From contig NZ_FNYY01000029.1 of NCBI RefSeq assembly GCF_900109145.1, positions 1 to 50,009 of the forward strand: a DNA stretch of 50,009 nt. Reading direction: 5' to 3'. Source of the stretch: Marinovum algicola. GTDB taxonomy: Bacteria; Pseudomonadota; Alphaproteobacteria; Rhodobacterales; Rhodobacteraceae. Positions within the stretch are counted from its first letter, which is position 1. Each line of letters starts with the position of its first letter. The position numbers and the translations under genes are program-made. A model generated the notes under the pieces. That model had not been told where the DNA came from. It saw only the letters and a program-made list of their open reading frames with translations, and ran no database searches. Positions 1 through 50,009 of this stretch are shown piece by piece.

Positions 1-257
1 GGATGCGGGGCCGGCAGGGCAAGCCCGGCCAGCCGCTCTCCGATGGTGGAGATCGCAACCGTGACCGAGAGATCGACCGGGGCGTCAGCGGAAAGGTCTG
101 CGATCACGGGCTCATCTGGTCGGTTGCTTCATCCTGCGGTGCAGATAGCGGCAAGGGAAGGGGGAGGTCAATGCGCAGCGCCGCGCGCGGGAAAGAGCGG
201 CGACCAGGTGTTTCGCGCGCGAAACAAATCATGATAACAAGTTGAAAACAAACAATA
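1..257. other. Left-edge non-coding segment downstream of parB
   Basis: No convincing gene is seen here. Short open frames on the plus strand have low-complexity Arg/Gly composition and no recognisable domain. The segment lies directly after the stop of parB and carries the parS-like palindrome at 209-226, so it is best read as the centromere-bearing tail of the partition locus. What lies to the left of base 1 is unknown. Confidence 0.5.
209..226. promoter_or_regulatory. parS: parS-like centromere palindrome
   Basis: A perfect 18-bp palindrome, TGTTTCGCGCGCGAAACA, starts 32 bp beyond the parB stop codon. Its inner 16 bp fit the GTT-N4-GC-N4-AAC pattern known for parS sites of RepABC-type plasmids. 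Position beside parAB and perfect symmetry make it the likely ParB binding site. No second copy was noticed around parA or repA. The binding itself is inferred. Confidence 0.8.
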
Positions 258-1301
258 TCACTCTTTCCACTCTTTCAGCCACTGCTGCAAGGCGCTGCGA
301 AACGCCGCCGAGACACCGGGGCCGGAGAGCCGCAGCTCCTGCGCCTCGGGCTGCCAGTCCATGGAGATCGGCCCGGCGGCGGCCCCGGTCGCGCGCGGCC
401 GTTCGGCCGGCGCCGGGCGGGGGGTGCCCTCGGCCGGGGTCGCCGCCCCGGCGCCGGTCCCGGCGCGCAGGGCGCGTTTCAGCACCACCTGCTCGGCCTC
501 GGCATCGGCGGGACCGGCGGCTTTCAACGCGCGCGCGAGGGCCTTGGCAAAGCCGCGATCCTCGCCCAGCCGCCGCGCCAGATCGAGGCCCAGCCGCTCG
601 CCGATCGCCATCGGAAAGGCCAGCGCCCCGTCGAGATGGCGCACCAGGGCGACAAAGGACCGGATCTTGGATTTCTTGGCCCGGCTGGCCGCGGCATAAA
701 GCGCATCCAGCGCCGCCCGATCGTGCGGGAAGACGCCTTCCTCCACCGCCCGCACCGCGATGCGCGCGCGCTCGTAATGGCTGAGCCCGACGCGGACCTC
801 GTTCTCCTCGACCATGGCGAGATAGGCCTCCGAAGCCTCGCCCGGCCGGGTCACCCGCGCCAGCACCGCGGCAAAGCGCGCCTCGCCGGTCTCCTCATGC
901 AGCTGGCGCAGCGCGGTCAGCCGGCGCCAGCCCGAGATCAGCCCGTAGCGGCCGCCGGCGCGACCGGCGCCGAGATCGACCACCTCGATCGCCGTCTGCT
1001 GGCCGCGGGCGCGCAGGCTGGCGGTCAGCGCCGCCTGTTCCTCGTCGGAAACGCCGATCCGGTCGCGTACCAGATAGGCGGCATCCACCGCCGCAAGCGG
1101 CAGGCTTTCGAGAAAGCGGCCATCGGCGCGGGCCCGGGCCATTTCCTCCGACAGCGTCTCGAGCGCCGCCGAGGAGGCGGTCTCGCCGGCGACCTGGGCG
1201 ATCGGCGGGGTCGAGAGCGGACCGGGGGCGGCGCTGGGGGCCGGGGCGGCGGCCTCGAGGTAATCGGCGCGCGGCGGGGTCAGGCGTTTGCGACGGGCCA
1301 T
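258..1301 (-). CDS. parB: ParB/RepB-type plasmid partition protein
   Basis: Predicted 347-aa centromere-binding protein of the plasmid ParB/RepB family, which binds parS and loads with ParA to segregate the replicon. The central region shows the family features: a GQQTAIEV segment followed by a conserved LISGWRRLTALRQL stretch (the ParB N-terminal nuclease-like fold), then a predicted helix-turn-helix around LSHYERARIAVRAVEEG. The reading frame stays open upstream into parA, but the ATG at 1301 is preferred: it begins MARRKRL, has a GGAGA ribosome-binding site a few bases upstream, and avoids a 110-bp overlap with parA. It lies 55 bp downstream of parA, so the two are very probably one operon. 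A parS-like palindrome follows the gene. Confidence 0.88.
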   Translation of the reverse strand: MARRKRLTPPRADYLEAAAPAPSAAPGPLSTPPIAQVAGETASSAALETLSEEMARARADGRFLESLPLAAVDAAYLVRDRIGVSDEEQAALTASLRARGQQTAIEVVDLGAGRAGGRYGLISGWRRLTALRQLHEETGEARFAAVLARVTRPGEASEAYLAMVEENEVRVGLSHYERARIAVRAVEEGVFPHDRAALDALYAAASRAKKSKIRSFVALVRHLDGALAFPMAIGERLGLDLARRLGEDRGFAKALARALKAAGPADAEAEQVVLKRALRAGTGAGAATPAEGTPRPAPAERPRATGAAAGPISMDWQPEAQELRLSGPGVSAAFRSALQQWLKEWKE

Positions 1302-1356
1302 CAGCGGATCTCCGGCAGACAGGGACAGGACAGACGGGGAGAGGGCAGGGCGGGCG

Positions 1357-2745
1357 TCATGCGGCGCTCTCTTCGCGGGCGGCCTGTTCCTCGCGCCGCC
1401 AGATGCCCAGCAGCAGCTGCTTGAAGGCGGCATAGGTGGCGTCGAAGGTCTCGCGGCCGCGGGCATAGGTCTCGCGGTTGAAATCGCGGTAATCGGCCTC
1501 GTAGATGCCGTTGACCTGTTCCCCGGCCTGGCCGATCAGGGCGGTGAAATTCTGCCGGTGCGGCGACAGCACCCGACCGAGATAGGCCTGCATCAGCCCG
1601 GCAAGCTCGGCCTGCTGGCTGTCGTCGTAGCGGGTGATGACGGCGCGCACCGCATCCCATTCGAAATGCAGCTCCTCGCGGCCCAGCGCCCGGGCGGCGA
1701 TATTCTCGCTCTGCTCGATCGAGGTGAAGGTGGAATGCAGCATGTCGAAGAACCGCCCCGTGGAATCGAACTCCAGGAAAGAGGCGCCCAGCGGCACCAG
1801 CAGGATGTCAGAGGCGGCCAGCCCGTTGATCGTCAGATAGCCCAGCGCCGGCGGGGTATCGAGGAAGACCAGATCGTAATCGTCGAGGATGCCATCCTCC
1901 TCCAGGGTCTCGGTCAGCGCATCCCAGAGCTTCCAGCTGCGGCCCTGCATCCGCCAGACCGGGATCTGGAACTCGGCCCAGTAGAGGTTGAGCTGGGCAC
2001 CGATCAGGTCGATGTTGGGCCAATGGGTCTTCTGCACCAGGTCGGGGGCCTTGATCTCCAGCGCCTCGCCCAGGGTGTCGTCGAGCGGCACCGGCGCCTC
2101 GCCCCGGTCCATCCGGCCCTGGTTGGTGGCGCGCAGGTGGCGGGCGTAGTGGCGCGCCAGCAGCGGGAAGACGGTCTGCCATTCATCCTCGACCTTGCCG
2201 TTGAAGATCGAGGTCATCGAGCCCTGGCTGTCGAGGTCGATCACCAGCACCTTGTAGCCGTCGAGCGCCGCCGACATCGCCAGATGCGCCGCCGTCGAGG
2301 TCTTGCCGACGCCGCCCTTGAAGTTGGCCACCGCCACCAGCTTGGCCGGCAGCCCCTCGGGGCGATAGGGGCGATAGTCGCGGCCCTTGGCGCCCTCTTC
2401 GGCGAAATGCGCCCTGAGCCGCAGCACCTCGTCGAGGGTGAACCATTTGGCGCCGCCCTCGGTCTCGGAGCGGCCCTGCGGCAGGGCGGGGTTCTGCCGC
2501 AGCACGCGGCGGAAATGCGCCTGCGCCACCGGGATCAGGTAACGGGTGATCTCCCAGGTGGAAAACAGCCGCAGTCGGCGTTCACCGCTCTCGCCCATCC
2601 CGCGCGAGGCGAGATCGGCGCGACCGCGCGCACAGGCCTCCGACATCGACTTGAATTCCGCGGTCGACATCGGCGCGCCAAGCTCGGCCAGGGCGGCATC
2701 GGGGTCGATGTTGAAATAGGGAGGCCGCTGGTCGGATTTGTTCAT
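1357..2745 (-). CDS. parA: ParA/RepA-type partition ATPase
   Basis: Predicted 462-aa partition ATPase of the large type Ib ParA family. Residues 1-135 form an extra N-terminal region with a putative DNA-binding helix-turn-helix (STWEITRYL ... KWFTLDEVLRLR), typical of ParA proteins that also autorepress. The deviant Walker A motif FKGGVGKTSTAAHLA lies near residue 143, followed by the VLVIDLDSQGS segment and a later DLVFLDTPPALGY Walker B-like strand. It is transcribed away from repA and is followed by parB. Length and architecture fit ParA/RepA proteins of alphaproteobacterial plasmids. No frameshift or missing motif is visible. Confidence 0.92.
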   Translation of the reverse strand: MNKSDQRPPYFNIDPDAALAELGAPMSTAEFKSMSEACARGRADLASRGMGESGERRLRLFSTWEITRYLIPVAQAHFRRVLRQNPALPQGRSETEGGAKWFTLDEVLRLRAHFAEEGAKGRDYRPYRPEGLPAKLVAVANFKGGVGKTSTAAHLAMSAALDGYKVLVIDLDSQGSMTSIFNGKVEDEWQTVFPLLARHYARHLRATNQGRMDRGEAPVPLDDTLGEALEIKAPDLVQKTHWPNIDLIGAQLNLYWAEFQIPVWRMQGRSWKLWDALTETLEEDGILDDYDLVFLDTPPALGYLTINGLAASDILLVPLGASFLEFDSTGRFFDMLHSTFTSIEQSENIAARALGREELHFEWDAVRAVITRYDDSQQAELAGLMQAYLGRVLSPHRQNFTALIGQAGEQVNGIYEADYRDFNRETYARGRETFDATYAAFKQLLLGIWRREEQAAREESAA

Positions 2746-2783
2746 TGTGCCGCTCGAATTTCGCTATGTGCTGCGTTTTCTCC

Positions 2784-2811
2784 AGTGTACGCAAAAAGGC
2801 AATACATTCAA
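2784..2811 (-). promoter_or_regulatory. Possible parA promoter
   Basis: On the minus strand TTGAAT (2811-2806) and TACACT (2789-2784) are separated by 16 bp, about 40 bp upstream of the parA start codon. The match to the sigma-70 consensus is moderate. It is the best candidate seen by eye. Confidence 0.3.
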
Positions 2812-2918
2812 ATGGAGATCGCACATTGAGCCAGGTTTTCGGGGAAGAGCCGGTTTCGCCCGGGGGCGGGAGAAAAAAATTCCAGTTAGGAATCTGTTAT
2901 ATCTTTAGTTACAGGCTC

Positions 2919-2957
2919 GGGGCCTTTCGGCAAAGCCCCTGAAAACAAGGGGCTTTG
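2919..2957 (+). promoter_or_regulatory. Competing hairpins in the repA leader
   Basis: Segment A GGGGCCTTT (2919-2927) can pair with segment B AAAGCCCC (2932-2939) around a CGGC loop with one bulged C. Segment B, extended as CAAAGCCCC (2931-2939), can instead pair perfectly with segment C GGGGCTTTG (2949-2957) around a 9-nt loop. The two stems exclude each other. This geometry resembles attenuators or counter-transcribed RNA control regions of plasmid copy number. The pairing is visible in the sequence; the regulatory role is inferred. Confidence 0.5.
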
Positions 2958-2978
2958 AGGTGTTGCCGGAAGCCTGGG

Positions 2979-3044
2979 TGACTCTGATCCCACGATCGGG
3001 CGATTCCGAACCCCCAAAGCGCCGATTCCGATCCCACGTTGCCG
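2979..3044 (+). repeat. 22-bp iteron-like direct repeats
   Basis: Three adjacent units at a 22-bp period: 2979-3000, 3001-3022 and 3023-3044. CGATTCCGA occurs at 3001-3009 and 3023-3031 (spacing 22), and GATCCCACG at 2986-2994 and 3030-3038 (spacing 44). A degenerate fourth unit may follow at 3045-3066. The period is about two helical turns, as expected for RepA initiator binding sites. Confidence 0.65.
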
Positions 3045-3068
3045 CGATCCCCGGCGCTGGACGGGGGC

Positions 3069-3077
3069 TGTGGATAA
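3069..3077 (-). promoter_or_regulatory. Consensus DnaA box
   Basis: TGTGGATAA on the plus strand is the exact complement of the consensus DnaA box TTATCCACA. It sits directly after the iteron array, as in iteron plasmid origins where host DnaA assists the plasmid initiator. Function is inferred from position and perfect match. Confidence 0.75.
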
Positions 3078-3141
3078 CCCTAGGGTGAGCGTTAATGAAA
3101 ACACGATTCCCGAACAGCCGGGAACGGGCAGAGAGACGGGT

Positions 3142-4167
3142 ATGACGGCGGCAACTGGCGGTAGCGGGGCAGGGGGGCTTTTGCCCGAACGCCACCCCAC
3201 GGGGGATTTCTTTGTCTGCGATATCTTCGACGCCCTGCCCAAGGGCGACCTGGCGACGATGGAACACCCGGTGTTCTCGCTCTCGACCCGGCCGGACCGG
3301 CGCATCCTGTCCTATCTGCACAATGGCGCCGAGATCACCGTCACGCCTTCGGTGCGCGGTCTGGCGACGATCCATGACAAGGACATCCTGATCTATTGCA
3401 TCAGCCAGCTGGTGGCGGCGCTCAACGCCGGGCGCACGGTGGCGCGGCAGCTGACGCTCCGGGCGCATGACCTGCTGGTCGCCACCAACCGCGAGACCAG
3501 CGGCGATGGCTACAAGCGGCTGCGCGATGCCTTCGAGCGGCTGGCCGGCACCCGCATCACCACCAATATCGAGACCGGCGGCCGCGAGGTGACCGCGGGC
3601 TTCGGGCTGATCGAGAGCTGGCAGATCGAGCGCCGGTCGAAGGGCGGTCGCATGGTCAGCGTGCAGGTGGTGCTGAGCGACTGGCTCTACCGGGCGGTGC
3701 TGGCGAAATCGGTGCTGACGCTCAGCCGCGACTACTTTCGTCTGCGCAAGCCGCTGGAGCGGCGGATCTACGAGCTGGCGCGCAAGCATTGCGGCCGCCA
3801 GCCGGGCTGGACCGTCTCGGTCGACACGCTGTTGAAGAAATCCGGCTCGGCCAGCCCGCGCCGGGTGTTCCGCAAGATGCTGCGCGACATGATCGCCGCC
3901 GATCACCTGCCGGATTACCGGATGGAGGAATGCGAGGGCGATCTGATCCGCTTTGCCCCGCGCGCTGCGGTGATCGAGAGCCCCGGTCGCGGCCCGGTGC
4001 TGAGCCCGCAGGTGATCGAGCAGGCCCGCGCCCTGGCGCCGGGGCAGGACGTCTATCAACTCGAGGCCGAATGGCGCGCCTATTGGCAGCGCTCGGGCCG
4101 GCCGCAGCTGCGCCGGCCGGGGGCGGCCTTTCTGGGCTTCCTGCGCCGGCGGCTGGCGCAGGACTAG
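3142..4167 (+). CDS. repA: Replication initiator protein RepA (RPA family)
   Basis: Predicted 341-aa plasmid replication initiator. It carries hallmark stretches of the alphaproteobacterial RPA family near the N-terminus (LLPERHP, FFVCDIFDA, MEHPVFSLSTRPDRRI) and centrally (ATIHDKDILIYCISQL, RAHDLLVATNRETSGDGY, RLRDAFERLAGTRI, RDYFRLRKPLERRIYELARKHCG), which form winged-helix DNA-binding domains. The ATG at 3142 is preferred because family members begin shortly before LLPERHP; a GTG at 3070 would add 24 unusual residues and overlap the DnaA box. Upstream are iterons and alternative hairpins that probably control initiation and copy number. It is divergent from parAB. The gene ends 30 bp before the convergent RTX gene, with a short GC-rich inverted repeat between them. 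Confidence 0.93.
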   Translation: MTAATGGSGAGGLLPERHPTGDFFVCDIFDALPKGDLATMEHPVFSLSTRPDRRILSYLHNGAEITVTPSVRGLATIHDKDILIYCISQLVAALNAGRTVARQLTLRAHDLLVATNRETSGDGYKRLRDAFERLAGTRITTNIETGGREVTAGFGLIESWQIERRSKGGRMVSVQVVLSDWLYRAVLAKSVLTLSRDYFRLRKPLERRIYELARKHCGRQPGWTVSVDTLLKKSGSASPRRVFRKMLRDMIAADHLPDYRMEECEGDLIRFAPRAAVIESPGRGPVLSPQVIEQARALAPGQDVYQLEAEWRAYWQRSGRPQLRRPGAAFLGFLRRRLAQD

Positions 4168-4197
4168 CACCGCCTGTCGCACCCGGGCGCCGGGGGC

Positions 4198-6708
4198 TCA
4201 CACCAGGGCGATGTTGTCCTCCAGCGCGGTGATGTCGGTCAGCCCTTCGAGAAACAGCACCTCGCCGGTGCCGAAATCGATCTCGATACCGCCATTGACC
4301 ACGGTGGCATGGGCCTCGAGCAGCGCCTCGGCATCCCGGGCCCCGGTCAGCCGGGTGTTAAAGCGCAGCATGTCCTGGAAATCCTCGAAATCGGTGATCG
4401 TGTCATTGCCGAAGCCCTCGGCAAAAACGAAGGTGTCGCTCAGGGTGCCGCCGCGCAGCTCGTCGTCGCCGGCGCCGCCATCGATCCGGTCGACCCCCTG
4501 GTTGCCATAGAGACTGTCATTGCCGGCGCCACCGGTGAGCCAGTCGTCGCCCGATGCCCCCGAGAGCCAGTCGTCGCCGTTGCCACCGATCAGCGTGTCG
4601 GCGCCGATATTGCCGTAGAGGCTGTCATTGCCGATCCCGCCCTCGAGCGAATCCCAGCCGTAGCCGCCGGAGAGGAAATCATCGCCGTCGCCGCCGAACA
4701 GCTGGTCGCGGCCGTCGCTGCCATAAAGCGTGTCCTGCCCGGCATTGCCGTAAAGCGTGTCCCAGCCGGTGCGGCCGATCAGGAAATCGTCGCCGCCCCC
4801 GCCATGCGCCGCATCGGCGCCATTGCCGGGGCTGATCCAGTCGTTGCCGGTGCCGCCATACAGCAGATCGACGCCGGTGTTGCCGTAAAGCGTGTCATGA
4901 CCGCCATTGCCATGCAGGGTGTCGGCGCCGGTGCCGCCCAGCATCGAGTCATTGCCGGCGCCGCCGTTCAGCAGGTCGGTCGAGCTTTCGCCATTGACGG
5001 TGTCGTTGCCATCCTCGCCATGCAGCACATCCGCGCCGGTGCCGCCGAGCAGCAGATCGTTGCCGTCCGCGCCATGCAGGGTGTCATGCGCCGCCGCCCC
5101 CTCGATCCGGTCATGACCCGGGCCGCCGTCAAGCGCATCGTTGCCGGCCAAGCCCTCGAGGGTGTCATTGCCTTCCATGCCCGCGATGGTGTCGTTCCCG
5201 GCGCTGCCGGTCAGCCGGTCGTTGCCGGAAGTGCCGATCCGGGGCCCGTCGAGACCACCCCCACCGCCGCCACCTCCGCCGCCGCCGGTGTTGCCGCCGC
5301 CCGAGCCTGCCCCGGCGGGCAGGCCCAGCATGTCGGTGTCGAGGAAATCTTCCGGCGCCAGCGCGGCGCCATTGGCTGTTTGCAGGATCAGGGTCTCGCC
5401 ATTGAAGCGGATCTCGGCGCCATCGCTGCGGCTGGTGATCTCGAGCTGGCCCAGCGAATGGAGCCGCCCCCAGGCCGAGAGATCGACCCGGTCGGTGCCG
5501 GGGGTGAAATCGGTGATCCGGTCGGGGACGCCATCGGCGGCCAGCACGAAGACATCCGCCCCCGCCCCGCCGGTCAGCACATCCGCGCCGCCGCCATCAA
5601 AGAGCACGTCCTCGCCGCTGCCGCCGGTCAGGGTCTCGTTGCCGGTGCTGCCGATCTCGACCCCGCCGGCGGGGTCGAAGGCGACGGTGAGATGGGTGAG
5701 GCCCCGCTCGCTTTCGGAGGTGGCGAAGACATGCAGCACATTGCCCAGGGCGACCAGCTCCAGCGCCGAGACATTCATCAGCGTGCTGTCCGGCCCGTCG
5801 GCGATGGTGTCGAGATGCACGAGCTGGCCCGAGGGCAGGATCAGGAACAGGCTCAGCCCGTCGTCGGCGCCGCCGGCGACCAGGTAATGCCGGCCGGCCA
5901 CCTCGGCGGTCTCCAGCACCGTCACCCCGCCAAAGCGGGTGGCGAGCGTGTCGAGCAGGTGGCTGCGCGGATCGAGCGTGCCATTGGCCGAGACCGCGAA
6001 GACCGACAGCGAGCCGCTGCCCGCCGCGCCGAGGATCACCAGCGTGGTGCCGTCGACCTCGGCCACCCTCAGCGCGCTGGGGTTGTGGACGCCCAGGCCC
6101 TCGGCCGCGCCGAGGCTGTCGGTGGCGGTGAGCTGGCCGCTGGCCGAGACCCGGTAGAGCGTCAGCCCCGACTCCGCCCCGCCCGAGGCCACCGCCACAA
6201 AGGTGGTGCCGCCGATCTCGAGCCCGGCCAGCGCGGTGGGCGCCCCGGCATAGGTGCCGGTGGTGTCGCCGCGGGCATGGACCTGGACGAGCTGGCCGGC
6301 GCTGCCCGGCGCCAGGGTATAAAGCGTGCCCACCCCCGGCAGGGCGGCGACATAGACCCGGCCACCGGCCAGGTCGAGCGGCAGCAGGGTCGGCGCCATC
6401 CCCGGCAGGGCGGAATTGCCGGCATAGACCATCTGGCCGATGCCGGGCACGAGCCGGTCCAGGGTCTCTTCGCGCACCGCCCAGCTCTGGCCTGCGGCGC
6501 TCCAGCCCACCAGCGCGGTATCGACCGGGCTGGCGCCTGCGGTCGAGAGCCCGCCGCCGCCCAGCTCGAAGCGGGCGAGGCTCTGCCCGCCCTGGCTTTC
6601 GACCAGCAATGTCGTGGCGCCGCCCGCTTGCGTCACCCAGAGGCCGGGCGCCCGCGCGTCCTGCAATATATTGGTGCCCAGCACCCCTTCGACAGCAAAC
6701 TCCGCCAT
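4198..6708 (-). CDS. RTX-type calcium-binding secreted protein with propeller-like N-terminus
   Basis: Predicted 836-aa protein without a Sec signal peptide. Residues 1 to about 350 contain recurring units of the type 'value, G-x-L-x-L-Y/F, G-x-L', suggesting a beta-propeller-like domain. A small GNETLTGGSGEDVLFDGG-type RTX patch and FTPGTDRVDLS segment follow, then a polyglycine linker near residue 475, then a long array of GGxGxDxLx nonapeptide repeats (about 490-760) that bind calcium in secreted proteins. The last 75 residues (ITDFEDFQDMLRF ... DNIALV) resemble the C-termini of the two RTX proteins at 39.2-44 kb and are probably the type I secretion signal. It lies 147 bp downstream of kpsT on the same strand and may be co-transcribed with the exporter. 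No enzymatic motif was recognised; an adhesin or matrix role is inference. Confidence 0.82.
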   Translation of the reverse strand: MAEFAVEGVLGTNILQDARAPGLWVTQAGGATTLLVESQGGQSLARFELGGGGLSTAGASPVDTALVGWSAAGQSWAVREETLDRLVPGIGQMVYAGNSALPGMAPTLLPLDLAGGRVYVAALPGVGTLYTLAPGSAGQLVQVHARGDTTGTYAGAPTALAGLEIGGTTFVAVASGGAESGLTLYRVSASGQLTATDSLGAAEGLGVHNPSALRVAEVDGTTLVILGAAGSGSLSVFAVSANGTLDPRSHLLDTLATRFGGVTVLETAEVAGRHYLVAGGADDGLSLFLILPSGQLVHLDTIADGPDSTLMNVSALELVALGNVLHVFATSESERGLTHLTVAFDPAGGVEIGSTGNETLTGGSGEDVLFDGGGADVLTGGAGADVFVLAADGVPDRITDFTPGTDRVDLSAWGRLHSLGQLEITSRSDGAEIRFNGETLILQTANGAALAPEDFLDTDMLGLPAGAGSGGGNTGGGGGGGGGGGLDGPRIGTSGNDRLTGSAGNDTIAGMEGNDTLEGLAGNDALDGGPGHDRIEGAAAHDTLHGADGNDLLLGGTGADVLHGEDGNDTVNGESSTDLLNGGAGNDSMLGGTGADTLHGNGGHDTLYGNTGVDLLYGGTGNDWISPGNGADAAHGGGGDDFLIGRTGWDTLYGNAGQDTLYGSDGRDQLFGGDGDDFLSGGYGWDSLEGGIGNDSLYGNIGADTLIGGNGDDWLSGASGDDWLTGGAGNDSLYGNQGVDRIDGGAGDDELRGGTLSDTFVFAEGFGNDTITDFEDFQDMLRFNTRLTGARDAEALLEAHATVVNGGIEIDFGTGEVLFLEGLTDITALEDNIALV
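5251..5303 (-). repeat. Polyglycine-coding triplet tract
   Basis: A GGN triplet run (CCN on the plus strand) encodes an uninterrupted run of 11 glycines within a Gly-rich linker between the first RTX patch and the main RTX array of the 836-aa protein. Such runs are prone to in-frame slippage, so linker length may vary between strains. Confidence 0.7.
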
Positions 6709-6855
6709 CTCTCACACCTTTCCCGCTACCCGGGACCAGGCATGCCCGCAGACCCCGGAGGGGCGCGGGCGAAAGCATGGCGAAAGGGGGGAGAGCGGGG
6801 CCGATTTTAGGAAAATGCGGCCGGGATGCGGTGGGGTCCGGCGATGTCCGCAGGG

Positions 6856-7521
6856 CTACTTGCGGGCCTTCTTCATGTTCTGCCCATGCACGGCGATGGC
6901 CTCTTCGAGGTCTTCATAGAAGGTCAGCTCGCCCTCCTCGAGCACCGCGCCGTAATCGCAGAGATTGCGGATCTCGGCGATCGAATGGGTCACCACCAGG
7001 GCCGAGGAGGTGGCCATGCGGTCCTTGAAGACCATGGCGCTCTTGGCCCGGAACGAGGCGTCGCCCACCGAGGTCACCTCGTCCACCAGATAGGTGTCGA
7101 ACTTGATCCCCATCGAAATGCCGAAGGCCAGCCGCGAGCGCATGCCCGAGGAATAGGAGCGCACCGGCATGTGGTAATGGCCGCCGAGCTCGGCGAAATC
7201 GCCGACGAAATCCAGGAGCGCCTCGGTGTCGACGCCATAGATCCGGGCGATGAAGCGCACGTTCTGCGCGCCGGTCAGCTCGCGGTGGAAGGTGCCGGCA
7301 AAGCCCACCGGAAAGGAGATCTCGCCATCGGTGAGGATCTCGCCGCCATCGGGCGGAAAATTGCCGGCGATCATCTGCAACAGGGTGGATTTTCCGGCGC
7401 CGTTGCGGCCCATCAGCCCCACCGCCTTGCCGGTGGGAAACACCGCGTTGATGCCGCGGGCCACGTATTTGCGGCCCCGGCGGGCGGGAAAGCTCTTGGT
7501 CAGGTTGCGCAGCTCGATCAT
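6856..7521 (-). CDS. kpsT: Polysaccharide ABC exporter ATPase (KpsT-like)
   Basis: Predicted 221-aa ATP-binding subunit of an ABC-2 capsule/polysaccharide exporter. Walker A GRNGAGKST is at residues 38-46, the signature YSSGM at 123-127 followed by RSRLAFG, Walker B FDTYLVDE near 141-148, and the switch His is H179 in VVTHS. The short length and DEVTSVGD box are typical of KpsT/BexA proteins rather than Wzt, which carry a C-terminal glycan-binding domain. The frame is open 17 codons further upstream, but the ATG at 7521 lies 5 bp after the kpsE stop and begins the family-like MIELRNLTKSF. It would pair with the KpsM-like permease encoded divergently at 8914 to drive glycan export across the inner membrane. 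Confidence 0.92.
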   Translation of the reverse strand: MIELRNLTKSFPARRGRKYVARGINAVFPTGKAVGLMGRNGAGKSTLLQMIAGNFPPDGGEILTDGEISFPVGFAGTFHRELTGAQNVRFIARIYGVDTEALLDFVGDFAELGGHYHMPVRSYSSGMRSRLAFGISMGIKFDTYLVDEVTSVGDASFRAKSAMVFKDRMATSSALVVTHSIAEIRNLCDYGAVLEEGELTFYEDLEEAIAVHGQNMKKARK

Positions 7522-7526
7522 CGCGC

Positions 7527-8846
7527 TCAGCGGCGGTCCCGCAGGCTGTAATAGACCAGCACCAGAATGCACCAGCTGCCGAAGAGCACCATCGCCACCA
7601 GCCCGAGGATCAGCTCGCGGCGGGGGTATTCGGCGCTTTCGGCCAGGGTCGGGCGGACAAAGGCGGCGAGGTAGCGGCTCTGGCGCTGGGCATTGGCCTG
7701 GGCGGCGTCGAAATTCGACAGCGCCGAGGTGTACTTGTTCTCGGCAAATTCGCGCTCGACGGTGAGCCGCTCGAATTCCGCCACCACCTCGGCGTAATCG
7801 CCGGTCTCCTCCTGGCTGCCGCCGCTGCCGAACTTCAGCCGCTCCTCGCGGATGCGTTCGCGGATCGCGGCGATCCGGCGCTCGGCCTGGACGACGCGGG
7901 GGTCGTCCTCGCGGGCGGTCTCGCGCAGCAGGTCGTAATCGATCAGCTCGCGGCCCAGCATCTGCTGCAACGAACCCAAAAGCCCCATCTGCACCTGGAT
8001 GTCGGCGTCGGGGTTGACGATCTGGTTGCGCGAGCGGAAGGCGGTGAGCGCCTGGCGCGCGGCGCTGAGCTGGTCGAGCGCGGCATTGAGCTCTTCGCGG
8101 GCATAGCGCATCGCATCCTCGCGGGCGATCGCCGAGAGCGCGTTGATCATCTCGCTGCTGGCGGCGAAAATCTCCTCGGCGATGCGCTTGGCGCTGTCGG
8201 CGTCGAAACTGAGCACCTGCACCTCGATCAGACCGGTGCCCGGGGCATAGGAGATCCGCACCATCCGGCGCCAGTAGTCCAGCAGTTCCTCGATCGAGGC
8301 CTCCGGCACCAGCGCAAAGACCGGATCGCTGGCGAAGGGCGCGGAATAGAGATCGCGCAGGCCGAGCCGGTCGTCGATCTTGCGCACCAGTTCATGCGAC
8401 TGGATGAATTCGAACAGCACGTCGCTGTCGGAGGAACTGGCGGAAGAGAGATTGGAGAGCCCGCCCAGCAGATCCACCGCCGAGGGCGCCTCTTCGCGGC
8501 GCACGGTGAAGGCCACCGAGGAGGCATATTGATCCTGCGCCTGGGTCCAGAGGTAATAGGCCGCCACCCCCAGCGGGGCCAGCACCAGGATCAGGAAGGA
8601 GAACAGGATGCCCCAGTGCCGTCGCTGGCGCCGCGCCGGCGGGGCCGGCGGCCGCGGCTTGGGCAGCAGTTGCGCGGCCGGCTTGGCGGCGGATTTGGCC
8701 GGTTTGGGCGCCGGTTTTGCAGCGGGCTTGGGCGCCGGTTTCGCATCGGATTTGGCGGCGGGTTTCGCCTCCGGTTTCGGTGCGGTCTCGGCGGGGTCCG
8801 ACACGTTGTCCCGTGCCCTCTGATCCTGGGGTGATTGATCATTCAT
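7527..8846 (-). CDS. kpsE: Polysaccharide export inner-membrane protein (KpsE-like, PCP family)
   Basis: Predicted 439-aa polysaccharide co-polymerase of the KpsE/BexC type, which links the ABC exporter with the outer-membrane channel. Residues 20-70 are a Pro/Lys/Ala-rich cytoplasmic tail with PKP and KPA repeats. A transmembrane helix spans about 79-99, a long periplasmic alpha/beta plus coiled-coil region follows (helical stretch about 240-380), and a second membrane helix lies near 410-432 before a short basic end. The frame extends 62 codons upstream, but the ATG at 8846 starts MNDQSPQD and avoids overlap with the divergent kpsM. It precedes kpsT in one operon. The Lys/Pro/Ala repeats are low complexity and could vary in length. 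Confidence 0.87.
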   Translation of the reverse strand: MNDQSPQDQRARDNVSDPAETAPKPEAKPAAKSDAKPAPKPAAKPAPKPAKSAAKPAAQLLPKPRPPAPPARRQRRHWGILFSFLILVLAPLGVAAYYLWTQAQDQYASSVAFTVRREEAPSAVDLLGGLSNLSSASSSDSDVLFEFIQSHELVRKIDDRLGLRDLYSAPFASDPVFALVPEASIEELLDYWRRMVRISYAPGTGLIEVQVLSFDADSAKRIAEEIFAASSEMINALSAIAREDAMRYAREELNAALDQLSAARQALTAFRSRNQIVNPDADIQVQMGLLGSLQQMLGRELIDYDLLRETAREDDPRVVQAERRIAAIRERIREERLKFGSGGSQEETGDYAEVVAEFERLTVEREFAENKYTSALSNFDAAQANAQRQSRYLAAFVRPTLAESAEYPRRELILGLVAMVLFGSWCILVLVYYSLRDRR

Positions 8847-8913
8847 CACGGCTGTGTTCCAAAGGCACAGGTCAAATTTCGCTTGTCTATAGGGCAGATG
8901 GGGACATGCTGCA

Positions 8914-9738
8914 ATGAAAGCCTCGACGGACACCGGGTTTCCGCCGCCGCAGCGCCCGCTGGCGCCACCGCGCAGCAGCGGCCGGATGGGGCGTGTGGTC
9001 GGGGCGCTGATCCTGCGCGAGATGTCCACCACCTATGGCCGCTCTCCGGGCGGCTATATCTGGGCCGTGCTCGAGCCGGTGGCGGGCATCGCCATGCTGG
9101 CGGCGGGGCTGTCGCTGCTGTTCAAGGCGCCCTCGCTGGGGACGAATTTCCTGCTGTTCTATGCCGGCGGGCTGTTGCCGCTGCGGTTCTTCCAGAACCT
9201 GTCGCAATCGGTGGGGCTGGCGATCCAGTTCAACCGCCCGCTGATGGCCTATCCGCGGGTGACCTATGTCGACACCATCCTGGCGCGGGCGATCCTGGCG
9301 GTGCTGACCCAGACCATGGTGGTGCTGATCATCTTCGGCGGCATCTTTTTCACCCAGGACATCCGCGAGACCATCGACCTGGCGCCGATGCTCCAGGGCT
9401 TCCTGCTCTGCACCCTGCTCGGGGTGGGGCTGGGCACCTTCAACTGCTTCATGTTCCTGCGCTTCGCCATGTGGAAGACCGCTTGGGGGATCGTGACGCG
9501 GCCGCTGCTGCTGATCTCGGGGGTGTTCTACATCTACGAGGATCTGCCGCGCATCGCCCAGGATATCCTGTGGTACAACCCGCTGATCCATATCACCGGC
9601 ATCGTGCGCTCGGGGGTCTATTCGACCTATGATCCGACCTATGTCTCGCCGGTCTACGTCACGCTGGTCGGGCTTATCCCGATGATCTTCGGCACCCTGC
9701 TGCTCTGGCGGTACGGGCGGGAAATCCTTCAGCGCTGA
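8914..9738 (+). CDS. kpsM: Polysaccharide ABC exporter permease (KpsM-like)
   Basis: Predicted 274-aa ABC-2 family permease with about six hydrophobic helices (for example AVLEPVAGIAMLAAGLSLL, FLLFYAGGLLPLRFF and TLVGLIPMIFGTLLLWRYG). Family cues are the amphipathic ILREMSTTYGRSPGGYIWAVLEP start, the NPLIHITGIVRSGVY segment and the C-terminal WRYGREI. It would form the membrane channel with KpsT, exporting a lipid-linked glycan from the cytoplasm. The gene is divergent from kpsE, with only 67 bp between their starts, so both promoters must share this short region; no clear -35/-10 pair was resolved there. Confidence 0.9.
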   Translation: MKASTDTGFPPPQRPLAPPRSSGRMGRVVGALILREMSTTYGRSPGGYIWAVLEPVAGIAMLAAGLSLLFKAPSLGTNFLLFYAGGLLPLRFFQNLSQSVGLAIQFNRPLMAYPRVTYVDTILARAILAVLTQTMVVLIIFGGIFFTQDIRETIDLAPMLQGFLLCTLLGVGLGTFNCFMFLRFAMWKTAWGIVTRPLLLISGVFYIYEDLPRIAQDILWYNPLIHITGIVRSGVYSTYDPTYVSPVYVTLVGLIPMIFGTLLLWRYGREILQR

Positions 9739-9873
9739 CCGGCAGATCCGCAAGCGCGCGCCGGGCAGGGGGCCGCGGCGGGCAGGGGGAAATAGAGATT
9801 GCCTTTCAGGCGCGGGTTTGCGATTTCCCGAGCGGTCCCCGGGCCGCTTATTGATTGATTGAGGAATTGAAAC

Positions 9874-11694
9874 ATGTGCGGAATTGTCGGCGTCCTGGGA
9901 AATCACCAGGCCTCTCCCATCCTGATCGAGGGCCTGAAGCGGCTGGAATACCGCGGCTATGACAGCGCCGGCATCGCCACGGTGAACGGGGGCCACCTCG
10001 AGCGCCGCCGCGCGCTCGGCAAGCTGGTCAACCTTTCGGATGCGCTGGTGCATGATCCGCTGGCCGGCACCGCCGGCATCGGCCACACCCGCTGGGCCAC
10101 CCATGGCGCCGCCAATACCACCAATGCCCATCCGCATCAGCGCGGCCGGGTGGCGGTGGTGCACAACGGCATCATCGAGAATTACCGCGCGCTGCGCGCC
10201 CGGCTCGAGGCGCATCGGATCACCTCGGAAACCGAGACCGACACCGAGACCGTGGCCATGCTCTGCGACTGGCACCTGGGCCAGGGGCTGGCGCCGGTCG
10301 AGGCCGCCCGAGCGACCATTTCCGAACTCGAGGGCGCCTATGCTTTGTGCTTCCTGTTCCAGGGCGAGGACGATCTGATCGTCGCCGCCCGCAAGGGCAG
10401 CCCGCTGGCCATCGGTTGGGGCGAGGGCGAGATGTTCGTCGGCTCCGACGCGCTGGCGCTGGCGCCGATGACCAGCGAGATCACCTATCTCGAAGAGGGC
10501 GACCTGGCCATTGTCAGCCGCGCCGGGGCCGAGTTCCGCGATGCCGATCACCAGCCGGTCACCCGGGCGCGCAAGACCGTCGATCTCGAGGTGACCACCA
10601 CCGACAAGGCCGGCCACCGGCATTACATGTCGAAGGAGATCGCCGAACAGCCCGGCGTTCTGGCCAATGCGCTGAAATATTACACCGCCGACCGCGAAGG
10701 CCGCCACCTGATCGAGGCGGGGGTGGATTTCACCGCCTATGACCGCATCGTCATGGTCGCCTGCGGCACCGCCTCGCTGGCCTGTTTCGTGTCGAAATAC
10801 TGGTTCGAGCAGATTGCCCGGATCCCCGTCGAGATCGACATTGCCTCGGAGTTCCGCTACCGCGAGCCGCCGCTCAACACCCGCACGCTGGTGCTCTTTG
10901 TCAGCCAGTCGGGCGAGACCGCCGACACCCTGGCCGCGCTGCGCTATTGCACCGGCAAGGCGGGTCTGATCCTGTCGATCGTCAATGCGATGGAAAGCTC
11001 GATCGCGCGGGAAAGCGATCTCGCTCTGCCGATCCTCGCCGGGCCCGAGATCGGCGTCGCCTCGACCAAGGCCTTCACCTGCCAGCTCGCGGTGCTGGCG
11101 GCGCTGGCGCTACAGGCCGCGCGCCAGCGCGGCGCCGTCGATGCCGCCGCGGCGCAGGCGCTGACCGACCAGTTGCAGCAGGTCCCCGGCCAGGTCACCC
11201 AGGCGCTGGCCATCGCGCCGCAGGTGCGCGCCGTCAGCGCCCGGCTGGCGCGGTATGACGATGTGCTCTTCCTCGGTCGCGGCGCGCTGTATCCGCTGGC
11301 GCTGGAAGGCGCGCTCAAGCTCAAGGAGATCTCCTATATCCACGCCGAGGGCTATGCCTCGGGCGAGCTCAAGCACGGGCCGATCGCGCTGATCGACGAG
11401 GAGATGCCGGTGGTGGTGCTGGCGCCGCATGACGCGATGTTCGACAAGACCGTGTCGAACATGCAGGAGGTCATGGCGCGCGGCGGCAAGATCGTGATGA
11501 TCTCGGATGCCCGGGGCGCGGCCCGGGGCGGCGCCGGGGTCTGGCAGCAGATCGAGATGCCGGCCGTCGACGGGCCGTTCGCCGCCATCGTCTATGCGGT
11601 GCCGGTGCAGCAGCTGGCCTATCACACCGCGCTGGAACGCGGCACCGATGTCGACCAGCCGCGCAACCTGGCGAAATCGGTCACCGTGGAATAG
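9874..11694 (+). CDS. glmS: Glutamine-fructose-6-phosphate aminotransferase (isomerising)
   Basis: Predicted 606-aa GlmS, making glucosamine-6-phosphate from fructose-6-phosphate and glutamine, the entry to UDP-GlcNAc. The protein starts MCGIVGVLG with the catalytic Cys2 of the class II glutaminase domain exposed after Met removal. The glutaminase domain spans roughly 1-240, followed by two SIS sugar-isomerase domains (FVSQSGETADTLAALRY and the GRGALYPLALEGALKLKEISYIHAEGY region) and the conserved tail DVDQPRNLAKSVTVE. All parts are intact. A GAGGA ribosome-binding site lies 8 bases upstream of the ATG. It is normally a chromosomal housekeeping gene; here it sits among polysaccharide genes and probably raises amino-sugar supply for nonulosonic acid synthesis. 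Confidence 0.96.
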   Translation: MCGIVGVLGNHQASPILIEGLKRLEYRGYDSAGIATVNGGHLERRRALGKLVNLSDALVHDPLAGTAGIGHTRWATHGAANTTNAHPHQRGRVAVVHNGIIENYRALRARLEAHRITSETETDTETVAMLCDWHLGQGLAPVEAARATISELEGAYALCFLFQGEDDLIVAARKGSPLAIGWGEGEMFVGSDALALAPMTSEITYLEEGDLAIVSRAGAEFRDADHQPVTRARKTVDLEVTTTDKAGHRHYMSKEIAEQPGVLANALKYYTADREGRHLIEAGVDFTAYDRIVMVACGTASLACFVSKYWFEQIARIPVEIDIASEFRYREPPLNTRTLVLFVSQSGETADTLAALRYCTGKAGLILSIVNAMESSIARESDLALPILAGPEIGVASTKAFTCQLAVLAALALQAARQRGAVDAAAAQALTDQLQQVPGQVTQALAIAPQVRAVSARLARYDDVLFLGRGALYPLALEGALKLKEISYIHAEGYASGELKHGPIALIDEEMPVVVLAPHDAMFDKTVSNMQEVMARGGKIVMISDARGAARGGAGVWQQIEMPAVDGPFAAIVYAVPVQQLAYHTALERGTDVDQPRNLAKSVTVE

Positions 11695-11795
11695 GGCCCG
11701 CCACGCCGCCGCCCTCCGGTATCGACCTGCCGTTCCGGCCTCGCTAAGCTGCGCCGGGCGCCCCGGGAAACCGGACCGACAGGCAGGAGGCCCTG

Positions 11796-14384
11796 ATGAC
11801 ACCGCCGGAGATGACAGAAACCCTCAAGCGCGCCGAGGCGCGGTTCCGCGCCGGCGCGCGGGCCGAGGCGGTGGCGCTGGTGCAGGCGGCGGTGACGCGG
11901 CAGGCGCCCGAGCGGATCGTGCTCTTTGCGCGCAAGGCCGATGCGCTGCTTACCCGCCATGGCGAACGTCGTGCGGCGCTGGCCTGTGTCAGTGCCGCCT
12001 GCCGGGCCTGCCCGGGGCGGCAGGATCTCGACCTGTTGCGCGTGGCGGGGCTGCTGCGGCTGGGCCGGACGCCGGAGGCCGCCGCGGCGCTCTCGGGCCT
12101 CTTCGCGCCTTCCGACAAAGCCGCCCCCGCCGCCTATTGGCGCTATCTGGCGCAGGTTTCCCTGGCCCGTGGCGAGATGGCGCGCGCCTCTGACATCTTG
12201 GCCCGGGCGCGGGCGCTGGGCCATGACGACGCGGTGCTGCGCGGGCTCGGGATCCGGGCGCTGATGGCCGAGGATCCGCCAGAGGCGCTGGCCCAGGCCA
12301 GGCAGGCGCAGGCGGCGTTTCCTGACCACGCCGGCCTCACCCTGCAGCTGATCCGGGCAGAGCGCGCGGCGCTGGGTCCGGCGGCGGCGCGCGCGCTGGC
12401 CGAACAGGCGCTCGAGCGCTTTCCCGAAGGGGTCACCTTTCACCTCGAACTGGCCGACATCCTGCGCAGCCTCGGCGCGCCTCTCGCCGCCCGGGAGCGG
12501 CTCGAGTTGGCGGCGCGCTGCGATCCGCGCTCGCCGCTGCCGGCGGTGCAGATGGCGCTGCTGCATCTGGCCGAGGGCGACCCCCGGGCGGCGCTGGCGG
12601 CGGCGGAACAGGCCGAAACCCTGGGCCGCGACCTGCCCCGGGTCGAGCTGACCCTTGCCACCTGTCTCGAGGCTGCGGGCCAGCCCGAGGCGGCGCTGGC
12701 CCGGCGCGAAGCGTTGTTCGACCGCGGCCAGGCCGGGCCCTCGGGGATCCGCGACCTGATCAAGGCGCATCTCGCCCGCGGCGATCTTGCCGCCGTTTCG
12801 CGCTATCTCGCGGCCGGTCAGGAGATGTTCCCGGGCCATCCGGTGCTGGTCGAGCAGATGCTGCGCAACAGCGGGCTGACCGAAGAGGATTTCCCCGCCG
12901 GCCAGCTGACGGACTGGCTGGCGGGCTGCCTGCCCGCCCCCCGGCTGCGGCGGCTCCGGGCCGAGATGCGGCTGACTGCCTTCGACTTTGCCGGCGCTCT
13001 GACCGAACTGCGGCGCATCCCGGTGGCGGAGCGCGATGTCCAATATGCCGTGCTGGCGGCCAAGGCGCTGCTCTTTTCCAACCGCTTGAGCGTGGCGATG
13101 CGCTATCTGCGGATGAGCCTGTCTGTCTGGCCCTCCGATATGCGGCTTGCTGCGCTGGTGGTCGCCACCTTCACCAAGGCCGGGCAGGAGCGCGCCGGGC
13201 TGGCGCTGTTGCAGCAGGCGGCGCAGCGCAGACCTGAGGGCGCAACTTCCCTGGCCCGCCATCGGATCAAGCTCCATGCCTCTTTGGGCGAGTTCGACGC
13301 GGCCCTGGCCGCCTTCCGCATCGCTCTCGGGTGCGAGGCTGCCCGAATGCGGCCAGAAACCCATGCGCTCTTGCGGGAATTGGCGGCGCAGGGGCACGGC
13401 GAGATAGTGGCGACGGTGCTGCGTGAAGCCCGCGCAGCCGGGGTCTGGGATGATCCGCATCTGCACAAGACCCTGTTGGGCCAGAACATGACCGAACTCA
13501 CCATCGCGCTTTTCGATTTCGAAAAGGGCCCGCTCCGCCCCCTGCCGCCCGGTGATACCGCGGGGCATATAACGTTGGTCCAGGCCGAGCCGGACTCGAA
13601 CATTGCCGCAATGCGTTTCTTGAAACACTGGCAGGCACATTTGCAGGCCGTTCCGGACGCCCTCCCGGCCCGCCCCCGGATCCCCCGGTGTATTTTCCAG
13701 TACTGGAACACCCTCGAACCGCCGGAGGCGCTGGTCGGGATGATCGAAAGCTGGCGGGCCGTGCCGGGCTGGCAGCATCGGCTCTTCGACCGTCGCGCGG
13801 CGCTGGCCTATCTGCATGACACCTACGGGACAGATTGGGCACGGGCCTTTTCGCTGGCCAGCAATCCGGCTGAGGAATCCGATTTCCTGCGGCTCTGCCT
13901 GCTGGCCCGGGAAGGCGGTGTCTATGCCGATGCCGACGATGTCCTGGTCGGGTCGCTGGAAACCCTGGTTGATCGCGGCGCCGGATTCGTGGCGCTTCTG
14001 GAGCCGGGCCGATCGATCATCGGCAACAATTTTCTCGCTGCCACCCCAGGACACCTGATTGCCGAACTGGCGGCGAAAACCGCCCGGGAGGCGCTTCTGG
14101 CACGTGCAAACGAAACCACCTGGTCCAAGACCGGCCCCAGCATGCTGGGGCGGGCCACGGCGCGCTGTCTGGCGCACTGGGCCAAAACCGGCACTCCGGC
14201 GGATGTCGCCTTTCTGGGGTTCGAGGATATCTTCGGACAGCTCGCCATTCACAACAGGGTGCCGCACAAGCGCCAGGCTGGCGACTGGCGACAAGGCGCA
14301 TATTCGCGCAAAAGCGTCCCCTTTGCCCGGGTTCTGCAAGAGCAGCTCCTCCGGCAGTCAGCTGGGAGCGATTTCGCGGCCTGA
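11796..14384 (+). CDS. TPR-rich protein with C-terminal GT32-type glycosyltransferase domain
   Basis: Predicted 862-aa chimera. Residues 1 to about 620 are an alanine/leucine-rich helical solenoid with many TPR-like pairs (LARAEMARASDILARAR, AARERLELAARCDP). Residues about 625-790 look like an OCH1/GT32 sugar transferase: IPRCIFQYWNT, then PAEESDFLRLCLLAREGGVYADADD, in which D712 and D714 form the expected DXD metal/nucleotide-sugar motif. The ATG at 11796 has an exact AGGAGG site 5 bases upstream. It probably transfers a sugar onto the capsule or a protein; donor and acceptor are unknown. Base composition falls from the TPR half to the transferase half, suggesting a mosaic gene. It lies between glmS and a hexomutase, all on the plus strand. 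Confidence 0.8.
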   Translation: MTPPEMTETLKRAEARFRAGARAEAVALVQAAVTRQAPERIVLFARKADALLTRHGERRAALACVSAACRACPGRQDLDLLRVAGLLRLGRTPEAAAALSGLFAPSDKAAPAAYWRYLAQVSLARGEMARASDILARARALGHDDAVLRGLGIRALMAEDPPEALAQARQAQAAFPDHAGLTLQLIRAERAALGPAAARALAEQALERFPEGVTFHLELADILRSLGAPLAARERLELAARCDPRSPLPAVQMALLHLAEGDPRAALAAAEQAETLGRDLPRVELTLATCLEAAGQPEAALARREALFDRGQAGPSGIRDLIKAHLARGDLAAVSRYLAAGQEMFPGHPVLVEQMLRNSGLTEEDFPAGQLTDWLAGCLPAPRLRRLRAEMRLTAFDFAGALTELRRIPVAERDVQYAVLAAKALLFSNRLSVAMRYLRMSLSVWPSDMRLAALVVATFTKAGQERAGLALLQQAAQRRPEGATSLARHRIKLHASLGEFDAALAAFRIALGCEAARMRPETHALLRELAAQGHGEIVATVLREARAAGVWDDPHLHKTLLGQNMTELTIALFDFEKGPLRPLPPGDTAGHITLVQAEPDSNIAAMRFLKHWQAHLQAVPDALPARPRIPRCIFQYWNTLEPPEALVGMIESWRAVPGWQHRLFDRRAALAYLHDTYGTDWARAFSLASNPAEESDFLRLCLLAREGGVYADADDVLVGSLETLVDRGAGFVALLEPGRSIIGNNFLAATPGHLIAELAAKTAREALLARANETTWSKTGPSMLGRATARCLAHWAKTGTPADVAFLGFEDIFGQLAIHNRVPHKRQAGDWRQGAYSRKSVPFARVLQEQLLRQSAGSDFAA

Positions 14385-14479
14385 TCGGACCAACCGATCG
14401 GGCGGTAACAAAACCTTGAGCCCGGCGCGCGGCTTTGCCAAGGAAGGGACAAGGCATTTTCGTTGCAAAGGATATTATC

Positions 14480-15862
14480 ATGGCTCCCAAATTCGGCACC
14501 AGCGGCCTGCGCGGTCTTGTCACCGAGCTGAGCGCTGACCTGGTCGCGGAATACACCCGCGCCTTTCTCTTGGCCTGTCCGCATGGTGGCGGGCTCTATC
14601 TCGGTCGCGATCTGCGGCCGTCCTCGCCCGAGATCGCCGATGCGGTGGCCCGGGCCGCCCGGGCCTGCGGCGTCGAGGTGATCGATTGCGGCGCGCTGCC
14701 GACCCCGGCGCTGGCGCTGGCGGCCCAAGCGGCGGGCCGGGCGGCGGTGATGGTCACCGGCAGCCATATTCCCGCCGACCGCAACGGGCTGAAATTCTAT
14801 CTGCCCGGCGGCGAGATCTCGAAGGACGACGAGGCCGCGATCAGCGCCGCGCTGGGCCGGGCGCCGGCCGCGGGGCAGGCGGGGCTGCGCCACCATGATG
14901 CCGCCGCGGCCTATGTGCAGCGCTATGTGACCGGCTTCGGCGCCGCCGCGCTCGCCGGGCTGCGCATCGGCGTCTATCAGCATTCCTCGGTGGCGCGCGA
15001 CCTGATGATCACGCTGGTGGCGGCGCTGGGGGGCGCGCCGGTGCCGCTGGCTCGCTCGGGGCATTTCATCCCGGTCGACACCGAGGCGCTCGACCCGGAG
15101 ACCCGCGACATGCTGGCGGGCTGGTGCGCGGACCACCGGCTTGACGCGGTGATCTCGACCGATGGCGATGCCGACCGGCCGATGGTGGCCGATGCCGCCG
15201 GCGCGGTGGTGCCCGGCGACGTGCTGGGCGCGCTGAGCGCCCGCAGCCTCGGCGCCGAGGTGATCTGCACCCCGGTCTCGTCGAACGCCATGATCGGCGA
15301 GATGGACGACTTTCGCGAGGTGGTGCTCACCCGCATCGGCTCGCCCTATGTGATTGCCGCGATGGAGGCGGCACTGGCGCAGGAGCCCCGGGTCCGGGTG
15401 GTGGGCTATGAGGCCAACGGCGGCTTTCTTCTGGGCTTCGAGGCCGAGGGCCCGGCCGGCCCGCTGGCGCCGCTGATGACGCGTGACTGCCTGCTGCCGA
15501 TCCTCTCCCCGCTGGCCGCGGCGCGCGCGGCGGAGATGCCGCTGGCGGCGCTGGTGGCCGGGTTGCCGGCGCGGTTCACCGCCGCCGACAGGATCGCCGG
15601 CATCGCCTCCGAGACGGCGCAGCGCTTTCTCGCGCGGCTGCGCGCGGATGCCGGGGCGCGGGCGGAATTCTTCGGACGGCCCGAGACCGGGCTGGATCTG
15701 ACCGACGGGCTGCGGGTGTGTTTCGAGGGTGACGAGGTGGTGCATCTGCGTCCCTCCGGCAATGCGCCGGAATTCCGCTGCTATGCCGAAGCAGGCAGCC
15801 CCGAGACGGCGTGGGCGCTGGTGACGCGTTATCTGGACAAGGTGGCGGGAGAGCTTGCGTAG
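14480..15862 (+). CDS. Phosphohexomutase (phosphomannomutase/phosphoglucosamine mutase family)
   Basis: Predicted 460-aa alpha-D-phosphohexomutase, interconverting 1- and 6-phosphates of glucose, mannose or glucosamine. Four signature elements are intact: the phosphoserine loop VTGSHIPADRNG (TGSH instead of the common TASH), the metal loop STDGDADRP, the sugar-specificity loop GYEANGGF and the phosphate-binding loop RPSGNAPEFR near the C-terminus. The ATG at 14480 with an AAAGGA site is preferred over an ATG 15 codons upstream because the protein then begins MAPKFGTSGLRG as in the family. Substrate cannot be settled: next to glmS a glucosamine-phosphate role is possible, but the Glu-Ala-Asn-Gly loop is closer to mannose/glucose mutases. 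Confidence 0.88.
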   Translation: MAPKFGTSGLRGLVTELSADLVAEYTRAFLLACPHGGGLYLGRDLRPSSPEIADAVARAARACGVEVIDCGALPTPALALAAQAAGRAAVMVTGSHIPADRNGLKFYLPGGEISKDDEAAISAALGRAPAAGQAGLRHHDAAAAYVQRYVTGFGAAALAGLRIGVYQHSSVARDLMITLVAALGGAPVPLARSGHFIPVDTEALDPETRDMLAGWCADHRLDAVISTDGDADRPMVADAAGAVVPGDVLGALSARSLGAEVICTPVSSNAMIGEMDDFREVVLTRIGSPYVIAAMEAALAQEPRVRVVGYEANGGFLLGFEAEGPAGPLAPLMTRDCLLPILSPLAAARAAEMPLAALVAGLPARFTAADRIAGIASETAQRFLARLRADAGARAEFFGRPETGLDLTDGLRVCFEGDEVVHLRPSGNAPEFRCYAEAGSPETAWALVTRYLDKVAGELA

Positions 15863-15956
15863 AGGCTGTCCTTCCCGGGCCGGATGCCGCGCGCGGGGAA
15901 TAAGTATAACATAACGTTGATTTGGCGCTTACAGGCCTGCCGCCGGGGCGCCCCCC

Positions 15957-15985
15957 TTTACTTGCCCTGACAGGTGCCAGATACT
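15957..15985 (+). promoter_or_regulatory. Possible promoter for pseF
   Basis: TTTACT (15957-15962) and GATACT (15980-15985) are separated by 17 bp and lie 42 bp upstream of the pseF ATG. The match to consensus is only moderate. The 165-bp gap between the hexomutase and pseF holds nothing else recognised. Confidence 0.3.
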
Positions 15986-16027
15986 CCGGCGAAATACGCC
16001 GTATCCTCTTAAATTGACCGGAATTTC

Positions 16028-16723
16028 ATGCAAATCGCCCTCATTCCTGCCCGTGGGGGCAGCAAACGCATCCCCCGCAAGAACATTCGCCCCTTCGCCG
16101 GCCGTCCGATGATCGGCTGGCCGATTGCCGCGGCCCGGGCCTCGGGGCTCTTCGACCATGTGATCGTCTCGACCGACGATGAGGAGATCGCCGAGGTTGC
16201 CCGCGCCCAGGGCGCCGAGGTGCCCTTCATACGCCCCGACCACCTGGCCGACGATTTCACGCCGGCGCGCGAGGCGATCGTCGATGCGGTCGAGACGATG
16301 GAAGAGATCGTCGGGCAGAAGGTCGAGCGGCTGTGCTGCATCTATGCCACCGCCGCCTTTGTGCAGGCGGCGGATCTGCAACAGGCGCGCCGGATCCTCG
16401 ACGGGGTCGCCGAGGGCGGCTTTGTCTTTGCCGCCGCCAGCTATCCGCACCCGGTTCACCGCGCCATGACCGAAGGCGAGGCGGGCATCGGCATGCTGTT
16501 TCCCGATTATGCCAAAACCCGCACGCAGGATCTGCCGGAGGCGTTCCACGATGCCGGCATGTTCTACTGGGGGCGGCGCGATGCCTTTGTCTCGCGCGCG
16601 CCGATGTTCAATCCGGCCTCGCGCCCGCATGTGATGCCGCGCCAGCGGGCGCTGGATATCGACACGCCCCAGGATTGGGATTTCGCCGAGGCGCTGTTCG
16701 AGTTGGGGCTGCGCACGGCATGA
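16028..16723 (+). CDS. pseF: Pseudaminic acid cytidylyltransferase
   Basis: Predicted 231-aa CMP-sugar synthetase that activates pseudaminic acid with CTP. The N-terminal nucleotide-binding motif LIPARGGSKRIPRKNI occupies residues 5-20, VIVSTDDEEIAEVA follows, and the C-terminal region has HDAGMFYWGRRDAF and RQRALDIDTPQDWDFAE, all characteristic of the PseF/NeuA family. Length matches PseF. Its stop overlaps the start of the next gene by ATGA, implying translational coupling to the Kps-like glycan protein. The other Pse genes are on the opposite strand at 19.7-33.5 kb. Distinction from legionaminic or Neu5Ac synthetases rests on context (pseB, pseC, pseG, pseI all present). Confidence 0.88.
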   Translation: MQIALIPARGGSKRIPRKNIRPFAGRPMIGWPIAAARASGLFDHVIVSTDDEEIAEVARAQGAEVPFIRPDHLADDFTPAREAIVDAVETMEEIVGQKVERLCCIYATAAFVQAADLQQARRILDGVAEGGFVFAAASYPHPVHRAMTEGEAGIGMLFPDYAKTRTQDLPEAFHDAGMFYWGRRDAFVSRAPMFNPASRPHVMPRQRALDIDTPQDWDFAEALFELGLRTA

Positions 16724-18399
16724 AGCTGCGTCTCGACATTCCCAATCAGTTTGCCTTCGAGAGCTACGCCGATCACGACATCATCCGCACGGCCTATGAC
16801 AATGTGATCCAGGCGGCGATGCGCCTGGAACTGAAGACCGAGCTCTGCCGCGCCCGGCTTGCCGAGGGTCAGCGCCTGGAGGTGCAGAACGCGGCTGAGA
16901 TCCGTTATGCCTATCACAGCGAGGAGATCGGGGATCAGGTCTATTGCCTCAAGCCGGGCGCCCTGCCGCGCTACTGGTTTTTCGATTCCTGCGGCTACAG
17001 CGGCTGGTCGCAGATGGCGACAGACCCGGCACTGCAGGCGGCGGGAAAGGATTTCGACCTGCGCCGCGCCCGCAAGTTCATCAAGCAGTACCGCGAGAGC
17101 ATCGCTCGCGAGAACCTGTCGAAGCTGGAGCAGCCGGGAACCCCGCTGGAACCGGAGATCGCCAGACTGCAAGATTTCATCTTCCTGCCGTTGCAGGTCG
17201 ATCACGATCGGGTCCTCCGACATCTGCCGTGGGAGCAGAGCGACACCCTCCGCCGGGTGACCGAACTGGCCGAAACACACCGCCGCCCGGTGGTGATCAA
17301 GCGTCACCCACTCTGCCGTTCCGGGGCGATCACCGCTTGGCTCGAGACCGTCTCAAAGTCCAGGTATGTCTTTGTCTCCGAAGGTTCGATCCATGCTCTC
17401 ATCGCCCGCTGCCGTGCCGTTCTGGTGGCCAATTCCGGTGTTGGGCTCGAGGCGCTGCTACAGGATACCCCGGTCTATAGCATGGCGCGCAGCGAATACC
17501 GCCACATGACTCGCCCAGTAGAGACACTGGCGGCGCTGGAGCAGGTCTTCACAGAAACGCCGGCGCCGGTCGCCGCGCTCACCGAGCGGCTGCTGGGGTT
17601 CTTCTTTTTGGAATACCTTGTGGATTCCACCGATGTCTCGGCAATCGAGGCCCGCCTGCGTCAGCACCTTCACGCGCATCCGGGCCTGGCCGAGGCGACG
17701 GCGGCAATGGCGGATCGGAAAGCCGAGGACAATCTGGAGATTCTCACGGAACGGGTCACCAGGCATTTGACATCGACCGTCGAACTGATGCTGAAGAGCG
17801 GCCCGCCTGCGGCAAAACCGGCGCGGATCGAATGGATCAGGATCCTCGGGATGGCCGGGGGCCTCGGCATCCGGCGCGAACGGATCCTGGCCGACGGCGG
17901 CCCCACCGCCTGCTTGCAGGCCGCGACCCGGCTGGCCAACAGCGGCGAAGACCCGAGATGGGCCTACAAGTTCGCCCGAGCGGCGCTGCCGGCCGCGAAC
18001 CACGGGGGCCGCGCACGGCTGGTGCTGGCCAAGGTCGCGATACAAACTGGGCAGATCGAGAAGGCGATTGACGAACTGCGGCGGGCGCTGAGGTGTTCAG
18101 ATGTCAACGAATACATCTATCTCACCCTCGCCGAATGCTTAATGCGCCAGGGTCTCGCCCACCAGGAGGAAGCTCGCAGCCTGGCGCGCGAGGCCCTGAA
18201 GCGCAATCCGGCTCTGCCGACTGCGCATCTGCTTCTGGCACAGGTGGAAAATGCACGCGGGCGACGCAAGTCCGCGGTGCGGCATATCCTCAAGGCACAG
18301 GAGATCGCCCCCGCCCATACTGCAGTGGTCGAGGCGGCCGCACGCTATCTTGGAGGTTGCGAGACCGAGGAGCCGGCCTCAGATTTGACCCGCTCGTGA
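16720..18399 (+). CDS. Capsule-type glycosyltransferase-like protein with C-terminal TPRs
   Basis: Predicted 559-aa protein. Residues about 150-260 resemble the capsule synthesis (KpsC/KpsS-like, GT-B) fold: FIFLPLQVDHD near 152, VVIKRHPLC near 195, and VANSGVGLEALLQDTPVYS near 237-255, which is the usual Asn-Ser-x-x-Gly-Leu-Glu nucleotide-binding element. Residues about 415-545 are TPR-like helices (QIEKAIDELRRAL, EARSLAREALKRNPALPTAHLLLAQ). The ATG overlaps the pseF stop by four bases, which fixes the start; the open frame continues far upstream but in pseF's shadow. It may be the transferase that uses the CMP-sugar made by PseF, but this is context-based inference. Confidence 0.72.
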   Translation: MKLRLDIPNQFAFESYADHDIIRTAYDNVIQAAMRLELKTELCRARLAEGQRLEVQNAAEIRYAYHSEEIGDQVYCLKPGALPRYWFFDSCGYSGWSQMATDPALQAAGKDFDLRRARKFIKQYRESIARENLSKLEQPGTPLEPEIARLQDFIFLPLQVDHDRVLRHLPWEQSDTLRRVTELAETHRRPVVIKRHPLCRSGAITAWLETVSKSRYVFVSEGSIHALIARCRAVLVANSGVGLEALLQDTPVYSMARSEYRHMTRPVETLAALEQVFTETPAPVAALTERLLGFFFLEYLVDSTDVSAIEARLRQHLHAHPGLAEATAAMADRKAEDNLEILTERVTRHLTSTVELMLKSGPPAAKPARIEWIRILGMAGGLGIRRERILADGGPTACLQAATRLANSGEDPRWAYKFARAALPAANHGGRARLVLAKVAIQTGQIEKAIDELRRALRCSDVNEYIYLTLAECLMRQGLAHQEEARSLAREALKRNPALPTAHLLLAQVENARGRRKSAVRHILKAQEIAPAHTAVVEAAARYLGGCETEEPASDLTRS

Positions 18400-18406
18400 G
18401 GCAAGT

Positions 18407-18422
18407 GGCTCTCAGGAGAGCC
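18407..18422. terminator. Hairpin between convergent genes
   Basis: GGCTCTC and GAGAGCC form a 7-bp inverted repeat separated by two bases (or six pairs around CAGG). It lies just after the plus-strand TPR gene and overlaps the end of the minus-strand hydrolase gene. No strong T-run follows, so bidirectional termination is only possible. Confidence 0.35.
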
Positions 18423-19521
18423 GTTTCAGCCAGCTCTGGAAGTGGATGTTCTTGGGGTCGATTGTGCAGGCCTTGAGCAGCGCGTCCTGCGCCGCCTCTC
18501 GATGGCCGAGTTTGAGTTCGGCCAAGCCCAGCCCGAAATACGCCGGTGCATGGTTCGGCCAGCGCTGCAAGGTCTTGATATAGACTGCGCGTGCCTCCAG
18601 CGGCTCTTCCTGCTGCCGCAGCGCATGTCCCATGAGTGCCAGCGGCTGCGGGCGGTTGCGCAGGCAGAAGGAGACCGCGAAAGCTTCGAAGGCCTCCGGC
18701 GCGCGCCCCAGCTGCATCAGTGCATTTCCCTTGAGAAGAAAGGCCTCGTCCGACATCGGATAGGCCGCTGCCGCCCGGCAGGCACTGTCCTGGGACTGCT
18801 GCCATTGCTTTTCCCGCCCGAAGACCCAAGCATCGTAGAAATCCTGCGGGAAGCTCTCCGTTTCCAGCGCCCGTCCCGCTTCCTTAACCGGCGGCAGCTC
18901 CTTGCCGTCGATCCAGGCCTGCAACATTGGCAGGAGCCGATCGCGATTTTTCAGGTGCCCGGCGGGCCCATGACCCACCCCTCGCATGGTAATGATCCTG
19001 AGAGACCGGTGCGCGGCCATTTTGGACGCGCAGAGGATATCCAGAGGATCGCGCTCGCCGGCGAACAGGCAGCCTTCGAAGCTGTATTTTTCCGGATCGG
19101 TCAGATCGCGGTGCAGAAGGGCAATGGTCTTGTTGGCCTTTCTTTCCCACTGGCTGTGCGGCAAGCCCAAAATGGCTTCGGCCCCGAAAGCCATGACGCG
19201 TGCTGGCAACAGCGCCGAGAACAGCAGCGCGCCGTAGCCGCCCATACTCTGGCCGGTGCAATACAGCTCGTCGACGCCATGCTCATCGCACCAGGTCCTT
19301 ATGGTGTCGAGCGTCTCCTCGAGACCGTCGCCCAGCCCTTTCACCCCGTCCTGATACCAGGTATTGGACCAGCCGTTCACGAAGAGAACATTGGCGCTCT
19401 CGGCAAGTTGGTGGCCCACCGCCCACCAATTGAAAAGCCCCGGCTTCGCGCCGGTGGCGGTGAAAAACATGACCAGCTTGTTCGACCCGGGACATTCCAC
19501 GAACAAATGATGGTCCGACAT
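18412..19521 (-). CDS. Alpha/beta-hydrolase fused to TPR repeats
   Basis: Predicted 369-aa protein. Residues about 10-210 form an alpha/beta-hydrolase domain with the nucleophile elbow GQSMGGYG (Ser92), a likely acid near D158/D161 in FAGERDPLD, and the catalytic His at H184 in GVGHGPAGH. Residues about 230-365 hold TPR-like pairs (FLLKGNALMQLGRAPEAFEAF, PAYFGLGLAELKLGHREAAQDALLKACTIDP). ATG 19521 has an AAGGGG site; an ATG at 19542 also has a G-rich site and would add seven residues. It ends convergently 12 bp after the preceding plus-strand gene. It could act as an esterase, deacetylase or acyltransferase on the glycan; substrate unknown. Codon use is less G/C-biased than in most neighbours. 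Confidence 0.7.
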   Translation of the reverse strand: MSDHHLFVECPGSNKLVMFFTATGAKPGLFNWWAVGHQLAESANVLFVNGWSNTWYQDGVKGLGDGLEETLDTIRTWCDEHGVDELYCTGQSMGGYGALLFSALLPARVMAFGAEAILGLPHSQWERKANKTIALLHRDLTDPEKYSFEGCLFAGERDPLDILCASKMAAHRSLRIITMRGVGHGPAGHLKNRDRLLPMLQAWIDGKELPPVKEAGRALETESFPQDFYDAWVFGREKQWQQSQDSACRAAAAYPMSDEAFLLKGNALMQLGRAPEAFEAFAVSFCLRNRPQPLALMGHALRQQEEPLEARAVYIKTLQRWPNHAPAYFGLGLAELKLGHREAAQDALLKACTIDPKNIHFQSWLKRLS

Positions 19522-19669
19522 ATTTCCCCTTGTGACGTTCATTTGCCCCCCATCTGGCGAAACGCCCATATTGTCAGCTCGCATTTCTGTCAGATACCCT
19601 GTCTTCCGGCCGGAGACCAGACAGTCAAGCCTTGACATCCCGCATGTCGCAAAATCAGGGCGAGCTGCC

Positions 19670-20740
19670 TCAGCTTTCGCCGTCGAGCAGGTCCCAGCTC
19701 ATCGGGGTGCCGCGCTTGACGTCGCGGCCGACCTTGCGGCCCAAGAGCACGTCATAATGGCGCGGCGCGAGGCCCAGACCCGGGCGGATGCGGCGCAGGG
19801 TCTTCTCGGTCAGCACCTCGCCGGCCTTCATGTCCTCGCCGATGTAGAGCGAGCGGCGCTTCTTGCGGCCAGCCTGTTCCGAGGCGGTGCCGCCGAACCA
19901 GATCTCGCCCATCGCCTGGGCGGCGCGCTTGCATTCGGTGACCAGCGCGGTGAACTCGTCGGGCTCCAGCGAAAAGGCGCTGTCGACGCCGCCCTCTGAG
20001 CGGTCGAGGATGAAGTGCTTCTCGATCACCGTGCCGCCGAGCGCGGTCGAGGCCACCGCCACGCCATTGCCCATGGTGTGATCCGAGAGGCCGAAATTGG
20101 TGCCGAAGGTCTGGCCGATCACCGGCATGGTGACGAGATTGGTGTTTTCCGGGCTCGCCGGGTAGGACGAGGTGCATTTCAGCAGCGTCAGGTTGGTGCA
20201 GCCGGCCGCGCGCGCGGTTTCCACCGCCTCGCCGATCTCGACGACGCTGGCCATGCCGGTGGAGATGATCATCGGCTTGCCGGTCTGCGCCACGCGGCGG
20301 ATCAGCGGCAGGTCGATCGCCTCGAAGGAGGCGATCTTGTAGAGCGGCGCGTCGAGGCTCTCGAGCAGGTCCACCGCATCCTCGGAAAACGGCGTCGACA
20401 TGAACAGCAGCCCGTGTTCCTTCGCCCGGTCGGCGATCGGCTTGTGCCAGTCGGCCGGGGTATGGGCCTCCTCATAGAGGTCGTAGAGCGTGCGCCCGAC
20501 CCAGAGCGATTTCGGATCGGTGATGGTGAACTCGCCCTCGGAGAGATCGAGCGTCATGCTGTCGGCGGTGAAGGTCTGGATCTTGATCGCATCGGCACCG
20601 GTCTCGGCGGCGGCATCGACGATCGCCAGCGCCCGGTCGAGCGACTGGTTATGGTTGCCCGACATCTCGGCGATGATGAAGGGGCTGCCGTCATTGGCAA
20701 TGCCGTGGGTCTTGCTGAGTTCTTCGCGCAGTGTGAGCAT
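19670..20740 (-). CDS. pseI: Pseudaminic acid synthase
   Basis: Predicted 356-aa enzyme condensing 2,4-diacetamido-2,4,6-trideoxy-L-altrose with phosphoenolpyruvate. The NeuB TIM-barrel domain covers about 15-275 with FIIAEMSGNHNQSLDRA, DAIKIQTFTADSMTLD, FMSTPFSEDAVDLLE, YKIASFE, CTSSYPAS, GLSDHTMG and VIEKHFILDRSEGGVDSAFSLEP. A C-terminal SAF (antifreeze-like) domain starts near 295 (RRSLYIGEDMKAGEVLTEKTLRRIRPG) and completes the active site of the dimer. The AEMSGNHN signature and SAFSLEP favour PseI over NeuB or LegI. It is the last gene of an operon running neuB-like, pseG, ATP-grasp, SDR, pseI, and has a GAGAGGA ribosome-binding site. Confidence 0.92.
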   Translation of the reverse strand: MLTLREELSKTHGIANDGSPFIIAEMSGNHNQSLDRALAIVDAAAETGADAIKIQTFTADSMTLDLSEGEFTITDPKSLWVGRTLYDLYEEAHTPADWHKPIADRAKEHGLLFMSTPFSEDAVDLLESLDAPLYKIASFEAIDLPLIRRVAQTGKPMIISTGMASVVEIGEAVETARAAGCTNLTLLKCTSSYPASPENTNLVTMPVIGQTFGTNFGLSDHTMGNGVAVASTALGGTVIEKHFILDRSEGGVDSAFSLEPDEFTALVTECKRAAQAMGEIWFGGTASEQAGRKKRRSLYIGEDMKAGEVLTEKTLRRIRPGLGLAPRHYDVLLGRKVGRDVKRGTPMSWDLLDGES

Positions 20741-20749
20741 ATCGTCCTC

Positions 20750-21655
20750 TCAAATCGCCCCGTCCGGGGATGTCTGTTCTCCGGTGCGCCGGAAATCCTC
20801 GAGCCCGGATTTCAGATCGAACTCCGGGCGCCAGTCCAGCGCCTCGACGGCCCGGTCGAGCGCCATGGCCGTTTCGGGCATCGGCGCGTCGCTGTCGGTG
20901 TCGTAGCGGATGTTGCCGGCATTGCCAAAGACCCGGTTGGCGGTCTCGGCGATCTCGCCCACCGACCAGGCCCGGCCGCCGCCGATGTTGACCACGCCGC
21001 GCGCCTCCGAGGCCAGCGCCGCCTGAAAGGCCGAGACCGCGTCGCGCACGTAAAGCTGATCGATGCGGTAATCGGCATTGCCGGTGAGCACGATGGTCTC
21101 GCCCGCCCGGGCCTGGCCCACGAATTTCATCAGCGCCGGCGTGCCCTTTTCGCCGTGGCCGTAGACCGCCGCCAGGCGCAGCGCCACCGCCGAAGGCCCG
21201 CCGGCGCGGGTCAGCATCTCGAGATGCGCTTCGGCCATGAGCTTCGACAGCGCATAGGCGTTGATCGGATGGGCCGGCGCCTCTTCACGGTAGGGCAGGC
21301 CGGAGGCCGGGGAATAGACCGCGATGGTCGAGGCCAGCACCAGCCGCGACACCCCGGTCTCGCGGGCTGCCGCCACCAGATCGGCGATCTGGGCGACATT
21401 GGGCTGCCAGAAAGGCGCCAGATCCATCGGCGCATCCGCGCGGGTCATCCGACGGCCGGCCAGATGCACCACCGCCTCGGCGCCCGCCAGCGCGGCGACC
21501 AGGCTGTCGCGGGAATAATCGGTCTGCCGGTCGTCCGGGCCGGATGGCGCCCCGCGGCCCAGCCGCAATACCCGGTCGCCGGTCTGTTCCAGCGCCGCGC
21601 AGAGGTAGCGGCCGATGAAGCCCGAGGCCCCGGTGACGGCAATCACCCGGCTCAT
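20750..21655 (-). CDS. NAD-dependent epimerase/dehydratase (extended SDR)
   Basis: Predicted 301-aa extended short-chain dehydrogenase acting on a nucleotide sugar. The Rossmann motif TGASGFIG lies at residues 8-15, VVHLAG near 62-67, and the catalytic Tyr-x3-Lys is Y134/K138 in INAYALSK. The LRLAAVYGHG and QLYVRDAVSAFQAAL segments fit the UDP-sugar epimerase group. It overlaps the upstream ATP-grasp gene by four bases and ends 9 bp before pseI. It is not needed in the standard five- or six-step pseudaminate route, so it may make another sugar or modify the nonulosonate; the substrate cannot be predicted. Confidence 0.85.
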   Translation of the reverse strand: MSRVIAVTGASGFIGRYLCAALEQTGDRVLRLGRGAPSGPDDRQTDYSRDSLVAALAGAEAVVHLAGRRMTRADAPMDLAPFWQPNVAQIADLVAAARETGVSRLVLASTIAVYSPASGLPYREEAPAHPINAYALSKLMAEAHLEMLTRAGGPSAVALRLAAVYGHGEKGTPALMKFVGQARAGETIVLTGNADYRIDQLYVRDAVSAFQAALASEARGVVNIGGGRAWSVGEIAETANRVFGNAGNIRYDTDSDAPMPETAMALDRAVEALDWRPEFDLKSGLEDFRRTGEQTSPDGAI

Positions 21656-22788
21656 GCGCGGTTCCGCACGTAATAGCCCACCACTTCCAGCGTGCCATTG
21701 ACCGGGCGCACGTCCTGGCCGGCGTCATAGCGGTATTCGTGGTAGATCGCATCCTCGGGCACCGGAAAGGCCGCGGCGCTGAACGGCTGGCCCGGCGCCA
21801 TCTGCTGGAACATCAGCTCGGCGATCGGCCGCTGGCGGTCGCCTTCGCCGCCGCCCGGCAGCTGTTCGGGCGTGCCCTCGCCGGTCAGGCAGTCCATCGC
21901 CATGGCGATCAGGTCTGCGCCCTCGGCGGCGCGGATCAGCCGCCACATGTGGCAGCCGTCGAGCCGCGGCGCGATTTCCACCACGCGGGGGCCTTCGGGG
22001 GTCACGATCATCTGGAAATAGAGCACCCCGTCGCGGCTGCCGAGCGCCGCGATGATGCCGTCGACCAGCGCCAGGGCGGCGCGCTGGTTGTCCTCGCTGA
22101 CGGCATCGCAGGGCACCAGGTGGCCGCGCGGCACCCCCAGCGCATGGGGGCCATGCACCAGCCGCTCGGACAGCACCTTCATCTTGACCTCGCCGCCGCA
22201 GACCAGCACGTTGCAGGAGATCTCGACCCCGTCGAGGAAGCCTTCGACAATCGCCTGGCTGCTGCGCGAAAAGCCCACCGCCGCCGCGATCGCCGGCGCC
22301 AGGTCTGCCGCCCGGTCGACCCGGACGACGCCGCGTTGACCTTGCGCATCGGTCGGCTTGACCATGCAGGGGAAGGTGTCCCAGCCCGCGGCCTCTGCCG
22401 CGCTGGCCAGCTTGCGGTAGGGCACCGGGCCGAGATCATGCTCGGTCAGGAAACCGCGCAGGGCGGCCTTGTCGTCGAGCAGATCGATGAAGGCGCTGTC
22501 GTAGAAATGCGGCAGGCCGACCCGTTCGGAGAGCGCCACCACCGATTTCATCGCCACATCCGAGGAGATCGAATAGATCAGGTCGGGCTTGTGCCGTTCG
22601 ACCACCGCCTCGAGCGCCTCGAGATCAACGATATTGACCGCCTCGACCACGTCGCAGAAGGCCTGTCCGGGCTCACCCTTGACCGGAGAGGCGCCGATCA
22701 CCCGCCAGCCGCGGTCCTTCATGTGACGGATCAGATCCGCCTGGCCGGCATTGGTGCCCAGCACCAGGATGGTTTTTTGCGTGCTCAT
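21652..22788 (-). CDS. ATP-grasp ligase-like protein of a nonulosonate operon
   Basis: Predicted 378-aa ATP-grasp enzyme. The N-terminal Rossmann-like pre-ATP-grasp domain starts KTILVLGTNAGQADLIRHMK. The ATP-grasp core shows PCMVKPTDAQGQRGV (ATP-binding Lys and glycine-rich loop), IVEGFLDGVEIS, and YFQMIVTPEGPRVVEIAPRLDGC, with the metal-binding Glu and the Arg in its expected place. These enzymes join a carboxylate to an amine, thiol or phosphate nucleophile through an acyl phosphate. It overlaps pseG upstream and the SDR downstream by four bases each, so it is firmly in the pseudaminate operon. It could add an amino-acid or other acyl group to the amino sugar or nonulosonate; this is inference. 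Confidence 0.82.
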   Translation of the reverse strand: MSTQKTILVLGTNAGQADLIRHMKDRGWRVIGASPVKGEPGQAFCDVVEAVNIVDLEALEAVVERHKPDLIYSISSDVAMKSVVALSERVGLPHFYDSAFIDLLDDKAALRGFLTEHDLGPVPYRKLASAAEAAGWDTFPCMVKPTDAQGQRGVVRVDRAADLAPAIAAAVGFSRSSQAIVEGFLDGVEISCNVLVCGGEVKMKVLSERLVHGPHALGVPRGHLVPCDAVSEDNQRAALALVDGIIAALGSRDGVLYFQMIVTPEGPRVVEIAPRLDGCHMWRLIRAAEGADLIAMAMDCLTGEGTPEQLPGGGEGDRQRPIAELMFQQMAPGQPFSAAAFPVPEDAIYHEYRYDAGQDVRPVNGTLEVVGYYVRNRA

Positions 22789-23840
22789 GTCGTCTCGCTT
22801 TCCCGTTCGAGCAGCGCGTCGGTCAACCGCTGCGTGCCTTGTCCGTCGACCAGCGCCCGGCCCTTGGCGGCCATGGCGCGGCGGCGGGCGTCATCCTCGA
22901 CCAGTTCCGAGACCGCCGCCCGCAGGCGGTCATCCCCGACGGTGCCCACCAGCCCCAGGAAGGGCGCCCCGGTGAGATCCTGCCAGCCGCGGCAGGGCCG
23001 CTCCTGGTTCGGCGCCAGCCCGACAAAGACCGTGGGCAGCCCGCAGATCGCCGCCTCGTAGCTCATCGTGCCGCCGCCGATCAGCGCCAGATCGCAGCCG
23101 CGCATCAGCCCGGCCATGTCGGGCGGGTTGACGTGGAACTCGGCCTGGCCGGCGGGCAGCGCCGCCACCGTCTCGGCAATCGCCGCGCGGCGGGGATTGC
23201 CGGCGCCCGAGACCAGCACCAGCGTCACCTCGGGGCCGAGCTGTCCGGCCAGGGTGCGCAGCGCCTGTTCCAGCGCGCCGCGATCGTCGCCGCCGCCAAA
23301 GGCCACCAGCACCCGGCGCACCGCGCGGCCATCGACCCGCGCGGTGATCCCGGTAAAGGCCGGGCGCAGCACCGCATAGGCCGGGCCGAACAGCGTCCGG
23401 GTATGCTCGGGCTCGGCCAGCCAGGGCAGATATTGCGCGCGTTTCTCGTAGGGGCTGGCATTGACCAGCAGATCGGGCTGGAACATCCAGGGGCGGGAGG
23501 CATCGAATTGTTGCAGCCAGCGCAGGCCGGCCGCGCGCAGACGCTGCTGATAGCCGGGATCGACGCGGTAGTCGTCCATCACCACATGGCGCGTGCCATG
23601 GGCTTCGCAGAGTGCCAGGACGCGGGCGGCATCGTCGTCAGAGCTGCCGCGATCCTCGACGCTGTGCCAGCCGGCAAAGAGCCCCTCGTCGGCGGGCTGG
23701 CGCAGGCTGTCGGGCGGGCCGAGCAGCACCGAGTGCCAGCCGAGCGCACCGAGATAGCGCGCCATCTCGCGACAGCGCATGAGATGGCCCAGGCCGACGC
23801 TGGCCGAGACATTGCAGCGGAAGATCACGGTGCCGGTCAT
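22785..23840 (-). CDS. pseG: UDP-2,4-diacetamido-2,4,6-trideoxy-beta-L-altropyranose hydrolase
   Basis: Predicted 351-aa PseG, releasing UDP from the fourth-step intermediate of pseudaminic acid synthesis. It has the GT-B/MurG-like arrangement: an N-terminal glycine loop VGLGHLMRC with H19 as the likely catalytic base, VVMDDYRVD near 86-94, a linker, and a C-terminal UDP-binding half with VLVAFGGGDDRGAL and ALIGGGTMSYEAAICGLPTVFVGLAPNQ. The length is that of PseG alone; no PseH acetyltransferase domain is fused. It follows the short NeuB-like gene after a 121-bp gap containing a strong hairpin and overlaps the ATP-grasp gene by four bases. Confidence 0.88.
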   Translation of the reverse strand: MTGTVIFRCNVSASVGLGHLMRCREMARYLGALGWHSVLLGPPDSLRQPADEGLFAGWHSVEDRGSSDDDAARVLALCEAHGTRHVVMDDYRVDPGYQQRLRAAGLRWLQQFDASRPWMFQPDLLVNASPYEKRAQYLPWLAEPEHTRTLFGPAYAVLRPAFTGITARVDGRAVRRVLVAFGGGDDRGALEQALRTLAGQLGPEVTLVLVSGAGNPRRAAIAETVAALPAGQAEFHVNPPDMAGLMRGCDLALIGGGTMSYEAAICGLPTVFVGLAPNQERPCRGWQDLTGAPFLGLVGTVGDDRLRAAVSELVEDDARRRAMAAKGRALVDGQGTQRLTDALLERESETT

Positions 23841-23919
23841 CGGCTGTCACCCTGTGCGGACGTCCGGCGCCCGGTCATCGAAATGCGGGCCGGGCGGGCC
23901 GCCAATATGAAATAACCAT

Positions 23920-23947
23920 GCCGCCCCGGCCGATGGCGGGGGGCGGC
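23920..23947. terminator. GC-rich hairpin between the NeuB-like gene and pseG
   Basis: GCCGCCCC (23920-23927) and GGGGCGGC (23940-23947) form a perfect 8-bp stem with a 12-nt loop. It lies 15 bp after the stop of the NeuB-like gene and about 80 bp before pseG in the same direction. There is no T-run, so it may stabilise mRNA or attenuate transcription rather than end it. Confidence 0.4.
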
Positions 23948-23961
23948 TGATCCTGAGAGGT

Positions 23962-24876
23962 TCAGGCCCGGCCGCCGGACCATTTCAGCTTGTCGCGCTG
24001 GACCTGTTCCACCGGCAGGATCTCCTGGCCCTTGAAGGCCAGCGCGCGGTCGACATTGGCGATGTCGCGGCACAGCCGGCGCAGCCCGTCGGGCTCGAGG
24101 CTGGCGGCGTGATCGGTGCCCTTCCAGGTGCGGTCGAGGGTGAAGTGGCGCTCGATATGCGAGAAGGTGCCCTTGCCCTCGGCTTCCATCATCCGGCCCA
24201 CCGCCAGCGCCGCCACATCGGCGGCAATGCCCAGGTGGTGACCGGAGAAGCCGATGCTTCTGACCCGGTCGCCGAAGCGTTCCATCAGCGACTTGATCTC
24301 GAACAGGCAGATGTCCTCGAAGGCCACCGGGTAGCCCGAGGTGCAGCTGTAGACCACCAGGTCCTTGGCGCGGCCGCGCTCTTCGTAGAAGTCCACCAGC
24401 TTGCCGATCTCGTCACCGGTCGACATGCCGGTCGAGACGTGGATCTCGCCGGCGAAATGCTCGCAGAGATAGCCTTGCAGCTCGTAGTGCTGGTTGGTGG
24501 CCGAGGGGATTTTCAGCATCGGCGGGTTGAGCGTGGTCATCTCCTTGGCCGAGGTCAGATCCCAGACCGAGGTGGAATAGGCGATGCCGTTGGCGCGGCA
24601 TTCCTCGACCAGCTCCTTGTGCTGATCCAGGTCGAGCTCGAGAAACTCGCGGTGCGCGCCATAGGTCGGCCCATAGGCGTTTTCCGGCACCGGGTGCGGC
24701 GTGTCATATTCGGAGGCGGTCAGAAGCTCGCGGTTGTGGCGCTTCTGGAACTTGGCGACATCCGCCTTGCAGACATGGGCGGCGACCCGGATCAATTCCT
24801 TGGCGATCTCCAGATCGCCCTTGTGATTGCAACCAATTTCCGCAATCACTTGCACTGGCGGAGAAGCTTGAGTCAT
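23962..24876 (-). CDS. Short NeuB-family synthase lacking the SAF domain
   Basis: Predicted 304-aa member of the NeuB nonulosonate synthase family. VQVIAEIGCNHKGDLEIAKELI opens the barrel; VAKFQKRHNRELLT, YSTSVWDLTSAKEM, IPSATNQHYEL, IHVSTGMSTGDEIG, YSCTSGYPV, SIGFSGHHLGIAADVAALAVG and SHIERHFTLDRTWKGTDHAASLEPDGL follow, so the PEP-aldolase-type core is intact. Unlike PseI at 19670 it stops after the barrel with no SAF domain. A GTG at 24888 would add four residues; the ATG at 24876 is preferred slightly. It heads the pse operon and is divergent from a GT2 gene only about 30 bp away. It may make a second nonulosonate (for example Neu5Ac-type) used by the NeuA/GT42 operon at 44-47 kb. Confidence 0.82.
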   Translation of the reverse strand: MTQASPPVQVIAEIGCNHKGDLEIAKELIRVAAHVCKADVAKFQKRHNRELLTASEYDTPHPVPENAYGPTYGAHREFLELDLDQHKELVEECRANGIAYSTSVWDLTSAKEMTTLNPPMLKIPSATNQHYELQGYLCEHFAGEIHVSTGMSTGDEIGKLVDFYEERGRAKDLVVYSCTSGYPVAFEDICLFEIKSLMERFGDRVRSIGFSGHHLGIAADVAALAVGRMMEAEGKGTFSHIERHFTLDRTWKGTDHAASLEPDGLRRLCRDIANVDRALAFKGQEILPVEQVQRDKLKWSGGRA

Positions 24877-24909
24877 CTTTTCTAGCACCTAAAACAATGG
24901 GGTAGGGTC

Positions 24910-25749
24910 TTGCACCGGGAAGATCGTGGACACCGTTATCCCGTCCCCCCCCTCGTGTCAAACGCCCCCGGGACGCAGCCCGGGCAATTGTCGCGGGCGG
25001 CCTCCCCGGCGCCGGCGGTCTCGATCATCATGCCCTGCCTGAACGCCGCCGCCTGCCTGCCGCGCGCGGTGGCCTCGGTCACCGCCCAGACCCGGCACGA
25101 CTGGGAGCTGATCATCGCCGACGACGGCTCCTCGGACGCCACCCCGGCGCTGGCCCGGGAGAGAGCTGCCGCCGATCCGCGGATCCGGGTGCTGGCGGCA
25201 CCGGAGACCGGTCCGCGTGGCGTCGCCGCCGCCCGCAACCGCGGGATCGCCGTGGCGCGGGGGCGCTATCTGGCCTTTCTCGATGCCGATGACGAATGGC
25301 TGCCCGAGAAACTCGCCCGCCAGCTGGGCTGGATGCAGGCCGAGGGGCTGGCGCTGACCTACACCGGCTTCTGGCGCGTCCATGCCACCGGGCGGCGCGA
25401 GGTCCGGGTGCCCGCGCGGGTCGACCGGCAGAGGCTGCTGCGCGGCAATGTCATCGGCGTGCTCACCGCGATCTGCGACCGCGACCAGCTCGGGCCGATG
25501 GCGATGCCGCTGCTGCCGCTGCGGCAGGATTACGCCTTCTGGCTCGATCTGCTGAAACGCACCGAGGCGGCGCATGGGCTGCAGGTGCCGCTGGCCATCT
25601 ATCACGTGACGCCGGGGTCGCTCTCGGCCAACCGCTGGCGCGCCAGCGCCGCCACCTGGCGGATGTACCGCGAGCATGCCGGCCTGGGCCCCCTGCCCGC
25701 CGCCTGGTACCTGGCCAGCCATGTGATCCGGCGGCTGATCCGGGGTTAG
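24910..25749 (+). CDS. Glycosyltransferase family 2
   Basis: Predicted GT-A glycosyltransferase of up to 279 aa. The catalytic domain begins VSIIMPCLNAAACLPRAVASV, followed by WELIIADDGSSDATPAL, the VAAARNRGIAVARGRYLAFLDADDEW block with the DXD motif in LDADD, and LRQDYAFWLDLLKR, which is typical of GT2 enzymes of surface glycans. The start is uncertain: TTG at 24910 has a GGGTAGGG-like site upstream, and GTG at 24955 would remove 15 residues without a clear site; the conserved domain is unaffected. It is divergent from the short NeuB-like gene and convergent with the AAC(3)-like gene. Donor and acceptor are unknown. Confidence 0.83.
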   Translation: MHREDRGHRYPVPPLVSNAPGTQPGQLSRAASPAPAVSIIMPCLNAAACLPRAVASVTAQTRHDWELIIADDGSSDATPALARERAAADPRIRVLAAPETGPRGVAAARNRGIAVARGRYLAFLDADDEWLPEKLARQLGWMQAEGLALTYTGFWRVHATGRREVRVPARVDRQRLLRGNVIGVLTAICDRDQLGPMAMPLLPLRQDYAFWLDLLKRTEAAHGLQVPLAIYHVTPGSLSANRWRASAATWRMYREHAGLGPLPAAWYLASHVIRRLIRG

Positions 25750-25801
25750 GGGCTGCGGCACACACGCCAGAGACAGGCCTCAGATCCGACCGGTTCGGAG
25801 G

Positions 25802-26575
25802 CTATTTCTGTTCGTAGCTGAAAAGTACGCCTTCGACCTCTCCTGAGGTGATTGCCTGCGCGACGGCATCGAACATCTTACGGGCTTCGATCACACGCAG
25901 CCCATGCCCTTCGCCCGGTCGGCAGCCACTGTAGAGTCCCTGATCCCAGAGGCGCTCGTCCATCGGGTTCACATCGGTCAGCACCCCGCGTTCCAGATCA
26001 CGAACGTAGATTGAGAAATGCCGCTCACCTGTCACCCCATCCCAGTCGGTGAAAGGGCACGTGAAAACCTTGTGATAGCGATAGAAGACCCGATGCATCT
26101 CTTCCACGTAGTGATAGAAGGTCATGCTGTTCTGGCCCATCAAGTCCAGCACCGCGATCTTGCCACCTCGGCGATGCAGCATGGCAAAGGGCGAGTCGGT
26201 TCCGTAGCCACTGGAATTGTAGACCTTGCGAAACGCTTCGGCCTCGGCACCGAGAACGGCAAAGGAATAGGCCGGATGACCGGTGCGGACCGCTTCCGGG
26301 TGCTGTCGCGCCGCCTCGGTCAAGGCCCCCATGCGGGATTTCGAACTCCGCATATCAAAGGCGTCGCCTTTGCAAAAATTAAAGTTGAACAGCGGAAAGA
26401 GAACTGTGCCCTTCGGCCCCACAGCCTCAAGAAACGAGTCGCGGATCTGCTCGGGCGAATATCCGCGTTTGAGGGTCCGGCGGGTGCTGCTGTGCACCAG
26501 CACCATGTCGCCCTCAGAAATTCCAGCGGCGCGCCAGTCCTCGACCAGCGGTGTGATATCGGCGTCAGCGGTCAT
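25802..26575 (-). CDS. AAC(3)-family N-acetyltransferase, probably glycan modifying
   Basis: Predicted 257-aa acetyl-CoA-dependent transferase of the aminoglycoside 3-N-acetyltransferase fold. Family marks are DMVLVHSS at 23-30, GTVLFPLFNFNFC near 56-68, RMGALTEAAR at 81-90 and HPAYSFAVLG at 100-109 with the conserved His. In polysaccharide clusters this family acetylates amino sugars, and that is more likely here than antibiotic resistance. The ATG at 26575 overlaps the stop of the DUF4910 gene (ATGA). It is a candidate for the missing N-acetylation step of the pseudaminate route, normally PseH (a GNAT enzyme), but no sequence feature proves this. Codon use is visibly richer in A/T than in the pse genes. 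Confidence 0.82.
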   Translation of the reverse strand: MTADADITPLVEDWRAAGISEGDMVLVHSSTRRTLKRGYSPEQIRDSFLEAVGPKGTVLFPLFNFNFCKGDAFDMRSSKSRMGALTEAARQHPEAVRTGHPAYSFAVLGAEAEAFRKVYNSSGYGTDSPFAMLHRRGGKIAVLDLMGQNSMTFYHYVEEMHRVFYRYHKVFTCPFTDWDGVTGERHFSIYVRDLERGVLTDVNPMDERLWDQGLYSGCRPGEGHGLRVIEARKMFDAVAQAITSGEVEGVLFSYEQK

Positions 26576-27918
26576 GGATGCCTCTCCCCTTCGGATTTCA
26601 ACGCGATCATATCCTGTTGCAGCAGTTCTGTCAGGATCGGCAGTAGTTGATCGGGGCCACAGCCGATCCGGTCGCTGATCTCCACCAGCCCCCGCTGACC
26701 ATCGGCCAGCGACAAACACATCAGCAGCCGGTTGAGGGTCTGTCTACTGTCAGTTCTGCCGTCGGCAGAACTGCCGCGGTTCATCGGCGAGTTGATCGTC
26801 GGGTAAAGCCCGCGCCGGCCCAGTTGCGGCTCGCCATAGGGGTGCCGGTTTTGCAGCTTCAGCCCATCGAAATCAAAAACCTGCATGAACTCTGCAAGGG
26901 TATCGGCGGCACGCTCTACCTGTTCGATACGCATCAGGCGCTTGTCATCCGCCGACGTGTGGTATTCGACGAACTGACCATAGATCGTGCGTGCGGCCTG
27001 AATCACCGGATAGTTGAACCCCGGTGAGCAGAACTGCCGCTCGTCCGAGCCGGACGTTGGGGTGAAGGGCCGGATCTGGAAGCGTTCGGGATAAAGTTCG
27101 GAAAAGCGCCGTGCCAGCCGGTCGATACTGCTCGGATTGTCCAACCAGTCCCGGCGCGACATTTTGAAACTGAGCGTATCGCGATATCCACCGAGGCAGG
27201 TCAATACCAGCCCGCCGCGCAACTTCGGCCCCAATTGATCTCCGAATTTTGACAGATAGGCGATCGAGCCCAGCGTTTCCGGACAGAGCAGGAAGCGATA
27301 GGTGAACCGCCGCCGGGGTAGTGCCTTGAGCCGTTCATACAGGCGCAACAGACCCAAGGGCCCCGAGAGTTCATTGTTGGCCATGCTGGGATGGCAGAGA
27401 TAGGAGCTGATCAGCACCACCTCGTCGCTTTCTCCCGGCAGGTCGCAGGTGGCAAAATTGACCTCGCCGTCATAATGCGAGGTGCGAATGTCGATAGTGT
27501 ACTCGCCCTCCCTCAGCGCCATACGCTGACGATGCGGCAGGCAGAACCCCCAACGTGGATTGTAATAGCTTGTCACATAGGGAATGGCGTCGGGCAGATG
27601 CGGCAGCGAGTGCAGATGCGGCTGCAACTCTTCCAGCGACATCTTGCCCTGAAAGGCCTGCGAGTAATTAACCAGGTGTAGATTGTGGTCAGCGAAGTCG
27701 CAGACCACCTCGCCATCCGGTCCAATCAGCCGGGCGCTTTCCACGGCCCATTCCGGCGGCACCGTCCAGTCAAGCACCTCGGTACCGCTCGGGATGCCGT
27801 GCATCTCGAGTGGCATGACTTCGCCGAAGATATTCAAGCTATCGCGCAGCCCCGGCCCCGTGATGCTGCGGCACAGTGGGAAAAGCCTGTCATACAGGGC
27901 GGAGAGTTCAGTCAACAT
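26572..27918 (-). CDS. DUF4910 (M28-like) aminopeptidase-fold protein
   Basis: Predicted 448-aa protein of the DUF4910/DUF2172 group found in polysaccharide clusters. It combines an M28-like zinc hydrolase core with inserted and C-terminal winged-helix parts. Candidate metal/catalytic residues are H176 and N182 in LCHPSMANNE, E214 in CPETLGS, D292 in SGSDERQF and H320 in VEYHTSADD. The N-terminus LYDRLFPLCRSITGPGLRDSL and the DWTVPPEW segment are characteristic. The C-terminus (ADGQRGLVEISDRIGCGPDQLLPILTELLQQDMI) looks like a winged helix. ATG 27918 with an AAAGG site is preferred over an open extension of 39 codons. It overlaps the AAC(3)-like gene, suggesting a joint task such as amide removal followed by reacylation; this is inference. 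Confidence 0.8.
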   Translation of the reverse strand: MLTELSALYDRLFPLCRSITGPGLRDSLNIFGEVMPLEMHGIPSGTEVLDWTVPPEWAVESARLIGPDGEVVCDFADHNLHLVNYSQAFQGKMSLEELQPHLHSLPHLPDAIPYVTSYYNPRWGFCLPHRQRMALREGEYTIDIRTSHYDGEVNFATCDLPGESDEVVLISSYLCHPSMANNELSGPLGLLRLYERLKALPRRRFTYRFLLCPETLGSIAYLSKFGDQLGPKLRGGLVLTCLGGYRDTLSFKMSRRDWLDNPSSIDRLARRFSELYPERFQIRPFTPTSGSDERQFCSPGFNYPVIQAARTIYGQFVEYHTSADDKRLMRIEQVERAADTLAEFMQVFDFDGLKLQNRHPYGEPQLGRRGLYPTINSPMNRGSSADGRTDSRQTLNRLLMCLSLADGQRGLVEISDRIGCGPDQLLPILTELLQQDMIALKSEGERHP

Positions 27919-27961
27919 ATCTGGAAACCTTTGTCGGAAAAGTCGTGATCGCGGCGGGCTG

Positions 27962-30900
27962 TCAGGCGCGCCATCTCGATGCGCGAGCCGTGCCGGCCCC
28001 AGGCGACTTCGCAGAGTTTTCCCCACCTCCACCATGTAGCGCTTGCAACGGCACGCCGACGGGATGGCCCGGCTCGAACCGCTCCCCCAGCGCCCGTCCG
28101 GTCAACTCGGCCACCGCGGTATCGGCACCGACCCTGTAGCGCTCGAGATCCTCCTGGAACCAATAAGGCGGATAGAGCACCTTGTTGGTCACCGGCCGGG
28201 CGTGGAAACGATAGGGCTGAGTGAAATTGTCATTGGCCATGTAATCGAGCCAGACCGCCGCCCGCTCGCGCAGGTCTGGCGCCACTTCCAAGGGCTTTTC
28301 AAATCGAAGATAGGCTTCGAACTCTTCCACAGTCTGCGGCTGGACATGTCCGATCGGGTAATCGATCGGCGCGTAATGGCCCGCCAGGATACAGGGGATG
28401 CCCAGAAGCCCCAGCTCGATCGTTGTCGTCCCATTGTAGATCAGCCCCACATCCATCCGCTCGCGCATGTCGTGGATGTCGAACCAGCGGTGCCCGAGAA
28501 AGGCGGCATTGTCGCCCAGCGGCTCTTCGATCAGGTCGCGGAAATATTCCGTCGGGAAGGTGGCGATCTGGTTGTTAAGCTCATGCGGATGCGGCTTGAT
28601 CAGCAGCAGCGTGTTACTGCCACGGACCGCACGGATGGAATGATTGATCCATTCCTTCATGCTCGCATGCACCGGGCCGCCGTCAAACGGTGCGCCAATA
28701 TCACAGACCACCTTGCCGAAGGCGCAGACCACCTTGCCGCCCATCGCCCGCCAGGCCTTGATCCGGCGATCGAGTTCGTCGGCCTCGGGCGGGCGGCCCT
28801 TGGTGCCCTCGGTCGAACGCTTGACCTTGGTGATCGGCGCGAACCGTTCGAGGATCTCGGGCAGGGCCTCCTGCCGCTGGCGGTAATATTCCTCGAAATT
28901 CTCGGGCAGCGGGAAGCTGGGAGTGCGCACATGCGGGGCACGCGTCATGTTGCGCAGCACGAAGCGCTGCGAGACATTCGTGGCAAAGTTGCTGAAATAG
29001 TTCTGATACCCATTGGCCGCGGCGAGATAAAAGAAATTGTCCGGGTCGCCGTGGGCATCGCAATAGGCCCGGAACAGAGAATCCGGTAGCCGGCAGTTGA
29101 ATTGCGAAATACAGGCCACGCGCCGCCCGGTCTCACGTTGCTGGCGGTGCGCATACTCCACCACCCGTGCCATCGCCTGGGTCCACTCGGAGAGACCGCC
29201 CAGATACTTCTGCAATTCGGGGCATTGGTAATTGATCGTGTAGCGCCGACGATTGATCGCCGCGTCCTCCCAGACCGGATGGGACAAGTCGATCTCGCCC
29301 CAACGAATGCGTCCCTTGCCAATATCCACATGGAAATCCTGCGGGGCGGGCATGCACTCCTTGGCCTCGTCGCTGAAGCGAAGGTTGGGGCTAATGGCGC
29401 CGTTCATCACATCGATCGAGGAGTCTCCGGTCGCCTCGAAAGGCAACAGGCCTCCGACCAGCGGCACCACCGCCCAGCCGCGCCTCTTGAACTCCAGGAG
29501 AACCATCAGCGGATACCGGCGCAGGTGATCGACATTGCGCGGCGCTATGAGAACGACCCCCTCGGGATCGCGTGGCTGCGGCACGCTCTGGAAGATCTGC
29601 GCCGTCTCGATCAGGAAGCGCAACTCACCCACGCGCTTGATCAGGGTGTAGCTGGAATAGCCGTTGAGCGCACTGGGGTTGGCCAGCAGCTGGCCATGCA
29701 CTTCGCCGACGATCTTCAGCGCCTCCTTGAAGCGGCACTGACGCTGAAGGATATTGGCGTAATAAAGCAGCCCGTGACGGCGGTGCAGGTTCTTCGGCAG
29801 GCGCTTGAAGAAGGCGTCGGCCTTCTTGTATTGTCGCGCGGTCATCGCCCAGCGGAAATAGAACTGCATGTCGCGGTTGATCGTCGGCTTGATCGTGTCG
29901 AGCTTGGCGGCGATCCGGCCTGCGCTTTCGGTATGGGCCTCGTCGCGCACGATCGCCTGCGGCGCCGGCCAGAGCGCCGGCAGCAGATCGTCGCGGTCCG
30001 CCAGGGCCTCGAGCCGGGCGACGATGCGGGCCTGGGTGTCGGCCATGTCGAGCCGCTGGGTCAGCGCCAGCCAGCTGCACAGGGTCAACACCGTCTCGGT
30101 GGCCATGGCCTGGGTGTCGACCGCCGCATCGGTCAGCAGCCAGTCCAGATCCGCCTCGATATCGGCCAACCGCTGCCGGGCCAGGGCGTAATCGGCGGAG
30201 TAATCGGGCACGTGGCGGATGCCGGTGCGCAGCATCTCCTCGACCGCACGCACCTTGCCGCCAAGGCTGTCGGCGGCGGCGAATTCGGCATCGCAGACCC
30301 TGAGATATTCCTCGCGGTCGCGGCCCTGAAGCGCATGTTCCTTAAACGATAGGAACTGTTTCTCGGCCGCTTCCTCGGTCACCTGGGCCTGCGCCTTGCT
30401 CTTGTCGGACGAGATCGCCACCCGGGGCGCCTCGGCGCCGACCGTGTTGAACAGGCCCTTGTAGGATCCGGCCTCGTCGGCCCAGTCCATCTGCTCGCGG
30501 GCAATCTGGTCGACCGCGCGCCAGGTGGTCTGCAACAGCTTGAAGCGGCGGGCCACCAGCGCGTCGGGCGCGTCGAAGGGATGGGCGATCTCATCCACCA
30601 GCGAGCGGTTGGCGGCATGATAATCCCCGTCCATCGCCCGGCAGAGCGCGATCAGATGGGTCAGGAAGGCGCTTTCCTTGAACCGGTCGCGGGCCTTGAG
30701 CGCACAGCGCAGCATGCGCTTGCGGCCGACCTCGCTGACAAGCTGCTGGGCGATCAGCCGCCCGGCCTGATACTGGCCGGCGCGGTAGGTGCGCTCGAGC
30801 TCGGCCATGATCTTGAGGATCTCGACGAAATTCTTGGACTTGAGATGCCGCGGCATCAGCCCGCGCAGCCGCAGCGCCCGCAGTTGCGCGCCCTCATCGT

Positions 30901-31114
30901 ATTGCCCGGCGGCCTCATAGGCCTCGGCCCGCATGTGCAGCACCCGGGGGTCATCGGGATAATAGCGCCCCGGCACCGAGAGGATGCGCTGTGCCATGTT
31001 CGGCTTGGCGCGGTCGAGAAAGAAACGGCCGAATTTCAGAGGGGCCCGAATGAACAGCTTGCGGCCAAACTCGCTGTGCATGAACCCTGCGTCGCTCTGC
31101 TTCGTCTCGGACAT
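27962..31114 (-). CDS. Large solenoid protein with C-terminal GT-B-like glycan transferase domain
   Basis: Predicted 1050-aa protein. Residues 1 to about 530 are mostly alpha-helical with TPR-like pairs (RVLHMRAEAYEAAGQYDEGAQLRALRLRG is one region). Residues about 530-980 look like a capsule-type GT-B enzyme: EGVVLIAPRNVDHLRRYPLMVLLEF near 540, LLLIKPHPHELNNQIA near 836-851 and GLIYNGTTTIELGLLGIPCILAGHYAP near 889-915, similar in pattern to KpsC/Kdo-transferase-like proteins. The last 70 residues are low complexity. A GGGG-rich ribosome-binding site precedes the ATG. It lies downstream of pseB-pseC after a 229-bp gap with a hairpin and upstream of the DUF4910 gene. G/C content is clearly lower in the transferase half than in the N-terminal half. 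Specific function unknown. Confidence 0.7.
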   Translation of the reverse strand: MSETKQSDAGFMHSEFGRKLFIRAPLKFGRFFLDRAKPNMAQRILSVPGRYYPDDPRVLHMRAEAYEAAGQYDEGAQLRALRLRGLMPRHLKSKNFVEILKIMAELERTYRAGQYQAGRLIAQQLVSEVGRKRMLRCALKARDRFKESAFLTHLIALCRAMDGDYHAANRSLVDEIAHPFDAPDALVARRFKLLQTTWRAVDQIAREQMDWADEAGSYKGLFNTVGAEAPRVAISSDKSKAQAQVTEEAAEKQFLSFKEHALQGRDREEYLRVCDAEFAAADSLGGKVRAVEEMLRTGIRHVPDYSADYALARQRLADIEADLDWLLTDAAVDTQAMATETVLTLCSWLALTQRLDMADTQARIVARLEALADRDDLLPALWPAPQAIVRDEAHTESAGRIAAKLDTIKPTINRDMQFYFRWAMTARQYKKADAFFKRLPKNLHRRHGLLYYANILQRQCRFKEALKIVGEVHGQLLANPSALNGYSSYTLIKRVGELRFLIETAQIFQSVPQPRDPEGVVLIAPRNVDHLRRYPLMVLLEFKRRGWAVVPLVGGLLPFEATGDSSIDVMNGAISPNLRFSDEAKECMPAPQDFHVDIGKGRIRWGEIDLSHPVWEDAAINRRRYTINYQCPELQKYLGGLSEWTQAMARVVEYAHRQQRETGRRVACISQFNCRLPDSLFRAYCDAHGDPDNFFYLAAANGYQNYFSNFATNVSQRFVLRNMTRAPHVRTPSFPLPENFEEYYRQRQEALPEILERFAPITKVKRSTEGTKGRPPEADELDRRIKAWRAMGGKVVCAFGKVVCDIGAPFDGGPVHASMKEWINHSIRAVRGSNTLLLIKPHPHELNNQIATFPTEYFRDLIEEPLGDNAAFLGHRWFDIHDMRERMDVGLIYNGTTTIELGLLGIPCILAGHYAPIDYPIGHVQPQTVEEFEAYLRFEKPLEVAPDLRERAAVWLDYMANDNFTQPYRFHARPVTNKVLYPPYWFQEDLERYRVGADTAVAELTGRALGERFEPGHPVGVPLQALHGGGGENSAKSPGAGTARASRWRA

Positions 31115-31304
31115 CTTTACCCCTGCTGCGCGCCCTCGCCGGGACGCATTGAAATCAAGCCAAAACCATCAACGGACGATAAATCAATATATTCGACAAT
31201 ATCCGCGAGCGGCCGGCCGGATCACTCGCCTCTAGCCTGTGTTGCATCGGTGCCAAACGAGTACCGCCCCTGAGGAGATACCTCATGCCCCCCGTGCGAC
31301 GCAA

Positions 31305-31334
31305 GCGATCCGCCACTGAAAGGCGGCGGATCGC
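31305..31334 (-). terminator. Hairpin downstream of pseC
   Basis: GCGATCCGCC (31305-31314) and GGCGGATCGC (31325-31334) form a perfect 10-bp stem with a 10-nt loop, starting 10 bp after the pseC stop. It is a plausible terminator or processing site within the 229-bp gap before the 1050-aa gene. It lacks an obvious T-run. The rest of the gap holds an A/T-rich stretch around 31160-31205 that could carry a promoter, but no clear pair was resolved. Confidence 0.5.
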
Positions 31335-31343
31335 GGTAGCTAT

Positions 31344-33502
<2,159 letters not shown>

Positions 33503-33615
33503 TCAAATCTCCTAGAGAGTCATGGGGCGCTCGTTAGCCTACTTCCCCGATTTTGACAACTCTGGAAAACGCCCCTGCGGCACCCTCTTGACAGCCGGTT
33601 AAGCCAGCGTGCGAA

Positions 33616-33637
33616 GGCTTTGCCGATCGGCAAGGCC
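33616..33637. promoter_or_regulatory. Palindrome in the pseB/DUF2793 intergenic region
   Basis: TTGCCGATCGGCAA (33620-33633) is a perfect 14-bp palindrome, extendable to 22 bp with one G-T mismatch. It lies about 60 bp upstream of the DUF2793 start and about 115 bp upstream of pseB on the other side. Two TTGACA hexamers (33553-33558 and 33588-33593) are nearby without a convincing -10 partner. An operator function is possible but unproven. Confidence 0.35.
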
Positions 33638-33697
33638 GGGTCTGATAGGGCTGCGGGACCGGACCTCACCGCCCCGCGCAACCCTATGGAGAATCCC

Positions 33698-34666
33698 ATG
33701 CCCAGCCTTTCGCCCAGCCTCTCGCTGCCCTACCTGCAACCGTCGCAGGCCCAGAAGCATGTCACCCACAACGAGGCCCTGCGCCGGCTGGACGCGCTGG
33801 TGCAGCTCCGGGTGGCGGAATTCAATGCCGTCACCCCGCCGGCCAGCCCGGCGGAGGGCGACACCCATGCCTTGGGCACCGGTGCCGGCGGCGCCTGGGC
33901 CGGGCAGGACGGCCGGCTGGCCTGCTACGGCGACGGCGCCTGGCTGTTCGTCGATCCCCAGGAGGGCTGGCGCGCCTGGGGGCTGGCCGAAAACCGCCTG
34001 CGGGTGTTTTCCGCCGGCAGTTGGCTGGCGGTGGTGCCGCCGCTGGAAAATCTGACCGGCCTGGGGGTCGGCACCAGTTCAGATGCCACCAACCGGCTGG
34101 CGGTGGCCTCGGAGGCGGCGCTCTTTACCCATGCCGGCAGCGACCACCGGCTGACGATCAACAAGGCCACGGCGACCGACACCGCCTCGGTGGTGCTGCA
34201 ATCCGGCTGGTCCGGGCGGGCCGAGCTGGGGCTGGCGGGCGACGAGGATTTTCAGATCCGGGTCAGCGCCGACGGCAACGCCTGGACCCCGGGGCTGAGC
34301 CTGCGCCGGGCCGATGGCCTGGCCCGGGTGCCCTGCCTGATGGCCGGCGCGATCGACATCGCCAACGATGCCGTGGGCTATGTGCCGACCCCCGGCGCCG
34401 GAGGCATGGTGGCGCTCAATCTCGTCGACCCGGATTATCCCCAGGCACCGCATTCGGGGCTGTTCTCCTATGACACCGGCCCGTCGCTGGCGCTGCTCAC
34501 CCTGGCGCGCGGGGCCAGCCTCGAAAACCACGGCGGCTCGGTACTCTCCGGCACCACCGGCACCGATGGGCGCTCCTCTGTCGCGGTGCGCGACGGCGAA
34601 TTGCAGATCGAGAACCGCCATGGCGGGCCGCGCCGCTATGCCTACAGCTTTCTCAACACCTACTGA
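33698..34666 (+). CDS. DUF2793 domain protein
   Basis: Predicted 322-aa protein. The N-terminal SLPYLQPSQAQKHVTHNEAL segment followed by RRLDALVQLRV is the signature of DUF2793, a family common in Rhodobacterales and often seen beside phage-tail-like or cell-surface genes. The middle is rich in short beta segments (GVGTSSDATNRLAVAS, LTINKATATDTASVVLQSG) as in tail-fibre/appendage proteins, and the C-terminus ends in RRYAYSFLNTY. ATG 33698 has a GGAG site six bases upstream and is preferred to ATG 33686. No other phage gene is present, so it may be a surface or matrix protein of the glycan cluster. Function unknown. Confidence 0.75.
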   Translation: MPSLSPSLSLPYLQPSQAQKHVTHNEALRRLDALVQLRVAEFNAVTPPASPAEGDTHALGTGAGGAWAGQDGRLACYGDGAWLFVDPQEGWRAWGLAENRLRVFSAGSWLAVVPPLENLTGLGVGTSSDATNRLAVASEAALFTHAGSDHRLTINKATATDTASVVLQSGWSGRAELGLAGDEDFQIRVSADGNAWTPGLSLRRADGLARVPCLMAGAIDIANDAVGYVPTPGAGGMVALNLVDPDYPQAPHSGLFSYDTGPSLALLTLARGASLENHGGSVLSGTTGTDGRSSVAVRDGELQIENRHGGPRRYAYSFLNTY

Positions 34667-34687
34667 GGATGCCCGGGCGGGCGGTCA

Positions 34688-34707
34688 GCGGAAAGGTCCG
34701 CGCTTTT
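34688..34707 (+). terminator. Possible intrinsic terminator after the DUF2793 gene
   Basis: GCGGA and TCCGC form a 5-bp stem around AAGG, followed by GC and TTTT, starting 22 bp after the stop codon. The stem is short but the T-run is in the right place. Confidence 0.4.
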
Positions 34708-34814
34708 CCCGTGTTTTCAAGGACATTCGCAACACTATCGTAAAAACGCCCTGTCCGCCGATTGCAACGCGGGGCCCGGCGTGAGATGTCAGTCAAAACC
34801 GGAATTGAAGCACG

Positions 34815-35699
34815 ATGAAGACTGAACCGCAGAAATTTACACCGATTGCCATACCGAACAGGTCGCGCAGCTGCCCGGCCTGTGGCGCGGATGCGCTGGA
34901 ATATGCCAGCGATTACCCCTCCAATGTGAAACCCTTCGCGCTGGAAACGCTCCTTTATTGCACCGCCTGCGGGTTGGCCCATGTGCCGGATTCCAGCCAG
35001 ATGCTGGCCGATTACTACCTCCAGGATTACGCCCAGACCAACCGCAAGGACCGCGATGTCAACCCCGAGATCTATTTCTCGGAGGCCCATCGCGAAAGCT
35101 CGCAGATGATGCGGCGCTATTACGCCCGCGCCCGCGCCCAGGTGATCCGGCTCAAGAAACACGAAGGACGCTTCAACCGGGTACTCGATTTCGGCAGCGG
35201 GCCGGGATACCTGCTGCACATCAGCCATGCCCGCGAGCCGCATGCCTATGAACCCGATCAGGAAAGCAAGAAATACCTCGATTACATCGGCGCCCGGCAA
35301 TACGACGCGCTCGATGAGATCCCGCAGGGCTATTTCGATGTCATCGTCGCCTCGCATACCGTCGAGCACCTGGTGGCCGAGGAGCTGATCGAGACGCTGC
35401 GGCATCTGGTCGGCGCACTGCGCCCACATGGGCTGATGCTGATCGAGGTGCCGCAGGGCGGCCATTCCTATCTGCATCTGGAAGGCGCGCGGCAGGATCC
35501 GCATACGCTGTTCTTCACCCCGCAGGCGCTGGTCGAGGCGGTCACCCGGGCCGGCGGCGACATCGTCTTTGCCGGGGCGGTGGCCAAGCCCGAGATCCCG
35601 CGCCGCGACAAGCCGATCTACACCCCCGAAGGCTCGGCCTTCAACAAGGTGAACCGTGGCGGGCTCACGGTGATCTGTCGTCCGCCGCAGTCGGAATGA
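34815..35699 (+). CDS. Zinc-ribbon class I SAM-dependent methyltransferase
   Basis: Predicted 294-aa methyltransferase. An N-terminal zinc-ribbon-like pair (C20, C23 and C49, C52 in CPAC and CTAC) precedes a class I SAM fold with the glycine loop VLDFGSGPGYLL at 123-134, IVASHTVEHLVAEELI as the post-motif region and GLMLIEVPQGGHSY. This organisation is common in sugar methyltransferases of polysaccharide clusters. Its 3' end overlaps the convergent rfbA gene by 35 bp. It may O-methylate a rhamnose or other residue of the exported glycan; the substrate is inference. Confidence 0.82.
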   Translation: MKTEPQKFTPIAIPNRSRSCPACGADALEYASDYPSNVKPFALETLLYCTACGLAHVPDSSQMLADYYLQDYAQTNRKDRDVNPEIYFSEAHRESSQMMRRYYARARAQVIRLKKHEGRFNRVLDFGSGPGYLLHISHAREPHAYEPDQESKKYLDYIGARQYDALDEIPQGYFDVIVASHTVEHLVAEELIETLRHLVGALRPHGLMLIEVPQGGHSYLHLEGARQDPHTLFFTPQALVEAVTRAGGDIVFAGAVAKPEIPRRDKPIYTPEGSAFNKVNRGGLTVICRPPQSE

Positions 35700-36564
35700 G
35701 CCGCAGCAGATAGGCGCCATAGGCGGTCTTGGAGAACAGTGCCGCCCGGGCGCGCAGCGCCGCGGCGTCGATCCAGCCCTGGCCAAAGGCGATCTCTTCC
35801 GGGCAGCCGACCTGCATGCCCTGGCGTTCGCTGAGCGTGCGGACGAAATTGCCGGCATCGAGCAGCGAGCCATGGGTGCCGGTATCGAGCCAGGCATAGC
35901 CGCGGCCCATCTGCTCGACCGAGAGCAGCCCGTCACGCAGGTAGCTGCCCAGCAGATCGACGATCTCGAGCTCGCCGCGCGCCGAAGGCCTGACCGCGCG
36001 GGCCCGCACGGGCGCGCTGCCGTCGAGGAAATAGAGCCCGGTCACCGCATAGGGCGAGGGCGCCACCGCCGGTTTCTCGACGATGCGGCGCACCTTGCTG
36101 TCGGGGCCGAAATCCACCACCCCGTAGCGCTCGGGATCGGCGACGCGATAGCCGAAAACCGAACCGCCGGTTGCGCGCGCATCCGCCGCCGCCAGCTGTT
36201 CCGGCAGCCCGTGGCCAAAGAAGATGTTGTCGCCGAGCACCATGGCGCTCGGCGCGCCGGCGAGGAACTCCTCGGCCAGCAGGTAAGCCTGCGCCAGCCC
36301 CTCGGGGCGGGGCTGTTCGATATACTGGAAAGAGACCCCCCACTGGCTGCCGTCGCCCAGGGTGCGGCGGAACTGGTCCTGATCCTGCGGCGTGGTGATC
36401 ACCGCGATCTCGCGGATGCCCGAGAGCATCAGCACCGAGAGCGGGTAATAGATCATCGGCTTGTCATAGACCGGCAGCAGCTGCTTGCTGATGCCCATGG
36501 TGATCGGATAGAGCCGCGTGCCCGAGCCGCCGGCCAGTATGATCCCCTTGCGTGTGCTCATCAT
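35665..36564 (-). CDS. rfbA: Glucose-1-phosphate thymidylyltransferase
   Basis: Predicted 299-aa RmlA, making dTDP-glucose from dTTP and glucose-1-phosphate, first step of dTDP-L-rhamnose synthesis. GIILAGGSGTRLYP near 7-20, SKQLLPVYDKPMIYYPLSVLM, VLGDNIFFGHGL, IVEKPAVAPSPYAVTGLYF and GRGYAWLDTGTHGSLLDAGNFV are all conserved. The protein starts with two Met codons; the outer ATG at 36564 overlaps the rfbD stop. It is the last gene of rfbC-rfbB-rfbD-rfbA and its end overlaps the convergent methyltransferase gene. Confidence 0.95.
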   Translation of the reverse strand: MMSTRKGIILAGGSGTRLYPITMGISKQLLPVYDKPMIYYPLSVLMLSGIREIAVITTPQDQDQFRRTLGDGSQWGVSFQYIEQPRPEGLAQAYLLAEEFLAGAPSAMVLGDNIFFGHGLPEQLAAADARATGGSVFGYRVADPERYGVVDFGPDSKVRRIVEKPAVAPSPYAVTGLYFLDGSAPVRARAVRPSARGELEIVDLLGSYLRDGLLSVEQMGRGYAWLDTGTHGSLLDAGNFVRTLSERQGMQVGCPEEIAFGQGWIDAAALRARAALFSKTAYGAYLLRLIPTAADDRSP

Positions 36565-37403
36565 GCCTCCAGAAGCTCCAGCGCCGCAGACAGCCCGGCG
36601 CGCCAGTCGGCAGGGGTAATGCCGAAATCCGCCCGGAGTTTGGCGCAATCGAGACGGGAATTGAGCGGCCGCCGCGCCGGGGTGGGATAGGCGCTGCTGG
36701 GGATGTCGGTGACGGTGACATCACGGCCCGCCCCGGCAAAGATCGCGCGGGCGAAGCCGGCCCAGCTGATCGCCGGCGCGCCGGCGTAATGATAGGTGCC
36801 GCCGCCCTGCCCCGCGCAAAGCGCCGCTGCCATCCTCAGCAATGTCGCGGCGATCTCCGCCGCCGGGGTCGGGCCGCCGAGCTGATCGGCGACCACCGAG
36901 AGGCTGTCGCGGGTCTCGCTCAGGCGCAGCATGGTCGTGAGGAAATTCGCCCCCTCGGCCGAGAACACCCAGGAGGTGCGCAGGATCACATGCCGCCCGC
37001 CCGCCGCGCGCACGGCCGCTTCGCCGGCCAGCTTGCTGCGGCCATAGGCGTTGAGCGGACCCACGGGATCGTCTTCGCGCCAGGGCCTGTCGCCGGAGCC
37101 GTCAAAGACATAGTCGGTGGAGACATGCAGGAAGGGAATGCCGCGCGCGGCACAGGCCTGCGCCATGGCCGCCGGCGCCGCGGCGTTGATCCGGGTGGCC
37201 AGCGTCTCTTCCTGCTCGGCCCGGTCGACCGCGGTATAGGCGGCGGCATTGATCACCGCGCGCGGGGCGGCGGCATGGATCGCCGCGGCACAGGCCGCGG
37301 GGTCCAGGAGATCGGCCTCGGCCCGGCCCAGCGCCGTGACCGCCTCCTGGCGCTGCAACGCGCGGGCAAGCTGACCGGTGCGGCCGAAGACCAGCAGGCT
37401 CAT
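36561..37403 (-). CDS. rfbD: dTDP-4-dehydrorhamnose reductase
   Basis: Predicted 280-aa RmlD, the final reduction to dTDP-L-rhamnose. The short N-terminal Rossmann motif [14 protein letters not shown], the [17 protein letters not shown] segment, [18 protein letters not shown], the catalytic Tyr-x3-Lys in [11 protein letters not shown] and [17 protein letters not shown] are typical of the family. Start and stop overlap rfbB and rfbA by four bases each, implying coupled translation of the whole operon. Confidence 0.94.
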
Positions 37404-38500
37404 TCTTCAGGGCTCCGCCGGTTCGCGCCTGAAACCGTCCCCCGGTGGGGGTCCGAAACGGCGCCCACCCCGAGCCGCGTGCCCACCCCCTGACGCGATT
37501 GCAGCGCCCGCCACCAGGCCTCGTTGTCGAGATACCATTGCACGGTGCGCTCCAGCCCCTCGTCAAGCGTGACCGAGGGCCGCCAGCCCAGTTCGCGGGC
37601 GATCCGCGCCGGATCGATCGCATAGCGCGCGTCGTGGCCCGGGCGGTCGGCGACAAAGGTGATCTGATCGGCATAGGAGCCCGAGGGCTTCGGCCGTTTG
37701 GCATCGAGGATGGCGCAGAGCGTCCGCACCAGCTCGAGATTGCTGCGCTCGTTCTCGCCGCCGATGTTGTAGCTCTCGCCCGGGGCGCCCCGGCTCAGCA
37801 CCAGCAGCAGCGCTTCGGCATGATCCTCGACATACAGCCAGTCGCGCACGTTCGAGCCATCGCCGTAGATCGGCAGCGGCCGGCCCGCCAGCGCGCCGAG
37901 GATGATCACCGGGATGAGCTTTTCCGGGAAGTGATGGGGGCCGTAGTTGTTGGAACAATTGCTCAGCACCACCGGCAGCCCGTAGGTGTGGAACCAGGCC
38001 CGCACCAGGTGATCGCTGGCCGCCTTGGAGGCCGAATAGGGCGAGCGCGGGTCATAGGGCGTGTCCTCGGTGAACCTGCCCTCGGGCCCCAGCGAGCCGA
38101 AGACCTCGTCGGTGGAGATGTGGTGAAAGCGGAAATGCGCGGGACGGCCGGCCTCGGTCCAGTATCCGCGCGCCGCCTCGAGCAGGGTGTAGGTGCCGGT
38201 GACATTGGTCTCGACAAAGGCGCCGGGGCCGTCGATCGAGCGGTCGACATGGCTCTCGGCCGCCAGATGCATCACCGCATCGGGGGCATGGCGGGCGAAG
38301 ATCCGGTCGAGCGCGGCGCGGTCGCGGATATCGGCATGTTCGAAGGCATACTCCGGGTGATCGGCGACGCTGGCCACATTGTCGAGACAGGCGGCATAGG
38401 TCAGCGCGTCAAGATTGACCACCGCATGGCCGGCGGCAATCGCCTGCCGCACCACCGCCGATCCGATGAAGCCGGCGCCGCCGGTGATCAACAGCTTCAC
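37400..38500 (-). CDS. rfbB: dTDP-glucose 4,6-dehydratase
   Basis: Predicted 366-aa RmlB, converting dTDP-glucose to dTDP-4-keto-6-deoxyglucose. [17 protein letters not shown] at the start is the NAD site, followed by [29 protein letters not shown] with the catalytic Asp-Glu pair, and the Tyr-x3-Lys in [28 protein letters not shown] and [14 protein letters not shown] are also diagnostic. The start is a GTG at 38500 that overlaps the rfbC stop by four bases; the longer open frame upstream is a shadow of rfbC. Confidence 0.95.
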
Positions 38501-39060
38501 GCCGGGCGCTCCGCGAAGCTCTCGAGATCGGCCAGCCAGCCGGCGGCGGCATCGCGCGCCGAAAGCACCGGCGCCCGGCCCTCGAGCCCCCAGTCGATCC
38601 CGAGCTCGGGATCGTCCCAACGCACGCCGCGCTCATGGGCGGGGGCATAGGTGTCGGTGCATTTGTAGAGGATCTCGGTGTCGGGGTCGCGGGTCACGAA
38701 ACCATGCAGGAAGCCTTCGGGGATCAGCAGCTGCCGACCGTTCTCGAAGCTCAGCTCGACCCCGACCCATTGCCCGAAGGTGGCAGAGCCCGGCCGGATG
38801 TCGACCGCCACGTCATAAAGCCGGCCGCGGCCGCAGCGCACCAGCTTGGCCTGGGCGCGCGGCGGCAGCTGGCAATGCAGCCCGCGCAGGGTGCCGGGCG
38901 TGGCCGAAAGCGAATGGTTGTCCTGGACGAAATCCAGCGTGATGCCCTGCGCCGCCAGGGTCTCGCGGTTCCAGCTTTCGGAGAAAAAGCCGCGGTTGTC
39001 GCCATGGCGGGCGGGGGTGAGGATCAGCACGCCCTCGAGCGCGGTCTTCTCGATCTGCAA
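38497..39060 (-). CDS. rfbC: dTDP-4-dehydrorhamnose 3,5-epimerase
   Basis: Predicted 187-aa RmlC, a cupin-fold epimerase. [35 protein letters not shown] with the catalytic His in [34 protein letters not shown] and the CTDTYAP end of the barrel are conserved. The start codon is TTG at 39060 preceded by a GAAGAGG site, an unusual start that may limit expression. It is the first gene of the rhamnose operon and is divergent from the RTX protease gene across 189 bp that must hold both promoters; no clear hexamers were resolved there. Confidence 0.94.
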
Positions 39061-39249
39061 GGGGGACCTCTTCTGTCGCGGCCGGGATGCGCCCTTGGCT
39101 TAGCAAGCCCGCCCCGGCTTGTCACCCGAGGCGCGCGCAATGCGATTGTCATAACCGGGCGAACGCGGCAGAGTACGTCAATCCCGGCCGGGGCCCCTCG
39201 TGTGGCGCCGGACCGCTATTTGAAAACGTCACCCTTCGGGAGCGCAGGC

Positions 39250-41958
39250 ATGGTTGCGTCAACCAATCCACTTTACACTCAGCAATGGCATTTCAATCTC
39301 ATCGGCGACATCGAGGCGATCTGGGCCGATTACACCGGCAGCGGCGTGACCGTCGGCGTCTATGACGACGGCACCGAAGCGGCGCATGAGGACCTCGACG
39401 GCAATTACGACAGCACGTTGCACTACATGGGCCTCGGGGCCGACGACGGCCAGCCCAACAGCGCCGCCGACGGCCATGGCACCTCGGTCGCCGGGATCAT
39501 CGCGGCCGAGAACAATTCCCTCGGCGGGGTCGGCGTGGCCTTCAATGTCACCATCGCCGGGGTCGACCTGCTCAACGATGTCTTCGCCCAGGGCAATGAC
39601 GTGAACAACGACGCCCTGCGGTTCATGGAAACCTTCGACATCACCAACAACAGCTGGGGTTACACGCCGACCTACGAGCAATTCCTCAACCTCAGCGACC
39701 CCGGCAGCGTCGCCGGCCAGGAGGGCGCGGCCTTTGCCCATGCGGCAGAGAACGGCCGCGGCGGGCTGGGCACGATCATCCTCAAGGCGGCGGGCAACGA
39801 CACCCTCAACGCCCAGGGCGAGGGCCACAACAGCCTGCACCAGGTCATCACCGTGGCCGCCGCCGGCCAGAGCGGCGAGATCGCCAATTATTCCAACTGG
39901 GGGGCCAACCTGCTGATCACCGCGCCGGCGGCCTCGGTCACCACCGATCTCGAGGGCAGCGGGGGCTACAGCCCGGACAATTACACCGACACCTTCGGCG
40001 GCACCTCGGCGGCGACGCCGGTGGTCTCGGGGGTGGTGGCGCTGATGCTTCAGGCCAACCCCGATCTCGGCTGGCGCGATGTGCAGAACATCCTGGCGAT
40101 TTCCGCCGCCCATACCGGCTCGGCCTATGGCGGCAGCGGCAGCGGCTCGGAGGTGGGCGACTGGCTGGCCAATGGCGCCGGCAACTGGAACGGCGGCGGC
40201 ATGAGCTTCCACCATTCCTATGGCTTCGGCATGGTCGATGCCTTTGCCGCGGTGCGCATGGCCGAGGTCTGGGACCTGCTCTATGCCGATGCCGCCACCA
40301 GCGCCAACCTGGAGGTGCTCACCGCCAGCTACAGCGGCGCGCCGGTGGCGATCACCGACAACAGCACCGCCTCGGTCACCCTCAGCGTGACCGAAGGCGT
40401 GATCATCGAGCATATCTATGTCACCATCGAAGGCAGCCACACCTATATGGGCGACCTGACGATCCAGCTCGAATCCCCCACCGGCGAGATCTTCGACCTG
40501 TTCCTGAACGAGCTGGGCAACAACGACCTCAACGGCACCTGGGTGTTCGGCGTCTCCGGCGCGCTCGGGGTCAGCTCGGTCGGCGACTGGACGATCCACA
40601 TCACCGACAACGCCAATTTCGATGAGGGCTCGCTCACCGGCGTCGAGTTGGAGTTCCGCGGCGCGGATGCCACCACCGATACCGTGCACCACATCACCGG
40701 CGATTTCACCGACTACCTCGCCCAGGAGGCCGGGCGCGGCACCATCGAGGACAGCGACGGCGGCACCGACTGGCTCAACATGGCGGCGCTCACCGATGCC
40801 ATCGCGGTCACCCTGGCCAGTGGCGCGGCGATCACCGTGGGCGGCACGCAATGGGCCAGTATCGGCAGCGGGCTGATCGAGAACATCGCCACCGGCGACG
40901 GCAATGACACCGTCACCGGCCTGGGCGACGACAACCATATCGTCACCGGCCGCGGCAATGACCGGATCGACGCCGGGGCCGGCGACGACACCATCGATGC
41001 CGCCCAGGACGACGACCTGGTCCTGGCCGGAGCCGGCAATGACAGCGTCGATGCCGGCGGCGGCGCCGATACCGTCGACGGCGGCGCCGGCAATGATTCC
41101 ATCTTCGGCGACTGGGGGGCCGACAGCCTGACAGGCGGCGCCGGCAATGACACGCTGATCGGCGACAGCGCCTTCGACACGCTCGAGGGCGGCGATGGCA
41201 ACGACAGCCTGGTCGGCGGCACCGGCGCCGACAGGCTCGACGGCGACGGCGACAATGACACCCTGCTGTCGAACACCGGGGTCGACACCGTCTTCGGCGG
41301 CGCCGGCGACGACTGGATCAGCTCGGGCAATGGCGCCGACATCATCGACGGCGGCGAGGGCGACGATTTCGCCATCGGCCGCACCGGCACCGATTCCATC
41401 AATGGCGGCGCCGGCAACGACAGCCTCTACGGCAGCGCCGGCATCGACACGATCACCGGCGGCACCGGCGACGATTACGTCTCGGCCGGCTCGGCCTGGG
41501 ATCTGGTCTTCGGCAATTCCGGCAACGACACGCTCGAAGGCAACTTCGGCAGCGATTTCGTTTCCGGCGGCGAGGGCAACGACTCGATCCTCGGCGGCAC
41601 CGGCGACGACACCCTGGCCGGCGGCGACGGCAGCGACACCATCCTCGGCAACCAGGGCCGCGACGTCATCGATGGCGGCACCGGCAACGACCTGCTGCGC
41701 GGCGGCACCCTGGCCGACGAATTCCACTTCGGCGTCAATGGCGGCACCGACACGATCCAGGATTTCGAGAACTTCCAGGACGCGCTGCACCTCGACGCCA
41801 GCCTGGTCGGCGGGCGCACCGACGGCCAGGACATCGTCGATACCTATGCCACCGTGGTGGGCAGCGACACGGTCTTCACCCTGGACGACGGCACCACCAT
41901 CATCCTCGAAGGCGAAACCGACCTGACCCTGCTCTACGACAACGTCTTCGTGGTCTGA
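39250..41958 (+). CDS. Kexin/subtilisin-like protease with P domain and RTX repeats
   Basis: Predicted 902-aa secreted S8 serine protease. The catalytic triad is visible: D39 in VGVYDDGTE, H76 in DGHGTSVAG and S253 in GGTSAATPVVSG, with the oxyanion Asn at N183 in KAAGND. Residues about 370-470 form a proprotein-convertase P/Homo B domain (SHTYMGDLTIQLESPTGE, GDWTIHITDNA). RTX nonapeptides occupy about 545-825, and the last 80 residues (QDFENFQDALHL ... YDNVFVV) match the C-termini of the other RTX proteins and probably form the type I secretion signal. There is no Sec signal; it begins VASTNPLYTQQWHF. The open frame upstream to 38635 is a shadow of rfbC. It could process matrix or surface proteins. 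Confidence 0.9.
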   Translation: MVASTNPLYTQQWHFNLIGDIEAIWADYTGSGVTVGVYDDGTEAAHEDLDGNYDSTLHYMGLGADDGQPNSAADGHGTSVAGIIAAENNSLGGVGVAFNVTIAGVDLLNDVFAQGNDVNNDALRFMETFDITNNSWGYTPTYEQFLNLSDPGSVAGQEGAAFAHAAENGRGGLGTIILKAAGNDTLNAQGEGHNSLHQVITVAAAGQSGEIANYSNWGANLLITAPAASVTTDLEGSGGYSPDNYTDTFGGTSAATPVVSGVVALMLQANPDLGWRDVQNILAISAAHTGSAYGGSGSGSEVGDWLANGAGNWNGGGMSFHHSYGFGMVDAFAAVRMAEVWDLLYADAATSANLEVLTASYSGAPVAITDNSTASVTLSVTEGVIIEHIYVTIEGSHTYMGDLTIQLESPTGEIFDLFLNELGNNDLNGTWVFGVSGALGVSSVGDWTIHITDNANFDEGSLTGVELEFRGADATTDTVHHITGDFTDYLAQEAGRGTIEDSDGGTDWLNMAALTDAIAVTLASGAAITVGGTQWASIGSGLIENIATGDGNDTVTGLGDDNHIVTGRGNDRIDAGAGDDTIDAAQDDDLVLAGAGNDSVDAGGGADTVDGGAGNDSIFGDWGADSLTGGAGNDTLIGDSAFDTLEGGDGNDSLVGGTGADRLDGDGDNDTLLSNTGVDTVFGGAGDDWISSGNGADIIDGGEGDDFAIGRTGTDSINGGAGNDSLYGSAGIDTITGGTGDDYVSAGSAWDLVFGNSGNDTLEGNFGSDFVSGGEGNDSILGGTGDDTLAGGDGSDTILGNQGRDVIDGGTGNDLLRGGTLADEFHFGVNGGTDTIQDFENFQDALHLDASLVGGRTDGQDIVDTYATVVGSDTVFTLDDGTTIILEGETDLTLLYDNVFVV
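41281..41958 (+). repeat. 678-bp RTX/C-terminal module, copy 1
   Basis: The last 226 codons, including stop, of the protease gene align without gaps to the last 226 codons of the RTX gene at 42313 (copy at 43288-43965). Long stretches are identical or nearly so at the nucleotide level, for example the GGCGACGACTGGATCAGCTC block. A duplication or gene conversion of a secretion module is the simplest reading. Confidence 0.8.
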
Positions 41959-41968
41959 GCCCCGGGCG

Positions 41969-41988
41969 GCGGCCCCGGCCGGGGCCGC
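41969..41988 (+). terminator. Strong GC hairpin after the RTX protease gene
   Basis: GCGGCCCCGGCCGGGGCCGC is a perfect 20-bp palindrome starting 10 bp after the stop codon and followed by a pyrimidine-rich CTTTCTCCTT tract. It is the best terminator candidate in the window. Confidence 0.6.
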
Positions 41989-42135
41989 GGCTTTCTCCTT
42001 CCCCTTGCCCGCAGCGGCCGCCCTGCCCGGCCGCGCGCCCTTGTCCTCCCCCCGGGCCGCGCTTTGGTGCCTCCCGGGAGGCCCCTCCCCATCCTTTTGA
42101 ATATGTGACCCGGGCGTCCGGAGAGGTCTGGCCTG

Positions 42136-42181
42136 TACGGTCAGTATCGCTGCCCGCCGCCCGCCTAGCCGGCTGACCGTA
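42136..42181. promoter_or_regulatory. Spaced inverted repeat upstream of RTX gene
   Basis: TACGGTCAG (42136-42144) and CTGACCGTA (42173-42181) are exact reverse complements separated by 28 bp, 130-180 bp upstream of the RTX gene start. The arms could be two half-sites of a regulator or a large stem. The role is inference. Confidence 0.35.
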
Positions 42182-42312
42182 AGCAGGCCGCGGCTCGCCT
42201 GACGGGCGCTGTCCCGTACCCCTCGCCCCGGTCAATTGTCCAAAGCCATGGGGGCGCCTGTCCGGCTGGTTCGGAAAAGCGCCGAAGGCTCAGATACGGA
42301 CAGGTCAGCAGA

Positions 42313-43965
42313 ATGCGAGTACGAGTACATACCGCCACAAACGGCATCAGCCAGATCCATACTTATGGAGGGGGCCTCGAAAATCAGGTGAACCACTGGG
42401 AAAACCTGGGCTTCGAAACCATCACCGAGTTCTCTCACGGGCACCATGCCCGCGCCGGGGGCGGCTCTGACACGTTCAACTTCGTCGATATCGACAACGT
42501 CCGGGACACCATCGTCGGCCGGCTGGAGGATTTCGATCCCAGCCGCGACGAGATCCGGATCGAGGGTGTGCTGCTCGATCTGAACAACCTGCCCGCCAAT
42601 GTGCGCGTCGTCGCCTTCAACGGCGCGCATAACGATCCCGGCACCGCGCCGCAGCCCTGGCTGCTGATCGAGACCCCGGCGGGCGGCCATATCTTCTATG
42701 CGCTCGAAGGCGCGCGGATCGACATGAACGGCAACGGCGGCTCGAACGGCCACCAGCACGAGCAGCATTTTCTCACCCTGCCGCACATGCCGGATTTCGA
42801 CACCCTGCCCGACATCGACTTCGTCGATCCGGTCAACGTTGTCCCCGAGGGGGTCACCGCCGACGGCGGCCTGGTGATCAACGACGTCGACACCGACGAG
42901 GACGAGGTGCTGGCGGTGATCACCGGCAGCGCGGCCGGCGATGCGATCGGCGCCGGGCTGAACGACGACACGGTGCATGGCCAGCAGGGCAATGACGTGA
43001 TCTGGGGCGGCAGCGGCTCTGACGCGGTCTTTGGCGGCGAGGGCGCCGACAGCCTGCACGGCGGCAGCGGCGACGACCTTCTGGTCGGCGGCAACCAGGC
43101 CGACAACGGCCGGAGCGACGCCGGGGCCGACCTGCTCACCGGCGGCGCCGGCAGCGACGAGATCCGCGGCGGCGGGGGCCATGACACGCTCGAGGGCGGT
43201 GACGGCCATGACCGCCTGGTGGGCGACTGGGGCGCCGATTACCTCGCCGGCGATGCCGGCAATGACACGCTGATCTCGAACTCCGGGGTCGACACCGTCC
43301 TGGGCGGCGCCGGCGACGACTGGATCAGCTCGGGCAATGGCGCCGACATCATCGACGGCGGCCGCGGCGACGATTACGCCATCGGCCGCAGCGGCACCGA
43401 CATCATCGACGGCGGCGCCGGCAACGACAGCCTGTTCGGCAGCGCCGGGGCCGATACGATCAGCGGCGGCAGCGGCAATGATTACGTCTCGGCCGGCTCG
43501 GCCTGGGATGTCGTCTTCGGCGATTCAGGCCATGACACGCTGGAAGGCAATTTCGGCAGCGATGCGCTCTCCGGCGAAGGCGGCAACGACAGCCTGCTGG
43601 GCGGCACCGGTGACGACACGCTTTCCGGCGGCGCCGGCAATGACACCCTCCTCGGCAATCAGGGCCGCGACATCCTCGATGGCGGCGCCGGCGACGACCT
43701 GCTGCGCGGCGGCACCCTGGCCGACGAGTTCCACTTCGACCTCGGCGGCGGCACCGACACGATCCAGGATTTCGAGAATTTCCAGGACGAGCTGCATATC
43801 GCCACCGGCCTGGTGGACGGGATGACCGACGGCCGTGACATCGTCGACACCTATGCCTCGGTGGTGGATGGCGACACGGTGTTCGACTTCGCCGATGGCA
43901 CCACCCTCATCCTCGAAGGCCAAACCGACGTGGCCGCGCTTTACGACAACGTCTTCGCGGTCTGA
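42313..43965 (+). CDS. RTX-type calcium-binding secreted protein
   Basis: Predicted 550-aa protein. Residues 1-200 form a domain of unknown function (HTYGGGLENQVNHWENLGFET, SDTFNFVDIDNVRDTIVGRLEDFDPSRDEIRIEG) that itself resembles a C-terminal RTX-like fold plus a His-rich patch NGHQHEQHF. RTX GGxGxDxLx repeats run from about 210 to 470. The final 80 residues (QDFENFQDELHI ... YDNVFAV) are almost the same as in the upstream protease and probably carry the type I secretion signal. No Sec signal or catalytic motif was recognised. Its 3' end overlaps the convergent epimerase gene by 25 bp. A structural, adhesive or accessory matrix role is inference. Confidence 0.85.
   Translation: MRVRVHTATNGISQIHTYGGGLENQVNHWENLGFETITEFSHGHHARAGGGSDTFNFVDIDNVRDTIVGRLEDFDPSRDEIRIEGVLLDLNNLPANVRVVAFNGAHNDPGTAPQPWLLIETPAGGHIFYALEGARIDMNGNGGSNGHQHEQHFLTLPHMPDFDTLPDIDFVDPVNVVPEGVTADGGLVINDVDTDEDEVLAVITGSAAGDAIGAGLNDDTVHGQQGNDVIWGGSGSDAVFGGEGADSLHGGSGDDLLVGGNQADNGRSDAGADLLTGGAGSDEIRGGGGHDTLEGGDGHDRLVGDWGADYLAGDAGNDTLISNSGVDTVLGGAGDDWISSGNGADIIDGGRGDDYAIGRSGTDIIDGGAGNDSLFGSAGADTISGGSGNDYVSAGSAWDVVFGDSGHDTLEGNFGSDALSGEGGNDSLLGGTGDDTLSGGAGNDTLLGNQGRDILDGGAGDDLLRGGTLADEFHFDLGGGTDTIQDFENFQDELHIATGLVDGMTDGRDIVDTYASVVDGDTVFDFADGTTLILEGQTDVAALYDNVFAV
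43288..43965 (+). repeat. 678-bp RTX/C-terminal module, copy 2
   Basis: Gap-free counterpart of 41281-41958, in the same orientation 2,007 bp downstream. The module covers the final RTX repeats and the predicted secretion signal. Confidence 0.8.
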
Positions 43966-45107
43966 TCCACCGCGGGCGGCGTCAGGCCGGCAAGCCGGCC
44001 GCTGTCATGGCACAGGAAGGCCTCGACCAGGTGATAGAAGGTCGAGGCCGGCATGGTGTCGGAGACCAGCGCGCCCTTCCCGTCGCGCTGGTCGTACCAT
44101 CCGCCCGGCACCGGCGTCTCGAGATAGCCCGCCCGGATCCGCGCCAGAACGGCCTCGGGGCGCAGCCGCTCCGGCAGGTCCGCCCCCGCCCCCTGCATCA
44201 GCCGCGCCGCCCGCAACAGCTCGCTCTGCGGCCAGAGCCGGAAGCTGGCCTGCCCCGCCACATCCGGCAGCAGGCCCCCGGGCGACAGATGCGCCGTGGC
44301 GGCGGCGAACATCGCCTCGGGCGGCGGCAGCGGCGCGCCCCCTGCCCCCTCCGGCAGATCCAGCGCCTGCCAGCCCGCCTCGAGCGCGATCCACTCCACC
44401 AGATGCCCCGGCTCTTCGCGCTGATCCGCGCCGGTCAGCGGGCGCAGACCGGCATCGTAGAATTCCAGCAGCCGCAGATCCGCCCCCAGGAAGGTCTCGG
44501 CCATCAGCCGGCGGCAGGTGGCGGCGCGGGCGGCGAAGCGCGGCGCGCCGGTGGCACGGTAGAGCGCGCACATCGCCTCGAAGAGATGCATATGCGGGTT
44601 CTGCCGCCGGGGCAGGCGCCGGGCGGCGCATTCGTGCCAGCCGCGCGGCGCGGCCAGCCGGTCGAGGGCGCCCTCGAGCCTGGCGATCTCGGAGCTGACA
44701 TCCGTGCCCGCCGCCGCCAGCCCGGCCGCCGCCAGCAGCACGAAGCTGAGATCATAGAGATCATGCGGCGCCGTGCGGATCGTCAGATCCGGCGCCAGCC
44801 AGCTGGCCAGGTTGCCGCTGCCGGGGGCAAAGCCCCGGGTCATGACAAAATCGAACAGGCCCTCGGCCCGGGTCCGGAGATCGGCGGCCAGCGCCGGGCA
44901 AACCCCGGGCTGGCGGGCGAGCGTGGCAAAGGCATAGGCCTGGCGCGCCTGCACCCTGAGCCGCCGGTCGAGATCGCGCCGTGGCCGGCCGGCATGGTCC
45001 AGCGCCTCCCAGACGGTTCCGGTCGCCGCGTCCCAGCCGGCGCCGGTCCAGAGTGGCACCGCCTGGTCCAGCAGCCAGCCCCGCAGCCCCCCGGGCGCGG
45101 CGCTCAC
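43941..45107 (-). CDS. AGE-family epimerase/isomerase
   Basis: Predicted 388-aa (alpha/alpha)6-barrel enzyme of the N-acylglucosamine 2-epimerase family. Family marks are RLRVQARQAYAFA near 49-61, QNPHMHLFEAMCALYRATG at 169-187, EEPGHLVEWIALE with H235, and a C-terminal ASTFYHLVEAF with a second conserved His. Members either interconvert GlcNAc and ManNAc or isomerise mannose/glucose. Here it is the last gene of an operon with NeuA-HAD and a GT42 sialyltransferase, so making ManNAc for sialic acid is attractive; the NPHMH motif is also common in mannose-isomerase members, so substrate stays open. The start is GTG at 45107 overlapping the transferase stop. The 3' end overlaps the convergent RTX gene. 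Confidence 0.84.
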   Translation of the reverse strand: MSAAPGGLRGWLLDQAVPLWTGAGWDAATGTVWEALDHAGRPRRDLDRRLRVQARQAYAFATLARQPGVCPALAADLRTRAEGLFDFVMTRGFAPGSGNLASWLAPDLTIRTAPHDLYDLSFVLLAAAGLAAAGTDVSSEIARLEGALDRLAAPRGWHECAARRLPRRQNPHMHLFEAMCALYRATGAPRFAARAATCRRLMAETFLGADLRLLEFYDAGLRPLTGADQREEPGHLVEWIALEAGWQALDLPEGAGGAPLPPPEAMFAAATAHLSPGGLLPDVAGQASFRLWPQSELLRAARLMQGAGADLPERLRPEAVLARIRAGYLETPVPGGWYDQRDGKGALVSDTMPASTFYHLVEAFLCHDSGRLAGLTPPAVDQTAKTLS

Positions 45108-45913
45108 CGGCCGGGCCCGCGGCGGAACAGCCCGCGCCGCAGCGCCGCGCCGCGGCGCAGCAGCTTGAGCAGGGCAATCGGATAGACCCCGGCCCAGCCG
45201 GCCCAGTCATCCACCGGATTGGCCCGCGGCCGGCTGTCCAGCGCCGCGCCCTCGCGCGCCGCGGCCAGCGGCAACAGATCGGCCAGCGCCGATTGCGCCG
45301 CCGTGCGCTCCAGCCGCAGATCGCCCCGCGCCAGCAGCATCTCGAGGATCGCCCGGTCGAGATCGGGGTTGTGCAGATGCGCATCCGGCCCGGAGGCCGC
45401 CATGCCGGGCTGCATCAGCGCCCGGTGGTGCCGCCCCGGCGTAAAGAGATAGCGCGCCCCGCCGGAATAGAGATCCATGCCCGCCACCAGCACATGCCGC
45501 GCCCCCAGCCCATGTGCCGCCAGCACCGCATAGGTGCCCGACATCGGTTTGCGCTGATAGCGCGCCATCAACGCCTCGACCCCGCGTTCGACCGCCGTAT
45601 CGCGGAACCGGAGCGGGTGGTAGAGATCGCGGAACCGGCGCATGCCCGCCTTGACGACCTTCGGGTTGTGGCTGGTCCAGCCGCGGATGTCGTATTCATC
45701 GCGGCAGCGGTGCAACGTCTCGAACATGAAGGGCGCGACCCGGGGATCGCCGGCGATATAGGCCATGTCGACCCGTCGGCCGAGATGAAACTCTTGTTCG
45801 AAAAAGAAGTTGTTGGTCCGCAGCACCGCATCCCCGGCCAGCACCCGCCCCGGGGCGATGCAGCCCAGCGAATGGCCATTGCCGGCCACCACGCAGACCC
45901 GGTCTTCGAACAT
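45104..45913 (-). CDS. GT42-type sialyltransferase (CstI/CstII-like)
   Basis: Predicted 269-aa CMP-sialate glycosyltransferase. It follows the Campylobacter CstII pattern: VVAGNGHSL at 8-16 (CstII IAGNGPSL), LRTNNFFFEQEFHLG at 31-45 (CstII FRCNQFYFEDKYYLG), SGTYAVLAA at 125-133 (SGVYMCAVA), GMDLYSGG at 145-152 (GIDFYQNG), and HLHNPDLDRAILEML at 179-193, where H181 aligns with the CstII catalytic H188. The start ATG at 45913 is 5 bp after the NeuA stop. It should transfer a sialic or related nonulosonic acid from its CMP donor to a galactose-type acceptor on the surface glycan. The basic C-terminal tail is consistent with membrane association. Donor identity (Neu5Ac-like or pseudaminic) is unresolved. 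Confidence 0.85.
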   Translation of the reverse strand: MFEDRVCVVAGNGHSLGCIAPGRVLAGDAVLRTNNFFFEQEFHLGRRVDMAYIAGDPRVAPFMFETLHRCRDEYDIRGWTSHNPKVVKAGMRRFRDLYHPLRFRDTAVERGVEALMARYQRKPMSGTYAVLAAHGLGARHVLVAGMDLYSGGARYLFTPGRHHRALMQPGMAASGPDAHLHNPDLDRAILEMLLARGDLRLERTAAQSALADLLPLAAAREGAALDSRPRANPVDDWAGWAGVYPIALLKLLRRGAALRRGLFRRGPGR

Positions 45914-45918
45914 GGGCC

Positions 45919-47112
45919 TCACACCCGGGCCAGCAGGGCATCGCACATGGCCCGCAGCGCGCCGCGCCCGCCGGGCTGCGGCAGCACCCAGTCGGCCATG
46001 CCCAGGATCTCCGGATGGGCATCGCCGGGGCAGGCCGAAAGTCCGGCCCGGGCCATCGCCGCCGCATCGTTGACGTCATTGCCGACATAGAGCAGCTGGT
46101 CCCAGCCCAGCCCCTGCCCCGCCAGCCAATGCTCCAGCGCCGTCACCTTGTCGTCGACCGACTGGTGCACCTCGATCTGGAGTTTCGCAGCGCGACGCTC
46201 GACCACCGGGTTGCGTTCCTTCGACAGGATCATCAGCTGCCAGCGCCCGGCCTTGCGCAGCATCTCGAGCCCCATGCCGTCGCCGCGCGAGGTCATCACC
46301 GCCTCGCGGCCGGTCTCGTCGGTGAGCACCAGGTTGTCGGTATGCACCCCGTCGAAATCCATCACCACCGCGGCAATGCCATCGGCGCGACAGCCCAAGC
46401 CTTCGCTGCCGCCGCGCAGCACCGCGATCTGCGCACAGAGCGCCAGGTCGTCCAGGCTGTCGATCTCGACCGGCGGGTGATCCACCGGCGCCAGCGCCAC
46501 CGGGCCGCAGAAGCGGCGGCCGACGCGGGCAAAATCCTCGGCGCGCACGCAATAGACCGCGCCGCTTTCGCGAAAGGCCGGTGGCAGGTCCTGACGGCGC
46601 TGGCGCGGCTGGCGCTCGTCGTGGTTGGTGCCGCGGCCGCGGCCCTCGGCATCCAGGCTCCAGAGAAAGGAATGGTCCTCGATCACCGAGAGCGCGCAGG
46701 CCGCCGCCTGCTCCTCCATCGCCGCGAGGCAGGCCTCGATATCGGCGCCGGTGGTGAAGGGCGAGGTGCATTGCAGAAAGACCAGACGGTCCACCGGGAG
46801 GCCCTGCCCCGCGATCACCTCGAGCGCATGCAGCCAGCCGCTTTCCGAACTGGCGCCATCGCCCGAGATCCCGGTCGGCCGGTCGATCACCTCGGCCCCG
46901 AAACGCCGGGCCTCGGCGGCAATCGCGGCATCGTCGGTCGAGACATGCACCGCCGTCACCGAAGGCGCCGCCCGGCCGGCCCGCACCGCGCGCGCCACCA
47001 GCGACAGCCCGCCCACGGCGCGCAGGTTCTTGCCGGGCACCCCCTTGGAGCCGCCGCGCGCGAGGATCACGCAATGGGTTGCAGGGCGTTCGGGCGCATT
47101 CTGGGCTGACAC
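45919..47112 (-). CDS. neuA: CMP-sialic acid synthetase fused to a KDO8P-phosphatase-like HAD domain
   Basis: Predicted 397-aa bifunctional-looking protein. Residues 14-240 are a cytidylyltransferase (CVILARGGSKGVPGKNL, VHVSTDDAAIAAEARRFGAEVI, FLQCTSPFTTGADIEAC, ESGAVYCVRAEDF, PPVEIDSLDDLALC). Residues about 245-397 are a HAD domain of the KdsC type, with the nucleophile/acid pair D252/D254 in VMDFDGVHTDN, SKERN as motif II-like, and YVGNDVNDAAAM as the metal motif. The start is uncertain: GTG at 47112 fits the domain boundary and the divergent gene at 47236, though the frame stays open upstream. Such a fusion suggests coupling of a nonulosonate-9-phosphate phosphatase or a structural role to CTP activation. 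First gene of an operon with GT42 and AGE epimerase. Confidence 0.85.
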   Translation of the reverse strand: MSAQNAPERPATHCVILARGGSKGVPGKNLRAVGGLSLVARAVRAGRAAPSVTAVHVSTDDAAIAAEARRFGAEVIDRPTGISGDGASSESGWLHALEVIAGQGLPVDRLVFLQCTSPFTTGADIEACLAAMEEQAAACALSVIEDHSFLWSLDAEGRGRGTNHDERQPRQRRQDLPPAFRESGAVYCVRAEDFARVGRRFCGPVALAPVDHPPVEIDSLDDLALCAQIAVLRGGSEGLGCRADGIAAVVMDFDGVHTDNLVLTDETGREAVMTSRGDGMGLEMLRKAGRWQLMILSKERNPVVERRAAKLQIEVHQSVDDKVTALEHWLAGQGLGWDQLLYVGNDVNDAAAMARAGLSACPGDAHPEILGMADWVLPQPGGRGALRAMCDALLARV

Positions 47113-47173
47113 GTCGACAGGGCTTTCTTCTGGCTGGCATCCCGGGGCGCGACGTGCCCGGAGTGCCGCAGCG

Positions 47174-47202
47174 TTTACAAAAAATCTCGTGCTGTGTACA
47201 CG
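47174..47202 (+). promoter_or_regulatory. Possible promoter in the neuA/small-protein divergent region
   Basis: TTTACA (47174-47179) is followed after 17 bp by TACACG (47197-47202), 33 bp upstream of the small gene ATG. The second hexamer is poor and overlaps an 8-bp palindrome GTGTACAC. The region must also hold the neuA promoter on the other strand. Confidence 0.25.
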
Positions 47203-47235
47203 CAGTGCCGAGACAAAACCAGACGAGAGCAGCCC

Positions 47236-47451
47236 ATGCTTGCACGCCTCAAGGCCACCCTTCTCGGGAAATGGCTCTATCGCCTGTCGCGGCATGACAT
47301 CTTTGGCGCGCCGCTGCGCTGGCTGCTGGATCTGGGGGTCGCCGAACAGCTCGATCCCGCTCATTGGAAGGTCGCGAACCGGCAACACAATGCCCGTCAG
47401 GCGGCGACGCTGGCGGCGTTCCGCACCCGCGCCGGGGGCGCGGGCCAATGA
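47236..47451 (+). CDS. Small protein translationally coupled to a glycosyltransferase
   Basis: Predicted 71-aa protein beginning MLARLKATLLGKWLYRLSRH. It is basic and amphipathic, with a hydrophobic middle (IFGAPLRWLLDLGVAEQL) and a soluble helical end (QHNARQAATLAAFRTR). No family was recognised. The case for a real gene is the four-base ATGA overlap with the next gene, its position as first gene of a plus-strand unit divergent from neuA, and an ATG close after the possible promoter. It could be a membrane-associated partner or leader peptide for the downstream transferase. Function unknown. Confidence 0.55.
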   Translation: MLARLKATLLGKWLYRLSRHDIFGAPLRWLLDLGVAEQLDPAHWKVANRQHNARQAATLAAFRTRAGGAGQ

Positions 47452-48554
47452 GCGGCACCCCGCGGCTGCTGCTCACCTTCTGCGACGATTCCACGCTGAT
47501 CTTTGCGGTCCGCCTGCGGGCGCTGCTGCGCGCCGCCGCGCCCGAGGCCGAGATCACCCTCGGTTGCTACCTGCCGGAACAGGCGCTGTCGCTGCGCCAG
47601 CTCGAGATGCTGGTGCCCGAGGCCGACTACGTGCTGTTCAACAGGGAGACGCTGATCGAGGCGGTGCAGGCGGGCCTCTACGACGCGGTGCTCACCAGCC
47701 GGGTGTTCCGCGCACTGGCCAACTTCCTGCGCACCCCGGCGCTCAAGCATCTGCGCCACCGGACCCAGGTGATCTCTTTCCTCGGCGGTCTCGATTTCTT
47801 TCCCGAGCGCGGCTATGCCAACCGCATGCCCTGCGACGGGGTCTTCCTGTTTCCGCAGAGCGACACCCGGAAGTTCGCCGCCTGGGCCCGCGAGCAGGCG
47901 GCGATCGACAGCAATGTCACCGCGCCGCTGGTGGATTTCGGCCATCCGACCTTTCTTGCCCCCACGCTGACCCCGCCGGAGGATCTGGACACACGGCGCG
48001 ACATCTATTTCTTCGCTCAGGCGATCTCGCCGCTGACCCGGCGCGGCCGGCTGCATGTGCTCGAAGCCATGGTGGCCCTGGCCGAGGCCAACCCCGACCG
48101 CCAGGTCTGGATCAAGCTGCGCCACCTGCCCGACGAGAACACCCGCCACCTGCACCGCGAGCGCCACGATTACCCCGGGCTGCTCAAGGCGGCCTTTCCC
48201 GAGGCGCCGGCCAACCTGCGCCTCACCGCCTGCCCGATGGACGAGGCCACGGAACAGGCGGCGCTGGGGATCACCTGCACCTCGACCGCCGCGATCGACC
48301 TGATCCGCGAAGGCGTGCCGACGATGGTCTATCTCGATTACGTCGATGCCTACATGGACCCGATGTCGGCGGCGATGCGGCGGCTGTTCGAGGGCAGCGG
48401 GGTGATCACCTCGCTCGACGACCTGCTGCATCTGCGCACCCGGGCGCCCGAGCCGGACTGGGTGGCGCAGATGTTCTGTCCGCGCGATCTGGGCCAACGG
48501 GTGCTGGCGATGGTCGCCGCGCTTCAGGACCGCGCGGCGTCCGCGTCGGGATAG
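47448..48554 (+). CDS. Putative GT-B glycosyltransferase (DUF6716-like)
   Basis: Predicted 368-aa protein. PRLLLTFCDDSTLIFAVRLRALL opens an N-terminal Rossmann-like half; VISFLGGLDFFPERGYANRMPCDGVFLFP is the most distinctive block; IYFFAQAISPLTRRGRLHVLEAMVALAEANPDRQVWIKLRHLPDE and GITCTSTAAIDLIREGVPTMVYLDY form a C-terminal half like those of capsule and polysialyl-type transferases, with T-S-T-A-A-I-D as the likely nucleotide contact. The overall pattern recalls DUF6716 putative glycosyltransferases, often near sialic-acid genes, but the assignment is tentative. The ATG at 47448 overlaps the small upstream gene; its end overlaps the convergent sulfotransferase by 31 bp. Confidence 0.65.
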   Translation: MSGTPRLLLTFCDDSTLIFAVRLRALLRAAAPEAEITLGCYLPEQALSLRQLEMLVPEADYVLFNRETLIEAVQAGLYDAVLTSRVFRALANFLRTPALKHLRHRTQVISFLGGLDFFPERGYANRMPCDGVFLFPQSDTRKFAAWAREQAAIDSNVTAPLVDFGHPTFLAPTLTPPEDLDTRRDIYFFAQAISPLTRRGRLHVLEAMVALAEANPDRQVWIKLRHLPDENTRHLHRERHDYPGLLKAAFPEAPANLRLTACPMDEATEQAALGITCTSTAAIDLIREGVPTMVYLDYVDAYMDPMSAAMRRLFEGSGVITSLDDLLHLRTRAPEPDWVAQMFCPRDLGQRVLAMVAALQDRAASASG

Positions 48555-49297
48555 AACAGCCGGAAATCCTCGGCATAACGCGCCTTGATCCGGGCCAGGG
48601 TCTCCGGCGCCAGGGTCTCGGCGATCTCGGCGCCGGCGTGTTGCTGGCGGACATTGCGTTGCAGCATCGGCCCGATGTCCCGGCCGCAGCGCATGCGGAT
48701 TTCGCGCCGGACATGCGCCCAGTCGGCCTCGGCCTCCTCGACCCGCCCGACAAAATCCGGCAGCACCCGGCCGCGCCAGGTGACGATCGCGGATTGCGCC
48801 CGCAGGTGGATTTCCGTCCCCGCCTCGGGGGTGCGGGCCACCACCTCGACGAAGGCGTCGAAATCCATGCCCGGGGTGATGCCCATGTCGGCCATGCCGG
48901 GCAGCAGCACCGGATTTTCCACCACCTTGTTGTGCCAGCAGGAATAGAGCCGCGCCACCGGGTGGCGCACGAAGGTGAAGCTCCAGCCGGCCCGGGTGGC
49001 GGGGTGCAGCGCATAGGTCGCCGGGCGCATGCGCTGCACCTTGTGGCGCGCCTGTTCGCCCCAGAAGGCATCCTTGGAGGGGATGTGCCCCGAAGGCGAG
49101 CTCAGCCCGAAGGCCGAGGCCAGCGCGGTGCGGATCGAGGAATTGGCCGCCTTGCCGATGCGGAAATAGCCGATGCCGCCCTCGGGCAGCCACATCACGT
49201 GGCGCTCGACGCCGGGATTGATCCGGCGATAGACCGCCCAGGCCCATTGCCGGGGCAGGGAGGGCGTGGGGGTCTGCGGCATCTGCGGAGCGGTCAT
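48524..49297 (-). CDS. Sulfotransferase family 2 protein
   Basis: Predicted 257-aa PAPS-dependent carbohydrate sulfotransferase. The 5'-phosphosulfate loop is YFRIGKAANSSIRTAL at about 44-59 and the 3'-phosphate motif is FTFVRHPVARLYSCW at 107-121, both as expected in the Sulfotransfer_2 family. A HIPSKDAFW segment follows the first loop. It would add sulfate to a sugar of the exported glycan. The ATG at 49297 overlaps the stop of the upstream GT2 gene by four bases, so the two form an operon on the minus strand. No PAPS synthesis genes are in the window. Confidence 0.82.
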   Translation of the reverse strand: MTAPQMPQTPTPSLPRQWAWAVYRRINPGVERHVMWLPEGGIGYFRIGKAANSSIRTALASAFGLSSPSGHIPSKDAFWGEQARHKVQRMRPATYALHPATRAGWSFTFVRHPVARLYSCWHNKVVENPVLLPGMADMGITPGMDFDAFVEVVARTPEAGTEIHLRAQSAIVTWRGRVLPDFVGRVEEAEADWAHVRREIRMRCGRDIGPMLQRNVRQQHAGAEIAETLAPETLARIKARYAEDFRLFYPDADAARS

Positions 49298-50009
49298 GGC
49301 GCATCGGCCTCCTGTGGCTGACCGGGTACCTGGCCACGGGCAAAGGCCAGCAGCCGGCCGGGGCCGCCGATCCGGTTGCGATAGCGCAGGGCATAGAGCA
49401 GGCGCATCACCGGCGCCCAGCGGCCGAAGACCCGTTTCAGCATGGCCAGCCGCGCCCGCATCAGGTCGGCGCGCTGCCAGTTGTCGCCGGTGCTCTCGGA
49501 GGGGTGCCGCCCGACCGCCACCGGCAGCGAGACGCCGCCAAGCCCGGCCTTGAGCGCATCGGTGACAAAGACATATTCCTCGCCCAGGCCAAAGCGCGCG
49601 CCCAGCCCGAACTCGGGGTCGAAGCGCAGCCCGGCGGCCTCGACGGCGCTGCGGCGCACGATCAGCTCGGGCGCACAGACCCGGCCGGCATTGAAGTGAT
49701 GCAACCGGTGACGGCGGCCGCGTGGCCCGGCGCCGGGCAACCGGTCGCTGCGCCAGCCGGCGGCGAAATCAAGCGCCGGATCGGCGGCAAAGGCCCGGCT
49801 CAGGGCGCGAAAGCCCTCCGGCTCGAGCGTCATGTCATCATCGGCAAAGACCAGCAGCGCGCCGGTGGCATGGTCGAAGGCGGCATTGCGGCTGCGCGAC
49901 AACCCGACGGAGCCCAGCACATGCACCGCCACATCGGCGCGGGCAGCAATCTCTTCGGGGCAGGGGATGCCCCGGGGCATCTGCACCAGCACCAGGTAAT
50001 CGACCCCGG
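49294..50009 (-). CDS. Glycosyltransferase family 2, N-terminus cut by window edge
   Basis: The frame remains open to the right edge (…DYLVLVQMPRGI), so only the C-terminal 238 residues or so are seen. LSRSRNAAFDHATGALLVFADDDMTLEPEGF carries the GT-A DXD motif in FADDD, and FGLGEEYVFVTDALKAG resembles the acceptor-side acid region of GT2 enzymes. The C-terminus (RADLMRARLAMLKRVFGRW) is basic and helical. A GTG inside the window is not a credible start because the GT2 N-terminal strand would be missing. It overlaps the sulfotransferase gene by four bases. Donor and acceptor unknown. Confidence 0.82.
   Translation of the reverse strand, partial: GVDYLVLVQMPRGIPCPEEIAARADVAVHVLGSVGLSRSRNAAFDHATGALLVFADDDMTLEPEGFRALSRAFAADPALDFAAGWRSDRLPGAGPRGRRHRLHHFNAGRVCAPELIVRRSAVEAAGLRFDPEFGLGARFGLGEEYVFVTDALKAGLGGVSLPVAVGRHPSESTGDNWQRADLMRARLAMLKRVFGRWAPVMRLLYALRYRNRIGGPGRLLAFARGQVPGQPQEADAP

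Follow-up and report, generated by a model that had tools for sequence, protein, structure and literature searches.

Glycosyltransferases of family GT42 are known mainly from host-mimicking mucosal bacteria, for example Campylobacter. The family members CstI and CstII use CMP-sialic acid, and residues of the Arg129/Asn51 type are tied to a sialylated acceptor (PMC4202792). For Kdn, the pathway described from Bacteroides thetaiotaomicron and Prymnesium parvum runs from Man-6-P through Kdn-9-P and Kdn to CMP-Kdn by a set of synthase, phosphatase and cytidylyltransferase, and the Prymnesium NeuA makes CMP-Kdn, not CMP-Neu5Ac (PMC6200933). Nonulosonic acid pathways start from UDP-GlcNAc, Kdn excepted, which counts for Kdn in what follows; Neu5Ac and Kdn share enzymes, which counts against it (both statements in PMC8053191). 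Here we describe a split gene cassette that would make and transfer one nonulosonic acid, most likely Kdn, a reading to which we give a probability of about 55%.

The window, by which we mean the whole stretch of DNA analysed, is one entire contig of 50,009 bases (Table 1). A sequence-only reading had recognized a compact sialylation operon of three genes at 43941-47112, and the three ORFs (NeuA-HAD, GT42 and AGE, all on the minus strand) lie at exactly these coordinates, with matching domains and a codon-position GC like that of coding frames; the GT42 and AGE genes overlap by 4 nt. The same trio is annotated on pMaD10, a plasmid of Marinovum algicola DG 898, at ~99% protein identity, with the GT42 start placed later, at the equivalent of about 45913. 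Because the trio is kept as a unit in other genera, its arrangement is not due to chance. That the trio suffices is not supported, since a synthase is needed and the likely one, NeuB2, is encoded at 23962-24888; NeuB2, the 71-aa ORF and the DUF6716 gene, the latter two divergent from the trio, also belong to the cassette. Neither 23962-24888 nor the divergent genes at 47236-48554 had been counted into the system in the sequence-only reading. The proposed plasmid location is probably correct; the unit is not confined to small plasmids, however, as other genera have it on contigs of 0.5-1 Mb. A promoter scan of the DNA found none, and the number of terminator matches, 2, was close to the 1.3 expected by chance. 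The plasmid also encodes methyltransferase and sulfotransferase genes.

Table 1. Features of the cassette, the pseudaminate pathway and capsule export in the window
Feature	Coordinates	Strand	Remarks
KpsT-like	6856-7572	-	capsule export
KpsE/BexC-like	7527-9032	-	capsule export; sub-threshold model match
KpsM/ABC-2-like	8914-9738	+	capsule export
PseF	16028-16723	+	separate pseudaminic acid system
Capsule_synth (PF05159) + TPR protein	16333-18399	+	
PseI	19670-20740	-	separate pseudaminic acid system
PseG	22785-23840	-	separate pseudaminic acid system
NeuB2, SAF-less nonulosonate(-9-P) synthase	23962-24888	-	constant cassette partner, 19 kb from trio
PseC	31344-32501	-	separate pseudaminic acid system
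PseB	32498-33499	-	separate pseudaminic acid system
AGE-superfamily epimerase/isomerase	43941-45107	-	PF07221; fails GlcNAc 2-epimerase equivalog model
GT42 (CST-I family)	45104-45946	-	PF06002, fold, conserved residues; real start probably ~45913
NeuA-HAD	45919-47112	-	GTG start; CMP-nonulosonate synthetase domain (~14-225) and HAD domain of KdsC/NulO-9-P-phosphatase type (~242-394)
71-aa conserved small ORF	47236-47451	+	no Pfam match; stop overlaps DUF6716 start (ATGA)
DUF6716 protein, predicted GT-B-type fold, putative glycosyltransferase	47448-48554	+	PF20471, fold model

The cassette recurs across Rhodobacterales. Loci were chosen via GT42, by two short peptide patterns, so that the counts say nothing on the frequency of the other genes outside GT42 loci, and do not mean that such GT42s are absent elsewhere; L007 and L014, and likewise L008 and L021, are the same locus and were counted once, and the near-identical pMaD10 (L009) was kept apart. 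In 22 of the 24 loci NeuA-HAD, GT42 and AGE follow in this order, with the DUF6716 gene pointing away from them. The DUF6716 gene is present in all 24 loci, the 71-aa ORF in 23 at E ≤ 1e-3 (weakest in L011), and NeuB2 is linked to GT42 throughout, being found in 24/24 cassette genomes or records at 73-96% identity. One NeuB2 match (W02) reads through one TAG, outside the annotated gene. Near full-length NeuA-HAD at 70% or above was found only in the window's own genome, G003 and G041 (3/190), and GT42 in the same three of 195 genomes. We found no study of the Rhodobacterales cassette among the matching titles listed in the open-access literature.

In some rhizobia a related cassette, with GT42 fused to GT8, adjoins capsule genes. 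Thus pSymB of S. meliloti ml28 carries relatives of NeuB2 (72%), NeuA-HAD (47%), DUF6716 and GT42 (24%) beside capsule genes; unlike in the window, GT42 and GT8 domains form one protein there, and the stretch fetched yielded no AGE. A search for a capsule structure of this strain found none. In symbiotically active strains of S. meliloti, K-antigens are described as commonly having a hexose-Kdx repeat, and the sinorhizobial capsule table of the same article gives Kdo and Pse and no Kdn, which we count against Kdn (PMC4881576).

The assignment of the window transferase to GT42 holds by profile, fold and residues. It passes PF06002 (E 1e-6; 28.9 bits, cut-off 25; no individual stretch passing alone), as do five of six further cassette copies tested, L027 being below, and matches the CstII structure 1ro7 by profile at 1.2e-8. 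The AF2 model (pLDDT 86.3) predicts a GT42 fold: its top 16 Foldseek matches are CstI, CstII and Pasteurella 9c08 (TM 0.59-0.72), the next standing at 0.40, and TM is about 0.7 to the Campylobacter entries 1ro7/1ro8, with a sequence identity to CstI/CstII of only about 20%. In the alignment with CstII two Tyr positions, which we take to be the active-site tyrosines, fall on those of CstII; across the cassette GT42s (alignment A3, without the plasmid loci L010-L012) Y166 is conserved in 22/22 sequences and Y160 in 21/22 (His in L027). The GNG.S and RxN motifs are likewise common to both, and H192, invariant in 22/22, corresponds to CstII His188, the catalytic His (PMC4202792). In contrast, the position of CstII Arg129 is variable in cassette GT42s (K, H, Q, V, S) and that of Asn51 is an invariant Asp. 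The donor would differ as well, CMP-sialic acid for CstI/CstII and presumably CMP-Kdn for the window enzyme. PHROGs gave no match for GT42 or the 71-aa ORF.

A CMP-nonulosonate synthetase domain had also been proposed for NeuA-HAD, and here too the assignment stands: the domain scores 53.5 bits on PF02348 (E 3.7e-14; cut-off 22.6), alongside a HAD match, and profile matches in the PDB include 1eyr (5e-28) and, for the HAD part, 3mmz (1.1e-34). In the alignment of the window with all 24 loci (A6), R19-G-G, Q114, RRQD and D218 of the NeuA domain are invariant in 25/25 copies, as are D252, D254, S297, K322, N345, D346, N348 and D349 of the HAD domain, which we take to be the catalytic DxD, S/T, K and GNDxND positions. 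E299, R307 and K310, which presumably match the residues that set specificity in the Bacteroides Kdn-9-P phosphatase, are equally invariant (25/25); E. coli KdsC has R at the E299 and T at the K310 position. Neither domain reaches an NCBIfam equivalog cut-off, the HAD domain scoring 77.9 against 180 bits on the Kdn-9-P phosphatase model NF058599. Mammalian-type CMAS with a C-terminal HAD domain has the same architecture (matches 1qwj and 3ewi, which we take to be one kind of protein); the cassette protein, with its HAD catalytic positions kept in all 25 copies, is set beside CMAS by architecture only. The stretch H.FLW..D....N.D...RRQD is common to the NeuA domain and PDB 9t4z ('PpNeuA'), and partly to 1qwj, and in the same comparison is absent from 1eyr, 6ifd and 9ftb. 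Should 9t4z be the Prymnesium enzyme described in PMC6200933, the stretch is shared with a CMP-Kdn maker. Near Phe192 the alignment to 1eyr is poor, and the residue comparison there was left out.

NeuB2, likely the sugar synthase for the trio, has 308 aa and consists of the NeuB domain only, stopping at the point from which PseI continues into its C-terminal part. It stays below the synthase equivalog cut-offs (173 against 400 and 126 against 340 bits). On the same plasmid PseB, PseC, PseF, PseG and PseI all score above their NCBIfam equivalog cut-offs (PseH was not identified), and with NeuB2 as a second NeuB the earlier suggestion of two nonulosonate systems on one plasmid is borne out.

From this gene set we infer, as follows, which sugar is made, what AGE acts on, what DUF6716 does and which acceptor receives the sugar. 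Mannose-6-P would come from the genome's phosphomannose isomerase (a PF01050, type-II, match is present) and/or a sugar would be supplied via the AGE-family enzyme; NeuB2 would convert mannose-6-P and PEP to Kdn-9-P, the HAD domain would take off the phosphate, and the NeuA domain would activate Kdn to CMP-Kdn. GT42 would then add Kdn to a polysaccharide of capsule type, DUF6716 probably acting as the other transferase, and Kps-type proteins would export the polysaccharide. The synthase, phosphatase and cytidylyltransferase set is like that of B. thetaiotaomicron and P. parvum (PMC6200933); unlike there, a single protein combines phosphatase and cytidylyltransferase, the synthase is SAF-less, and GT42 and DUF6716 go with the set.

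The main rival product is Neu5Ac, which we consider unlikely, if by some way the best of the alternatives. As the sequence-only reading had it, AGE would turn GlcNAc into ManNAc, NeuB2 would make Neu5Ac, NeuA CMP-Neu5Ac, and GT42 would be a true sialyltransferase, with the HAD domain working on Neu5Ac-9-P or idle. The CMP-sialic acid donor of CstI and CstII (PMC4202792) fits this, as does the finding that the PDB cytidylyltransferases closest to the NeuA domain are CMP-Neu5Ac synthetases. Moreover, PMC5811610, citing work on Loktanella rosea, reports a neuraminic acid residue in an LPS core, and related bacteria may therefore make Neu5Ac. Against Kdn we further count that NeuB2, the NeuA-HAD domains and AGE all fall short of NCBIfam equivalog cut-offs and that the Neu5Ac-synthase model fits NeuB2 better than the PseI model does.

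Much of this turns on AGE. It is a clear PF07221 protein (3.6e-35, 122 against 23.4 bits), with H174, H235 and H359, which we take to be the catalytic histidines, invariant in 21/21 sequences (alignment A5, without L011 and L013, which have no AGE, L014 and L023) and aligned with 3gt5. Its claimed role as ManNAc supplier is weakened by a score of 18.9 against 600 bits on the GlcNAc 2-epimerase equivalog NF052547. The best 15 PDB matches of its profile are mixed, comprising cellobiose 2-epimerase, YihS-type and some N-acyl- or N-acetylglucosamine 2-epimerases; the top match and three others of the 15 carry the latter labels (3gt5, 5x32, 8h1k-n), entries that we take to be mannose-type enzymes, and 1fp3 and 2gz6, presumably the canonical GlcNAc 2-epimerase entries, are not among the 15. 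With GlcNAc 2-epimerase-labelled structures among the matches, AGE may still act on GlcNAc, a point that we count against Kdn. The genome itself has no second PF07221 match, and neither a UDP-GlcNAc 2-epimerase nor NanE was found in it, so that AGE would be the sole ManNAc source. Among the other cassette genomes, of unstated completeness, 2/21 have a UDP-GlcNAc 2-epimerase, 2/21 NanE and 17/21 neither (a match in G202 under the cut-off was scored as absent); we count the absence of both, here and in the window's own genome, in favour of Kdn. Against Neu5Ac, a 9-phosphate route would require a ManNAc kinase as well, neither the MAG G195 nor the Pseudorhodobacter plasmid (the plasmid only, its chromosome being outside the search) gave an AGE match, and in L023 AGE is interrupted by a stop.

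It is improbable that GT42 transfers pseudaminic acid from the plasmid's CMP-Pse, with NeuA-HAD as a second CMP-Pse or related synthetase. The Pse enzymes are indeed encoded on the same plasmid, pse genes lie close to the cassette in several loci, and the first 50 kb of pMaD10 has no close PseF (the best match of the window PseF is NeuA-HAD, 31%), though an SpsF-like protein is annotated there. However, the window has its own PseF over the cut-off, NeuA-HAD scores only 88.5 bits against the 205.7-bit PseF cut-off, and in 9/21 cassette genomes, their completeness unstated, no PseI was found and the ever-present NeuB2 is the only NeuB-family match. The donor there is therefore probably not CMP-Pse, which we reject as a general reading after this search.

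DUF6716 itself passes PF20471 (130.8 against 27 bits); its longest ORF begins at 47364, the start at 47448 being likelier. We regard it as quite improbable that it is a divergent UDP-GlcNAc 2-epimerase giving ManNAc, and the product Neu5Ac whatever the AGE sugar. The gene is constant in the cassette, and the best Foldseek matches of its model are UDP-GlcNAc 2-epimerases (TM about 0.5-0.6), which we count against Kdn; yet identity is 10-15%, rmsd mostly 6.5-9 Å, and many GT-B transferases follow close behind. Pfam describes the family as a putative glycosyltransferase, and hhalign gave probabilities of 0.2 and 0.1 percent against two PF02350 proteins of cassette genomes, a weak test with single-sequence templates that leaves the epimerase unsupported. 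Alignment A4 was built without L010-L012 and L030, the ORF extracted from the last being a 23-aa piece. Comparison with the capsule protein that the plasmid itself encodes also came out negative, and no paper on DUF6716 was found in the open-access literature. A different C9 sugar made by a 9-phosphate route, such as a modified Kdn or another nonulosonic acid, is the least probable of all: the SAF-less synthase, the missed equivalog cut-offs and the methyltransferase and sulfotransferase genes would suit it, but no specific precursor pathway was identified.

Taken together with the rhizobial loci, the Kdn reading may extend to a roseobacter and rhizobial lineage of Alphaproteobacteria with a dedicated Kdn capsule module, a joint proposal that as a whole falls somewhat short of even odds. 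Its enzymes would be a Kdn-9-P synthase without SAF domain, a phosphatase joined to a CMP-Kdn synthetase, a GT42 with CMP-Kdn as natural donor, and DUF6716, which would form a new family of Kdn transferases; the roseobacters would add a small protein that has not been studied. The GT42-GT8 fusion of S. meliloti and Ensifer would act as a polymerase with two heads that builds hexose-Kdn repeats. With the module beside a pseudaminate pathway in the window, one coat could carry both sugars. If this is true, GT42 also has an environmental branch using a different sugar, a marine surface-polysaccharide cassette is linked to rhizobial capsule genes, and annotations of 'sialic acid synthesis' in marine Rhodobacterales would need to be re-read as Kdn. 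NeuB2, NeuA-HAD, GT42 and DUF6716, with their environmental hosts, would then be a direct testbed for donor choice.

The three genes that a sequence-only reading had placed at 43941-47112 are present at exactly those positions, and Pfam assigns their products a cytidylyltransferase plus a HAD domain (NeuA-HAD), the CST-I (GT42) family and the GlcNAc 2-epimerase superfamily (AGE). On their own, the three genes are unable to make the sugar and need a synthase that is encoded elsewhere. The window carries a second NeuB of 308 residues without a SAF domain (NeuB2), and in a related genome, G041, NeuB2 adjoins the cassette.

The 50,009 bases are a complete contig, of which 36,122 align at >90% identity with the opening 50 kb of a Marinovum algicola DG 898 plasmid, pMaD10, on which the trio is also annotated. 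The counterpart of the first of the three main unaligned stretches may fall within the last 2.5 kb of pMaD10, outside the compared 50 kb. Beside the polysaccharide genes, the window encodes three proteins with RTX repeats, one of which also has subtilase and P-proprotein domains; many relatives likewise show RTX-like matches close to their cassette. Rhamnose genes are also present; rml genes are found on roseobacter biofilm plasmids as well.

Positions of the features discussed (in the window unless a locus is named)
Feature	Position	Strand
NeuA-HAD	45919-47112	-
GT42	45104-45946	-
AGE	43941-45107	-
NeuB2	23962-24888	
Small ORF, 71 residues	47236-47451	+
Likely DUF6716 start	47448	
Kps-type proteins	6856-9738	
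PseF	16028-16723	+
AAC(3)-fold acetyltransferase and DUF4910 protein	25802-28035	-
rmlA, rmlD, rmlB, rmlC	35665-39060	-
RTX-repeat protein	38635-41958	+
RTX-repeat protein	42313-43965	+
RTX-repeat protein	4198-6708	-
Main stretch without >90% alignment to pMaD10	4137-6646	
Main stretch without >90% alignment to pMaD10	14272-19668	
Main stretch without >90% alignment to pMaD10	25752-31356	
AGE gene with in-frame stop, L023 (Roseovarius sp. EGI FJ00037)	about 10789-11850	
GT42-GT8 fusion protein, L081 (S. meliloti ml28 pSymB)	15411-17081	

The cassette is conserved in its gene linkage and active-site positions. A genome scan with a GT42 profile, which relied on two short peptide patterns, yielded 21 loci from organisms or MAGs that, going by their titles, we assign to Rhodobacterales (one title reads only 'Alphaproteobacteria'), and a plasmid search yielded pMaD10 and plasmids of Tritonibacter, Pseudorhodobacter and Maritalea (Hyphomicrobiales). 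NeuA-HAD, GT42 and DUF6716 are present in all 24 loci (L010-L033), and 22 keep the order DUF6716 (divergent), NeuA-HAD, GT42, AGE; L011 and L013 lack AGE, and in L011 the NeuA-HAD gene stands apart. The AGE gene of L023 is broken by a stop codon. NeuB2 occurs in all 24 cassette genomes or records at 73-96% identity, compared with 42-78% for GT42 and 43-77% for AGE. Among relatives of the window, GT42 was found in 3 of 195 genomes, its own included, and the same three are the only ones of 190 with a near full-length NeuA-HAD at at least 70% identity; one further fused NeuA-HAD relative (30%) is encoded in G127.

Relatives of NeuB2 (69-72% identity) also occur in six Sinorhizobium, Ensifer and Rhizobium plasmid records. 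On S. meliloti ml28 pSymB, genes for an ABC permease and a capsule protein are followed by those for NeuB2, NeuA-HAD, DUF6716 and a 556-residue GT42-GT8 protein; of this last protein, two Ensifer adhaerens records (NZ_CP015881.1, NZ_CP121309.1) encode a full-length relative at 73.5% identity, about 30 kb from NeuB2. NeuB2 and NeuA-HAD are present in all four rhizobial stretches (NeuA-HAD in two pieces in L080), DUF6716 in three by BLAST and in that of S. meliloti by Pfam, GT42 solely in the S. meliloti one, and AGE in none of the four. A methylated-Kdn polysaccharide has reportedly been obtained from S. fredii. PMC4881576, a paper in which the word 'Kdn' does not occur, describes a hexose-Kdx disaccharide repeat as common in K-antigens of symbiotically active S. 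meliloti; the fusion would fit such a repeat, and could possibly be a bifunctional capsule polymerase.

The DUF6716 gene diverges from NeuA-HAD, and its likely start overlaps the stop of the 71-residue ORF, which lies upstream and is likewise divergent from NeuA-HAD. In a model built from a longer DUF6716 start, residues 1-30 have pLDDT <50. The small ORF has no Pfam match and is found in 23 of the 24 loci, weakest in L011 (29%, E 1e-4) and not found in L012. The DUF6716 model is of GT-B type (pLDDT 84.5); its nearest folds, at TM around 0.5, are UDP-GlcNAc 2-epimerases and GT-B transferases.

That the transferase is a member of GT42 stands after alignment of its active site by sequence and fold. 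With phmmer, its matches are CstII and CstI (E about 1e-8) and, from Pasteurella, the enzyme 9c08 (3.2e-5); with Foldseek, its AlphaFold2 model (22 sequences, mean pLDDT 86.3) has CstI, CstII or 9c08 as all of its best 16 matches (TM to query 0.59-0.72), followed by human ST8SiaIII at 0.40. CstII His188 aligns with H192, which is conserved in 22/22 cassette copies, as is Y166 (Y160, 21/22). PMC4202792 ties Asn51 and Arg129 to binding of the sialylated acceptor; in the cassette enzymes the first position is always Asp and the second varies, so that the GT42 here probably has a different acceptor.

We favour Kdn as the cassette sugar on a combination of HAD residues, the NeuA stretch, precursor searches, the AGE score, phosphomannose isomerase and published pathway logic. 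The DxD, Ser, Lys and GNDxND positions of the HAD domain are invariant in 25/25 copies, and since they look intact a 9-phosphate intermediate is suggested. E299, R307 and K310 are likewise invariant, whereas E. coli KdsC has R and T at the positions of E299 and K310; matching residues presumably mark the Bacteroides Kdn-9-P phosphatase. A stretch of the NeuA domain, H.FLW..D....N.D...RRQD, is shared with PDB 9t4z and in part with 1qwj, and is absent from 1eyr, 6ifd and 9ftb. We take 9t4z, labelled only 'PpNeuA', for the Prymnesium parvum enzyme, which according to the excerpt of PMC6200933 makes CMP-Kdn and not CMP-Neu5Ac.

Neu5Ac is the strongest rival, and the two sugars share enzymes; nonulosonate pathways branch from UDP-GlcNAc, Kdn excepted (both from the excerpted PMC8053191). 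Neither UDP-GlcNAc 2-epimerase nor NanE was found in the genome of the window, in searches that gave matches in 11/14 and 8/14 control genomes; each exceeds its cut-off in 2 of 21 cassette genomes, and 17 have neither. Man-6-P can probably be made, because a type-II phosphomannose isomerase domain is encoded on another contig of this genome, C57. The evidence on the AGE, the only PF07221 match in the genome, as the proposed supplier of ManNAc is mixed: it scores 18.9 bits on the GlcNAc 2-epimerase equivalog (cut-off 600), but some of the 15 PDB sequences matched by a profile of 21 cassette AGEs, beside cellobiose 2-epimerases and YihS/sulfoquinovose isomerase, are deposited as N-acetyl- or N-acylglucosamine 2-epimerases (3gt5, 5x32, 8h1k-n). 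We take these to be mannose-type enzymes, and 1fp3 and 2gz6, which we regard as the canonical GlcNAc 2-epimerase entries, are not among the 15. Those labels nevertheless count against Kdn, as do scores below equivalog cut-offs and PMC5811610, which refers to Loktanella rosea in reporting that an LPS core contains a neuraminic acid residue.

We reject CMP-Pse as the general GT42 donor, since 9 of 21 cassette genomes (G197, G198, G201, G204, G206, G207, G209, G210, G213) have no PseI match besides NeuB2, and therefore, unless a PseI was missed, the donor there comes from NeuB2 and NeuA-HAD. In the same search of 24 genomes and records, the second NeuB of G214 and that of the Maritalea plasmid reach only 32-33%. 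The window itself encodes PseB, PseC, PseF, PseG and PseI above equivalog cut-offs; PseH was not identified beside them on the plasmid. One point favours Pse: the opening 50 kb of pMaD10, otherwise very similar, encode no close relative of the window PseF, for which the best match there is NeuA-HAD (31%). Another enzyme would therefore activate Pse there, perhaps the annotated SpsF-like protein. Adjoining the pse genes are those for a DUF4910 protein and an acetyltransferase of AAC(3) fold; the pair recurs in Tritonibacter p4 and in the cassette locus L026, and perhaps serves sugar modification instead of drug resistance.

All enzyme families of the cassette are known, and we found no study of it among the open-access matches listed. 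What appears new, in that we have not seen it described, is the SAF-less synthase bound to the cassette, the small ORF, the regular link to DUF6716 and the assignment to Kdn. With Kdn as the product, for which we infer both the substrates and the link to export, NeuB2 would convert Man-6-P and PEP to Kdn-9-P, the HAD domain would release Kdn and the NeuA domain would activate it to CMP-Kdn; GT42, and possibly DUF6716 too, would then transfer it to a capsule-type glycan that may be exported by the Kps-type proteins.
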